64,000 bases of DNA from Anadara kagoshimensis (Eukaryota > Mollusca > Bivalvia > Arcoida > Arcidae): positions 6,631,886 to 6,695,885 of the forward strand of contig CM037874.1 of NCBI GenBank assembly GCA_021292105.1, written 5' to 3'. Made by a program: the position numbers and the translations under genes. The notes below the pieces were generated by a model. That model worked only from the letters and a program-made list of their open reading frames with translations, had not been told where the DNA came from and ran no database searches. Below, piece after piece: positions 1-64,000 of this stretch (position 1 is the stretch's first letter; each line of letters starts with the position of its first letter).

Positions 1-407
1 TCACCTTCCTATGCTACTGGGCATTTTTTATTTAGAAACAGATAGAATCTATAAATCTAGATGTCCCCAGTATAACCCTGCCTAATGAGTTATATCAACT
101 ACTATATGTTACTAAAATTAACGAGTTCCCAGATTAGCATAGTTTTATATCGGAATGAATTAAGGTGAAACAAATGGTTCAATATTGAAAAAAGCCTTGC
201 ACGTAATTTAAACACAAAAACCTGTCTATAAAGGCCGCCTAAGAGAACTAATAAAAGTGGTCTTTATGGATAGGTGGTCCTTGTATACATGTTCAAACAA
301 CAATAAAATAAAAGAGCAATTAGAATCAAATTTTACTGGTCTTTGAAAATCACGTTGACTTTGTAAAGAAGAAAAAACCAACCATAACAACCAATGTGGT
401 CAAGATT

Positions 408-640
408 GATTGATTGAATGGGATTTTATGTTCCTGTCAATAATATTTCACTTATATCGAGGCGTCACTAGCTATAGGTCAAATGACAGAAGTTTTCACC
501 TTTGCAGTGCGATCAATGCACGCCTGCCGTGACACGGGGCATTGGGTTTTAAGGTGTCTTCCAAAAGGATCACGTGACTTTCCAGCGCTTAGTGAAAGAA
601 CAGTCATTACCTATTTTCAAGTTTTCAAACAGCGAGTCTA
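408..640 (-). mobile_element. SINE family C, antisense copy
   Basis: Reading inverted, the tail TTGATTGATTGAATGGGAT at 410 and ATTTCACTTATATCGAGGC match the 3' region of the copies at 22403 and 36868. CCTGCCGTGACACGGGGCAT and TGAAAGAACAGTCATTACC match the body. The tRNA head is missing or decayed. Confidence 0.75.
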
Positions 641-1667
641 TAACATAGATATATGTTAATTTTGTATCATTAGTATATAGTTCGAAACCAAGAAAGGGCA
701 AATGGACTAAATACTAGTATGCAGCTTGTATATAGATATTAAAAATCAGGGGACGTGCTATCCAAACGTCTTGATCTACTATTTCTTTTGGAAAAGTATA
801 CGATTCAGACGAGGTGTATTCTGGGTTTTTTTTCACATTAAAATAATGCAAATAATTTTCTAAATAATAAATCTTTATAAAAAGACAATATTCCGGCAAT
901 AGTCATGAAAGAAGTAGACTAAGTCGAATATTGCAGTTTTCACGCGTGTACGCCAGCCATTGAACATACAATGTCAGTAGTTGTGTCATGTGGTACTTTT
1001 GGATGTTTGTGAAATTATATAATTCAAAAGTAGCGCAATGAAATTCAAAATTAGCACATTACAGTTGCAAGATGAAAGAACAAAACTACATAGGTAAACG
1101 ATATATAAGAGGAATCTTAACGGAATAAAGAGTTTTATCTAGGAAATAACAACATTCAATAATAATTTCCCGAATTATTGTATTTATTTTATGTTGCTAA
1201 GCAACACAAATGACATCAAAAGATCTGCAACAATGCACAACTAAAGCTATTGAGTTATAGATAAACACATTTTATTATCGTATTATAGTGTTAGCTTTCT
1301 ACGGAGATATCGTGAATTAAAATCAAAATTTATAACAAAACTAATGTGGAAAATGCTTCCTATGAAGAGAAATGCTTAATCTTTAATGCTTTTGAACAAC
1401 CTTAAACAGCAAAGAGTAGAGTTTATATTTGAGATACGACCGTGTTTTCAATTCATCAAATGATTAAGGGGTGTAGTGAATGCAAAAATAGACACATAAG
1501 GGTTCATACAATCTTGACCCATCTAATATTTTCAGGAATTTTAAAATTTTATTCCATATTATTCCGGGTTTCCCATACACACCATACCGGCCCATGTCCA
1601 TATCTCTATGAAATAAAAATAAAATACTTTAAATTCTGTGAAATGAAGTTAAACATGTGAATTTACA

Positions 1668-1740
1668 ATAGGGAAAAGAGACCGGGTGCTCCGGATGGGT
1701 AAGTACTTCCTGTTTAGCTACTTACGTTCGTCACGTGTGT
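1668..1740. repeat. Dispersed repeat family F, copy 1
   Basis: GAGACCGGGTGCTCCGGATG then GGTAAGTACTTCCTGTTTAG and CGTCACGTGTG match copies at 5764 and 18819. Confidence 0.65.
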
Positions 1741-2078
1741 AAAAAATGAGAATGAAAAATGACGGAGACCAGGAGACGTCAAATGCATGAGAATTGTCAG
1801 TAATACGTATCTGTTCAAGTTAAAGATATTTCGGACAAAATGAAGTTAAAAAGGAAACAAATTAATCAATAAATATAATCAAATATAGTCATCAAATTAA
1901 ACAGTTTTAATTTGTATGAACGAAGACAGAATGAGACTGTCAACCACAGTAATGGGAATTATAGAAGACGGAACATTGGCACATCGGTGACAGAAGCAGA
2001 TGTTAGCAGCACGATATATTACATGTCAGATAGAATACTGAAAGAAATACATCAAAGTTGTCTACAGAGAATATACAT

Positions 2079-2284
2079 AACAGACAGGTCCAAAGTTTAA
2101 CACTAAGCTAAAAAGTTTAAAACTGAATCGTAGGTCATAAGGAGTCCTTGTTACCTATATCTCGACAGAGCTGGTATTTATCTCTCGACAGGTTTTCGAC
2201 CACAAGCTGTCCAATATCTCGATCACTTCTCATACCTATTTCATTAGCTAAGTGTTAAAACTTTCGACAGGTCCGTGTTGTACA
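2079..2284. mobile_element. MITE family A, copy 1
   Basis: The left end is CAGACAGGTCCAAAGTTTAA then CACTAAGCTAA, and the right end AGCTAAGTGTTAAAACTTTC then GACAGGTCC. The left terminus is slightly diverged (GTCCAAAG for GTCGAAAG). Confidence 0.75.
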
Positions 2285-3156
2285 TCTATAATACATAACA
2301 TAGATCTTAATTAAGTCTGTTCTAGATTGCATATAAAAGACATGTATTATATAGACGTAAGATTTGCAATAGAAATTAACAGAGATGGTAATATTATAAA
2401 ACATTTTCAAAAGGGCAATTTTGTGGAATTTTTTATAATCTGTTTTCCTTATGATGAATTAGATTTTTTTGATAAATAATAGCCTTTCAGGACAGAAGCT
2501 TAGAATTATAAAATTGTCCGATAGCAAGTTGAGGTTTGTTGTGTTTACGGTGGTTTAATTTCACCTGCCACCCCAGTTTCCTCCACAGTATCAGACCTGA
2601 CCATCTCATTTTATATGTACTCAAAGGATCTCGAGGTTACATAAAATTGTTTTTTTAAAAAAAATTACACTACAAAATGTGTCCGTTGACAATGCTTCAT
2701 AATGCAGTATTGTGTTATCTCTGATAATTTAAAACCAAATGTTACCAATTGTATTGGTATGTTTATTTTTGATTTTGTTTGGAGTTCTTTCAACAAAGTC
2801 TATGTTGTATCATGAGTTTCTACCAGTATTCAATTCTCATTTAGCTTGGTTGTGACCACATGAACCCTATAGACGATTAAATTAAAATGGTTAATTCGAG
2901 CACGCACTGGTGTAATGAACAAATTAGAACTTTCTGTGACTTTCTTAATTTAGCCTCTCACACATACACGCACCAGTATGGTTTCTAGATTTGTCAATGA
3001 TTTGGCCTCTATTTACCTTCCCGACATTTGAATCAATCTTAATTAATGTTTAACTGCAGCTGACAAAATACATATTGATTCTGCTGTGACAAGAAAATAA
3101 AGTAATGATTATCTCGCAGGTGGATCACGCTGTACACTGATTTATTTATACACACA

Positions 3157-3372
3157 CTACAGACCTGTCGAAAGTTTAACACCGAGCTAACGCATTTGTG
3201 CAGCATATCTCAGCCCCTCGTATTGCTATATCTTGACAACTTTACGACAGATGCTTTCTTTGTTTCGTGACCTTTCCAGTCACTTGCTAACCATACCCCG
3301 GTTAGTTGGCACCAGAGCCTTCGGCTCCTTTCTATAAGCTCAGTGTTAAACTTTCGACAGGTGTGTACCGTA
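3157..3372. mobile_element. MITE family A, copy 2
   Basis: ACTACAGACCTGTCGAAAG, then TTTAACACCGAGCTAACG, at the left. AAGCTCAGTGTTAAACTTTC, then GACAGGTGTGTACCGTA, at the right. The termini are well preserved, with about 150 bp of unlike interior. Confidence 0.82.
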
Positions 3373-3993
3373 GCTTGTTATGTGAAAAAAGTAGATATAA
3401 TGTCATTAATGGCATAGCTGACAGAACCATTACTAAGAGATAACATTGGTTTATTACTATCATACAGTGTTACAGAATATTATTCTTTCCAATGTTGCTA
3501 CTAATTAGAATTTCCAGCAAATTTAGATCTAGTTTCATATTTTCTGATACGAAATATTTACATGAATGCATTTTGATAGTACTAAATATTAAAGCTAGTT
3601 TTAAGAAATGTTTTTTCTTTAATGAGACGGCACATTTTCCCGCAAATAAGTACTACAATTATTTCGTGTCTTTGAATTTTCGCATTAATAATCCTTTATA
3701 TGAAGCCATGATCTATCATTTATCACTTTATCAACTCATGACACATTTCGGTGTATTTATACGTATGTGGTAAATATCACGAAAATAAGACACTCGCGAA
3801 TTACACAGTTAAAAGTGTATTCATGTCGATATTTGTATCAGGCATTAGTTAAACATAGCTAAGTTTTGTTGATTTTTATCTGAAAATTCTTATTAGGAGC
3901 GTGTATGTGCGTGTGTTTTCTTTTTAAATTCTTATTATAATATAGTTACATGTATTTTATATAAAGTAGTCTTCTTGTATGACGAAGTGTCTT

Positions 3994-4028
3994 TTTTATT
4001 TATTTATTTGTTTATTTATTTATTTATT
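3994..4028. repeat. (TTTA)n microsatellite
   Basis: Imperfect TTTA repeats, one TTTG interruption. Confidence 0.85.
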
Positions 4029-5330
4029 CGAATCATGGATGTAGTCAATCAATTAAACATCAAATGTACTCTCCATTTAGTTTGGTACAGTTAATTGGCT
4101 TACAACTTAATTTCACCCAGACATGTCTACTTATTTTTCATCCAAAGCAATTTTTCAGTTAACATGGATTATTGACTTTTGGCAGTCGAGCGTTAATAGC
4201 AATACCGCTATTGGATTCTACAATGTCTTGCACAATGGGCAGATTGAACTTTCCGACGTTTGAATAAAAACGCCAAGGCATGCACGGCATTAAAACCAAG
4301 TATCCTTATGCTCAAATCAGCCAATCAACCCCTCACCCGGGTGGGGGTTCTTTACACAGAATTTTTCAATATTTTTTAAACATCATTTTCTATTTTGGTT
4401 TCACAAATTGTACCTTAAAGATGTTTTGTTTTATATTAAAATGACGTTTATGTTTTATGCATTTTTTTTTAAAATTTAAAAGTATCAAAAAGTTAATTTT
4501 TTGGTAATTGTTGTTTTTAACATTAAATTCTGAAATTTATTTATTTTTTTTAGCTCGATTAACTTTTTTTCAAAACGAGTGACAATGATCGCCGTAAATT
4601 ATAACTCGTTATTTATTGAAATTGTTAAAGCAATTACTTGATTTTCATATCCATGCAATAAAAAACACTAACGAACAACAATTATGTCTTCTCACATCTG
4701 GTAAATCACAGATTTTCTAAAGTCACATGATGTATAATCAAAGAGTGAGAAGCAGTGACACTATCATCAGCACCATTGTCAACACAATAATTAAAAACTG
4801 TGAATTAATAATACCTTCAAGAAAATTAACACATTAATGGCACTCTGGGATAGAATTTTATCTTGTCAAGACGTTACATGACACAATCAGGCTTTCCTCC
4901 GTCCTGTCACATACTCTGTCATTTTTGTTACAAAAGATCAAGCCATTGATCCATCAGGACACTGGTGATTTAAACACTAAATAAATTACTTCCTAACACA
5001 TGCTTAAAATCAACATTTTTCCAATTCTGAATCATAATGAGGTTTTGTCTTCTTTGTGCCATCATGGCCATCCAGGACTTTGATTTTAAATTGAGTTTTT
5101 AATAAATTATGAAAGCAATCTAAATAGACCCTTGTCCATGTCAAGTTCTTATTTTAAATGGAAGATTATTTCTAGATGATTGATTTAAGATTTTGTTGTC
5201 TCTTTGTATAGCTTTCTTAAGAATACATTTATACAATATCTGCTTTTGTTTATTTACGACTTAAAGCCACCTGCAAAAGACTTCATTTAAGACACAATAT
5301 CACGTCATCAGAAGCGTCAACCATTGTTAT

Positions 5331-5347
5331 AATAAATAAATAAATAA

Positions 5348-5390
<43 letters not shown>
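5331..5390. repeat. (AAAT)n microsatellite
   Basis: Sixty bases of AATA repeats with one phase slip near 5347. Confidence 0.95.
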
Positions 5391-5393
<3 letters not shown>

Positions 5394-5672
5394 TGTGATT
5401 ACTGGATGAATTATCCAATATAAAATTAATTTATACAGTTTTACTTTAGACTACAAACGTTCAATGTATTAAGCTTGCGTTCTGACACTTGGACATTGTC
5501 TCTTTACAATTGGTTGACGACACCCTTGTGTTACTTGATCATCAGCAGCATTGTCGGGGATGTATTGTTATATGGTGCACACATCACGATTTGATGAAAG
5601 CTAAATAAAATGAACTTAATTGAAGAAGATGTATCTAACTTTAGCTTGTCCAAAGCACATGCTTTGTCAAAA

Positions 5673-5830
5673 ACAAACGTATAAACCAATGTCAAAATCA
5701 TAATCCAAAAGCAAAGACATTAAAAAAAATGAAAACTATCAAATTAAACTAACTACGATAACTTCCACCAGGGAAGTGAGGCCGGGTGTTCCGGAAGGGT
5801 AAGTACTTCCTGTTTATTTAGTGCGTAATG
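5673..5830. repeat. Dispersed repeat family F, copy 2
   Basis: AACAAACGTATAAACCAATG and AATCCAAAAGCAAAG at the left. CTTCCACCAGGGAAGTGAGG then CCGGGTGTTCCGGAAGGGTA and AGTACTTCCTGTTTA at the right. Confidence 0.65.
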
Positions 5831-6244
5831 ACAATTGAGAATCAAAGAGACTTGGAACTTTGGAGCGACAAATATAACCAGGATAATTTTGGATACATAG
5901 ACTTCTGACTTATCAATGTTGTGATGATGGTTATAAGCCTAGGCTTGCAGTATTCCTGCATATGTAAGCAGCTTGCGCAGCTACTTTGGTACCACAACAT
6001 AGAGTAAGAGTGAAAATGAATAAAATCATAGTTAGTCAAACATCGATAAAGTGTATTTATTTAACAATTAAGCACGTGTGTCAGAAAAGTGTTTATTTAT
6101 ATAATTTCTATTCAATACAGTCCATTAGCCATCAAACATAAATTCCAAACACGCTATCTAAAATGGTCAATTGATTTGTTGTATTATCTAAAATAGTCTA
6201 TCGAATTCATATGACCATCTGTACTGATTTGTTATTTAGTGGGC

Positions 6245-6375
6245 TGGACCTCTACAAAATGACAGGGTAGTTACTACTAGTTGGACCTCTATAAAATGAC
6301 AGGGTAACCAATGACCTCTACAAAATGGCAAGATTATCAGTGATTTCTATGTAAAATGACAGGGTAGTCACTAAT
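6245..6375. repeat. Degenerate short tandem repeat
   Basis: ACCTCTACAAAATGACAGGG recurs as CCTCTATAAAATGACAGGG, CCTCTACAAAATGGCAAG and TATGTAAAATGACAGGG, four loose copies of about 40 bp. Confidence 0.7.
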
Positions 6376-6599
6376 ATAGTGGTCTCAATCAACTACAAAC
6401 ATAACGGTCTATGTCCAAAAAGCAATCTAAACTTTGAAAGCTTGCAAATAAAGTAGCACGCGTTAAACTTCCAGTAGGAAAGTGCGTTTGTCTTATTTTC
6501 TTATGTGATTTTATTTGTTGAAGCATGTTTTTGGATTAGTTGGTCATGACTACATGGTGCTTTAATTTTATCTATGAATTGTTAACATATTTTTCATTT

Positions 6600-6985
6600 T
6601 GAACAACATAACTGGATACAATTTGCATCATATATAATGCCCATCCGAAGTCGGGGTCTTTATAATTACTGGTCCCAATTATGCGCTTATCCAGTCTCAT
6701 GCATTACTTATTACAATGTTTGCGTTTTAATTCACAAGTTTTATTTAACTTTGACCAACAAAAAGCTACTGTTTTTATTCATATGTACTGCTCACCAGCA
6801 ATCAGGAGTCACTATGTGATGGTTGATTTGATCTTGTTTGTATTGCTAATGTTATATCCGTGGTTGTTATATTGCCAAGCATATGCTTTTTACTGCACGC
6901 GGTTTTATCCAACTTTGGCCCACCACAACTGGATACAGTTTGTCTTCATAGTAATATACTGCCCACCAGAAATCGGGATGTAAAT
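6600..6985. repeat. Degenerate tandem repeat of about 160 bp; related copy at 14200
   Basis: AACTGGATACAATTTGCATC...GCCCATCCGAAGTCGGGG (6611), TACTGCTCACCAGCAATCAG (6786) and AACTGGATACAGTTTGTCTT...GCCCACCAGAAATCGGG (6928) are spaced about 160 bp. A further copy, ATGCCCATCCGCAGTC, is at 14238. Short open frames at 6637-7184 fall in it and are not genes I recognise. Confidence 0.55.
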
Positions 6986-7498
6986 ATATTTTGGTTAATA
7001 TGAGTTTGTGCTCTTCTTTTATATGTATTATGATTGTGTTACGGCCTGGTTGTGGTTGCCTTTCGTGTTGCCAAATACATACTTTCCTTTCCAGTGTAAT
7101 TACTATACAAACATTAAGTCCTTCATATGGATCTTGATTATACAGAATACAAAATTTTACATCTAAAGTTCCTACAAAAGTCACGATAACGTGTGATGTT
7201 ATTACTTATTAGTTTTAGTTTTAATATCGGAAATGGTCTTAGTCCTAATATACAAGGACGTATGTAAAAAGTTTCAGAGAAGGTAGTTAAGAAACATTAT
7301 TGAAATAAGTAATGTTTTAATTTGGCTATCTTAAATAGGTGGATCGAATTGATTTTGTGCTTTACATCAGTTATGCAGTGTAATTAACCCACCTTTTGTT
7401 GTATATCGACAATAACTAACATAACAGACTTAAGGTCCTAATATTGCTACAGATATATCCGTGTTGTTATTGATTATAATTCTCAATCTCATTATTGA

Positions 7499-7592
7499 AT
7501 ATAGCATTAATAATGTTCACTAGGAATTAATGCCAGCCAAATATTACTGACTATAGCATTAATTTTCACTAGAAATTAATACCAGTCAGATT
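7499..7592. repeat. 53-bp tandem duplication
   Basis: ATAGCATTAATAATGTTCAC, TAGGAATTAATGCCAGCC and the partner ATAGCATTAATTTTCACTAG, AAATTAATACCAGTCAG. Confidence 0.75.
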
Positions 7593-8440
7593 GGTTTACG
7601 TAAAACAATCACGCATTTCTATGTGGACTGACATTTTATCGAGGCAATCAGATTTGGTTACCCTGTGATTTATAAGTAACGCCAAAAATAGGTAACTGAG
7701 ACGCCGAGTACCAATCATATACGGCAACAAGACGTTTTTATGGTATGGTGTACAGGGGTTATATCCAAACCTCCAAATCTATCATTGTGTTAAGGGTTAT
7801 AACTTTGGCGATTGTGACTGAAATCCGTTGTCTCTCGTGAATAGTTCAGCAATGTTTCAAACATTTATCTTTGCATTTTGCATGAAGCAACTGTTTCAGA
7901 TTAAGTCTTTGGTTGAATGTCATATGGATTCAACTTATTGCCACCAATTTAATCCCTTCGCCATGTATGAAATGCGTCATTTATCAGAAATCAGAATTAC
8001 TTATGCACATTAACTACTTTGTTTGATAACTCACATCGATTTAAAGTTCTAAACGGAACTTGTAATGGGCGATTCTATCTTAATGCCTGTGTTTGAACTA
8101 TGTTAAGTGCGGTGTCATATTGTATTGCGACTTATCTGCGGAAGTTGTTACACAATCCGAGTAATCCAGTCTGAATATTAATGAGTTTTTGATGGATCCT
8201 TGTATTAACTTTATCAACGTCTAGGTCAAAGTGATGAAGTTCACGACAGTGTCTCTACAGTATGAGTTTTAACTCATGTAGTTGTAAATGTAAAACAAGC
8301 ATATTTGTCCTAAACAGATTTTTCCCCGAAACTGCATTCAACAATATTGGAACTTTAACGTTTGCGAAATATTTCTCAATAAAGATTATAAATATGCAGT
8401 ATAATATAACTTTGTCTTCGCTAAATTCTATCCGTCAAAG

Positions 8441-8640
8441 CCCCGGTTTTACATTATTCCTTAACTTAAATATAGCTAATTTTGGTCAATTTACTATGGA
8501 ACTCAAATACATGTACACATTTTCGACAAAACTAGAATACCAATGTTATAAGCTTGATGCCATCTTCAAAATGACACCTTTAATTTCTTAATATCTAGAA
8601 CTTAACAAGACTTTAATTTAGTCAATTTTAAAAGGATGAA
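8441..8640. mobile_element. MITE family B, copy 1 (truncated)
   Basis: CCCCGGTTTTACATTATTCC then TTAACTTAAATATAGC at the left. TGTTATAAGCTTGATGCCAT, CTTCAAAATGACACC and CTTAACAAGACTTTA match the family B middle. The right terminus is absent or eroded. Confidence 0.55.
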
Positions 8641-10593
8641 AATTTTGGTGTAAGAGTGCAAGAATGATTTTGCACTGGTCACGAGGTGATTTCTCTGAAA
8701 TCAAGTTAAATACATTGAAAATGCATAGTAAAGTTCACTTGACAATATAATAAAGCCCGTATAATAGCAACACTGTGACTGGCCTTATTATTTTCTGAAA
8801 ACAAAATAATTACATTCAGATTATTAACAATAGAAAATAAAAAACCAACAAGTCTCAACCTGGGTAGGACATTGTTTATAGTTTGGTTCTATACACATAT
8901 GATCTGATAAAATTTTGTGCTCATGAAGCACAATATGATTTACATTTATCTAGCTATATCGTAAAAGAGAAGAGCAAGCATGGTTTTGGTTTGTAAGCCT
9001 ACGATGCCAAAGGTATTTTAAATTGTTTATACTATGTTATAACGTCATGTAGTATACGAGGTAAAAATAAAAGACAGAAATTTTAATTGTTTATCAAGAA
9101 ATATATTCAAAATTCTACACATTTTTTTTTAATTTCTTAGTAGAAAATCAAAACTTCCGTGAAGAGTACCGAAATTTATATTTATTCTTAGAACTGTTAA
9201 GAAGAGTACATGTCAGTCGGGAATATCCAGTAGTCTCAGTATATGTTCGTCCCTTCTTGTCTTGTTTGACTGTTTTGTATTATTTGCATTAATTGTATCG
9301 TGATCGTGATTGCTTTTGATGTTTCCACAAGTACAAGTACTTGCTTTCAGTATAGTTGCTTATAAATCTTAAAGAATGACACAAAAAGTATAATCGTATA
9401 ACGTTTGTCCGTACTGGTATAGTCCTTCATACAAAGTATATCCTTAGCTTAATTTGGTTTAATATGTATTTGGTGCTTCAGATAGTTTTTCAACCCCTTG
9501 AAAAACAAGGTACATGTATTTGTTTTCACAATTTTGGTCGAAGAACTACTGATGAGGAATTCCAGAACGGACGTCTAGTGCAGTAAAACTTACACCGGTA
9601 TTACATATAATTGATAGTTTATTAATGACCCATTACGTTTTGCATCTCTTTTTTAATTGAAAAAAGCAAATATAAGAAATAAATAAGTAAATAAATAAAT
9701 AGATTATGATTTAGTGTTTAGTAGCAATTTTTAAAATTATTTAGAAGTTTTAATTCGCGAACTTTTTCCAGTATGGCTGGTTTCTCACTACTTCAGTGGG
9801 CTGTTTCGTCATAATCAACATGTAATAACTATTAATTTTGATAAAACAATATCATGACAGCTGTATAAACACGTTCTAAACAACTATAAAGTGTGATTAT
9901 ATTACGTGTTAAATCATTCAAGATGCGTGTAAGTCTTTCATTTAAAATCACAGCACGATATGAAACTATGTTAAATTAGACTTTAAATAAAGTTTTCTTT
10001 ACAAAATAATTTATTATAAACACACTTATGCTATTAATAAAGTCTGTTCACAGTAATATTTTTATATTCTGAAAATATGAGAGATATTACATCACAGACA
10101 ATATACAAGTTGTGCAACACAAATCGCTGTAAAGCCAATAAAAGCACCAAATACTAACCTATTTAAATTACAGGAAGTAATTATTTACTAAAGTATCCTG
10201 TATCTCTAGTCGAGACTAATCATTCTACTTTTGTTCCAAAATAAAAACAAAAATGAACCATATTCATTTTGGACAAGGTCGATTTTTTAAGGGGCAACAA
10301 AATTCAAATTTTCAAAAATTATTTAAAGTGTGCAAGCAACTGTACACGTAAGCGACAGATTTGCATCATCTTTATTAACTGTCTCTATGGGTTTTCTTTA
10401 TTGTGCATTATGACACGATACCACTTGACTTGGAAAAGAAGTGAAAGTGCATTTGTTAGGAACTTCAGTTTTCTCCACCATCTAAGAACTCATCGTCCTA
10501 GATAGTAGAGAAAAATCTTGACTGGTGCTTTAAAACACAACTCTAAAGACAATGTCAGTAAGCCAAGACGGCTCCCTGTATTCTACGGGACAC

Positions 10594-10750
10594 GGAAATC
10601 TTTTCAAAAGTAGGAGGGTCCATGGTTTAAAAGAAAAATAAGCTTTACACAAAAATCTCTTGAAAAGTAGGGGGTTCATGGTTTAAAATAAAAATACGCT
10701 TCACACAGAAATCTTTTCAAAAGTCTGGGTTTTAAAAGAAATATAAGCTA
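10594..10750. repeat. 56-bp tandem repeat, three copies
   Basis: AAATCTTTTCAAAAGTAGG, AAATCTCTTGAAAAGTAGGG and AAATCTTTTCAAAAGTCTGG start successive units, each followed by ATGGTTTAAAA or a similar stretch and AAGCTTTACAC or similar. Confidence 0.8.
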
Positions 10751-12663
10751 TACTTACTTAAATACAGCAGAGTAAAACCCAGCAAATGTTAATAAAAGAT
10801 CCGACAATTCCAATGAATACAGATAGTGACTTATCCGACAAAACTGAGGATTATTACGCAAATGGAATAAAATTAACTCTTCAGAGCTTCATCACAAAAT
10901 GCAAAAATCTTAATAATGATATCTTGACGAGTGACGGATGTAACTGACAGATCTAGTATTAAAAGCTCGGAATCTTTAATTTAGAATGTGAATTACAATT
11001 GATTGAGGCTATCATTAGACGATTCATCAATAAAAAACGGTCACGTGACAAAAATTAACAATGATTGACGTTTGAATATGTTCATATCACATCATTTTAT
11101 CTGTCAAAGAGCGCTGTCAAAAACTATTATATACAATGTGTTATATATGACTGTCAGAATAAAAACCCTCTAGTTTTACATTTTAATATTCAGCAAAATT
11201 TCAACTAAGCAACTATAAGACTATCTTCAACTTGGCTGATATATGTGAATACTTTTGCTACTTTTTGATGTATAATCACCACGAGTTACATTTATTTTTA
11301 ATATAATTCTAGGAGTATCTTATTCATTCTGATAAAATAATTTTTCTATAAGCCACTTTTGGTACTATGAAAAAAACATTACATTCCACAATTCTCAATT
11401 CACTATAACCATACAACTAGGTAACTACAATTTCTATTCAAAGTTTAAATATTTACATTCAGTAGTTCATTATGTGTATGTTTCTTCTTGTCTTGTTTTT
11501 GGGCGTTTTTTCATTAATTATAAATTTGCATTTTTTCATGTTCTTCTGCGCGTAGATTTTTGCCAAGTTCAAGTTTTTAGTAATTTTAGTAAAACTTCTT
11601 TTTTTTATTGTAAACATGAATAGAAGAAATAATACTGCATGGATTTCAAAATAGATTGAAGATGATTAATTTGTAGTTACGTTTCTTTTCCTTTGATGTG
11701 TTTTTTAAATACCCCATCATTGATATTTTATGGTATAGTTTGTCGTTTAGAGACAACTTACTCCCTTGGTTCCAACATTGTCATTATTATTTAAGCTTAA
11801 AATATGGGTTCGAAAAAGTCTAATTTGTTGTTTGGAAAATTCACCCATGGGGTTTTCTTGTTTCTTTAGATGCATGACATTTTTCTTAAATTGTCTTTAA
11901 ATAATCTTGATAAATGATAAAGACATATTCCATTTTCTGTCTTATGGGGATTAACACCAAAACATTCACATATAGTTTTGGCTGTAGATGATGGTTAATA
12001 TATTGATCTGTCACACTAGGCTGTCGATTCTGGTACCACGTGCATCCAAACTACCGCAGAGAATATAGGAAAATAATTTGTAATTTAGATGTAACCAAAT
12101 TATAAACGAATGCGGATTTAGGTTATCTCTATTTTGTTTTATTTCAAAATAATTCCAACACTTCTTAAGATTTTGGTGACAATTGATTTCAAAAATACAA
12201 AATATAGAAAAATGATCTAGGTTATATAAATCGAGCTCTCTGAACTAAATTTGAATCCAATTGTGTCCACATTGGTTCCAGGCGAAAACGCTAATTATTC
12301 TGCCAGTATTGAACACGTTTTCTGGTTGGTAAAACTAGTAAATTTTCATTTAAAAGTGATCCTTTCTTCATAATCATGCTTCAAGAGTCAAGCAAACACC
12401 ACAACTTAACTCGGTATACTTAAGGGTTACTGCAAATATATACTCCTTTGTAAATCTTCAGAGTATTTAAGCATGTGTAGTTTCTATGGTCATATTTCAT
12501 TTTTTAAAAACATTTTACAAGCTGTTTCTCTATATATTGTCCAAAAATTATTTCAAGCACAGAAAATATAAAGTTCTTGTTTAAAAATGAAAACGACAGA
12601 AAAAACTTTTATTTTGCATAAGCGCTTTCATGCTTTCAGCACTCTTCAAGAGCATAATGTTTG

Positions 12664-12667
<4 letters not shown>

Positions 12668-12717
<50 letters not shown>
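12668..12717. repeat. (AT)n microsatellite
   Basis: About 25 AT dinucleotides without interruption. Confidence 0.97.
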
Positions 12718-12722
<5 letters not shown>

Positions 12723-13499
12723 AGGAAAAGATCATTTTGCTGCCATAGCAATTGCAATAATTAAAAAAATAAAATGTGGCTGAAATACACCATAATGAAA
12801 AATACTGCGTTAATGGCCGATTCACTGATGGTCTGTATTGAGAATAAAAGTTTTGTTAGTGCAATACAGATACATATTTTTAATTAATTTTTTTTGTTTA
12901 CATAAGTGTACAATTTGTCAGGCTAGGAGAGTTTAGTCTCTTGCTATGAAATTTGTTTATATTTATTGAAGATTTCACAGTGACCGACTAGATGGCAATT
13001 AGGTTTATGGTTGTAATTATAAGCTATGGCTGTAGTCCATCAAACACGTTCCAGAAGCACTTTTCTTAATTATCGTAATACCAGATAACAACAGATTATC
13101 GCACAGTTGCCAATTAATACAAAACATTGCATGTAAAGCGACAAGCTGATTAAATTAAAAACTTTCACTGCAGACAAAGTAAAATGGCCAAATTTGCTTA
13201 AAGCCATTATTTCTCTCCACAACGTAATGCCCGGAAAACATTGTTGATGACACATTGAATTAAGTTTATAAATAAATCTGGTATCTTTGGTCATTTATCT
13301 AAATTAATTTTAAAAGTCACAAGCAGCCTTATTTTAATTGAAATGATTCAGCTATTAGTTTAAGAAAGGGTTTACAATTTATATTCCTTCATGTCACGAG
13401 AGGTAGACGCGTTGTTAATATATCACATGCCTCTATTAATTTGCTGTTGCTAATGAATGCTATTATATTATGAACAAAAAAAACTATCATTAAATCATA

Positions 13500-13870
13500 A
13501 CCTGTTTATTAACACAAAGTACGTTTTAGAATCATATAAAAACCTGGCCTCATTTCCCTGGTAAAATTTCACGCGTTGAATCTAACTTGCCAGGTCCAAA
13601 GCTTTTTCTTTGCTTTGGAATTGGGATTTGGACATGAAGTGGTATTTTGTGTTTGATAAAAACATATTACGATATCATAGCAAAACATGTGGAAACCTTC
13701 ATAGAAAAGATAAGATGCAACCAGTTTTTAGATGGAAATAAAAGAACAAAGTACGTTTTAGAACGATATAAGAAATATTTTGAGATCACAGCAAAGCATG
13801 CTGGAACCAACATACATGAAGTGCTACCACTTTGTACTTACAAAATGAAGTCCTGTACCAGAATGTGTAA
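13500..13870. repeat. Internally duplicated AT-rich segment of unknown origin
   Basis: AAAGTACGTTTTAGAA occurs at 13517 and 13749. GATATCATAGCAAAACATGT with GGAAACC (13671) resembles GATCACAGCAAAGCATGCTG with GAACC (13784). A 98-codon frame (13647-13943) crosses it. I do not recognise the frame; its two halves mirror the DNA duplication. Confidence 0.5.
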
Positions 13871-14199
13871 AATACAACACCTGAATAATAAATCTAATAC
13901 TTTGGAACAAAGAATCCGGAAAAGATCGCTCGAAGTATTATGATAACAATTCAATGGAGTTCACGTGGTATTATTTCTATGCATAACGTTTTCCAGTAAA
14001 ATATGCGCTGTTCCGGTTATTTGCGACGGAAACGTTTTCCAAGATGTTTAGCAAAACGTTAAATGGTAGTCATTAGGCGGTACGCTGTTGAACACCAATA
14101 CTAAAATAGACCAAAACACTTTTCTCTGCAAAGACACTTATTTTAAGTGCATATTTATGTATCACTGGTCGTACAATAACTAATAATAACAATAACCGT

Positions 14200-14300
14200 T
14201 TTAACCGTACCACCTGGATCATTTTGTCACTATGTCAAATGCCCATCCGCAGTCAAGAGTTTTATAATCAGTGGTCTTAATACGTACATGCTTTGATTTC
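14200..14300. repeat. Single copy of the 6.6-kb repeat
   Basis: CACCTGGATCATTTTGTCAC, ATGCCCATCCGCAGTCAAGA and GTTTTATAATCAGTGGTC match 6611-6680. Confidence 0.5.
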
Positions 14301-15438
14301 TTTTTTTCGTCTGTTAGTTTAAAGTGTTATTTTTCAATTGACAAAACGTGGCCTTGCTGTTTCCATTTTGTTACTGTAAGCAAAACATACACATTTCTAA
14401 TTAACTAGTATTCACCTCATTGAGTTGACAACCTCGGTAACAATATAATTGATCTATCTAGAAAGCTTAGAACGTCGTGCTTAGAGGACAATGTAATTGG
14501 AATCCCTGCATGGAATGTAAATATTTACGTTGATTACAAACCGTTGTGTTGGTATTTATCATCTTGGTAATTAGATTTGGTTTCTACATATAACGGGAAG
14601 ATTGAGACAAAGACAACCATTGGACTTTGTCAGTTACAGATATATACGTTATAACTCCCTGTGGAGGAAAATTTATAATTATACCAAAACGTGCCTAAAA
14701 TTGGCGAAACTTCAGCTGGGAATGACAAGTTTAGACAAAACTGGACATATATACCCAACATAGGTGTGTAATGCCTACAAGAACTAAAAATATTATGAAT
14801 ATATATCTTAAGATATATATTACAAATCTTTCGCAGAAACTTAAGTTTAAATACCTGAGCCTATATCAAACAAAGATGAAATATGCCCTTTTTAAGACGA
14901 GCATATCGATGATTTATTAATGTTTTACTTTTTAGACTAAAGCATTAATGATTTAATAATGTTCAATTATGTGAAACTATGTAAGGAGTATTCAATCGTA
15001 TATAAATGACTAATGAATGAAGCGGAAGCAATTTTGGAGCAATTTCACTCTCGAGCCATTTATCCTTTATTTAGCCAATACATATATTGGAATAAGAAAA
15101 TTTTCAGAAAAGCCCTAAGACATGCTTATTTATTTTAGTAAAATGTTAAAATACTGCTCATCATGGTAATGCATTAATTTGCCTTGCTATGGAATGCATT
15201 GACGATTTCATTGTGACACACTAAATGAACATATCCAATTAAAGCAGAAATAGTAAGGTATTCTGCTTCATTAAAATTCCAAAGGCTTCAGTTACTTGGT
15301 GAAAGTTCATGTATTTAACTAAATTTACCATTTGTAATTATTATTTTTTTCTTTAATCTTTTGATTAAGGCTTTGAACATGGACCGGTATGTCTGTGTTT
15401 TAAATATTTCATTCGTCAATCCTATACTTATGATCATT

Positions 15439-15463
15439 CTCTCTCTCTCTCTCTCTCTCTCTC
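15439..15463. repeat. (CT)n microsatellite
   Basis: About 12 CT dinucleotides. Confidence 0.95.
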
Positions 15464-16417
15464 GTTTAAATGTTCCACTGAATGCTGTACCTAATTGTAT
15501 GTCACAATATTACAGTTTATACAACATGACATTGGATACTAAGTATGCTGTATAAACTGCAACATTATAGAAGCACAGGAAACTGGTTAATATACGAGTT
15601 TTACTCTTGTTCCAGGATCCTGCTTTGTAAAAACTGTATCATTATGTAATTCAATAATTTTGTTTTCTAAAAAATATTGCTTCAACTAAAGTATTTTCCG
15701 AGCCTACTTGATTTATACAATAATATCTGGACAATACTAATGTCAGTAATAATAACTTCAAGTAGACATCACAAACCGTGTGCTTATTTATGTTTGTAAT
15801 AATTGTATACAAGTACGTCATATATACAATATCGTGTAACCGGAGATTCCCATTTCACCAGTTTAAAGGAATTATACAACATTGTGTCCTGTAGGAATGA
15901 CTAATCAACCGAAGGTATTTAGTTTCCGAGGCAGGTGTTCTGATGTTCTATGAATTCTCCAGGAATATCATTTCGTCTTTTAGTATAATGAGGCTTTCTA
16001 TATGTTTTCTTCATTTTGTGATATATGTGACGTTTGATATGAAACACTATACAGTAACATAGAATGATTTAGGATCTACATACGACTGTATTCTGGATAT
16101 ACATGTATTTTCTTTTTTCATTCTAAGACTTTCATTTTGTTTGTCTCTTTATGTAACACTCATCCTCTTTTGTTAGTTGTGATTGTTCTCTGTATGTTTT
16201 TAACAATAAGAAATTAAAAAATCCCAAAGCTTCAAACTATACTATTTCACCCAAATTTGGAACGCTTTATAAACACAAATTATTTAAAGAGTGACTAGTA
16301 ACTGATGAGCAGTTTGAATATTTGTGCACGATTTTATTTGCTTGCCAATTATAAATTGCGGTTCAATATCAATATATGTGTACTCATGATAATGAATACT
16401 CGACCCAAGAGAAAACG

Positions 16418-16448
<31 letters not shown>
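16418..16448. repeat. Poly-A tract (31 A)
   Basis: Thirty-one consecutive A residues. Could be the tail of a retroposed sequence, but nothing recognisable lies upstream. Confidence 0.95.
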
Positions 16449-16450
<2 letters not shown>

Positions 16451-18814
16451 AAGAATGGACTGTATGTGGTCAAGTACCGTGTTAACTATAATATAAAGCC
16501 GGATTATTGGATAAACCCGCATGTAATACCTTTATCATTGTAAATCTTGTATTTATGTGTTTGGTTCAGAACAAATCGTGACATTAATTACCAATCCCGT
16601 ATATGATAACTAAAGATGTTTAAATTTTGCAGCACTTTTCGGGATCAATTTCCTCACCAGGAGTGCTCGGATTTGTGGAAATCCAAATGTCTTTTAAGAT
16701 GTTGCAATGAGAGAAAAAGAAAGACAATTTTAACTAAACCCACAAAAAGGCAATACTTTAAGTGCATGTATATATATTTACTTTAGAGATATGTTATAGT
16801 ATTGTCCAAAACATCTTTCCGCTAAACATCTTTAATTTGTAATTTACCAGATAGAATAGTTTAACTTTTATCTCTGTATGACAATCTATAATCAAAGTGT
16901 AAAATGATACGATTATTTGAAATAAGGCACATTGTGATGTTTGCTATATGCCATTTTTGAATGTATTGTATAATTATATTTAATAAAAAAATGGTTTTAG
17001 ACATATTTTTGTTATAAAAATCCAAAATAAACTGCGATAAAACACAAATCTTGTTTACTTCTCGTTTCCAGAGGGCGGACCCAACACACTTGCGTGTAAA
17101 AGGAATTTGCGTTTAAAACGTGAATCATTGAACTGTATACGGAAATTCCCATCGTCATGGCCGGAATGTCTGGATTGTTCGACGAGACGTGAATGTAATT
17201 GAAATCAGACCCAACCACCATCTCTATAATTGTTTGCATTGATTTTTTACAATCTTATAACAATGTTTTTCACATATCTCAATCTTCTTGTGCAAAACGA
17301 ACTCAATTGTTATATGAGTTGAACTGTTCAACTGAAAACTATAGACTGACTGGATGGTGGATAATGATGTGTGTATTTGAACTGACTATTGGTTCAGACA
17401 TTATTTAATCCTTTTGAAAATTTAACAATAATAGTCGTCTTATGTACGACAACAATACAATCGTTTGTTTTATCATAATGTATACTATCTCTGGATTGAT
17501 TGGAAATGTTCATCTTGCCAGTAACGTCAACAGAAATGTGACATTATAATGGCGAGTCCTCACAAGTTATATAATTATAAGTTTTGTCCTTCATCAGAAA
17601 TAAATGTTTACTTGACAAATAAACAAAGATATGACTATAACTATACCCGTTAATAGATTATTTTTAATATACTCAATTACATATCTGCAAATTTTTACAC
17701 ATTAAAAGATGACAGTAAATTCTAAAACAATGTCGCATTTCTGCACCAATCTATTTGCAATACTGACTGTGTATTTGATTCTATCGATTTCTCCGTGAAG
17801 TAAACCACAATTGTGTGATAAAAATATAAGATACAGACGCCTGCATTTAATGAAAGATTCGGAAGTAAAAAATAGTAAAATCTGAAGACATTTTTATTTT
17901 TTCCGTTTTCCTAAAATCATGTTAATGAATTAGTGACTATTGGTGTTATTTTATAATTAACCCTTCTGATGATATTGAAAACAAGCGGAAACCAGAAAAC
18001 CGTAAATCTTTATTTTCTAAATTAAGTTGTAAATAAATAGTTCATTACTAATAATGGATCACCATAAAATCCGTTAGTTTGGAGAGTATCTGTGAAGAGT
18101 GAGTATAATTAATGCTGGGGGCACTTAGCTCTAAATGAATAAAGTCGGGAGTAACTGTATGTAGGCACGAATAATCCAAATCTATGAATGTAAATCTAGG
18201 GGTTTGTAGGTATTACACGGTGTCATGAAACATACTGACTGGTCGTGAGGTCAAATGGTAAAAATGTTTGAGTTCAATCGTACAAAGTAGTCATGATGAT
18301 CGAAGAACCAGATCATAAACTACGTGTATTGGTAGAATTACGTTCAATGTATCATTTTCGGTTTTATGGATAATATTAATTAAGGCATTGCCTTTAACCG
18401 AGCGGGTCATTTTTCAGATTTGCATTATTTTGTACAAGATGCCTAGATATTATTGTAATGTCGCACTTAAAATTAAAAAAAAATTAAGATAATTGTATCG
18501 ATGTTAACTTAACCTTTTTCTCCTTAAGATAAAAATTGAATATCTTTGCATGAAAGACTATAAAAGAATTTCCATGATAGATGCATAGCAAATACAGTTC
18601 GTTGCTGGCAATAACAAAACATTTTATAGATGTAGATCAAAGGCATAAACCCCTTTTCATTCACGATAAATTTATTTGACAAAACCACACAGCACAATCA
18701 ATTAATAATTACCCAAACACTAACGCACCCGTCCATCCTCAAATTACAATCCCATTAAAAGCAGGAATAAAACATAGCAAATAAAAAAACAAAAGAAAAA
18801 GAAAAAGCCACCAC

Positions 18815-18905
18815 ATGACCATCCACTAGGAAAGGGAGGCCGGGTGCCCCGGAGGGGTAAACACCTCCTGTTAAGCTAGCTAAACGCGCCACGCGTGAAA
18901 TCAAA
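18815..18905. repeat. Dispersed repeat family F, copy 3
   Basis: CCACTAGGAAAGGGAGGCCG, GGTGCCCCGGAGGGGTAAAC, ACCTCCTGTTAAGCTAGC and GCGCCACGCGTGAAA. More GC-rich than its neighbourhood. Confidence 0.62.
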
Positions 18906-19504
18906 ATTCAGAATAAAAGAAAAATGGAACTATCTATGGGTCAGACAATTCGTTTGATACTAAATTTGACAAGAACGTTAATATTTTTGCTTTGAATGCC
19001 GATAATCATAGGTTTTAAGTCCCCAATACGTACTGCAAGCTAATTCAATTTATTCCAAAATGGGTATGCATTTGTATATCAACATGGAATTTTCTCAACC
19101 AATGTTTCTTTAACTGTCTGTAAACGTGTTTGTATTATTTACTTTCTCATGTAAACTTATGTACTTTCAAAATGACATTTGTATCATGCATTAACACGTC
19201 AATTTGCCATTTTCGAGGTAAAGTCACTTTGTATAAACACTACGTTTTTACCAACATGTTGAGAACACCCTTTCCGCCTTGTAGAGGGATCGCAGTGTTA
19301 AGCATACACCTTCAGAGCCGATTAATTTTCGCTTTCGATAAGACTCATAAGAGTCTCATGGACTCCTAGGCTTTACGATTAGACATGTCTTCCTTGTCGT
19401 AGCCCTTTACTGTTTTGCTTTAATGGACTGAGTAGCTTGCAATATTGCGGCCGATTGCACCAGCACTCTTAAAGTCATACGTACAATAGTACAATGCAGA
19501 TCAG
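18906..19504. other. Gene-free stretch
   Basis: A 79-codon frame (19130-19369) is present without recognisable motifs. Nothing else is seen. Confidence 0.4.
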
Positions 19505-19754
19505 GCCACGGTTTCACAATCATACCTTAACTAAGATTTTCCTTAACTTAATTAAAAATTAAAAATTACCAAAAATTAAAAAGATATTTAGAAATTAAAG
19601 TGTCATTCTAAAGATCACTTCAAGCTTACAACACTATGCATTTAGTTTTGTAAAAAAAAATGTACAGCCATAGTTCCACCAGAGATAGCCACAATTTGCC
19701 AAAGGATTATTTAGGAAAATCTTGGACAAGGAATAATCATTGTGAAACTGAGGA
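19505..19754. mobile_element. MITE family B, copy 2
   Basis: CCACGGTTTCACAATCATAC, then CTTAACTAAGATTTTCC at the left. TTAGGAAAATCTTGGACAAG, then GAATAATCATTGTGAAACTG at the right, inverted. It lies about 465 bp upstream of the YDJC start. Confidence 0.75.
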
Positions 19755-20218
19755 CAGAAACACTTGTGCAAATGTACACCCAACATGCATTTGTGTTTAA
19801 TATTATCCTTGACATTAATAAAAACTGTCTCGTCATAAATAGCTAAACATTGCCGATATGAAATAAAACAACATTTAACCGAACCGCCTTAAATTGACTT
19901 TATACTTATTAATTAATATTGTCGCATGTACATGTAACACTACATGATGATATAAAATGTGTTGAATGGGTTTTTTGTAATGTGCCATCGAATGGTTCAT
20001 CAATGCCTGTGTAATTTAAAGTTGAAAAGCCTTATCATTATAATAGGAATGAAAAAATATTTTGTTTATATAATTCTTTACAAATTACTACAGTCCTATC
20101 GCAGGAGAGATAACTCTGATAACTTCAGTATCCCAGTTTAATGATAAAATTTGAGCAGGGCAGTTATCTCCCGATTAACTGCTGATAAGCGTTTTTAAAA
20201 TCATTTCCCGTCGCCATC
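19755..20218 (+). promoter_or_regulatory. Probable 5'UTR and promoter region of YDJC
   Basis: This gene-free stretch lies between a MITE copy and the YDJC start codon. There is a short GC-richer patch (CCCGTCGCCATC) directly before the ATG. I see no clear TATA box or CpG island, and the transcription start cannot be placed from sequence alone. Confidence 0.3.
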
Positions 20219-20387
20219 ATGAAGTATTTAATTATAAACGCGGATGATTTTGGTTATAGTAAGCCGAGAGATGACGGAATAATCCAGTGTTTTAGACAGG
20301 GTGGTATTTCCAGTGCTTCGTTAATGGTGAATGGCGTATCGGCAGAATCAGGGGTTGAACTTGCTAAACAGCATGGATTACCAGTTG
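20219..20387 (+). CDS. YDJC: YDJC exon 1 (residues 1-56 and first base of 57)
   Basis: The ATG is followed by an ADDFG metal-site strand and the VNG..AESG region. The donor reads CCAGTTG/GTAATG. Reading on past the donor meets a stop at 20411-20413, so the open frame in genomic DNA is only slightly longer than the exon. It ends in phase 1. Confidence 0.95.
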
Positions 20388-23300
20388 GTAATGTGCTTTG
20401 TTCGATTGTCTAATTTTATCATCACGTACATAGGTGTTTAGATGTTTTGTATTACTATAAAATACACAGACACTTGTTTCCGATATTTAAAAACACCCTA
20501 TAGAATCTACCTTGTTTGGGTATATAGTGTAGCCTAATTTTTTTATATCAGAAACAAGTGCCTGGGCTAAAATATCGAAACAATCGACATTTTGTTGTGA
20601 ACGTTATATACACATTTTATTATTTTATAGTATGTTATTTACCGAGTCCTTGAAGGTACATCAAGGAGTTTAGATAACCGGTGATGTCCCTGTGAGTTAT
20701 GCTGATAAAATCAAGTTTAAGGACAGACCAGTTAACTGATGACACTGAATATCGATTTGGTTAAATGATAAGTTTATCTTTATTTTATGTTGTAGCTTGT
20801 TGTAACATTAAAATTGATACCATTCGTTAATTCTTTATTTCCACTTAAAAAGAGATCATTGACATGTAGTTACATCAAATACAAGTAATGGAACAATAAC
20901 TAATTAAACATAATATAAATTAAACGTATATATATATATACACATAGTAAGTCCATTCTACACAATCCAAAACAACACTGTACATGGGGATTGTACTAAT
21001 TTGCTGACCGATTCAACAGACTATAATACGCAGCACATATACCCTGCACAAACCGATAACACGTATCTGTAAAACTACAGTTTTCTTCTTCCTGTAGGGC
21101 TAGTTAAGCTGTTCGACCAAAGAGTACTTCAAAAAGTTCGTCGTCATTAAGTCTTGTTAATTGTGCGTTGATGATAACTTCAAAGATATTTGTAAGAAGG
21201 TCCCGAAAATGATCCCTGATGACTGATAGAGCAGGACAACCACAGCAGATATGCTTTATATATATAAATATCATTTATAAAGATGTTACATAAGTCACAT
21301 GTTGTTCGGAGTGCAATGAATCACACACGTTTCAATTCAGAGTATCTGGCAGGATAACGCCACACTTCTGCTATAATGCTGTCGTGAAGGGCAGAGAACC
21401 TTTTGAAATCATTGCTAGCTGAAATTCTTAATTGCCAAAGCTGACTCTTTTTCGATTCAATAGCACTGTTGACAATGCGCTTCCATGACAATTTATCTGG
21501 AAATGTAGTCCACTGTAAAACCTACTAAATAAGATAGTAATCCGTAATCCCGAAGAAGATGTACAATGTCCGGTATAAAACTTTTTTGGATGCTGAAAGG
21601 GGTCAGCAAAGAAGTTATACAGTCTAAGCAGAAAAATATGCTTAGTCAATGATAAGTTTATCTTTATTTTATGTTGTAGCTTGTTGTTACATTACAATTG
21701 ATGCTTTGTCAAGCGGTACTAAACGGTGTGATCCCCAAAAATCAACAAGTACAACTTAAATACTGGTAAATGTAGTAATAAGTAGTTATACAGTTAGACA
21801 TGTTCTATGTTGGTTCTACATGTATAATGACAGCATATGGCTGATTAATTTTTCAGTCAATGGCGATAAGATACGTTGATTCTCCTGAAGCTTTTCTATA
21901 ATCAATGCATTGTAGTGAACGATAACATATCGAAATCATTGGTGACAGTACATCTGCTGTCGACATTTGGTTCAACCCGATTCCAGCAATGGGTAACTTG
22001 AATATATTATGACTAAGCATGCACTTGCCTCTTAGCTAATTACTGACGTTTACTTTGTATATTTTAGGTTTACATGTAAATATATCGGAGGGTTCACCTA
22101 TTGGACAATCTGGTTACAAAACCCTAATAAATGGCGATGGTTTCTTCCTAGGAATGTTTGAATTTCAAAACGCTCTTCGTGATGGCAAAATCGATCTAAA
22201 AGAGGTAACGAGAAATATTATGGAATTTTAATTATGGATTGGTTCATATTTTATACAAGTGCTCAAAAGTTCCCGTGTCTCAATGCACACTAAAGACAGC
22301 GAGTTCGGAAAAGAGTAGACCACCCGTGTCCGCTACAGAGGACTCTTAAAGCTAGAATCGATTGAAAATACTGACAAAGAAGATAAGATTTGCCACAACT
22401 GTAGCCTAATTGGTAGAGTGCTGGCTTCGTATGTGGTATGTCATGGGTTTGAACCCCGGCCGGGTCTCACCAAAACTTGAAAATGGGTAGTGACTGTTCT
22501 TTCGCCAAGCACTCGGCATTTAAATATGAAAATCATGGGTTCCTCCGAAATATACCTTAAAAACCTATGCCCGTGTCACGGCAGGCATGGCACGTTAAAG
22601 AACTCTCCCTGTCGTATTACCCAGAACGCACGGCAAAGGCCAAAATTTCATTTATAGCTGGTGATATCTCGACATAAGTGAAATATTCTTGACTAGGACG
22701 TAAAATCCAATTCAACCAATCAATAAAACCCCCAATCAGATTGTATGTTGCCCTCAAAATCCAATTGGAAGTTTTTAGAGAAACATGCTGATAGGATATA
22801 TTTACTGGTTCTAATTCTGGTCCAGAGCTTTATTTTTAAATTATAAGCACAAAACCACACTAAAGTTCGAAAACATAAAAACTACTTCATTGTCGAAAGA
22901 GCCAGTCTATAAGCCTCGTTATTATATGCTATTTCTCCTTATAGAAACTATAGGCATAATATTGCGTCATCGAAATAGTTTATGTCCAAGGAGAGGCGTG
23001 TATTCTGTATTTATATCAAGAGATCCTGTACTAAACTCCATACGGATGAACGAGGGTTTAAGTTCTGGTCCCAGTTTCACAATTATTCCTTAGCTAAGAT
23101 TTTTCTTTAATTTAAACTTAAATTTGACCAATTTTGGAAATCACTTTTTGAAAATACTGGTGAATATTATTTTATAAAAACTAAATGCAAATGCCTTAAT
23201 CTAGAAGTGACCTTAAAAACGACACCTTAATTTCCTGAATATCTTGACAGTTAACAAAATTACAAAGTTTAGAAATTTTGCAAAATAGACCCCTTTCACA

Positions 23301-26300
23301 TTCAAATGCGCATGCCCTGTATCTACTGACGACAGCGAAATTTCTAGACTAAGTCTCGCGCGAATTTACAAAACCTCGCGGGATTTTGTTCCAGGGGGCA
23401 AGTGCGCGAGTGAGACAATGGCATAAAATGGGCTGCCAGGCAAACATTAAAAAAAATGTCCTTCCTCGCAAAACGACTCAGATTAGATCGGTCTGTATTT
23501 TCAAGTACTAATTTCGAACACGTGATTCACACAAAAACAATAACAACAATGGCGGCGCCGATGTGTTTTGGCGAAAACAAGATGGGTTGGGACTAGGCCT
23601 AGCTAGTAATCGCGATTAGAACTACGTTACAGACCTGTCGAAAGTTTAACACTGAGCTAACGAAGTTAATTCGACACTAGAAAGAAAAAGCTGTTGAGAT
23701 AAGCATAGCAGCTGCCCAAAATTGTCGAGATATATACAGCTGATATACAGATATATGTAAGAAACTACAGGAATTAGCCAGATTTGGGACCAATATTCTG
23801 TAACTTAGTGTTAAATTTTCGACAGGACTGTACTTTATACACACGTGAACGTTAACCGAACTAAAGTTCTTATGGCGTATCTTTATGATAATTGTCACAT
23901 AACACTACCGCTGAATCTTGTTAGTGGAATAATTTTGGTTAGGTCATACTGCATCATGAATGATTTAGGCAGAGACAAGTTATATTTTTCTGATTTAGGT
24001 AGATCTAGTAAAAATAAGATTTTTTTTATTTTAAAGTTGAATTGATATTTGGAATCTTCCTTCCTTTTAACAAAATAAACAAAACTTATTTTTTCCACTC
24101 CAAATCAGCAACATTTAGGTTAAAATTTTTATTTCTTCAGAGTATTACATCAGTTCACCAGAACTCCATGTGTACACAGAGTTAGGGCTGGGTACATGTA
24201 TCATTCTATTGCAAAAAAAAAAAAAAAAAACTGATGGACCATACATATTAATATTTAAAATAAGCACATTTTCCACAAAAAAAAAATAATAATGAAAAAT
24301 AAATAAAATTAAAATAGTGGGCTAAATCCAAATGACTGCCTGGTCATGTATCAAAGGATCACCTTCAAACTGCCAACAGTGGTTAGAACATGAGCCTATA
24401 CAGACACTGGGACAGTGCTGAGCTATCAGCTGAAATTTCCAAAACTGCAACAGCCTTCTTTATTTTCAATTTATCCACCTGCATATATACAATATATTGG
24501 TGCAAAGAGGAGTCTAGATTTGCATTCTCTGTCAAGTATTGTATTTTAATTATTTATGACTGAATAAAGCCATCTTACCAGTTGTATGGAGATAACCAAA
24601 CCCATCTCACCAGTTGTATGGAGATAACCAATCTATTATAAAGAATGAGCCTATATGGCACAAAGACAAAGTGGTAATCAGTTTGAATATAAAATAACAG
24701 TATACACCACACCAATCAGTCTTACTTGGTCACCCATTTCTGAATGAGGCATTATCATTGGCAGAAAATTAAATGCAAATTTGGTTTTATGTTTTTCAAT
24801 GCAGCTCAACTGTTCAAAGTGTATGTACAACAAAATGTGCAAAATAGCAAGAACCAACAAAATGTGCAAAATAGCAAGAACCAAGCTGAAAATCAAGAAG
24901 ATTGGGTTTCAAAATCAGTAGTGTTACATTACAAAAGGGTTGTATCTAAATCTAAAATCCCCATCCATATTCACTAAAAGTTTGTTTTATTAACAAATTC
25001 AACACCTCAGTTATGCCAAACACAAAGGTACACAGAAAAGAGCTTTCATAAATAATTCTAAATTGACATTTTCTGCCTCCAAAATCAACAAATTTATAAT
25101 CAGTCAAATCACTGAAACTAGTAAATCCCAACTGAATTTAAAAGGACATGATTGTCATTTAATTTTAATTTAAGTGGGTATTCTTTAAAAGTATAGTATT
25201 TGATTCCAGTTTTACAATCATTTCTCAATTGCAACTTATAAGATTTTCCTTAATTGAAATCTGACAACTTTTGACAATAATTTTATACAAATAAAGTTTC
25301 AACAAAATTTGAATATAAATGTAAAAAACTTAAGAATGATCTTCTTAATGACAACTTAAATTTATGGATTTCTTGAATACTAAATAAAATATTAAGCTTT
25401 CAAATTTGCTAAATTCAAGTTGAGGAAAATCTCAAATAAGGAATGACTGGAACCAGCAGAATTTTCATATCTAGATGCAATAGTAACCACTTCCATTTCT
25501 CAGGTCTTGTATTCAAACACAAAAGCCATTTACAGAACAAATACTCTACCAAAGAAGCTTCTCTAGTTGTAATTTGATACAAAATGCCACTATATGTATT
25601 TCACACAAATATTGTATATAAATACCATGAAGAATTGGTTTTTACAATCCACTGGTAAATATACATTACTGACTTGCCAATATAAGCTTACATAAATACT
25701 AAGAAGCATATATGGAGCCCGACTGCCAGTACATGTATGGAATAATCTTTGTAAGGGCAGTGCAAGCATGCATACATCTTGGATGCAGTATAGCTTTGAC
25801 TGGCCAGTATGTAAACAGTACAGCTTTGACTGGCCAGTATGTAAACAGTACAGCTTTGACAGACCAGTATGTTTACAGTTTAGCTTTGACAGGTCAGTAT
25901 GTATACAGTATAGCTTTGACAGGCCAGTATGTATACATTATAGCTTTGACGGGCTAGTATGTTTACAGTTTAGCTTTGACTGGCTAGTATGTATACAGCA
26001 TAGCTTTGACGGGCCAGTATGTTTACAGTACAGCCTTGACGGGTCAGTATGTTTACAGTTTAGCTTTGACCGGCCAGTATGTATACAGTATACCTTTGAC
26101 GGGTCAGTATGTTTACAGTTTAGCTTTGACCGGCCAGTATGTATACAGCATACCTTTGACGGGTCAGTATGTTTACAGTTTAGCTTTGACCGGCCAGTAT
26201 GTATACAGTATACCTTTGACGGGTCAGTATGTTTACAGTTTAGCTTTGACGGGCTAGTATGTATACAGTATACCTTTGACGGGCCAGTATGTATACAGTA

Positions 26301-29300
26301 TAGCTTTGACAGGCCAGTATTTAGACAGTATAGCCTTGACAGGTCAGTATGTTTACAATTTAGCTTTGACCAGCCAGTATGTTTACAATTTAGCTTTGAC
26401 CAGCCAGTATGTATACAGTACAGCTTTGACGGGTCAGTATGTTTACAGTTTAGCTTTGACTGGTCAGTAGCTACACAGTATAGCTTTGACGGGTCAGTAT
26501 GTACACAGTACAGCTATGGCTGGCCAGTGCAATTGTGCATTAATCTTGACTGGCCAGTGTAAAACTCAGTAGATTTTGACAAAGAAGTCTAAGCATGGTT
26601 TTTCTCTTGGTATGTCAGTATAATATTATATATTATATAAATACTGTCAAGCTATAGCTAGGGCAAGATTTAGTAAATCTTTGTTGGGCAGTGGAGTATG
26701 ATAAACATATATCTTAGCAGCTAGAATAAGGCTACATGGATACAGCTAGGCCAGAATAGACTGGTTTGGTGGGAGCAGATATGTATGGTATAGCTTTTGA
26801 CAGGCTAACATTGGTCCACATAATAACATGTTAAGACACCAGTTATAAAAATCAAAACAATGGATATAATGAAATAAAAATTATTAAATGATGTTTTAGT
26901 TTTGAAGGCACTAGTAACAAGTACTGTTCAGACAGTGGACTCCTTCACTGAAAGCTTCAGTGTTGAATCTTAGATTTTTTCAGAATGGGTCATTTTCAAA
27001 ACTTTTGTCTAAAACATCATGATATTAATATTTTGCATTAATATTTTATCAAATATGGCTACTAAGGTCTTAACAATAGTGCCATTTGTGCAAAATAAGG
27101 GGGTCAATGTGCCTTCTAGAATGAACACCGCCCGTCTTATGTTCTGCGATTCATTATTTCACAATGGATCAAATAATTTCTTTCTGTTCTACCAAATGAC
27201 CACTTGTCGATACCGAGGGAAAGGAAAAGACAGCCTCACCCCGTCGTGGTTAGTCTGTTACTGTCCCGTCACAACTAAACCAATATCGGGGGAGGGGTAT
27301 CCTAACCTGTCAGACGACACTATCTGGAATGGAATTAAATGAGTAATATAAGTTTTAATGGCTACCGCTTTTACAGGTGAACATAATCGTTCTTCTCGCT
27401 TTGGCTTTACGTCGATGGATGGTCAAATCGGCGACACATTTATGTTTAAACCAGTGAACATCAAACGTCCATGCTATTTACTATGTAAAGCGAAAGTAGA
27501 CTTGCCCCCTGAGCTGATAAAAGAGTTCCGATTTTAGGGGAGATAACCCCGTTTGGCAAAATTTAGCGCGTGCGCATTGGAATGTGAAAGGGGTCTATTT
27601 AAGTTAAGAAGTCAAGTAAAATCTTAGCTAAGGAATGATTGTTAAACCGGGGCCAGAAGGTCTATTCGTTTAGTCTCTTGGACTAACTTTCTATTAAAAT
27701 TGTCATGCTTAGGTGGAAACAGAAATCCGGTGTCAGATAGATAGATTTGAGGAATTAGTGGGTACAGTACCAATACACGCTGACGGACATCAACATTGCC
27801 ACATAAAACCAGGTGAGTATATCTTTACTATTTACGTTTATAACAACAACAAGAAATACCACAAGAGGAAGGGAAAAAGGAAACCGGATAATTTAAGAAT
27901 CTAGCGCTCTCGTTTGCTAATTCATAAGGCATATGTCAGTGGCTGTTCTTAACTTTTGAGCTTAAGAAAAACAGTCTGCAAGGCCAAAGTTTGTTTGAAC
28001 TTTGAACAATAACATTTTATTGATAATGGATCGAATTGAATTACAATAGGTTGTTATCCTGGCAATGTTTTCTGAAATTTTGTGCCATTTCTGTCATATT
28101 TTAATAATTCCCAGGGGTTCTTGAGATATTTGCTGCTGTTTTGAAAGAGAAGGGTGTTAAAGCTACCCGTGTACCTGAAGAAGTTCTGGACAAAGACCGT
28201 GTATGGAGTAGTCCTGAATTCGCTAGAGGTATGAGTGAGGTTGTAGAGCATGCCAGGAAAGCAAGACCAGTGTTTGCTGCAGCCGGAATCTGGTAAAATT
28301 TTGTCAATCTATATATAATGAACACTCTTTTTAATCTATCCGTGTTATACATAAAATCCAAAAACAAACCTACCAATTCCTTTTTTGAAATAGAACTTTG
28401 AAAACTGACAGAAGTTAAACAGTTGATCTTCAGGAAGGAAGTGATACCGGGTGCTCAGGAAAGGTAGGTAAATCCTGTTAAGCTGGCCACACTCACCATA
28501 TGTCTTTTCTTGAGTCCCTTGTGTTATTGTATGGTTATTTAACTGATGTTGTGAAATCTTATACCGAGTTGACTCGACATTTATAAAGAGCTTGCGACTG
28601 CTCATTTCGAGTCAACGAGGGGCAATTTTTCACAAAATCAGTTCAGAACCTATTTTATATGCATGATAGCAAAATACATTCCATTAGTTCCTCTAATGTT
28701 TAATTTAAATATACCATTTTTTGTCACAGAATTAATAAATATTGCACTAGTTCTTGTGCCATGATCCAGGCGACAGTGTCATGTGACAAAATGTATCATA
28801 TGAAAAAAAATGGATCCGGGAAACTTCGGACCGGAACAAATATTGCGTGCAAATATCGATAATTTTTTTTGCACGCTAACAGCTTTGCTTTATTGTTTTA
28901 TTTTTATGCGAAATGTATATTGCTATATAATAAAACAACTTTCGAGCTGGAAGAGACATAGATTGGGACGTAAAACACTGTGATAATCACCCGCCCACTC
29001 ACCTAAATATTCGTGATGGCTAGAAGTTTTTTAAAATGTTCGAAGTCAACATAATGTCAACTTTGTCTCTGTTTAAAATTCAAACGAACAATTTAATTGT
29101 AGGATAACGGACAAGTTCCTGGGACTACAGACGATGGGTGAGGAGATCCTAGGTCCCGGAAGTGCTATGTTATACGAGACCTTAACAAAACAATTAACGC
29201 TGGAATTTACTTCAAATGACGATGAAGGGAAACCGATAGAAGACATGGTCACACTTGAGCTGATGACACATCCGGGTTATCAAACCAAAGATGTCGGAGG

Positions 29301-29451
29301 TTGCGGAAATGGACCAGACGATTTTTCAGAGTCGCTAGACAGAGAACGCGAAATAAATGTTTTACTGGACAAGCGATTCAGTGGGTTTTATAAGTCTTCA
29401 GGAATCCAGTTGGTTAGTTTTGAGGACTGCGTTAACAAAATGAAAAAATGA
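20219..29451 (+). CDS. YDJC: YdjC-family carbohydrate deacetylase, complete five-exon gene
   Basis: Joining 20219-20387, 22068-22204, 27713-27812, 28115-28292 and 29103-29451 gives 933 nt, or 310 residues plus stop; the human protein is about 323. All introns are GT-AG and every phase matches. Seen: NADDFG at residues 7-12 just after the start; GLHVNISEG at 57-65; HADGHQHCH at 124-132; MTHPGY at 249-254; GGCGNGPDDFS at 260-270; REREINVL at 276-283. In this family the early Asp and the two His motifs bind the divalent metal used to remove acetyl groups from N-acetylated sugars such as chito-oligosaccharides. The animal protein's substrate is poorly known, so the reaction here is inferred from the family. 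There is no signal peptide or membrane segment, which suggests a cytosolic enzyme. The start is chosen because the ADDFG strand normally lies at the extreme N terminus. No catalytic residue appears lost despite heavy transposon load in introns 1 and 2. Confidence 0.95.
20467..20565. repeat. Short imperfect inverted repeat in YDJC intron 1
   Basis: The left arm around 20467 (GACACTTGTTTCCGATA) pairs with TATCAGAAACAAGTGCC around 20553, with an A/T-rich middle. The size and shape suit a small MITE or hairpin relic. Confidence 0.45.
20764..21704 (-). mobile_element. LINE 3' fragment bounded by 57-bp direct repeats (YDJC intron 1)
   Basis: On the minus strand 21640-21104 translates, with a few frame breaks, to a LINE ORF2 C terminus. 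It contains LWQLRISASNDFKRF, ALHDSIIAEVWRYPARYS, RTTCDLCN, HICCGCPAL and a final NDDELFEVLFGRTA before TAA at 21106-21104. The CxxC...H...C pattern is the usual zinc-knuckle-like tail of such proteins. The fragment lies between direct repeats at 20764-20820 and 21648-21704 that agree at about 54 of 57 positions, as expected of an unusually long target-site duplication around a 5'-truncated insertion. It is antisense to YDJC. The clade cannot be fixed without alignment. Confidence 0.75.
22068..22204 (+). CDS. YDJC: YDJC exon 2 (residues 57-102)
   Basis: The acceptor is TATTTTAG/GTTTAC and the donor GAG/GTAACG. It encodes the GLHVN metal-site His and then a GDGFFLG stretch typical of animal YDJC proteins. 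It enters in phase 1 and leaves in phase 0. It lacks an ATG-initiated long frame, so it is easily missed by ORF scanning. Confidence 0.93.
22403..22730 (+). mobile_element. tRNA-derived SINE (family C) in YDJC intron 2
   Basis: The head resembles a tRNA, with A-box-like TAGCCTAATTGGTAGAGTG and B-box GGGTTTGAACCCC. The body includes TAGTGACTGTTC and CGCCAAGCACT. The tail reads ATATCTCGACATAAGTG and then GGACGTAAAA, ending in CAATCAAT. It matches the copies at 36868, 408 (-) and 55010 (-). Confidence 0.8.
23067..23285. mobile_element. MITE family B copy 3, left half (split by insertion)
   Basis: It starts CCCAGTTTCACAATTATTCC and continues to ACACCTTAATTTCCTGAATA near 23220. The missing right end lies at 27598-27657, ending AAACCGGGGCC. 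The two halves are separated exactly by the 4.3-kb TIR element. Confidence 0.75.
23623..23834. mobile_element. MITE family A, copy 3
   Basis: The left TIR is GTTACAGACCTGTCGAAAG followed by TTTAACACTGAGCTAACG, and the right TIR is TAACTTAGTGTTAAATTTTC then GACAGGACTGTAC. It is nested in the 4.3-kb element. The middle differs from other copies, so conservation is mainly in the termini. Confidence 0.8.
24213..24300. repeat. A-rich simple sequence (A18 tract and A/T-rich tail)
   Basis: A run of 18 A at 24213-24230 is followed by an A-rich low-complexity stretch to about 24310. Confidence 0.8.
24571..24886. repeat. Two short tandem duplications
   Basis: A 31-bp unit (CACCAGTTGTATGGAGATAA core) occurs twice in 24571-24630. 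A 28-bp unit (CAAAATGTGCAAAATAGCAA core) occurs twice in 24830-24886. Both lie in YDJC intron 2 inside the 4.3-kb element. Confidence 0.8.
25204..25452. mobile_element. MITE family B, copy 4
   Basis: It starts TTCCAGTTTTACAATCATTT, has AAGATTTTCCTTAATTGAAA internally, and ends with the inverted GAGGAAAATCTCAAATAAGG then AATGACTGGAA. It lies inside the 4.3-kb element. Confidence 0.7.
25789..26580 (+). repeat. 30-bp minisatellite, about 26 copies
   Basis: The unit is TAGCTTTGACNGGYCAGTAT then GTWTACAGTA, exactly 30 bp, so copies align in register every 60 bases. From about 26041 to 26280 two alternating variants (TTTAGCTTTGACCGG and TATACCTTTGACGGG) form a 60-bp higher-order unit. Because 30 is a multiple of 3, several frames stay open across it, producing a 264-codon frame at 25768-26562 that is a by-product of the repeat. 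It is intronic (YDJC intron 2). Confidence 0.95.
27598..27657. mobile_element. MITE family B copy 3, right half
   Basis: AAGTTAAGAAGTCAAG... to AATCTTAGCTAAGGAATGAT and AAACCGGGGCC is the inverted counterpart of the left terminus at 23067. It completes the MITE interrupted at 23285. Confidence 0.75.
27713..27812 (+). CDS. YDJC: YDJC exon 3 (residues 103-135 and first base of 136)
   Basis: The acceptor is CATGCTTAG/GTGG and the donor CCAG/GTGAGT. It carries the family signature HADGHQHCH, with the His and Asp residues of the active site. It lies only 115 bp downstream of the right end of a 4.3-kb inserted element. Confidence 0.95.
28115..28292 (+). CDS. YDJC: YDJC exon 4 (residues 136-194 and two bases of 195)
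   Basis: The acceptor is AATTCCCAG/GGG and the donor ATCTG/GTAAAA. It encodes the helix region after the His motif, ending in AAAGIW. The Trp codon is split 2+1 with exon 5. Intron 3 before it is the shortest of the gene (302 bp). Confidence 0.92.
28410..28510. repeat. Dispersed repeat family F, copy 4 (YDJC intron 4)
   Basis: The core is AGTGATACCGGGTGCTCAGG followed by AAAGGTAGGTAAATCCTGTT and AAGCTGGCCACACTCACC. It is shared with the copies at 1668, 5764, 18815 and 32800. Confidence 0.6.
29103..29451 (+). CDS. YDJC: YDJC exon 5 and stop (residues 195-310)
   Basis: The acceptor is TTAATTGTAG/G. It encodes ITDKFLGLQTMG, the MTHPGY motif and the GGCGNGPDDFS loop, and ends KMKK-stop at 29449-29451. 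This is the largest exon and the only one that stands out as a long ATG-led open frame by itself. Confidence 0.95.
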
Positions 29452-29583
29452 TTTAAACAGTAACAAGTTTTAGTTGTTGTTTAGGATCCATGTATACGGT
29501 GCTTTATTGTTGATTTTGGGGTAGATAAAAGATGATTTTAGTCAAATGAATGAAAGGTCGAAATTTTACTAATGCAATGAAAG

Positions 29584-29589
29584 AATAAA
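29584..29589 (+). promoter_or_regulatory. Polyadenylation signal AATAAA of YDJC
   Basis: A canonical AATAAA lies 133 bp after the YDJC stop codon, giving a short 3'UTR. It precedes the ATT microsatellite at 29637. Confidence 0.6.
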
Positions 29590-29636
29590 TTAAACTTGCG
29601 AAAATTAATTAGAAATGTTCTGTTGATTTTAGTTTA

Positions 29637-29664
29637 TATTATTATTATTATTATTATTATTATT
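29637..29664. repeat. (ATT)n microsatellite
   Basis: About nine ATT trinucleotides shortly after the YDJC polyadenylation signal. Confidence 0.95.
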
Positions 29665-30373
29665 GGTTTCGGCATACAATGAGATATTTACAAAATAACA
29701 TTTATGATATATATTGGCATAAACTTTCAAAACAGTAAATAACATGAGCGAAACATAACATAGACATTATATAAAGATAGAATATTATGTATTTTACTGT
29801 CTCTAATATCTGAGGTTGTGGCTTTGGAGAGTATCAATAAACTGTGTTTTTAATCTGTAGTTATCTACATGTATTTAAAAGATCACGCCATGAACTAAAT
29901 TACTGAGATCTTGCCACTTCATTTAGTCTGTGTTTTTGAATAGGTTTCCCAAGAAATGTAAAATATTTTACGTTTAGTGCGGTTATTGAGTTCCACGTTA
30001 AAGATCTATTACTTCTGATCAAACGCATTCGCGAATTTTACAGATTTGTCATGTGCTGTTTTTTAATTTCTATTAAAATAATGCATTCAAAAACAACACA
30101 TGACAGCTTAAATATTTGAAAACATCATATATATTTGATTTGTAAGATTGGTATTTACAATCACTTTCCGATGTTTTTGTTAAAAGACATGATTTTAAAT
30201 ACATTCGGTACTAAAGATCTCCATTAAAGTTGTACCTCTGTTTAAACTTTCTACGTACCCTGTAATAATCCACGGTTGTTATTGAATAAGTATAAGATAA
30301 ATTTATGGATGTTTTTATTACATAACCACATTTCAAATCGTGTTGTTAATTATGAATTCATGCATACGGTGCT
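29665..30373. other. Gene-free stretch downstream of YDJC
   Basis: No repeat or coding signal recognised between the ATT microsatellite and MITE A4. Confidence 0.4.
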
Positions 30374-30560
30374 ATAGTATAAGCCTGTCGAACGTTTAAC
30401 ACTGGGCTAAGGAAAAGGAATCGAAGCTCGGCTATCGAGATTTAGATAACTTGTGAACGAAAAGCAATGACAGCTTCCGGAACCCGAGGGGGCCAATCTG
30501 AGGTGCCGATTTGCTACTAACTTGTTAGGTTAGTGTTAAACTTTAGTCAGGTTTTGAACT
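30374..30560. mobile_element. MITE family A, copy 4
   Basis: AAGCCTGTCGAACGTTTAAC then ACTGGGCTAAGG at the left, and GTTAGTGTTAAACTTTAGTC then AGGTTTTGAAC at the right. The right terminus is diverged. Confidence 0.72.
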
Positions 30561-30944
30561 GTGAATTGTTGATTTTAAGTTATTTCATAAATGATTTTAT
30601 AGTCAATTAAATAAAAGAATAATTAAAGCTGCCGCACGAAGTTTATTTTTTGTCATTTTATTAATTAAACTTATACGAGTCATTGTTAATCAATTGATTA
30701 TGTAGTACATTTTAGTTGTTAGCAAGCAGTTAGCGTGGGAATTCGCTTGAAAGAAAAATTGCGTGTTCTATTATTTATTGATTGATGAATTGGTAGTTTT
30801 TCTCGGTTTTTTTAGCTATCCATTCATCATTTAAACAAAAACAAAAAACTTTTCAAATTTTTCACAAGTAGAATATGATAATAAATTCTCCATTATATTC
30901 TATACTTTATACTAATTGCCAATAAAATATAGGTTGAGTGGAAT

Positions 30945-31145
30945 ATAGTAATGGCGTTACACACCAGCCAAGATTATTTCACTTATATCGAGATGGTCAC
31001 TTCATGATACCGCCGTATCCGGAGAAAATCACCGACCTAAGGCATGTGGACTAACAAACTTTCTCGCACCAGGACCCGTACAGATTTGGATTAGAACCCA
31101 GACAGTGAAAGGCACTGTGATCCGTAACCATGCGCTTTAAACTAG
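30945..31145 (-). mobile_element. SINE (family E), antisense
   Basis: On the minus strand it reads CACTGTCTGGGTTCTAATCC (B-box-like), TTTTCTCCGGATACGGCGG, then CTCGATATAAGTGAAATAAT and CTTGGCTGGTGTGTAACGCC. This order is a known molluscan SINE layout. It shares the ATATAAGTGAAATA 3' segment with family C. Confidence 0.6.
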
Positions 31146-31421
31146 GCAAGCATACATCCCTAGACGTGTAAATTAACCGCAAATGTAAGAGAGAAAAGAT
31201 TTTATTAAAAATCCAGAATTCAAGGGTTACAAAAGAATACGGAAGTTGGTCAGTGATGCGTCCTGAACAACACGGCAGGTAGTAGTTCATGCTCACAAAA
31301 TAAAGTCCATCAGCAGTGACATCTAGAATACCATAAAGGAAATTATTAGGACCAACCCTTTTTCTGTTTTTCATCAACGCGATCGCTGAATATCTCAATT
31401 CCACGTGTCATATACCATTCT

Positions 31422-31504
31422 TTTAATTTAATCGTAAAATACATTCCAAAAAAAAATGGTACAATGTATATACCAATTTTGAATGTATTTTATGATTAAA
31501 TTCA
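31422..31504. repeat. Inverted repeat of about 29-bp arms
   Basis: TTAATTTAATCGTAAAATAC then ATTCCAAAA at 31422-31450 is matched by TTTTGAATGTATTTTATGAT then TAAATTCAA at about 31477-31505. It directly precedes the LINE relic. Confidence 0.65.
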
Positions 31505-32300
31505 AAAATGCTATAGACACACGAATTAATCTATTTGCAGATGATTGTCTTATACCGTTCGATAACTTGAACTCTGAGAACGACCAGAAAATACTTAAAG
31601 AAAAACTTTACACCTTGGTTAGATAGACGCGGACATGTTAAATAGAATTCAATGTCACCAAATGTGCAATCATATCAAACAACAAATAAGAGACAGAAAA
31701 ATCATTCCATCTATACCAAGTTGAGGGGCATATCTTGGTCATCGTAGAACACCAACCGTACCTAGGATTTGAACTTAGTAACACCGCAAAGTTCAACTTG
31801 CACATAGAAGATATTTACAGCTCTAGAGTATCAAGTGAGAGGTCTAAAGCGGAATCCGTAACACACTGTCCAACCAAAGCGAAAGAACGAGACTCTACTG
31901 GCCTAGTAAGACCAAAGCTTGGATATAGCTCTACCATCTGGGACCTTAACACGGTTACCAACTAGAAGAAATTGGAGCAGAGATTTGTACTGAATAAGAA
32001 GCTGAACAAACCAGAATCGGTAACATCAATGGTCAAACAGCTGGTTTAGATCTGGAGCACATTGGACGAGAAGCCTTGTTATATAAAGAAGTTCACCGCC
32101 TGACTGCCAGATAAATACCAACCAGTGCAGTGCCTTGGTCCGTCCAGTCAATCAGAATCAACCACTAGATAAAGTTTATAGTGTGCTCCACATCTATAGA
32201 TACATACCGTTACTCATTTTCCCAGGAGCAGCCATTTCATTCGGTTGTAGCTGCACTAGATCGTGCCAGCTTCCGAAAACCAGTGGAGCACCATAAACAA
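31500..32300 (+). pseudogene. Decayed LINE reverse transcriptase fragment
   Basis: With several stops and shifts, the plus strand reads NAIDTRINLFADDCLIPF (the FADD catalytic motif of reverse transcriptase), EFNVTKCAIISNNK, VEHQPYLGFELSNTAKFNLH, CPTKAKERDSTGLVRPKLGY, YSSTIWDLNT and SVTSMVKQL. This order is that of the RT/thumb region of Jockey/CR1-type non-LTR retrotransposons. No intact frame longer than 76 codons remains, so it cannot be active. The 5' part of the element is absent. Confidence 0.8.
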
Positions 32301-32662
32301 CCCGGAAACGTTGTTCATTATACAAGCACATGTTTGCGTATTTATTTTACTGAGCTCCAGACCACACTGCACACAAGTACGATATCTGGTTGCGGTGTTC
32401 ATCAAGTAACGATTTGAAGTTACAGTTAACTTACGTGTGTTTGCCACATTTTTTCGTTTCTTTGTCTTTTGTATTCCGTTATCAGTGACCGGTTCGTGAA
32501 GGACTTTTCATGTATCCTCACCGTGAGTCATGGATTTTCAAATATTGTCAATCGGGTCGCAATGCTAGGTAAGTGTAAATGACAAAATCAATTCCATGTG
32601 CAATGACAGAGGAGTTTAAAGTGATTTACTCTACGTGTTTCTTCAACGAAACAGTCATATTC

Positions 32663-32845
32663 AAAAACAAACATACTAATCCATGTCCGAATCACAATCC
32701 AGAAGCAAAGTAAAAACAAACATACCAACCCATGTCCAAATAACAATCTAGAAGCAAAGCAAAAACTTTGGAACTGACATGTCAGATTAGATATGTGAAC
32801 TTCCACCAGGGAAGTGAGGCCGGGTGCTCTGGAAGGGTAGTACAT
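32663..32845. repeat. Dispersed repeat family F, copy 5, with 49-bp tandem duplication
   Basis: AAAAACAAACATAC..AATCCA or CCCATGTCC..GAAGCAAAG occurs twice 49 bp apart (32663, 32712). ACTTCCACCAGGGAAGTGAG then GCCGGGTGCTCTGGAAGGGT follows. Same layout as the copy at 5673. Confidence 0.65.
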
Positions 32846-32881
32846 ATACCATTTATATATTATACACCATTTTTGAATATA

Positions 32882-32883
32882 TT

Positions 32884-32930
<47 letters not shown>

Positions 32931-32933
32931 TTT
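32882..32933. repeat. (TTTA)n microsatellite
   Basis: A 52-bp near-perfect tetranucleotide run directly follows repeat F copy 5. Confidence 0.95.
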
Positions 32934-33668
32934 GTGGTTTGGAATACGGGCATTTGTTCGATATAGCATTTTGTATATTGATGACTAACGAAAAACTTTC
33001 AATGATTTTTAAGAAAATTTATTTGTTTCTTCTTAAATGAAGAGCATTTCTATCTATCACCAAAATAAACTTTTGCTAAACAAATTTACGTTTAATGCAC
33101 ACGTATTTACTTTTGAAGTTTGTGATAAATACTTCGCACGAATTCCGGAAATTAAGTCCATCGCGTTTTTCAGTTCGGGTGATAGATTGTATAAGTTACT
33201 TCCCAGTACCAACTATTTGCAAACATTTATCTTGTGTACTGGTAATAATTCGTTTCTAATCTCCTTTTACGCATCTTACACTATTTTAAAAAACTGTTAA
33301 GTATTGCATTGTACATAGAACATAAAAATGCAATTCTACGTAGACTAATTCCAGCTTTAGGTATACCTTAACACAAGCATAAACATTGAATTACATAAGT
33401 TCCAGCTGCCCAGACTTGTGCAGCACAGTAATGTTATTCGGTTCTTTCTGTTATTATATGCTTCACAAACACACGTCGTTTTAATTACACAAGGTTCTGG
33501 ATCTTGATGTATGTATACAGACATGGAAAAAAACAACTTTCAAGTTCTTAGAAGATTAATTCGTAAAGGCGGACACATATAATAATTTATGACCTTGGGG
33601 GGTGACGCTTCTGTTAATTTCATATTGTTGCTCAGAAGTGCCAATCCGCTGTCATGATAGTGTGACAG

Positions 33669-33877
33669 ATACAGTACATGCCTGTCGAAAGTTTAACACT
33701 AAGCTAGCGAATAAGTTCTTACTTGGTCAGTAACTCTTCTTGGTCCCTCATTAAATATATCTCTGTGGCTGCTCTTGGAAATTTTTGGCCACTAACTACC
33801 CATATCTAGATCACTCAACAGGGGAGCTTTGCCTTTTTCCCTAGCTCAGTGTTAAAACTTTTGACAGACCTGTTCTA
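33669..33877. mobile_element. MITE family A, copy 5
   Basis: ATACAGTACATGCCTGTCG, AAAGTTTAACACTAAGCTAG at the left, and CTAGCTCAGTGTTAAAACTT then TTGACAGACCTGT at the right. It directly adjoins the dimeric SINE. Confidence 0.8.
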
Positions 33878-33894
33878 AACATATATGTAACAGT

Positions 33895-34206
33895 AAAGAG
33901 AAAAAATGCAGGGTCGGACAAGGGATTGAACCTGGGATCGACCTCCTGCACAATAGGCGAGTGCTTTACCACTGAGCTACCCAGACCGCTACATTCCTCC
34001 CTTCCTTTTTTTTAATTCAACATCCTTGAATCTTAACTACCAGGTTGCACCCTGGGACCAACCTATTGGTTGGCCACTTCCCAGGGTTGGATGAGCCCCC
34101 AAATATAACATGAAAGAGAAAAAATGCAGGGTCAGACTGGGGATCAAACCCGGGACCTCCTGCACTATAGGTGAGTGCTCTACCACTGAGCTACCCAGAC
34201 CGCTAC
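33895..34206 (-). mobile_element. Dimeric tRNA-derived SINE
   Basis: Two tRNA-like heads lie on the minus strand at about 33990-33908 and 34205-34123. Each reads GGTCTGGGTAGCTCAGTGGT (A box), then GGTTCAATCCC or GGTTTGATCCC (B box). The spacer has CCAACCTATTGGTTGGCC hairpins. ACATATATGTAAC on the left and ACATATATGTTAC on the right look like a target duplication. A loss of CCA-end structure and the doubled head argue against functional tRNA genes. Confidence 0.7.
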
Positions 34207-36079
34207 ATATATGTTACTTATACCTGGCCTGCAAGAGAGCTTAAAAGCATTCAATATAAGTTATAATAATACTACATCATGTGTATTGGTCTTGGTACTT
34301 GATCTGGTCAGGTGGATCCAGCATTTGTTGTTTTCCCCATTTGAATTCCTATCAAAACAGTATCCACTGTAAAATCACTTCACAACACTCTAGGTTCAAT
34401 TTCCTTTTTGGTGCATATCCTACATTGTCAATATATTTACAAAAAAATCAGTAGTCTCTATTAGGACTGGCAAACTATATTGTCAGATAATATATCACGA
34501 TACATTTTTGTATGATAATTGATATGGTTCACAATGTGATACATCCAAGTATGTATCAAAATACACCAATTTGAAGTTTACCCCAAATGCTTTCTGTGTG
34601 TAATAGCATATCTAGACCAGCATGTCCAAAAATTTTAATTCAAAGGCATTCATTGACATTTTAATGACTTACTTATTTTCATAACTTTATTTAGATGTTT
34701 AGACTATCTATAAAAAAATTGTTTTTATTTTTGTTTGCATTATTGTGTATTTGCTTCTTAGAAGAGTTGTGTATTATCATATAATTATGCGTATCTTATA
34801 GTGGATAAAGTATCAGGATACGTATCATGAGATGGGTGTATTGTGGCAGCCCTTAAAGTCTCTTGGTAATCTTGTAAGTTGATTCCATACCAGACTCAAG
34901 GTTCTTGATAATGTTCATGAGTGAAATAATCGGAGCATAAAACACCATACCCACCATTGGCCACCAACTAACCAGCACATAGATTCAGGACAATAACAAT
35001 AAAGTACAATGATCTTTATTTTATGTCAATTACAATTACCATTTAAACTTAAGCTCTGAAGAGCTTTGTATATGACAAGCATATTAAAGATAAACTACCA
35101 TGCACATACATAAGACAAATTATTGCAGAAAAGCTTAAAATACATATATGTACTCATAAGATTTATTATAATCGCATGTTATACTGATAATAAAACTTTC
35201 ACACAGGCTACAAAAGATTAAAAAACCACACAAATAACAAAATGAAAGCAATGCCACTGAAGCTGAGCAAAGCTAAATAAGATATATAAAAAAAAACCAA
35301 AAAAAACCAATAAAACAAAGTTTAATTATCTTTTGAACTATCTCATTTGATTAAACACACCAAACACACTCCCTCCACTTATCAGTTTCTAACATCTTTG
35401 ATAGTTTTATTTATCTGTTTCAGATGAAGTAGAAACCAGTCAGATGTTGCAGTGTATACACTTATTACTATTTCTGAAGTTATGATCATTTTGAGGATTT
35501 GGAAGACCCATAAGTGTGGAAAATGTTTACAGTCTTTCAGAACTTCCTATCTCTGTTTAATCAGGTTTGCACTAATTTTACATTTAACAGAAGTTTAAAG
35601 TGCTGGTTTATAGAAAATTTTAGAACCTCTTACTGTTTAGGTTCGACTCTCTAACTTGGGAGATCTTGGTTCCAAAATGTATAAAATATAACTAATTCAG
35701 CATAGTTTTGTTCCTAGCTGTGTATGTGAAAGCTTGTATTTTGTCATCTGCTGGTGCATTTGGTTTTTTTACAGACTCCTCTTGATTTTATTACACTATA
35801 CAGGCTTATTTGTGCCAGAGTCTGAGTCAGAAAACTTTTCATAATTTTTTTCTGAATCATTTTAATGGTTTTTGTATGAGACATTGTTTTAAAGATCTGC
35901 TTACTTTTTTTGCTCATTAGTCATTTATTCATTCATTCTTCTATTTTTTAAAAATTAAATTACCATACAAATAGTGTAACAACAATCTGTGCACTTAACT
36001 AAAAGGGGAATAGACAGCTTAGACTTGAAGCAGCTCAGACTGTAAGGTGCCGCTATCAATCCAGGTAGTTCCTACCTGT
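34207..36079. other. Stretch upstream of the J-protein exons, nothing recognised
   Basis: The missing first exon of the J-protein gene could lie here or further upstream. I found no ATG-led segment ending in a phase-2 donor with a convincing sequence. Confidence 0.35.
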
Positions 36080-36250
36080 CTGGCGATGTTGTCTGAATGG
36101 TGTAAAGTCTCAGTCTTTGGATCACAGCACCTCTCTCTGCCTTATTTGAACCCAACTAGGGCATAACTTAGTTTGCAAAAGTTTGCAAGTTCACTGGGTT
36201 TTCTCCTGATACTTTGGGTCCACTTTCCCAGAACTACTGGTAAGACATGA
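36080..36250 (+). mobile_element. tRNA-like SINE head, probable
   Basis: TGTCTGAATGGTGTAAAGTC with a later ATTTGAACCC resembles A and B boxes of a Leu/Ser-type tRNA. The body has CTGGGTTTTCTCCTGATAC and TCCACTTTCCCAG, like other molluscan SINE bodies. The ends are uncertain. Confidence 0.4.
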
Positions 36251-36485
36251 CCAACTCAATATACCGGTAAGTGAAATTAACTTGAGTGTTAAAGTTACTA
36301 ATAAAAAACAATTACTCTCAAAGAACTAAGAAGTGACTACCTCAAAATCAGTGAATGAGTATTGACTCAAGTGTAAAACACAATTACTTTCCATGCTTTA
36401 ATCCATTGACTGATTTATTGACTTATTTTAACAAAGCTAGATATAAGTCTTATGATTTCTTCAATGTGGGAATATATATATATAC

Positions 36486-36675
36486 ACAGTGTAACCTCGA
36501 TTCATCGCCACCATTTGTTTAGTCAAATTTTGGCGTTATAAAGGGGTTTGGCGATAAATTGAGAGAGGCTCATAAAGAAAAGCATTAACAAAATGGATTT
36601 TGGGACTTCAAAATAGTGTGGCAATAAGGGAGGTGGCAAAGTTATTGAGGGGCATTATAACAAGGTTTTACTGTA
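36486..36675. mobile_element. MITE with pogo/Tigger-like ends
   Basis: It starts ACAGTGTAACCTCG and ends CAAGGTTTTACTGTA, flanked by TA-rich sequence consistent with TA target duplication. The CAGTnnAACCTCG end is characteristic of Tigger/pogo-type elements. At 190 bp it is non-autonomous. It sits about 55 bp upstream of the first identified J-protein exon. Confidence 0.6.
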
Positions 36676-36695
36676 TATATATATATATATATATA
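36672..36695. repeat. (TA)n microsatellite
   Basis: A pure TA run adjoins the right end of the pogo-like MITE. Confidence 0.85.
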
Positions 36696-36730
36696 ATTAC
36701 CATATTTTGTTAATTTTTTAATTTTTTCAG

Positions 36731-36815
36731 AAATACACATTATGATACACTTGGAGTCAAACCAACAGCGACTCAGTCAGAGATAAGATTAGCCTATTTG
36801 AAAGGTTGTAAAAAG
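36731..36815 (+). CDS. DNAJC4: J-protein exon: J-domain helices I-II
   Basis: The acceptor is AATTTTTTCAG/A and the donor AAAAAG/GTAAAT. One base completes a codon begun in an upstream exon, then NTHYDTLGVKPTATQSEIRL and AYLKGCKK follow. It ends in phase 0. The frame and J-domain similarity decide the reading; there is no ATG here. Confidence 0.85.
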
Positions 36816-39800
36816 GTAAATATGAGATGCACTCAAATTACCCAATCACTCATCTGGACAAATAACCACTATGGTAGCTCAGTTGGTAAAGCGCTCACTT
36901 TATATGTATGTTAAACCCTGGCTGGGTCTGACCAAGACTTAAATATAGGTAGTGACTATTCTTTGTCAAGCACTCAGCATTTAGAAATAAAAGTCATTGG
37001 GTCCTTCAGAAGAGACCTTAAAAACCGATGCCCCATGCCACGACAGGCTTGGCAGGTTAAAGAACCCTTCCTACACATTGCCCCAAGTGCACTTCAAAGG
37101 TAGAAAATTGTGTCACTAAACCTATAGCTAGTGGCATCTTGATATAAGTGAAATATTCTTGCCTTGGACGTAAAACCCCATACAATCAATCAATCAGATG
37201 AACAGATATACACCAAATGAAACAGACATTGAACCATCAATCTTCACATGCTAACATATACACACAGTTTAGATATCGCTGTGAATCAACCACTTTATAC
37301 TTAACATGTTTCTTGGTAGTTAAATACTAGTATATACATCAACAGTTGATGAACGAGATGGAAGAATGCTTTATCTTTAGCTTTATCTGTAGCTAGTAAA
37401 TGAATTAGATAAACTATGTGAAAACCTTGGCAATTCAATCTAAATTTTATACCCCCACTCCACCCACCTCACATTACATAGGTTTGCTAGGGTAACTGGT
37501 ATACCACCATTGATGTTCATCATACTTCAGTCATTTCTACTCATCAGATTTTAAATATCTCTACATATTAACATGATTAACATGATTACCGTAGGTACAT
37601 GCATTTTAATTTGTCAATTAACAATTTGTGATTGATTGTGTTTCCATTTTTAGCTCACCTGACCAAAGGTTATGGTATAGTGCAGCGTGTGTATGTGCGT
37701 GTGTGAGTGTTGTTATCACACATTTTCGACTTCTCTGAAAGTACTTGGCAGATTTCAACGAGACTTGGTCAGAAGCATGTCTTGGTCGATGCAATTTAGA
37801 TTTGTTCATGGCGTTGCCATGGCTACCAAAAATAGGTCACAGTGACCTATGGGTGCAAAAATCTTGAAAAGTCTTCTTCTCTGAAGCCGATGATGGGAGA
37901 AAAAATCTGATGTAATATTTGGCTTCTCTAGGGTTTTAAGCCTGTAGTTTGTTCATTTCGTGAAATTCGGTCGAAAAATGGGTTACGTTTTTGCGTTTAA
38001 TTTTGAAAAAATCGTAAAAAAGCTTCAATTGTTATAACTTACTATTTGACCAGATGATGACATGGGGTTTTCAGTTTTGACATCTTCTTGTTAGTATCTT
38101 TAAAATGAGGTCAAGGTCAATTGTAAAGGATCTTGACCTAATTTTTTTTACCTCTCATTATAACTATTATTTGGAAAACCATAAACTTTTTGTATAGGCT
38201 TGTATATTAGAATGTTGTAGGTATTGATACAACAATCATTTTTATGTATAGAAAAAGGTCATGGGTTCAAAAGTTAAGGTCACAGATGCACAACAATACT
38301 AAAATGGTTAATTATCTTAAAAACTATAGACTTTTTGTATAGGCATATATATTAGAATGTTGTAGGTATTGATACAACGGTCATTTTGATGTATAGAAAA
38401 AGCTCATGGGTTCAAAGGTCAAGGTCATAGATGTGAAACAATACCAAAATAGTTAATTATCTCGAAAAACTATAAACTTTTTGTATAGGCATGTATATTA
38501 GAATGTTATAAAGATTGATACAACCATCATTTTGATGTATAGAAAAAGGTCATGGGTTCAAAGGTCAAGGTCACAGATGCAAAACAATACCAAAATGGTT
38601 CATTATCTCGAAAACTATAAACTTTTTGTATAGGCATGTATATTAGAATGTTGTAGGTATTGATACAACGATTATTTTGATGTATAAAAAAAGGTCATGG
38701 TTTCAAAGGTTAAGGTCACAGATACGAAGCAATACCGAAATAGTTAATTATCTCAAACACTATAAATTTTTTGTATAGGCATGTATATTAGAATGTTGTA
38801 GGTATTGATGGAACAATCATTTTGATGTATAGAAAAAGGTCATGGGTTCAAAGGTCAAGGTCACAGATGCAAAACACTACCGAAATGGTTAATTATCTGG
38901 AAAACTAGAAACTTTTTGTAGAGGCATGTATATTAGAATGTTGTAGGTATTGATACAACAATCATTTTTGTACAGCGTTCATGATAGTGAACGTGTGTAC
39001 TATGCTGTCGCTTTCTTCCAAGATATCGAGCTTCTTTGCTATGAAATTATAAGATATGAGTACACCTGGAAATAGTGCGCCTGGTAAATGAGCGTGAAAG
39101 AAGTATATCTGTTTTATCGTGAGATATGTATTCTGAGACGGGTAATGCATTTGGTTACATATGCACATTTGGAATAAATTTTCGGAATACATTTCGGAAT
39201 CTAGTAAAATATTGCGACGGGATGCATCTAATAATTTCTGCAATTTGGCGAACTGATCTCATGTTTACAATAAAAAGTAGTTCGAGAAGTTGGCGTCCTA
39301 CGATGTAAAATCATAACTTTTTATGAAATGAACAGCAACGGCAGGTTGTTTAATTAATTCTTCGTGAAATCTACGGAAATTTAAATTTATTTTGAAGGTT
39401 ATGATAACGTATTTTGATGTTGAGGCAATTGTGTCATATTTTAAAACTGTTTATCGATTAGATTTTACTTTCGTGAAAGGGAGATAATTTGTACAGTTCT
39501 TGTGAGCAAATTTTAAATACAGTCTTTTTACCAGTTCCGAACAGGGTTTCATATAAGCGCTGCTGCAGACGTCATCCACAAGCAGAGGAAATAAAATTTA
39601 TGTGGTGTAATAATACAGATGTTTACTGATTCCAAAATATCGACACCTGTCCTCAAAAACATGGTAGTATGTTAACACGTGGTAGTATGTTTTCTTGAAA
39701 AAAGCATTTCTGTGATCACGATTTGTTTACATTGTTAAACTAGGTCACCAACAATCTGTCGACCTGTCGTGCACATACATTTAGGAAGCGGTTGAAGTTT

Positions 39801-42800
39801 ATATTATTTAAACAATTAATGCCCATACATTCAAGTAGAAGCAAATTGAGAAAGTTATTTTTCGATTCCTTTAATTGAACAGGGTTGAAATTTTAGATTA
39901 TTCGGTAGTAAAAATTCGGAACTGGTAAACCAACTGTACTTCACCATTAACATAAAACGGGAATATTGTGAGTGATAACCAGCAGTTAATTAAAACCCAG
40001 ATTAACAGCAAATGATCCAGTTACATACAACCGCTAGAATGTACCCCCTCATAGCGACGGTAGGATCTGCAAAACTCTACTTTCTCTCTATCCCAAATGA
40101 CAAAACGATTGGGTACAACTTTTTTAAATTTCAATTACCGATTGTCTTTTTCATATATTTATGAAATTATTATTTTCTACCATTTAATTCAGCAATACAT
40201 GGTTTGGTACATTGTTTCCTTTTCCAAAAAAAAAACCATCCGTCGGACTATGCATAGATCGAACCCCCCCCCCCCCCCCGAATTTTCGGTTATATTCTGT
40301 CTTGCCACAACACAATTTTCCCAACTACGCTGTACAACAGCACGACAGTGCTATGTTTATGTATAGAAAAAGGTTATTAGTTCAAGGTCAAGGTCACAGA
40401 TACGATAAAATACCAAAATGTTTAATTATCTCTAAAACTATAAGCAGTTTGTATAGGCATGTATATTAGAATGTTGTAGGTATTGATACAACAATCATTT
40501 TGATGTATAGAAAAAGGTCATTGATAAAGATGCGAAACAATACCGAAATAGTTAATTATCTACAAAACTATAAACTTTTTGTATAGGCATGTATAATAGA
40601 ATGCTGTAGGTATTGATACAATGATCATTTTGATGTATAGAAAATGGTCATGGGTTCAAAGGTCAAGGTCACATGCAAAACAATACTAAAATGGTTAATT
40701 ATCTCAAAAACTATAAACTTTTTGTATAGGAAAGTATATAAAAATGTTGTAGGTATTGATACAACAATCAGTTTGATGTATAGAAAAAGGTCATGGTTTC
40801 AAAGGTCAAGGTCACAGATGCAAAACAATACTGAAATAGTTAATTATCTCGAAAACTATAAACTTTTTGTATAGGCAGTATATAAATGTTGTAGGTATTG
40901 ATACAACGATAGTTTGATGTATAGAAAAGGTCATGGTTTCAAAGGTCAAGGTCACAGATGAAACAATACCGAAATAGTTAATTATCTCAAAACTATAAAT
41001 TTTTTGTATAGGCATGTATATTAGAATGTTGTAGGTATTGATGAAACAATCATTTTGATGTATAAAAAAGGTCATGGGTTCAAAGGTCAAGGTCACAGAT
41101 GCAAAACACTACCGAAATGGTTAATTATCTGGAAAACTAGAAACTTTTTGTAGAGGCATGTATATTAGAAAGTTGTAGGTATTGATACAACGGTCATTAG
41201 GATGTATAGAAAAAGGTCATTGGTTCAAAGGTCAAGGTCACAGATGCAAAACAATACTGAAATAGTTAATTATCTCGAAAACTATAAACTTTTTGTATAG
41301 GCATGTATATTAAATGTTGTAGGTATTGATATAACGGTCATTATGATGTAAAGAAAAAAGTCATTGGGGTTTCAGTATTTATGTTTTCTTTAAATCTATC
41401 AGCTAGCCATTAGTTATCAGGTGAGCGTATCAGGCCCATGGGCCTCTTGTTAAATTTTTAATTTGTTATAGTTTATAAAATGGATTTGTTTCTGTATTCC
41501 TAGAGGCATCCAGATATGAATCCAAATGATCCAAAATCACATGAGAAGTTTGTATTATTAAGTACAGCCTACAACATTCTGAGTGATAAATCAAGTAGAA
41601 GGAAATATGATGAAACAATAAATAATCGAGGACAGAGAGTGAGACCAATGTATAACAGTCCTAACATGAGATCAAACCCCTATAGACACAGGTATAGTAA
41701 CAATAATTAATCCAGGACAGAGAGTGACCAATGTATAACAGTAACATGAGATCAAACCCCTATAGACACAGGTATAGTAACAATAATAATCCAGGACAGA
41801 GAGTGAGACCAATGTATACAGTGATACCATGAGATCAAACCCCTATAGACACAGGTATAGTAACAATAAATAATCCAGGACAGAGAGTGAGACCAATGTA
41901 TAACAGTGATACCATGAGATCAAACCCCTATAGACACAGGTATAGTAATAATAAATAATCCAGGACAGAGAGTGAGACCAATGTATAACAGTGATACCAT
42001 GAGATCAAACCCCTATAGACACAGGTATAGTAACAATAATAATCCAGGACAGAGAGTGAGACCAATGTATAACAGTGATACCATGAGATCAAACCCCTAT
42101 AGACACAGGTATAGTAACAATAAATAATCCAGGACAGAGAGTGAGACCAATGTATAACAGTGATACCATGAGATCAAACCCCTATAGACACAGGTATAGT
42201 AACAATAAATAATCAGGACAGAGAGTGAGACCAATGTATAACAGTTACATGAGATCAAACCCTATAGACACAGGTATAGTAACAATAAATAATCCAGGAC
42301 AGAGAGTGGACCAATGTATAACAGTGATACATGAGATCAAACCCTATAGACACAGGTATAGTAACAATAATAATCCAGGACAGAGAGTGAGACCAATGTA
42401 TAACAGTGATACCATGAGATCAAACCCCTATAGACACAGGTATAGTAACAATAATAATCCAGGACAGAGAGTGAGACCAATGTATAACAGTGATACCATG
42501 AGATCAAACCCCTATAGACACAGGTATAGTAACAATAAATAATCCAGGACAGAGAGTGAGACCAATGTATAACAGTGATACCATGAGATCAAACCCCTAT
42601 AGACACAGGTATAGTAACAATAAATAATCCAGGACAGAGAGTGAGACCAATGTATAACAGTGATACCATGAGATCAAACCCCTATAGACACAGGTATAGT
42701 AACAATAAATAATCCAGGACAGAGAGTGAGACCAATGTATAACAGTGATACCATGAGATCAAACCCCTATAGACACAGGTATAGTAACAATAAATAATCC

Positions 42801-45800
42801 AGGACAGAGAGTGAGACCAATGTATAACAGTGATACCATGAGATCAAACCCCTATAGACACAGGTATAGTAACAATAAATAATCCAGGACAGAGAGTGAG
42901 ACCAATGTATAACAGTGATACCATGAGATCAAACCCTATAGACACAGGTATAGTAACAATAAATAATCCAGGACAGAGAGTGAGACCAATGTATAACAGT
43001 GATACCATGAGATCAAACCCCTATAGACACAGGTATAGTAACAATAAATAATCCAGGACAGAGAGTGAGACCAATGTATAACAGTGATACCACGAGATCA
43101 AACCCCTATAGACACAGGTATAGTAACAATAATTAATCCAGGACAGAGAGTGAGACCAATGTATAACAGTGATACCATGAGATCAAACCCCTATAGACAC
43201 AGGTATAGTAACAATAAATAATCCAGGACAGAGAGTGAGACCAATGTATAACAGTGATACCATGAGATCAAACCCCTATAGACACAGGTATAGTAACAAT
43301 AAATAATACAGGACAGAGAGTGAGACCAATGTATAACAGTCAGACCATGAGATCAAACCCCTGTAGACACAGGTATAGTAACAATAAATAATCCAGGACA
43401 GAGAGTGAGACCAATGTATAACAGTAATACCATGAGATCAAACCCCTATAGACACAGGTATAGTAACAATAAATAATCCAGGACAGAGAGTGAGACCAAT
43501 GTATAACAGTGATACCATGAGATCAAACCCTATAGACACAGGTATAGTAACAATAAATAATACAGGACAGAGAGTGAGACCAATGTATAACAGTGATACC
43601 ATGAGATCAAACCCCTATAGACACAGGTATAGTAACAATAAATAATCCAGGACAGAGAGTGAGACCAATGTATACAGTGTACCATGAGATCAAACCCCTA
43701 TAGACACAGGTATAGTAACAATAAATAATCCAGGACAGAGAGTGAGACCAATGTATAACAGTGATACCATGAGATCAAACCCCTATAGACACAGGTATAG
43801 TAACAATAATCCAGACAGAGAGTGAGACCAATGTATAACAGTGATACCATGAGATCAAACCCCTATAGACACAGGTATAGTAACAATAATAATCCAGGAC
43901 AGAGAGTGAGACCAATGTATAACAGTGATACCATGAGATCAAACCCCTATAGACACAGGTATAGTAACAATAAATAATCCAGGACAGAGAGTGAGACCAA
44001 TGTATAACAGTGATACCATGAGATCAAACCCCTAGACACAGGTATAGTAACAATAAATAATAGGACAGAGAGTGAGACCAATGTATAACAGTGATACCAT
44101 GAGATCAAACCCCTATAGACACAGGTATAGTAACAATAAATAATCCAGGACAGAGAGTGAGACCAATGTATAACAGTGATACCATGAGATCAAACCCCTA
44201 GACACAGGTATAGTAACAATAAATAATCCAGGACAGAGAGTGAGACCAATGAATAACTGTGATACCATGAGATCAAACCCCTAGACACAGGTATAGTAAC
44301 AATAAATAATCCAGGACAGAGAGTGAGACCAATGTATAACAGTGATACCATGAGATCAAACCCCTATAGACACAGGTATAGTAACAATAATAATCCAGGA
44401 CAGAGAGTGAGACCAATGTATAACAGTGATACCATGAGATCAAACCCCTATAGACACAGGTATAGTAACAATAAATAATCCAGGACAGAGAGTGAGACCA
44501 ATGTATAACAGTGATACCATGAGATCAAACCCCTATAGACACAGGTATAGTAACAATAATAATCCAGGACAGAGAGTGAGACCAATGTATAACAGTAATA
44601 CCATGAGATCAAACCCCTATAGACACAGGTATAGTAACAATAAATAATCCAGGACAGAGAGTGAGACCAATGTTAACAGTGATACCATGAGATCAAACCC
44701 TATAGACACAGGTATAGTAACAATAATAATCCAGGACAGAGAGTGAGACCAATGTTAACTGTGATACCACGAGATCAAACCCCTATAGACACAGGTATAG
44801 TAACAATAAATAATCCAGGACAGAGAGTGAGACCAATGTGAACTGTGACACCATGAGATCAAACCCTATAGACACAGGTTAGTAACAATAAATAATCCAG
44901 GACAGAGAATGAGACCAATGTATAACAGTGATACCATGAGATCAAACCCTATAGACACAGGTATAGTAACAATAAATAATCCAGGACAGAGAATGAGACC
45001 AATGTATAGCAGTGATACCATGAGATCAAACCCCTATAGACACAGGTATAGTAACAATAAATAATCCAGGACAGAGAGTGAGACCAATGTATAACTGTGA
45101 TACCATGAGATCAAACCCCTATAGACACAGGTATAGTAACAATAAATAATCCAGGACAGAGAGTGAGACCAATGTATAACTGTGACACCATGAGATCAAA
45201 CCCCTATAGACACAGGTATAGTAACAATAAATAATCCAGGACAGAGAGTGAGACCAATGTATAACTGTGATACCACGAGATCAAACCCCTATAGACACAG
45301 GTATAGTAACAATAAATAATCCAGGACAGAGAGTGAGACCAATGTATAACTGTGATACCACGAGATCAAACCCCTATAGACACAGGTATAGTAACAATAA
45401 ATAATCCAGGACAGAGAGTGAGACCAATGTATAACTGTGATACCACGAGATCAAACCCCTATAGACACAGGTATAGTAACAATAATTAATCCAGGACAGA
45501 GAGTGAGACCAATGTATAACAGTGATACCATGGGATCAAACCCCTATAGACACAGGTATAGTAACAATAAATAATCCAGGACAGAGAATGAGACCAATGT
45601 ATAACAGTGATACCATGAGATCAAACCCCTATAGACACAGGTATAGTAACAATAAATAATCCAGGACAGAGAATGAGACCAATGTATAACAGTGATACCA
45701 TGAGATCAAACCCCTATAGACACAGGTATAGTAACAATAAATAATCCAGGACAGAGAGTGAGACCAATGTATAACTGTGATACCATGAGATCAAACCCCT

Positions 45801-48800
45801 ATAGACACAGGTATAGTAACAATAAATAATCCAGGACAGAGAGTGAGGCCAATGTATAACAGTGATACCATGAGATCAAAACCCTATAGACACAGGTATA
45901 GTAACAATAAATAATCCAGGACAGAGAGTGAGACCAATGTATAACAGTGATACCATGAGATCAAACCCCTATAGACACAGGTATAGTAACAATAATTAAT
46001 CCAGAACAGAGAGTGAGACCAATGTATAACAGTGATACCATGAGATCAAACCCCTATAGACACAGGTATAGTAACAATAAATAATCCAGGACAGAGAGTG
46101 AGACCAATGTATAACAGTGATACCATGAGATCAAACCCCTATAGACACAGGTATAGTAACAATAATAATCCAGAACAGAGAGTGAGACCAATGTATAACT
46201 GTGACACCATGAGATCAAACCCTATAGACACAGGTATAGTAACAAAAATAATAGGGGACAGAGAGTGAGACCAATGTATAACAGTGATACCATGAGATCA
46301 AACCCCTATAGACACAGGTATAGTAACAATAAATAATCCAGGACAGAGAGTGAGACCAATGTATAACTGTGACATGAGATCAAACCCCTATAGACACAGG
46401 TATAGTAACAATAAATAATAGGGGACAGAGAGTGAGACCAATGTATAACAGTGATACCATGAGATCAAACCCCTATAGACACAGGTATAGTAACAATAAA
46501 TAATCCAGGACAGAGAGTGAGACCAATGTATAACAGTGATACCATGAGATCAAACCCCTATAGACACAGGTATAGTAACAATAATTAATCCAGAACAGAG
46601 AGTGAGACCAATGTATAACTGTGACACCATGAGATCAAACCCCTATAGACACAGGTATAGTAACAATAAATAATAGGGGACAGAGAGTGAGACCAATGTA
46701 TAACAGTGATACCATGAGATCAAACCCTATAGACACAGGTATAGTAACAATAAATAATCCAGGACAGAGAGTGAGACCAATGTATAACAGTGATACCATG
46801 AGATCAAACCCCTATAGACACAGGTATAGTAACAATAAATAATCCAGGACAGAGAGTGAGACCAATGTATAACAGTGATACCATGAGATCAAAACCCCTA
46901 TAGACACAGGTATAGTAACAATAATTAATCCAGGACAGAGAGTGAGACCAATGTATAACTGTGATACCATGAGATCAAACCCCTATAGACACAGGTATAG
47001 TAACAATAAATAATCCAGGACAGAGAGTGAGACCAATGTATAACAGTGATACCATGAGATCAAACCCTATAGACACAGGTATAGTAACAATAAATAATCC
47101 AGGACAGAGAGTGAGACCAATGTATAACTGTGACACCATGAGATCAAACCCCTATAGACACAGGTATAGTAACAATAAATAATCCAGAACAGAGAGTGAG
47201 ACCAATGTATAACAGTGATAACATGAGATCACACCCCTATAGACACAGGTATAGTAACAATAAATAATTCAGGACAGAGAGTGAGACCAATGTATAACAG
47301 TGATAACATGAGATCACACCCCTATAGACACAGGTATAGTAACAATAAATAATCCAGGACAGAGAGTGAGACCAATGTATAACTGTGATACCATGAGATC
47401 AAACCCCTATAGACACAGGTATAGTAACAATAAATAATCCAGGACAGAGAGTGAGACCAATGTATAACAGTGATAACATGAGATCAAACCCCTATAGACA
47501 CAGGTATAGTAACAATAAATAATCCAGGACAGAGAGTGAGGCCAATGTATAACAGTGATACCATGAGATCAAACCCCTATAGACACAGGTATAGTAACAA
47601 TAAAAATCCAGGACAGAGAGTGAGACCAATGTATAACTGTGATACCCGAGATCAAACCCCTATAGACACAGGTAGTAACAATAAATAATCCAGGACAGAG
47701 AGTGAGACCAATGTATAACAGTGATACCATGGGATCAAACCCCTATAGACACAGGTATAGTAACAATAAATAATCCAGGACAGAGAGTGAGACCAATGTA
47801 TAACAGTGATACCTTGAGATCAAACCCCTATAGACACAGGTATAGTAACAATAAATAATCCAGGACAGAGAGTGAGACCAATGTATAACTGTGATACCAC
47901 GAGATCAAACCCCTATAGACACAGGTATAGTAACAATAAATAATCCAGGACAGAGAGTGAGACCAATGTAGAACTGTGACACCATGAGATCAAACCCCTA
48001 TAGACACAGGTATAGTAACAATAAATAATCCAGGACAGAGAATGAGACCAATGTATAACAGTGATACCATGAGATCAAACCCTATAGACACAGGTATAGT
48101 AACAATAAATAATCCAGGACAGAGAATGAGACCAATGTATAGCAGTGATACCATGAGATCAAACCCCTATAGACACAGGTATAGTAACAATAAATAATCC
48201 AGGACAGAGAGTGAGACCAATGTATAACTGTGATACCATGAGATCAAACCCCTATAGACACAGGTATAGTAACAATAATTAATCCAGGACAGAGAGTGAG
48301 ACCAATGTATAACAGTGATACCATGAGATCAAACCCCTATAGACACAGGTATAGTAACAATAATTAATCCAGAACAGAGAGTGAGACCAATGTATAACTG
48401 TGACACCATGAGATCAAACCCCTATAGACACAGGTATAGTAACAATAAATAATAGGGGACAGAGAGTGAGACCAATGTATAACAGTGATACCATGAGATC
48501 AAACCCCTATAGACACAGGTATAGTAACAATAAATAATCCAGGACAGAGAGTGGGACCAATGTATAACAGTGATACCATGAGATCAAACCCCTATAGACA
48601 CAGGTATAGTAACAATAAATAATCCAGAACAGAGAGTGAGACCAATGTATAACAGTGATACCATGAGATCAAACCCTATAGACACAGGTATAGTAACAAT
48701 AAATAATCCAGGACAGAGAGTGAGACCAATGTATAACAGTGATACCATGAGATCAAACCCCTATAGACACAGGTATAGTAACAATAATCCAGGACAGAGA

Positions 48801-51800
48801 GTGAGGCCAATGTATAACAGTGATACCATGAGATCAAAACCCCTATAGACACAGGTATAGTAACAATAAATAATCCAGGACAGAGAGTGAGGCCAATGTA
48901 TAACAGTGATACCATGAGATCAAAACCCCTATAGACACAGGTATAGTAACAATAAATAATCCAGGACAGAGAGTGAGACCAATGTATAACTGTGATACCA
49001 TGAGATCAAAACCCTATAGACACAGGTATAGTAACAATAAATAATCCAGGACAGAGAGTGAGGCCAATGTATAACAGTGATACCATGAGATCAAAACCCT
49101 ATAGACACAGGTATAGTAACAATAAATAATCCAGGACAGAGAGTGAGACCAATGTATAACAGTGATACCATGAGATCAAACCCCTATAGACACAGGTATA
49201 GTAACAATAAATAATCCAGGACAGAGAGTGAGACCAATGTATAACAGTGATAACATGAGATCAAACCCCTATAGACACAGGTATAGTAACAATAAATAAT
49301 CCAGGACAGAGAGTGAGACCAATGTATAACAGTGATACCACGAGATCAAACCCCTATAGACACAGGTATAGTAACAATAAATAACCCAGGACAGAGAGTG
49401 AGACCAATGTATAACAGTGATACCATGAGATCAAACCCCTATAGACACAGGTATAGTAACAATAAATAATCCAGGACAGAGAGTGAGACCAATGTATAAC
49501 TGTGATACCATGAGATCAAACCCCTATAGACACAGGTATAGTAACAATAAATAATCCAGGACAGAGAATGAGACCAATGTATAACTGTGATACCACGAGA
49601 TCAAGCCCTATAGACACAGGTATAGTTACAATAGATAATCCAGGACAGAGAGTGAGACCAATGTATAACAGTCAGACCATGAGATCAAACCCCTATAGAC
49701 ACAGGTATAGTAACAATAAATAATCCAGGACAGAGAGTGAGACCAATGTATAACAGTGATACCATGAGATCAAGCCCTATAGACACAGGTATAGTAACAA
49801 TAATTAATCCAGAACAGAGAGTGAGACCAATGTATAACAGTGATACCATGAGATCAAACCCCTATAGACACAGGTATAGTAACAATAAATAATTCAGGAC
49901 AGAGAGTGAGGCCAATGTATAACAGTGATACCATGGGATCAAACCCCTATAGACACAGGTATAGTAACAATAAATAATCCAGGACAGAGAATGAGACCAA
50001 TGTATAACAGTGATACCATGAGATCAAACCCCTGTAGACACAGGTATAGTAACAATAATTAATCCAGGACAGAGAGTGAGACCAATGTATAACAGTGATA
50101 CCATGGGATCAAACCCCTATAGACACAGGTATAGTAACAATAAATAATCCAGGACAGAGAATGAGGCCAATGTATAACAGTGATACCATGGGATCAAACC
50201 CCTATAGACACAGGTATAGTAACAATAAATAATCCAGGACAGAGAATGAGACCAATGTATAACAGTGATACCATAAGATCAAACCCCTATAGACACAGGT
50301 ATAGTAACAATAGATAATCCAGGACAGAGAGTGAGACCAATGTATAACAGTCAGACCATGAGATCAAACCCCTATAGACACAGGTATAGTAACAATAAAT
50401 AATCCAGGACAGAGAGTGAGACCAATGTATAACAGTGATACCATGAGATCAAACCCCTATAGACACAGGTATAGTAACAATAAATAATCCAGGACAGAGA
50501 GTGAGACCAATGTATAACAGTGATACCATGAGATCAAACCCCTATAGACACAGGTATAGTAACAATAGATAATCCAGGACAGAGAGTGAGACCAATGTAT
50601 AACAGTCAGACCATGAGATCAAACCCCTATAGACACAGGTATAGTAACAATAAATAATCCAGGACAGAGAGTGAGACCAATGTATAACAGTGATACCATG
50701 AGATCAAAACCCTATAGACACAGGTATAGTAACAATAAATAATCCAGGACAGAGAGTGAGACCAATGTATAACTGTGATAACATGAGATCAAACCCCTAT
50801 AGACACAGGTATAGTAACAATAAATAATCCAGGACAGAGAGTGAGACCAATGTATAACAGTGATAACATGAGATCACACCCCTATAGACACAGGTATAGT
50901 AACAATAAATAATTCAGGACAGAGAGTGAGACCAATGTATAACAGTGATAACATGAGATCACACCCCTATAGACACAGGTATAGTAACAATAAATAATCC
51001 AGGACAGAGAGTGAGACCAATGTATAACAGTGATACCACGAGATCAAACCCCTATAGACACAGGTATAGTAACAATAAATAATCCAGGACAGAGAGTGAG
51101 ACCAATGTATAACAGTGATACCATGGGATCAAACCTCTATAGACACAGGTATAGTAACAATAAATAATTCAGGACAGAGAGTGAGACCAATGTATAACAG
51201 TGATACCATGGGATCAAACCTCTATAGACACAGGTATAGTAACAATAAATAATTCAGGACAGAGAGTGAGACCAATGTATAACAGTGATACCATGAGATC
51301 AAACCCTATAGACACAGGTATAGTAACAATAAATAATTCAGGACAGAGAGTGAGACCAATGTATAACAGTGATACCATGAGATCAAACCCCTATAGACAC
51401 AGGTATAGTAACAATAAATAATCCAGGACAGAGAGTGAGACCAATGTATAACAGTGATACCATGAGATCAAACCCCTATAGACACAGGTATAGTAACAAT
51501 AAATAATCCAGGACAGAGAATGAGACCAATGTATAACAGTGATACCATGAGATCAAACCTCTATAGACACAGGTATAGTTACAATAAATAATCCAGGACA
51601 GAGAGTGAGACCAATGTAGAACTGTGACACCATGAGATCAAACCCCTATAGACACAGGTATAGTAACAATAAATAATCCAGGACAGAGAATGAGACCAAT
51701 GTATAACAGTGATACCATGAGATCAAACCCCTATAGACACAGGTATAGTAACAATAATTAATCCAGGACAGAGAGTGAGACCAATGTATAACAGTGATAC

Positions 51801-54800
51801 CTTGAGATCAAACCCCTATAGACACAGGTATAGTAACAATAATTAATCCAGGAGAGAGAGTGAGACCAATGTATAACTGTGATACCATGAGATCAAACCC
51901 CTACAGACACAGGTATAGTAATTATGCTGTGTTTTCTATCAAATTGAAACATATTGTCCATGATTTATATATATATATTTTTTTTACCAATATATGCACA
52001 TATTATATATTATTATATATATATTATAAATTATCATGTATTTGTACAACCTTTGTATACAGGTCCTTGTTTTAGTAGTCGTATCACTACGAGTCGCGCA
52101 AGTGTGACGAGTAGTGATGCTGCTACTTAAAAAAAGAATGAGACCTGATACTAAGGGTTGTACATGCACATTGTGTATATGATATTTTTATCTAACATTT
52201 CCAACTTGATTATTTTAACTTATTAAAATAACACTTTATGTGAAAAAATTATATTTTACCACAGAAAAATGCTGAACTATGTTATCACATACGTTCTTTA
52301 GTAATGACATCATTATTATCAGTTGACAAATTGGAGATTTCCCAATGATGTCACAATGAGAAATCCAACTAAAATTGCACATGTACTTTACTGCCAATAT
52401 TTGTGGTGATACAAGATTATGTATCATGTGTGTTCAATAAAACTTGTATTTCATCAAATCAGATAGAAAAACTAGTCTAATGTTAGATATATACAATGAC
52501 GTCCCATCCAAAGCAGAATACTCTACTTTCATTCATTCTATGTAACCGAGACTAGGATAAACAACTGTGCTTATAACAAACTTGAAATACTAGTTTATAA
52601 TTTGTTGTAGTAACGAATACAGATCAGGATCAAGAGAATCGTGGACATATTATGACTTCTCAGCTAATTATGCTAAGTCAAAAGACTTCAGAAATAACAC
52701 CACTACACATCCTAAAGCCAATTATACACTATTTGACAAGACATCTGAGTTTATGGTGATAACATTTATATCAGTAATTGTGATTTATGCATTTATTAAT
52801 CATATGTAAGTAGAATTTTAAATCATTAAGCAGAATATAATCTTAGTTAAATACTTATTTTTTCAAATTGTATAATGGACTTCACCAGTGTACCACATGA
52901 TCAATACCCCTTAATGTTTATGTGAATGTTTCAGAAATTGTTTATATTGAAATTTCCAGGAGTAACACCATTTTTATGGGGAAAACTTGAACTGAAGCGA
53001 TATTCCATCTTCAATGGAAACAATTGTTTAGAAAAAACGTTATTGGGTATCATGTGGTACACTGGCAAATTTAATTGTAAAGTTATTTAGCAATGAATCT
53101 ATTTAAAATAACATAGCTTTTGTGACTGAAGTGAACTGTCCATTGTAGTAAAAAAGAGGGGAAATAAATGTTATTGTAAAGGGGTTTGGCATTGAATCTT
53201 ATGAAAAATACAACCTGTATGTAACTGATATAAAATGTCACAGTATGAAAGGACAAATATTGCCATTGTAAAGGGGTTTGGTATTGAATAAAAAGAAACT
53301 AGATTTTGAACTGGAATAATCTGTCACTGTGTGGTGATAAAATAGTTGTCAGTTCAAGCACAGGCATTACACTGCCATCCATAAATACTGGTACCTCTAG
53401 AAATTTACATTTGCAATAGTATTATATTCATAATGTCAATTTGCAATTGTTAAATTGAAATATTGAAGTTTTTGTAGTATTTTAAAGTGATATCTTTTAA
53501 CTTCATGATGATTAAAATGTCTGCAACAATGTTGTGTCTCTTGAAAACAAAATTCTTGGAATTTTTTAAAATTTTGGGCAAAAATATAAAAATGGAAGGA
53601 AAAATATAAAAATATATTTAATATTTACAAAGATTTTCCTTAACTTAAATTTAGTAAATATTGCTGATCTTTTTTGGAACTAAAATGGTAATTTTTGACA
53701 AAATCAAATACAGATGTTATAAGATTGAAGTACGGTACAGGCCTGTAGAGAGTTAAACACTGAGTTAACTGTAGAATCAACGGCTAATCTCTAACCCTCG
53801 TTAGCCTCATTATTCCGACAGCCTTTGGCAGTCATTGCTATCCATTTCTTGGTAGCTGTTGTGTCACTAGCTATCTCGGAAGCTGAGCTTCGACTTGTTT
53901 TTCGTTAGTTTAGGGTTAAACTTTTGACAGGTCTGTACCGTATGTCATCTTCAAAACAGTGTCTTAAATTCCTGAATAGCTTTACAATTAACAAAATTAT
54001 GAAGATTTCAAATTTGTTAGACTTAAGTTAAGGAAAATCTTAATTAAGGTATGATTTTTGAAACTGGGGCCAGGTGGTTTTATGTGGAGGTAGTTTTTAA
54101 ATTAAAATATGAAACACAATTACCTTAAAGCACTGGTTTTATTTGATGTCTGGCCTTTTTTAAGAATTGAATGTATATGGTTATTTGTATTTTTGTACAT
54201 TTTACCATTCTTAGACTGATAAATAGGTTATTATTTTGAACACTGACACTGGTGTTAATGTGAATCTCTCCATGTAGAACAAGTGACAAAGCTTTGTCAA
54301 TATAGGTTTTATTACATAGGGATTTGAAACACTACACAGTATTGACAATAACTGTAGATATGAGGTGGTTCTAAAGACTGCCCAGTTATAGTCCTGGTTG
54401 TTAAGATATAAACAACATTTACCACCAAACTAGGTGGGGTTATCATGTCTTCTTATCTGACTCAGTCTGATTCGATCACTTTTATTTTAGTTGTAAGCAT
54501 GCTCTGTAGTGGCAAAAGGGGCCTATTCTTTTCCAGCTTTACAGAAGCGTCTTTAGTGTGTACTGAAACACAGGGCCTTGGTTTTGAGTCTCATCCAAAA
54601 GACTATTCCAGTAATGAGCTTTTTACAACTCTAGTATGGGCAGGAAATGAATATCATCCAGTGAATTTCATAGTTCTGAGTGAGGTTCCAACCCACAACC
54701 ATTGACTGTGAAAGTCAGTTACAGTACTACTTGGCCATGTCCCCATAGGGTGGGTTGAATGCAAAGCATATTTTCTTCAGTTGCAACATTCAGTGTGTAT

Positions 54801-57800
54801 ATAATTGCTATATTTTGTATTTTTTAAAACATTTTGAAGACTGAAACTGATGTCCAAAGATATAAATTACCAGATTAAATTGTGTCACAGACAACAAAAA
54901 CATTATAGGTATGTAAAACTTGCTTTAAATAATACTTATATATAACAAGTAATAAATAACGAAAGAAGGTTCTGTAAAAATCCTTGATGAAACAGAGTTG
55001 AGTTAAGTAATAGTGTTTAATGTCCCAGTCAAGAATATTTCACTTATATTGAGACATTGCCAGCTATAAGTGAAGGTGGGTTGCACTTATAGCATTATAC
55101 AGCATGACAAGGGACCTTGTAAATTCTATGTTCCCATCTGAAAGAGCTGTTACTTTCATTTACTAATGCCAAGTGCTTGGGAAAAGAACAGTCAGTATCC
55201 ACTTTCAAGTCTTAGGTCAGACCCTTTCGGTGTTCAGAATCACGACCTCCCACTTACATGCTTGATGAAACAGAACTATAGCTTATAAATTAACAAAATT
55301 GTGTACTATCTGCGATTTGATTGGAGTTGTTCATCTAATCTGTCACTGTGAAATACAATTCCTTCATTGTTCCTTTTATTCAGTTATATACATACAGTTA
55401 TTGTAACCATACAGATTCTTCCTGAAGTATGTCTAAAGATTGCATAATATTTACTGCATGAAAATGCCATTCTTGCATACTCATTTATTTGTAGAAAAAA
55501 ATATATGAAATAGACATAGTAGTCATTGACCTCAGAGAACGGTGAATATTAATCCTTGTGAAAAACTTTATGTAGCTCGTTTTCACTGTATTATAAGTTG
55601 AAGGGTTCTGAAGACAAGTTCTACACATCATGCACTTTGATTATTTAATTTGAGAAATAAAATAAAATCAAATTTTATTTCTCTAATAACCGTCGGATGT
55701 CCTATATGAGGTTTCAAACATGCATTTATATACTGCCCAGATCTGCTGTGTTGGCCCCAAAAGGGGAAGTTTATTGATACCCCGGTATATAGATTCTCAT
55801 GAAAATTTTATAATACTGTAAAAGATACTGTTAACCACTAAAGTTTTGGTGTGTATATTTATGCTGTCGAATATCAGGACAATTTGGTTTGACTTGCTCC
55901 TAGGACCTTATTTAAATATTACATTTCTGATAGGTTTGACAATATGGACTCTCACCCTATCAGAAATGTAATATTTATTTTATTATACCGATTCATCAAA
56001 GTATACTGGATTGAAAATCATGACAGTCAGCTGTCAAAATGTAAGAAACTTATAAGACACTTGTATTTAACATTACTTTAGAAAAGTGTTTTACTGATTT
56101 AGAAATGAATGCGTTCAAACCACATACGCATTTTTTCTGCACATGTGACATTTTTGGTAATGTCAACAGCTCAAGTAATGTCACCCTGTAACTAAATCCG
56201 AGTTTGACATTAAATTTACCCAAACGCTCATTAACTTATAAATTTCTGAAAATTCACAAAAAGTATAATAATATTTGATGTATTAGCAGCACACAGAGTA
56301 GAAATGTTTATTGATACTACTTAAAATTCAGTACCATAGGGATGTAAAGACTAGTTACAACCCTTTGATCTGTCTGGCATATCATAAACCAGGAAGTAAA
56401 ATCTTCCTTCCCAGCTTAGTATAACAACCAAGTCTGAACATAATTAACAGATCATCGGTCATGCCCAAAATGTTCCGACAAATGGCTGGTATACTTGATT
56501 TACACGCAAAAAGAATTAAAAAAAAACTCGGCCCGAATTATGCAGTTTATTGACCAAAGCAGCGTCACAGCAGCTAATGACGTAATAGTGTCTGTGACGC
56601 TGCTTTGGTACCGACATGGCAGACAGTGTCAGAACATAATACACATGGTCGGCGATACGTCAATTATGGTCTAGTATACCTGTCAAATCTTTAAATGTAT
56701 AGTGGTTAATTCAGACAATTAATCAAATAACAGACCAATTAGACATTTTTATTTCATGGTGGGTGAGAAATAGAATGATAATTGATATTAGTAAAGAACA
56801 ATCACTCAGTCAGTCATGTCAGAATTTTGTTTCTGTTTTTGTTTTTTTACAAAATGTAACCATAGTTGGGTATAGACATTATACTGCTACTTTATCATAC
56901 TGTTATACTATAAAGGGGGTTATTTTCGCTGGGTGAAAATTTTGCGATTTCTGAAATCTCGCATTTCGTGTGGTTGTAATTTTTGCGTTACCAATATAAG
57001 TGGGTGTATATTGTTTATATATATGATATATTAACCTGTGTATGGTAGTTATTTTGGCGTGGGTAAAATTTTCGCGGTAATTTCTTAAGGGTGAAATAAG
57101 CAATAACTTTATCCACACGAAAATTTCCCCCATTACAGTATACATAAGGTTGGTTGGTTGGTTGGTTGGTTGGTTGAATGTTGCTTAACGTCGCATCAGC
57201 AATTTTTCAGCTTTTCGCCACGAGAACTATTTAATTAATCTCTATGGATTAATCTATGAACAATTTTGTGGATGCATGTGAAGTGTGAGTGTGTTGTATG
57301 GTCTGCCTTGTACTAGCGCGCACTCAGGGCGACTTTACCGTGCTAGCTCATAGAGTCAGTACGCCGCAGACGAGCGTACCACTCCCCCAGTCCATTATAC
57401 TGATACCAGGTGAATCAGTAAAGGCCAACAACAAGGAAAATATACATAAGTGGTGACTTTGATCATAATACATGTAATTACAGAATCTAATTGAGTTCAT
57501 TTGAAGTGGTATATTATAGTCTCAGATATTTGTGGTAATTTATTTTCCAATTTTATCTTCTCATGAAAAGTAGTTGGTTAACAGTATTGGACATGCCTTC
57601 AGGTGAACAATAATTTCAATTGTTTTCCCCTAAACTATAATAAAAAATTTAAATGTAACTTGAAACTTCATTCAAACTACTATCTACTGATTTGATAAAA
57701 ACATACCAGACTTGATGTCTTTAATTTAACATAATCTATTTTTTCATTTTGACAGCATTCTTAGAAGAGTCTCTAGCTCAATAGTAAAGAAGAAATTGAT

Positions 57801-57825
57801 GCAAGAGTTTCCTAGAGGCTTTTAA
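36731..57825 (+). CDS. DNAJC4: J-domain membrane protein, DNAJC4-like (5' exon not found)
   Basis: Exons 36731-36815, 41504-41691, 52611-52805 and 57756-57825 join in consistent phase to give 178 residues of C-terminal sequence. The J domain runs from HYDTLGVKPTATQSEIRLAY through the HPD tripeptide (41507-41515) to KFVLLSTAYNILS and SSRRKYD. A linker with SRESWTYYDFS follows. Then comes one hydrophobic segment, FMVITFISVIVIYAFINH, and a basic tail ending FPRGF. J domains stimulate Hsp70 ATPase through HPD, so this is probably a membrane-anchored Hsp70 co-chaperone. The SRR-Y-D end of the J domain, the SW motif and a single membrane helix followed by a basic tail fit DNAJC4 best; DNAJC30 is the alternative, so the symbol is tentative. 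The first exon must end in phase 2 upstream of 36730 and I could not identify it. The second identified exon ends in the large 85-bp array. Confidence 0.8.
36868..37198 (+). mobile_element. tRNA-derived SINE (family C), J-protein intron
   Basis: The head is TGGTAGCTCAGTTGGTAAAG. The body is TAGTGACTATTCTTTGTCAA, GATGCCCCATGCCACGACAG and CTATAGCTAGTGGCATC. The tail is GGACGTAAAACCCC followed by CAATCAATCA. Same family as 22403-22730. Confidence 0.82.
38095..38967 (+). repeat. 145-bp tandem repeat, block 1 (about 6 copies)
   Basis: GGTCATGGGTTC recurs at about 38258, 38403, 38549, 38694 and 38840, a period of 145-146 bp. Each unit includes CAAAGGTCAAGGTCACAGAT, AACTATAAACTTTTTGTATA and GGTATTGATACAAC. 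Confidence 0.92.
38968..40337. mobile_element. 1.4-kb insertion splitting the 145-bp array
   Basis: The repeat unit breaks after ATCATTT at 38967 and resumes at about 40358. The insert begins TTGTACAGCGT (38968-38978) and its inverse ACGCTGTACAA is at 40327-40337. About 20 bases of extra sequence (CAGCACGACAGTGCTATGTT) lie between the right TIR and the resumed array, so boundaries and target duplication are uncertain. A minus-strand open frame at 39243-38962 is not recognised. A run of 16 C occurs at 40264-40279. Confidence 0.5.
40264..40279. repeat. Poly-C tract (16 C)
   Basis: Sixteen C in AT-rich DNA, inside the 1.4-kb insertion; a site prone to slippage and sequencing error. Confidence 0.95.
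40356..41372 (+). repeat. 145-bp tandem repeat, block 2 (about 7 copies)
   Basis: It continues the same unit as block 1 with small deletions (for example around 40520 and 40890). GGTCAAGGTCAC is retained in most copies. It ends shortly before the right terminus of the enclosing element. Confidence 0.9.
41504..41691 (+). CDS. DNAJC4: J-protein exon: HPD loop and helix III; contains first copy of the 85-bp unit
   Basis: The acceptor is GTATTCCTAG/AGG. It encodes RHPDMNPNDPKSHEKFVLLS, TAYNILSDKSSRRKYDETIN and a tail ending NPYRH. The donor used for an intact frame is CACAG/GTATAG at 41692; an in-frame TAA follows at 41708-41710 if it is not spliced. The last 76 bases of the exon are the founding segment of the tandem array downstream. 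Confidence 0.88.
41616..51921 (+). repeat. 85-bp tandem array containing an exon end plus splice donor, about 120 units
   Basis: The unit runs CAATAAATAATCCAGGACAG through GAGTGAGACCAATGTATAAC and AGTGATACCATGAGATCAAA to CCCCTATAGACACAG, then the intron start GTATAGTAA. The first unit is inside the coding exon ending at 41691; the last unit ends at 51921, where unique intron sequence (TTATGCTG) begins. The length of 10.3 kb divided by 85 gives about 121 units. Some are 84 bp (AATAATAATCC) or have 1-4 base deletions. Sequence variants are GTGATACC, CTGTGATACC, CTGTGACACC, GTCAGACC, GATAAC with CACACCC, and AATAGGGGACAG. Founding breakpoints share only AA (exon GAAACAATA, intron AGTAATTAT). Confidence 0.97.
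52436..52441 (+). promoter_or_regulatory. AATAAA in intron just after the array
   Basis: A canonical hexamer lies about 500 bp beyond the array and upstream of the next coding exon. It could end transcripts that fail to splice the array region. This is inference only. Confidence 0.25.
52611..52805 (+). CDS. DNAJC4: J-protein exon: linker and transmembrane segment
   Basis: The acceptor is TTTGTTGTAG/T, and the T completes AG/T (Ser) from any array-type donor. It encodes NEYRSGSRESWTYYDFSANY and more, up to FMVITFISVIVIYAFINH. The donor is CATAT/GTAAGT, ending in phase 2. Confidence 0.85.
53080..53335. repeat. Degenerate tandem repeat of about 95 bp, three copies
   Basis: AAAGTTATTTAGCAATGAAT, AAAGGGGTTTGGCATTGAAT and AAAGGGGTTTGGTATTGAAT recur with a downstream ACTGTCC or CTGTCACTGTG motif. 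In a J-protein intron. Confidence 0.65.
53629..54072. mobile_element. MITE family B, copy 5, interrupted by MITE A6
   Basis: The left AAGATTTTCCTTAACTTAAA and the right TTAAGTTAAGGAAAATCTTA then TGAAACTGGGGCC are inverted. The outermost left bases are lost. GTGTCTTAAATTCCTGAATA at about 53959 matches copy 3. Confidence 0.7.
53731..53942. mobile_element. MITE family A, copy 6, nested in a MITE family B copy
   Basis: The outer ends are perfect inverses: TACGGTACAG at 53731-53740 and CTGTACCGTA at 53933-53942. They show the full terminus of the family (TACGGTACAGRCCTGTCGAA). It interrupts family B sequence between GATTGAAG and TGTCATCTTC. Confidence 0.82.
54500..54748 (-). mobile_element. tRNA-Ser-like SINE, antisense
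   Basis: The minus strand starts TATGGGGACATGGCCAAGTA (A box) and has TGTGGGTTGGAACCTCACTC (B box) and a body with GCTCATTACTGGAATAGTC. The 3' limit near 54500 is uncertain. The 86-codon frame at 54445-54705 is a chance frame in it. Confidence 0.55.
55010..55262 (-). mobile_element. SINE family C, antisense copy
   Basis: GTCAAGAATATTTCACTTAT, CAGCTATAAGTGAA, GCCAAGTGCTTGGGAAAAGA and AACAGTCAGTATCCACTTTC are the inverse of the family C body. The tRNA-like head near 55230-55260 is degraded. It lies in a J-protein intron. Confidence 0.72.
55914..55976. repeat. Perfect 21-bp inverted repeat (hairpin), 21-base loop
   Basis: AAATATTACATTTCTGATAG+G at 55914-55934 pairs perfectly with 55956-55976. 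The loop is TTTGACAATATGGACTCTCA+C. It lies in a J-protein intron. Confidence 0.85.
56553..56609. repeat. Perfect 18-bp inverted repeat (hairpin), 21-base loop
   Basis: ACCAAAGCAGCGTCACAG at 56553-56570 pairs perfectly with CTGTGACGCTGCTTTGGT at 56592-56609. GC-richer than the surroundings. Confidence 0.88.
56904..57142. mobile_element. MITE with TATACTRTAAWGGGGG ends
   Basis: Left TATACTATAAAGGGGG and right CCCCCATTACAGTATA are inverted with two mismatches in 16. The interior is rich in TTTTCGC/GCGAAAA. TA is the likely target duplication. Confidence 0.7.
57149..57420. repeat. (TTGG)n tract with SINE-like dispersed repeat
   Basis: GGTT repeats at 57149-57174 run into GAATGTTGCTTAACGTCGCA then TCAGCAATTTTTCAGC. 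Later come GCGCGCACTCAGGGCGAC and GCAGACGAGCGTACCACTCC. The GC content is higher than the surroundings. I judge it a dispersed element (SINE 3' part, antisense or sense) from wording common in molluscan repeats; the ends are not defined. Confidence 0.45.
57756..57825 (+). CDS. DNAJC4: J-protein last coding exon
   Basis: The acceptor is CATTTTGACAG/C. It encodes ILRRVSSSIVKKKLMQEFPR and then GF-stop, a basic tail just after the membrane helix. The stop (57823-57825) lies one base before a potential donor AAG/GTAATT, suggesting a 3'UTR intron. Confidence 0.78.
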
Positions 57826-58039
57826 GGTAATTAGGTTTGCTTGTACACCATATCTAACCAATTGAATTCTTGTAAACTAGAACTACTCAGAAAATTTTAG
57901 ACCCCAAAAATGGAGAAATAAAGAAAATCTTTAAAAATTGTCTACTCTGAATATACAAAAGATATGGCTTTGATATTTCATCACCTAGTTTTGGATTTGC
58001 ACAAATTGTATATAGGGAAATGAATGACAAGGTATTTAA

Positions 58040-58054
58040 GGGGGGGGGGGGGGG
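58040..58054. repeat. Poly-G tract (15 G)
   Basis: Fifteen G immediately before the diverged 145-bp-type repeat. Confidence 0.95.
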
Positions 58055-58059
58055 TTACT

Positions 58060-58305
58060 AAAATGGTGTATTTGTCAAACTATAAACTTTTTGTATCATG
58101 ACATATGGATGAAGGTCATATGTTCAAAGTTCCAGGTCATAGTTTCAAATAATACGGAAATGGTTAATTATCTGGAAAACTATAAACTTTTAATATAGGC
58201 ATGAATATTTTTTGCAGAGCTATCATTTTGATATATAGTTGAAAGTCATGGATTTGAAAGTCAAGGTCACAAATGTACATATAAGAATACTGAAATGGCT
58301 AAGCT
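58060..58305 (+). repeat. Diverged 145-bp-type repeat, about 1.7 copies
   Basis: AACTATAAACTTTTTGTAT, GAAATGGTTAATTATCTGGA and GAAAGTCAAGGTCAC match the unit in 38095-41372 but are more diverged. It follows a G15 tract (58040-58054) and has no visible TIR ends. Confidence 0.75.
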
Positions 58306-60071
58306 TTTTACCTTTGTACTTTTTTAAACAATTTAAGCTGTATTAAACTAAACTATTTAACATTATTTTGCTTAGATACTGCTGCATAACACCCAGCAAT
58401 GTCAACAAGCATGCTCACTTGGGTATTGATTCACTCAAATGTTAACAATTACCATGCAAAACAGACAACTTAGATTGAAGTTTGTATACATTACATTCAA
58501 CCACATGTAGGATGTAGTAACATTTTAATCATTCCTACCATCAAAATGTTTTTGGCCATCTGTGTGGCCATAATGCATTGGTTTCTGCAGAATAACTTAA
58601 GTTTGGTTAGATGGAATTTCACCAAACTTAAAAAACTGATATATATTTTGAATTCATTTTTTAAGTCAAAATTCAAGCTTAAGGTTATTGATAAGTACAA
58701 TAAATGGGGTTAGCTGCTGTACAACGTGATACCCTGTAATGTTTGTGCGGAACACTTATTTCTAAGGAATATGGAATCGCGAAAAATGACGCTACCCGTA
58801 AAAATGACATTATTCCGGGAACTTGTGACGTTAACATTTTCCAAAACGTTTTGCACAGACATTAAAGGTATTGATCAAGTGGTACAGTGGCGAACCCCAT
58901 TATAGCGTTATGTGGTCTCTTATTATGAGGGAAAATGTAAAATTAAGCAGTCTTTTGAAATTAGAAATTATTAAGATGCTTCACGGTTAGTTTAGGCATA
59001 ATTTATTATTTAACAGAACATCTTGTATATCACAGGTAAAAGTGGTTTGCACCAAAAAATCATGCATTGAATTTTTTGGCATGATTTTCACATGAAAAAT
59101 GTGTCAAATTTATATGTATTTTGTGAATGCCAATTTCGCATGAAAAAATTGTACAATTTAATTTCGTGCCAAATTCATACAAAAATTACGTAAAAGTTTA
59201 ACCTGTGTACATACGTTATTTCAAATATAAGAAAGGAATTTGTAACTTAAAAACATTTATTTTGCAACAACCTATGATTCCACGAACACAACACAATTCA
59301 AGTTACTGAAAATAAGCAGTCAGATATGAAAAGTAAAGATAAACAAACAAATGTATATTGGACAACTAATTATAATAAAATGGTTATTGCCACCACATAT
59401 TTTATTATTATTTTTTTATAAATATATATATATGCTATATAACAATATGAATGGCTTAAATACATCTGTTTCTTGATTTTTAAACTAATAGATAAAAGAA
59501 ATTTGTCATATTTGATCAAATAATGCATTATTTTGATCAAAAATGTAAAAACGATTTTAGATCTGCCATTTTGTTTTCACTATAATGTTGGATCGTTTTT
59601 GCAGTTGAACATGATATAAGATCTGTCATCCATCATTTAGACAGCACATTTTTGAAAGAATATCAATAAAATTTGGATTTAATTCTAAATTCTATTATTT
59701 AATCCTGTTTAATCAATGTAGGTAAGGATGCATACAGTTATAGGAGTACAAAAAATATGTGGTAATAACATGGGTTAATTATAAAACTTCCATCAATGGA
59801 CACACACTTGAGTCAATGTCCAATAGTGTGGTTGTACAGTTTTAAAAGAAATTGAAAGTTTTCAGTTAAGACGAGTTGAATTCTATATAAAAAGACCAAT
59901 AGGCTATATATAATGGTGACTTTGGGTTAAATTCAACTTAAAGATACTAGTTTTGTCTCCCCTGAAGCATTAATCATGTTACGGTTGTCAACAAATGTTT
60001 CAAGAGTTTTAAAATACTTTTATAGTTTGTGTTTAAAAGCTAATGACACCATATTTGTCTTATATTTTCAG
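58306..60071. other. Probable 3'UTR intron, nothing recognised
   Basis: AT-rich with degenerate short internal similarities near 59050-59170 (CATGATTTTCACATGAAAAA and relatives). No coding signal. Confidence 0.35.
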
Positions 60072-60590
60072 TCTCATACGGAATGAAGAAGGCTTAATTA
60101 GTACAAGATATGGTTTTGGTGTTGATCATTGGATAATTTTACCCACAGTGAACTTAATTTCACTTTGATACTAGTGTCTACAAGTCTCCATCAAAGATGG
60201 ACCAAAATTAATATTACTCTGATAGGCAATGCATAGTTTCAGCTTCATGTGGTAAATGCAAGATTTATGGCCAAAATTGTCACAGTGCACAAGTTCTTGA
60301 CAAAAACTTGACTTTCTTCTCACTGCTCTGTACAAAATGCAGGGAATCTTTTGTCATTATTGTAAAGTGAGCATCAGAATCCAGTGTCAAAGTGAAGTGG
60401 ACTAGATATTCAGTATAATGCTATTGAATCAGGTTATTCTTGCAGTCTTTATAGTGTCTGAAACAATGAAATTAAACGGAAGTTGATATTTTATATAAAT
60501 CTGTATTTCATTGTTTTAGAAATGATTCTGTATATTTATATATCTTATTGTATATGCTGTTAATGGTTTTAAAAAATAAATAAAATTATT
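60072..60590 (+). other. Probable 3'UTR exon of the J-protein gene
   Basis: TATATTTTCAG/TCTC at 60071 is a good acceptor, and the donor AAG/GTAATT at 57827 lies right after the stop. No long reading frame follows. Two overlapping AATAAA signals at 60575-60584 close the unit. This is inferred from splice-site logic only. Confidence 0.45.
60575..60584 (+). promoter_or_regulatory. Overlapping polyadenylation signals
   Basis: AATAAATAAA provides two overlapping AATAAA hexamers downstream of the presumed 3'UTR exon. Confidence 0.45.
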
Positions 60591-60907
60591 TTATAATAAC
60601 AAATTATATGATATAATATAGGGTTTATCAGTTTTGAATATTCTGGAATTTACAATATGACTGTATCTCTCTTTGATGAAACATACAGAAGCAATTGTAT
60701 TGCAATTCCCGTTGAAAGACAATAGGGGTCTTGACCCTTGGTGTGTATCAATTTTCTCGCAATATTAAGTCATGTCCCAAAAAGGGGGTCACGTGATCAT
60801 GTGAGATACGCCGATCCTGCATGGCTAAAAACCATATATTACACTAACAGATAGGGAAAAATAGGGCCAAGGTACAAAATATTTATTAAAAGAATGAATT
60901 GTAAATA

Positions 60908-61059
60908 TAAGAAATGACATTTCTGCTCATGGTATTTCAAGGGATAATGCAAGATAGTGTGGCGCATGCCAAATTCAAAATGAAGGGCATCAAATTTGGC
61001 ATGTGACACACTATTTTGCATTACCCCTTGAAATACCCTGATCAGAATGTCATTTCTTA
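60908..61059. repeat. 152-bp imperfect hairpin, arms about 66 bp
   Basis: TAAGAAATGACATTCT-type left arm from 60908 (AAGAAATGACATTTCTG, GTATTTCAAGGGATAATGCA, TAGTGTGGCGCATGCC) pairs with AATTTGGCATGTGACACACT, TTTTGCATTACCCCTTGAAA and GAATGTCATTTCTTA at the right. The loop is about 15 bases. Likely a palindromic MITE. Confidence 0.8.
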
Positions 61060-62785
61060 AGTGATAAATTGCAGAATAATGTGCTATCATCAGTTGTGAA
61101 AATGTGTTGTTAAAACACCATTTTACACAAAATATTGTTCAGATCTTTAAAATCTGGTTTGTGATACATGTATAGATATCATCATATTTAAGTTCAGTTG
61201 GTTTCCAGTTCATCCATTATACCAAACCCATTGATTCTATAAACTAAGGGTAAGAAAAGGATGTTTCCTATCCAAAAGTTTCTATTGATAGAATTTCATA
61301 TACATAATATATGTAATATTGGAGGAACATTTTTTTGACCTCCAATCTGAGTGATCTCATCTGGGGCATAAAAACTACATTAGTCTTAGTCGACTCCTTG
61401 GTAGGTTACATATCTTCTCACACTCCATTGAGTTTTAAGCAACAGTTACTGCAGATTCATTTTTGCACATATTAAACTGATATTTAGTGCACAGTAATGG
61501 GTCATGTTTGTTATTTTGTTCTGCATGCTTAATTTTGATGGAGTTGACTTCAGTTGTTCTTTTTGGCTAGTAAGAGAGGTTGTAGTGTAGCTTTTAATTT
61601 TACAAGTGCCCTAAACCAACTTAAACAATTAGTATTTCAATATCCATATTTCATGGTTATTTGACATAATATTGATATGTGTGTCTTATGTTAAATAGTT
61701 TTAAATAATAAATAATTTTATTATTATACATTTGTTTAGCTTATATAAATCATTAACATGTCCATATCTTTGTCGTTTTCAACATTTTATGTAATCATGA
61801 ACAAAATTAAACAACAAACCGAATCACAATCACATAAGTAAAACGTTTAACATGAGAAACCAATGCCAGGACCTTTACAATTTTCTTGTCGTTGAAGTTT
61901 TGTAGCTTGTTTACAACCAGGGATGCTTAAAGTTTCGTTGATCAGATGAATTGTAAATTTACACCGGTTAAACTGATTTGTCCAGGAAACACATGGTGTA
62001 TATATAAATACATAGATATGACATATGTGTGCTTAGCTCATTTTAATCTAAACTTGTCCATATTGCCCTTTTAAACATTTCATGTAATCATGAAAAAAAT
62101 CTGTACATGTTCAAGTCATGTACAGACTTTTTTGAAAAAAAAATTATCATTAGTACAATATGTAAATAGGCGTATTGTCAGTTCTTTCAATGTATTTATC
62201 AAAAACAAACATACCAGCGCATAATTAACAGTGATTTAATCGAATTTAATGATAATTGTTATTAGTCAAAAATGGCGTATGGCAAACTTATAAAATTACA
62301 CTGCATGTTTTATAGGTGAAAGCACATTTTAAACTAGAAAAATGGCAACTAAAGTTGCGAATTTGGTTTACCTCGACCTTTATTCAAGGCCATAGGTTAA
62401 TATAATATTGAAATTTTAAATATCTTGTATATCTTTTTTATGAACCGACACTCTAAACGTTTTATTCAGCATCAGTACATGTGTTTTGCTAAGTGGACTC
62501 GACCTAAGTACAAGATCGATCAAGGTGATACATTGCGACCGCTATATGTGAACTAAAACGCACAGTGGTTCTTACAACTTAGGTTGACCTTAAAGCCTTT
62601 TGTGTCTCTTTTAAATGATAGTTTGCTGTCGCTCACTCTTAATAATTAAATGTACATGGTTGACTGCAATACCTTCGCTAACATTCATGTCTCCAAACCA
62701 CTACTATATTAAAGTAGAGGTGTCATTATAAGTTATACAGGGCTTTGGCAGGTTACACGGCCCCATGTACCCCGTCAAAGATTTA
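61060..62785. other. Gene-free stretch before the LTR element
   Basis: It contains a loose direct duplication (TGTCCATATCTTTGTC with TTATGTAATCATGA at 61758, and TGTCCATATTGCCC with TTCATGTAATCATGA at 62056) and a small hairpin. No gene seen. Confidence 0.4.
62094..62131. repeat. Short hairpin
   Basis: AAAAAATCTGTACATG and CATGTACAGACTTTTTT are inverted with a TTCAAGT loop. Confidence 0.75.
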
Positions 62786-62944
62786 TGTAACAACGTGATT
62801 AAACACAAGTGTCGTGTACATCTGCTTTAATGGCTGAACCTCGTGTACAACTCTTGACGTCATATAATGTTGACGTAGTTATTACATCACATAATACATA
62901 CATGTACAATAGAGTTATGTGCTCTTTGACCGTAATACACCACA
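62786..62944 (-). repeat. 3' LTR of a Ty3/Gypsy element (about 159 bp)
   Basis: On the element (minus) strand the LTR begins TGTGGTGTATTACGG right after a polypurine tract and probably ends at TGTTACA (62786). Ends of TG...CA type and the position after the integrase stop support it. The left limit is inferred because the 5' LTR lies outside the window. A length near 160 bp is in the range of Mag/Steamer-like elements of bivalves. A perfect TGACGTCA site lies at 62855-62862. Confidence 0.6.
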
Positions 62945-62961
62945 TTCCCCCCTTTCTTAAG
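62945..62961 (-). promoter_or_regulatory. Polypurine tract of the Gypsy element
   Basis: The minus strand reads CTTAAGAAAGGGGGGAA immediately before the LTR start TGTGG. This is the plus-strand primer site of LTR retrotransposons, and its position fixes the LTR boundary at 62944. Confidence 0.65.
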
Positions 62962-63169
62962 ATATATAAACGTTCTTCCAATATTAATGTCCTATACACG
63001 AATTTCAAAACAAGCATTTTTTAAAACACAATCTGAATGAAATTGAAAACTATTAACTGCAAAACTTGCTTAAAAATTAAAGTCAAATTGTTCATGTTCA
63101 ACACTTTCATTAAATTGAACTTAAACACAAAGAGAAAAGAGACTTAAAGAAAATAAACATCAAAATGTC

Positions 63170-64000
63170 CTATCCCATAAAAAAGTCATTAAAACGGCTA
63201 GGAAGTTTTCTCTCTCTAGCTGGTCTTTTCACTGGAGATTCTGGTATTTTCGGTTGTTCGTCGTGATTTGATCCGTTCTGTATTTCGTCCTTAACATCGG
63301 TAGTATCACTTTGTTCCGTATGTATATTGTTTTCTGGATCTGTTAATATTTCGGTCGCGGATAAATTGTCACAAAGTTCATTCGATAATCGTTCGTTATA
63401 TTTCTTAACATGAGTGTTATTACGTTTATACATAACACCTTCAGGTGACTTTACAATACAACTGTTGCCTACTTTGTCAACCAATTTATACGGATCTTTA
63501 TGAAATGGTGTATCCATCTTATCGCGTTGCTGTTTGACAAGCACTTGATCTCCAACTTGTAAATCACTCTCTTTGGCGTTACGTTTACTGTCTATATACA
63601 CCTTGTTTTTGTGTTTCATTAGCGCGTCACGATCGCGAACTTCTTCGTCTAAAACTTGGTCTTCAAACTGTGGTAATAGTGTTCTAATAGTCCGATTAAA
63701 CATTAACTCAGTCGGACATTTGCCTGTAACATTATGAGGCGTTGTGCGATACGCAAAGAGATATGTCCTCAGTTCTCGTTTCCAATCTTTGGATTCCGCC
63801 TGAGCAATCCGTATTCGTTTTATTAGTGATCGGTTTTGTCTCTCTACTTCTCCATTAGCGGCTGGATGTAGAGGTGTTGTACATCTATGAAATGTTCCAA
63901 TACTGTCCAGATAATCATTGAACACTTTCGACCTAAACTGAGGTCCATTATCTGAAGTAACTGAAATAGGTAAACCATGTCTCGAAAACATCGTTTCTAA
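63170..64000 (-). CDS. Ty3/Gypsy integrase C-terminal part (Mag/Steamer-like), cut by window edge
   Basis: The frame is open from the stop at 63170 to the window edge; the Met at 63991 is internal (codons L-E-T precede it). Seen: SDNGPQF with the second catalytic Asp, and NGEVERQN with the catalytic Glu 36 residues later (DD35E spacing). WKRELRTYLFAYRTTPH, a C-terminal region with DLQVGDQVLVKQ and DPYKLVDKVGNS, and an acidic tail ending RKLPSRFNDFF follow. This is the integrase core and C-terminal domain of a Mag-clade (K02A2.6-like) element, which inserts the cDNA into host chromosomes. No stop or frameshift is seen in 830 bp, so the copy is young or conserved. The rest of pol and gag lie beyond 64000. 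Confidence 0.92.
   Translation of the reverse strand, partial: LETMFSRHGLPISVTSDNGPQFRSKVFNDYLDSIGTFHRCTTPLHPAANGEVERQNRSLIKRIRIAQAESKDWKRELRTYLFAYRTTPHNVTGKCPTELMFNRTIRTLLPQFEDQVLDEEVRDRDALMKHKNKVYIDSKRNAKESDLQVGDQVLVKQQRDKMDTPFHKDPYKLVDKVGNSCIVKSPEGVMYKRNNTHVKKYNERLSNELCDNLSATEILTDPENNIHTEQSDTTDVKDEIQNGSNHDEQPKIPESPVKRPARERKLPSRFNDFFMG

Follow-up and report, generated by a model that had tools for sequence, protein, structure and literature searches.

A 10-kb tandem array of a coding-exon end and its splice donor in intron 3 of a bivalve J-protein gene

Introduction

Tandem arrays that take in a splice donor have been described in human genes. The CBS gene carries a 31-bp VNTR, c.1444_1467+7(16_21), in 16–21 copies, and its unit, going by the name used in the excerpted source, consists of the last 24 coding and the first 7 intron bases, so that the end of a coding exon is repeated together with its donor (PMC2630376). 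For the VNTR in intron 18 of ABCA7, the portion of the source drawn on here gives 12–427 units and a length of up to 10,678 bp; isoforms keeping one unit stand at 2 ± 1%, unaffected by array length, and the reported effect of length is skipping of the downstream exon 19 (PMC5954066).

Here we describe an array of this known type, so assigned because CBS and ABCA7 have donor-spanning arrays of their own, in a J-protein gene of the bivalve Anadara kagoshimensis. A preliminary description of the locus had called the amplification of a coding-exon boundary unusual, which holds, although the two human VNTRs, in which a splice donor is repeated too, are precedents for it. Among the open-licence literature listed, nothing was found that describes over 100 coding-exon ends and their donors in one array. 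Drosophila hsr-omega contains tandem repeats with a splice-like nonamer; it was set aside as a parallel, being a non-coding gene. The nonamer itself appears in none of the literature matches listed.

Results

The gene was modelled as six exons (Table 1) that give a single open frame of 229 aa and five GT–AG introns. The spliced model tracks a homologous protein, P0001, across the exon junctions; this blood-clam-like protein is the closest relative found. The product is laid out as an N-terminal J domain (DnaJ, PF00226, E 5.9e-22 by Pfam on 156 residues of the spliced product, with the HPD motif at residues 58–60) and one C-terminal membrane segment encoded by exon 4, where the most hydrophobic 19-residue stretch spans residues 167–185. 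This layout fits the DNAJC4/DnaJ-60 architecture, and the protein may be DNAJC4/DnaJ-60-like; the name dnaJ-like protein 60 comes from one match (P0009) among 120 matches listed of 186. Exon 3 is 188 nt long. An alternative AG at 52622, 12 nt past the acceptor at 52610, is also in frame, and the spacing of the homologue favours 52610 as the probable acceptor.

Table 1. Coordinates of the J-protein gene, the repeat array and associated signals.
Feature	Coordinates	Strand	Basis
Exon 1 with start codon; 28 residues, 82% identity with the blood-clam-like homologue	35482..35564	+	tblastn with P0001; spliced model
Exon 2, first part of the J domain	36731..36815	+	tblastn with P0001; spliced model
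Exon 3, HPD motif and linker; repeat source copy in its last 76–78 nt	41504..41691	+	tblastn, E 3e-24; Pfam DnaJ; spliced model
AATAAA in the exon copy	41617..41622	+	
85-bp tandem array, ~122 copies (that in the exon counted), 121 inter-donor intervals	41614..51921	+	
Intron 3, 10,919 bp, mainly array	41692..52610	+	
First 5' splice site of intron 3, GTATAGT	41692..41698	+	
Last repeated donor, then non-repeat intron sequence	51913..51919	+	
Exon 4, 195 nt, membrane segment	52611..52805	+	tblastn; spliced model
Exon 5	54840..54908	+	frame reading; homology in alignment; spliced model
Exon 6 with stop codon	57756..57825	+	frame reading; homology in alignment; spliced model

Tandem Repeats Finder reports the array with a period of 85, 122.0 copies and 96% matches, and its score (18972) is far above chance expectation. 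The sequence CAGGTATAG occurs 120 times, always within the array, and two more copies with small deletions 3' of the donor GT bring the total to 122; the donor G lies at 41692 in the first copy and at 51913 in the last. GACACAG/GT is kept in all 122 copies and the exact CAG/GTATAGT in 120. Each unit joins the last 76–78 nt of exon 3 to the first 7–9 nt of intron 3, and divisions of 76+9, 77+8 and 78+7 are all admissible because 'AA' is common to both sides of the joint. With some 122 exon ends plus donors in tandem, intron 3 therefore opens with a 10.2-kb series of them, and its non-repeat part amounts to ~700 bp.

Much of the preliminary description is borne out by these results. The exon at 41504–41691 and the acceptor at 52610 are upheld by the 229-aa six-exon model and the homologue alignment, and the 85-bp repeat of about 120 copies agrees with the 122.0 copies counted over 41614–51921. 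Its division of the unit into 76 exon and 9 intron bases is one valid reading of the joint, and the amplified coding-exon boundary and donor, in series ahead of one acceptor, correspond to the 122 donor copies and to 52610. Within the window, the whole 64,000-nucleotide stretch that was analysed, no Rfam family was found at gathering thresholds; no phage record matched a neighbouring open reading frame, and a 22-nt piece of the unit had no exact match in viral contigs (one of eight scans).

Of 78 positions compared, the live exon copy and the array consensus disagree at 4. P0001 aligns ungapped across the repeated segment, matching the exon at 10/25 residues and the array consensus at 13/25; wherever a codon differs between exon and consensus, three codons in all, P0001 carries the array residue. 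On this alignment the exon can be taken as the source of the repeat, and the array consensus appears to retain codons common to P0001 that have been lost from the live exon. Eight homologues including P0001 were taken from the 120 matches listed of 186; the seven others are not reliably alignable in the linker, so that P0001 is the single outgroup from which polarity is read.

Substitution types within the array number 33 non-synonymous (two of them stops) and 6 synonymous, out of 181 and 44 possible, and give no indication that the copies were constrained as coding sequence once amplified. Hidden coding repeats are ruled out by the lack of synonymous skew in these substitutions and by an in-frame stop in the first unit. 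Variation is unevenly distributed along the array: substitutions average 0.67 per unit in units 1–36 and 1.75 in the rest (none of 10,000 shuffles gave as large a difference), and indel columns average 0.82 per unit in units 1–72 and 0.22 in later units, the splits at units 36 and 72 both having been set after the bins were viewed. Many of the indels fall in CCCC and AAA runs. A higher-order period of 43 units, suggested by the alike units 67–68 and 110–111, was rejected, lag 43 lying outside the ten most similar of lags 1–89; at lags 1–114, no run of at least three identical units was found beyond a single run at lag 1.

When each donor is joined in silico to the exon at 52611, the first (41692) is the only one to give the full 229-aa protein, and the other 121 of 122 lead to an identical premature stop at 124 aa, the product being the J domain without the membrane segment. 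Read-through into the intron and array yields the 124-aa product as well. The view that the donors are equivalent is thus contradicted by the products of all but one of them. The donor had also been rated as moderate, matching consensus only from −3 to +3, which is incomplete: in the register CAG/GUA(U)AGU, where a single U at +4 is bulged out, U1 pairing is predicted at −10.4 kcal/mol. This is better than at any of the gene's other four donors, and of the 3189 plus-strand GT sites that lie in the window but not in the array, only 22 pair as well. In view of this good U1 score, the decoys are not necessarily weak.

By some measures the donor block is the part of the unit best preserved among the copies, which could mean selection. 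Of the 85 14-mer windows, those spanning it are the most frequently intact (119; median 90), and no other 15-column window has so few copies with a substitution. At nine columns its conservation is modest: substitution types are as rare in 7 of 85 windows, substituted copies in 5 of 85, and nine random columns match it with a frequency of 0.043, in a test picked after the data had been inspected.

The hexamer AATAAA occurs 94 times in 41692–51921: of the 121 units, 94 have one copy each and the remaining 27 have none. Of the hexamers, 92 begin 10 nt past the G of an exact CAG/GTATAG donor. The preliminary description mentioned neither these hexamers nor the agreement of array codons with a relative against the exon.

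Discussion

The array is probably a neutral or mildly costly minisatellite that is removed by splicing at the first donor, apart from some leakage. It would have originated by tandem duplication, with unequal exchange or slippage enlarging it afterwards. Exon 3 would, in most transcripts, be defined by its own acceptor and the nearest donor, as the 188-nt exon, and the entire array would be removed along with intron 3; the U1-binding decoy donors may leak a little premature-stop RNA, chiefly from the extra unit or two nearest the exon. By analogy, the ABCA7 precedent would support minor leakage of this kind, since isoforms retaining one unit are a small fraction there in the excerpted account (PMC5954066).

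It is conceivable, if unlikely, that the array is instead a series of U1-gated intronic polyadenylation sites, in which U1 silences the AATAAA signals and, once limiting, permits cleavage and polyadenylation within the array to yield short mRNAs for a soluble 124-aa J protein. The frequency of the hexamers (94/121 units) and the constant distance of 92 of them from an exact donor point in this direction, as do the 120 UGUA in the array, the identity of the product made by reading into the array, and the poor folding of a 255-nt, three-unit RNA stretch, which is worse than all 200 of 200 shuffles (z +2.98). The order of elements is also that of U1 suppression in BPV, where the excerpted source places the 5' splice site a few nt upstream of the poly(A) signal (PMC3826338). 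However, the region 10–50 nt past the array hexamer is U-poor (0.20 vs 0.34 at the 103 AATAAA elsewhere in the window); UGU/GUG over the same span is higher (3.06 vs 1.15 at those 103). The absence of AATAAA from 27 of the 121 units argues against gating as well, and given that the hexamer lies within codons of the source exon, its repetition requires no function. The folding of the same 255-nt stretch led to structured RNA being set aside as a candidate.

A working switch built on these elements is very improbable. Under normal conditions some 120 U1 sites, most of them 10 nt ahead of a poly(A) hexamer, would sustain transcription through the long intron; where U1 became limiting, as under heat stress, transcripts would end anywhere in the array and a soluble 124-aa J protein would replace the membrane-anchored form. 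The threshold for this would depend on copy number. All array ends would then make one 124-aa protein, because each route meets the same stop codon.

Array length might also lower the amount of full-length J protein proportionally, as a regulatory length polymorphism, possibly with ABCA7-like skipping of the next exon; as an analogy this seems decidedly unlikely to apply. Exon 4 is 195 nt, and its skipping would therefore stay in frame and delete the membrane segment. Longer ABCA7 VNTRs go with lower expression and more exon 19 skipping, but in the same excerpted source the use of in-array donors is constant across lengths (PMC5954066). The CBS VNTR is tied to reduced CBS activity, going by the title of a paper in the reference list of PMC2630376.

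That the assembly has inflated or scrambled a short genuine array is very doubtful. The excess of small indels in units 1–72 and a 399-bp exact match with a one-unit shift, at 42453/42538, would fit such an artefact, but 73 distinct unit sequences are present among 121, with substitutions throughout the array, and neighbouring units are barely more similar than far ones (0.9615 at lag 1 against a mean of 0.956 over lags 1–89). The array also lies within one intact gene model and has non-repeat flanks. Recursive (ratchet) splicing, by which the AG/GT at unit joints would serve as acceptor and then donor and the intron would be removed in 85-nt steps or many-unit skips, is extremely unlikely: AG stands immediately ahead of GT in the GACACAG/GT of all 122 joints and four of these equal the exon 4 acceptor in pyrimidine fraction (0.59), but acceptor-like signals at the joints are weak (0.53 at 93, 0.47 at 25 and 0.59 at 4, vs 0.59–0.76 at the gene's five acceptors) and steps of 85 nt are very short.

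The minisatellite that we favour as an explanation is also a natural titration of splice-site competition, in which ~120 near-identical donors face one acceptor. All donors but one give the same wrong product, and the RNA patterns expected under first-come, nearest-exon and nearest-acceptor rules are therefore clearly distinct. With AATAAA beside most donors, the array provides a natural tandem test of U1 protection from premature polyadenylation. The comparison with the live exon suggests, in addition, that older exon sequence can persist in an intron after the exon has changed.

The locus is likely a bivalve addition to the class known from human CBS and ABCA7: its unit includes the exon's own 5' splice site, and the donor motif is kept downstream. 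More distant likenesses can be drawn, each from a partial view of its source. In BPV one pair of 5' splice site and poly(A) signal is described (PMC3826338), whereas 92 such pairs, of putative U1 dependence, stand in tandem here, and no U-rich downstream element was seen. Variable tandem repeats at exon–intron borders in human segmental duplications resemble the array in position and alter splicing; they can create new introns in recent duplicates (PMC2812944), whereas here an existing intron has been lengthened. Intron gain by tandem genomic duplication likewise duplicates a genic segment with its splice sites (PMC4974935), but what is proposed here is multiplication of the existing donor, not an added intron.

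Among the human arrays, that of ABCA7, as excerpted, also starts at the exon's own donor GT, and use of its in-array donors likewise leads to a frameshift and stop; its 25-bp unit starts at the donor, flanks the exon and is described without coding-exon bases, whereas the unit here is mostly coding (PMC5954066). The CBS VNTR shares the architecture itself, a coding-exon end with its own donor, and differs, by the excerpted account, in scale and setting: 16–21 copies of 31 bp there, as against ~122 copies of 85 bp here, most of which contain a poly(A) hexamer, in the J-protein gene of an invertebrate (PMC2630376).

The amplified exon–intron boundary

The start of intron 3 of the J-protein gene is filled by tandem copies of an 85-bp unit in which the end of exon 3 is fused to the first bases of intron 3. 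Past the array the intron runs on as GTATAGTAATTATG and the exon copy starts ATGA|AACAATAA; the AA common to both sides of the joint means that the exon and intron parts of the unit can be read as anything from 76+9 to 78+7. Exact donors (CAG|GTATAG) are interrupted by two 166-bp gaps, each occupied by one copy that is shortened by a small deletion (CAG|GTTAGT, CAG|GTAGT), and with these two included the donor GT is retained in 122 array copies, directly preceded by GACACAG in 122 of 122.

Features in and around the J-protein gene (window coordinates)
Feature	Position	Strand	Remarks
Exon 3	41504–41691	+	
Exon 4	52611–52805	+	
Array in intron 3	41614–51921		85-bp period, 122.0 copies, 96% matches
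CAGGTATAG	starts 41689 to 51910		120 occurrences in the window, all inside the array
Longest exact match in the array	42453–42936		399 bp at one-unit shift; substitution-poor exon-side part
Arrays in intron 2	38175–38968; 40355–41364		TRF periods 145/291 and 143/426; second stops 140 bp before exon 3
Possible transposon end	41360–41455		just before exon 3
30-bp tandem repeat	25786–26528		24.8 copies; both strands open (288-aa frame +, 191-aa frame −)
YdjC-like open frame	29077–29451		PF04794, E 1.2e-6, 29 bits vs cut-off 29.7
tRNA-like predictions	33911–33987; 34129–34201	−	surrounding sequence reads as near-repeated

Searched against proteins, a 156-residue piece of the spliced product, which carries a DnaJ domain (Pfam E 5.9e-22), returned three relatives, the best being P0001, a blood-clam-like protein of 233 aa that is probably transcript-derived, judging from its source tag lgn and short contigs. 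Exons 1–4 were located by tblastn of P0001–P0003 against the window, and exons 5 and 6 were taken from reading frames matching the P0001 end. Spliced together, the six exons give 690 nt in a single open frame of 229 residues, 60–61% identical to P0001, and the five introns (1166, 4688, 10,919, 2034 and 2847 bp, in order) are all GT–AG. With that level of identity the gene probably comes from a species related to, but distinct from, the blood clam. An alternative AG 12 nt further into exon 4 is also frame-preserving, and the homologue's spacing favours 52610 as the acceptor. P0001 matches P0002 (Tegillarca granosa KUTeg_009408; blood clam, Arcidae) on either side of the HPD exon and disagrees with it at the very C-terminus. 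The exon 3 residues with the HPD motif, present in P0001, are absent from P0002, where unrelated residues stand in their place; annotation of the equivalent of exon 3 may be difficult in the blood clam as well.

Origin and turnover of the units

The repeated segment aligns with P0001 without gaps, which makes the coding exon the likely source of the array. The live exon and the array consensus disagree at four positions (41628, 41660, 41661 and 41664), which affect three codons, R, P and N in the exon and P, D and T in the consensus. Of 25 residues, P0001 shares 10 with the exon and 13 with the consensus. The 121 downstream copies comprise 71 with exactly P-D-T, 22 with other combinations and 28 frame-shifted or otherwise not comparable, and copies 67, 68, 110 and 111 carry H as in P0001, where the exon has N. 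Because P0001 itself has P, D and T at the three codons, the array most likely retains the earlier form of the exon and the live exon changed later, on the testimony of this one outgroup.

There are 73 distinct sequences among the 121 units, and neighbours are only slightly closer than distant units (similarity 0.9615 at lag 1 vs a mean of 0.956 over lags 1–89). Substitutions average 0.67 per unit in units 1–36 vs 1.75 elsewhere (0 of 10,000 shuffles as large), and indel columns 0.82 per unit in units 1–72 vs 0.22 elsewhere, both splits having been picked after inspection of binned counts. The former suggests that turnover has been recent on the exon side, and the latter may be sequencing error in homopolymers. 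Read in the exon frame, the array holds 33 non-synonymous substitution types (2 stops) of 181 possible vs 6 synonymous of 44 possible, as expected without coding constraint.

Special constraint on the donor block is suggestive only. The 14-mers spanning it are intact at up to 119 places (highest of 85 windows; median 90), and its 15-column window has uniquely the fewest substituted copies. Against this, at the 9-column scale 7 of 85 windows have equally few substitution types and 5 of 85 equally few substituted copies, nine random columns equal the block with frequency 0.043, and the nine donor columns hold 9 of 67 alignment gap cells, approximately their expected share, although at least six of these come from alignment placement, GACACAG being intact in every copy.

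Neighbouring features

The intron 2 arrays read as one ∼145-bp repeat family, and only two imperfect inverted pairs of at least 18 nt were found at 37600–41500; the transposon end is an impression from reading. The Keratin_B2 match of the 288-aa frame (3e-7 overall, without any single significant stretch) behaves as low-complexity repeats do. The YdjC-like frame, resembling the C-terminal part of such proteins, is probably an exon of another gene, ∼6 kb upstream of the J-protein gene. The tRNA-like pair has no Rfam match at the gathering threshold and thus probably represents tRNA-derived repeats instead of genes.

Predicted consequences for the transcript

In silico, exon 3's own donor yields the 229-aa protein, each of the remaining 121 donors a 124-aa product ending HRYSNNN, and read-through from exon 3 into the intron the identical end. 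Later donor use, intron retention and in-array polyadenylation would therefore all converge on a single J-domain protein that lacks the membrane segment. When a later donor is used, the stop would lie ahead of an exon junction, and such RNAs are expected to undergo nonsense-mediated decay, unlike RNAs polyadenylated within the array (PMC3826338).

Paired with the U1 5′ end, the array donor reaches −10.4 kcal/mol in a register that bulges out a single U at +4, vs −6.5, −7.0, −7.0 and −8.6 for the gene's four other donors; this is a duplex energy under unmodified RNA parameters, which differs from a splicing score. The value is reached by 118 of 120 exact array donors and 22 of 3189 plus-strand GT sites outside the array. 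Bulge registers are described as an accepted U1 mode tied to alternative donor use (PMC9311317). A 255-nt three-unit RNA stretch is less structured than 200 of 200 shuffles (z +2.98), so the donors are probably accessible.

The source codons ACA ATA AAT contain AATAAA, and 94 of 121 units carry one such hexamer each, 92 of them beginning 10 nt past an exact donor. This is the geometry of U1 suppression reported for BPV, in which a poly(A) signal closely follows a 5′ splice site, at a distance of a few nucleotides (PMC3826338). A low downstream U fraction (0.20 vs 0.34) speaks against the hexamers being working poly(A) sites, although the downstream UGU/GUG count is higher (3.06 vs 1.15). In human cells heat shock is reported to raise intronic polyadenylation, likely via lost U1 protection (PMC9098121); a link of this effect to the present gene is speculation. 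Recursive splicing, which needs acceptors at the unit joints, is a weak alternative, the pyrimidine fraction being 0.53 (93 joints), 0.47 (25) or 0.59 (4) against 0.76, 0.76, 0.59, 0.65 and 0.76 at the gene's five acceptors.

Comparison with known donor-spanning repeats

Arrays of this kind are already known. The name of the human CBS VNTR, c.1444_1467+7(16_21), implies 24 coding and 7 intron bases (PMC2630376), and splicing-altering tandem repeats at exon–intron borders are described in human duplicated genes (PMC2812944). In human ABCA7 a 25-bp VNTR of 12–427 units begins with the exon 18 donor, and with greater length expression is lower and next-exon skipping strongly increased, while one-unit retention stays at ∼2% independent of length (PMC5954066). 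By analogy, skipping of exon 4 would be predicted here; it is 195 nt, in frame, and carries the membrane segment, residues 167–185, the most hydrophobic 19-residue stretch, lying almost wholly within it. What appears to be new, as far as the listings of an open-licence literature library show, is the size of the coding part, the number of copies reached by such a unit, the donor-adjacent hexamer and the lineage.
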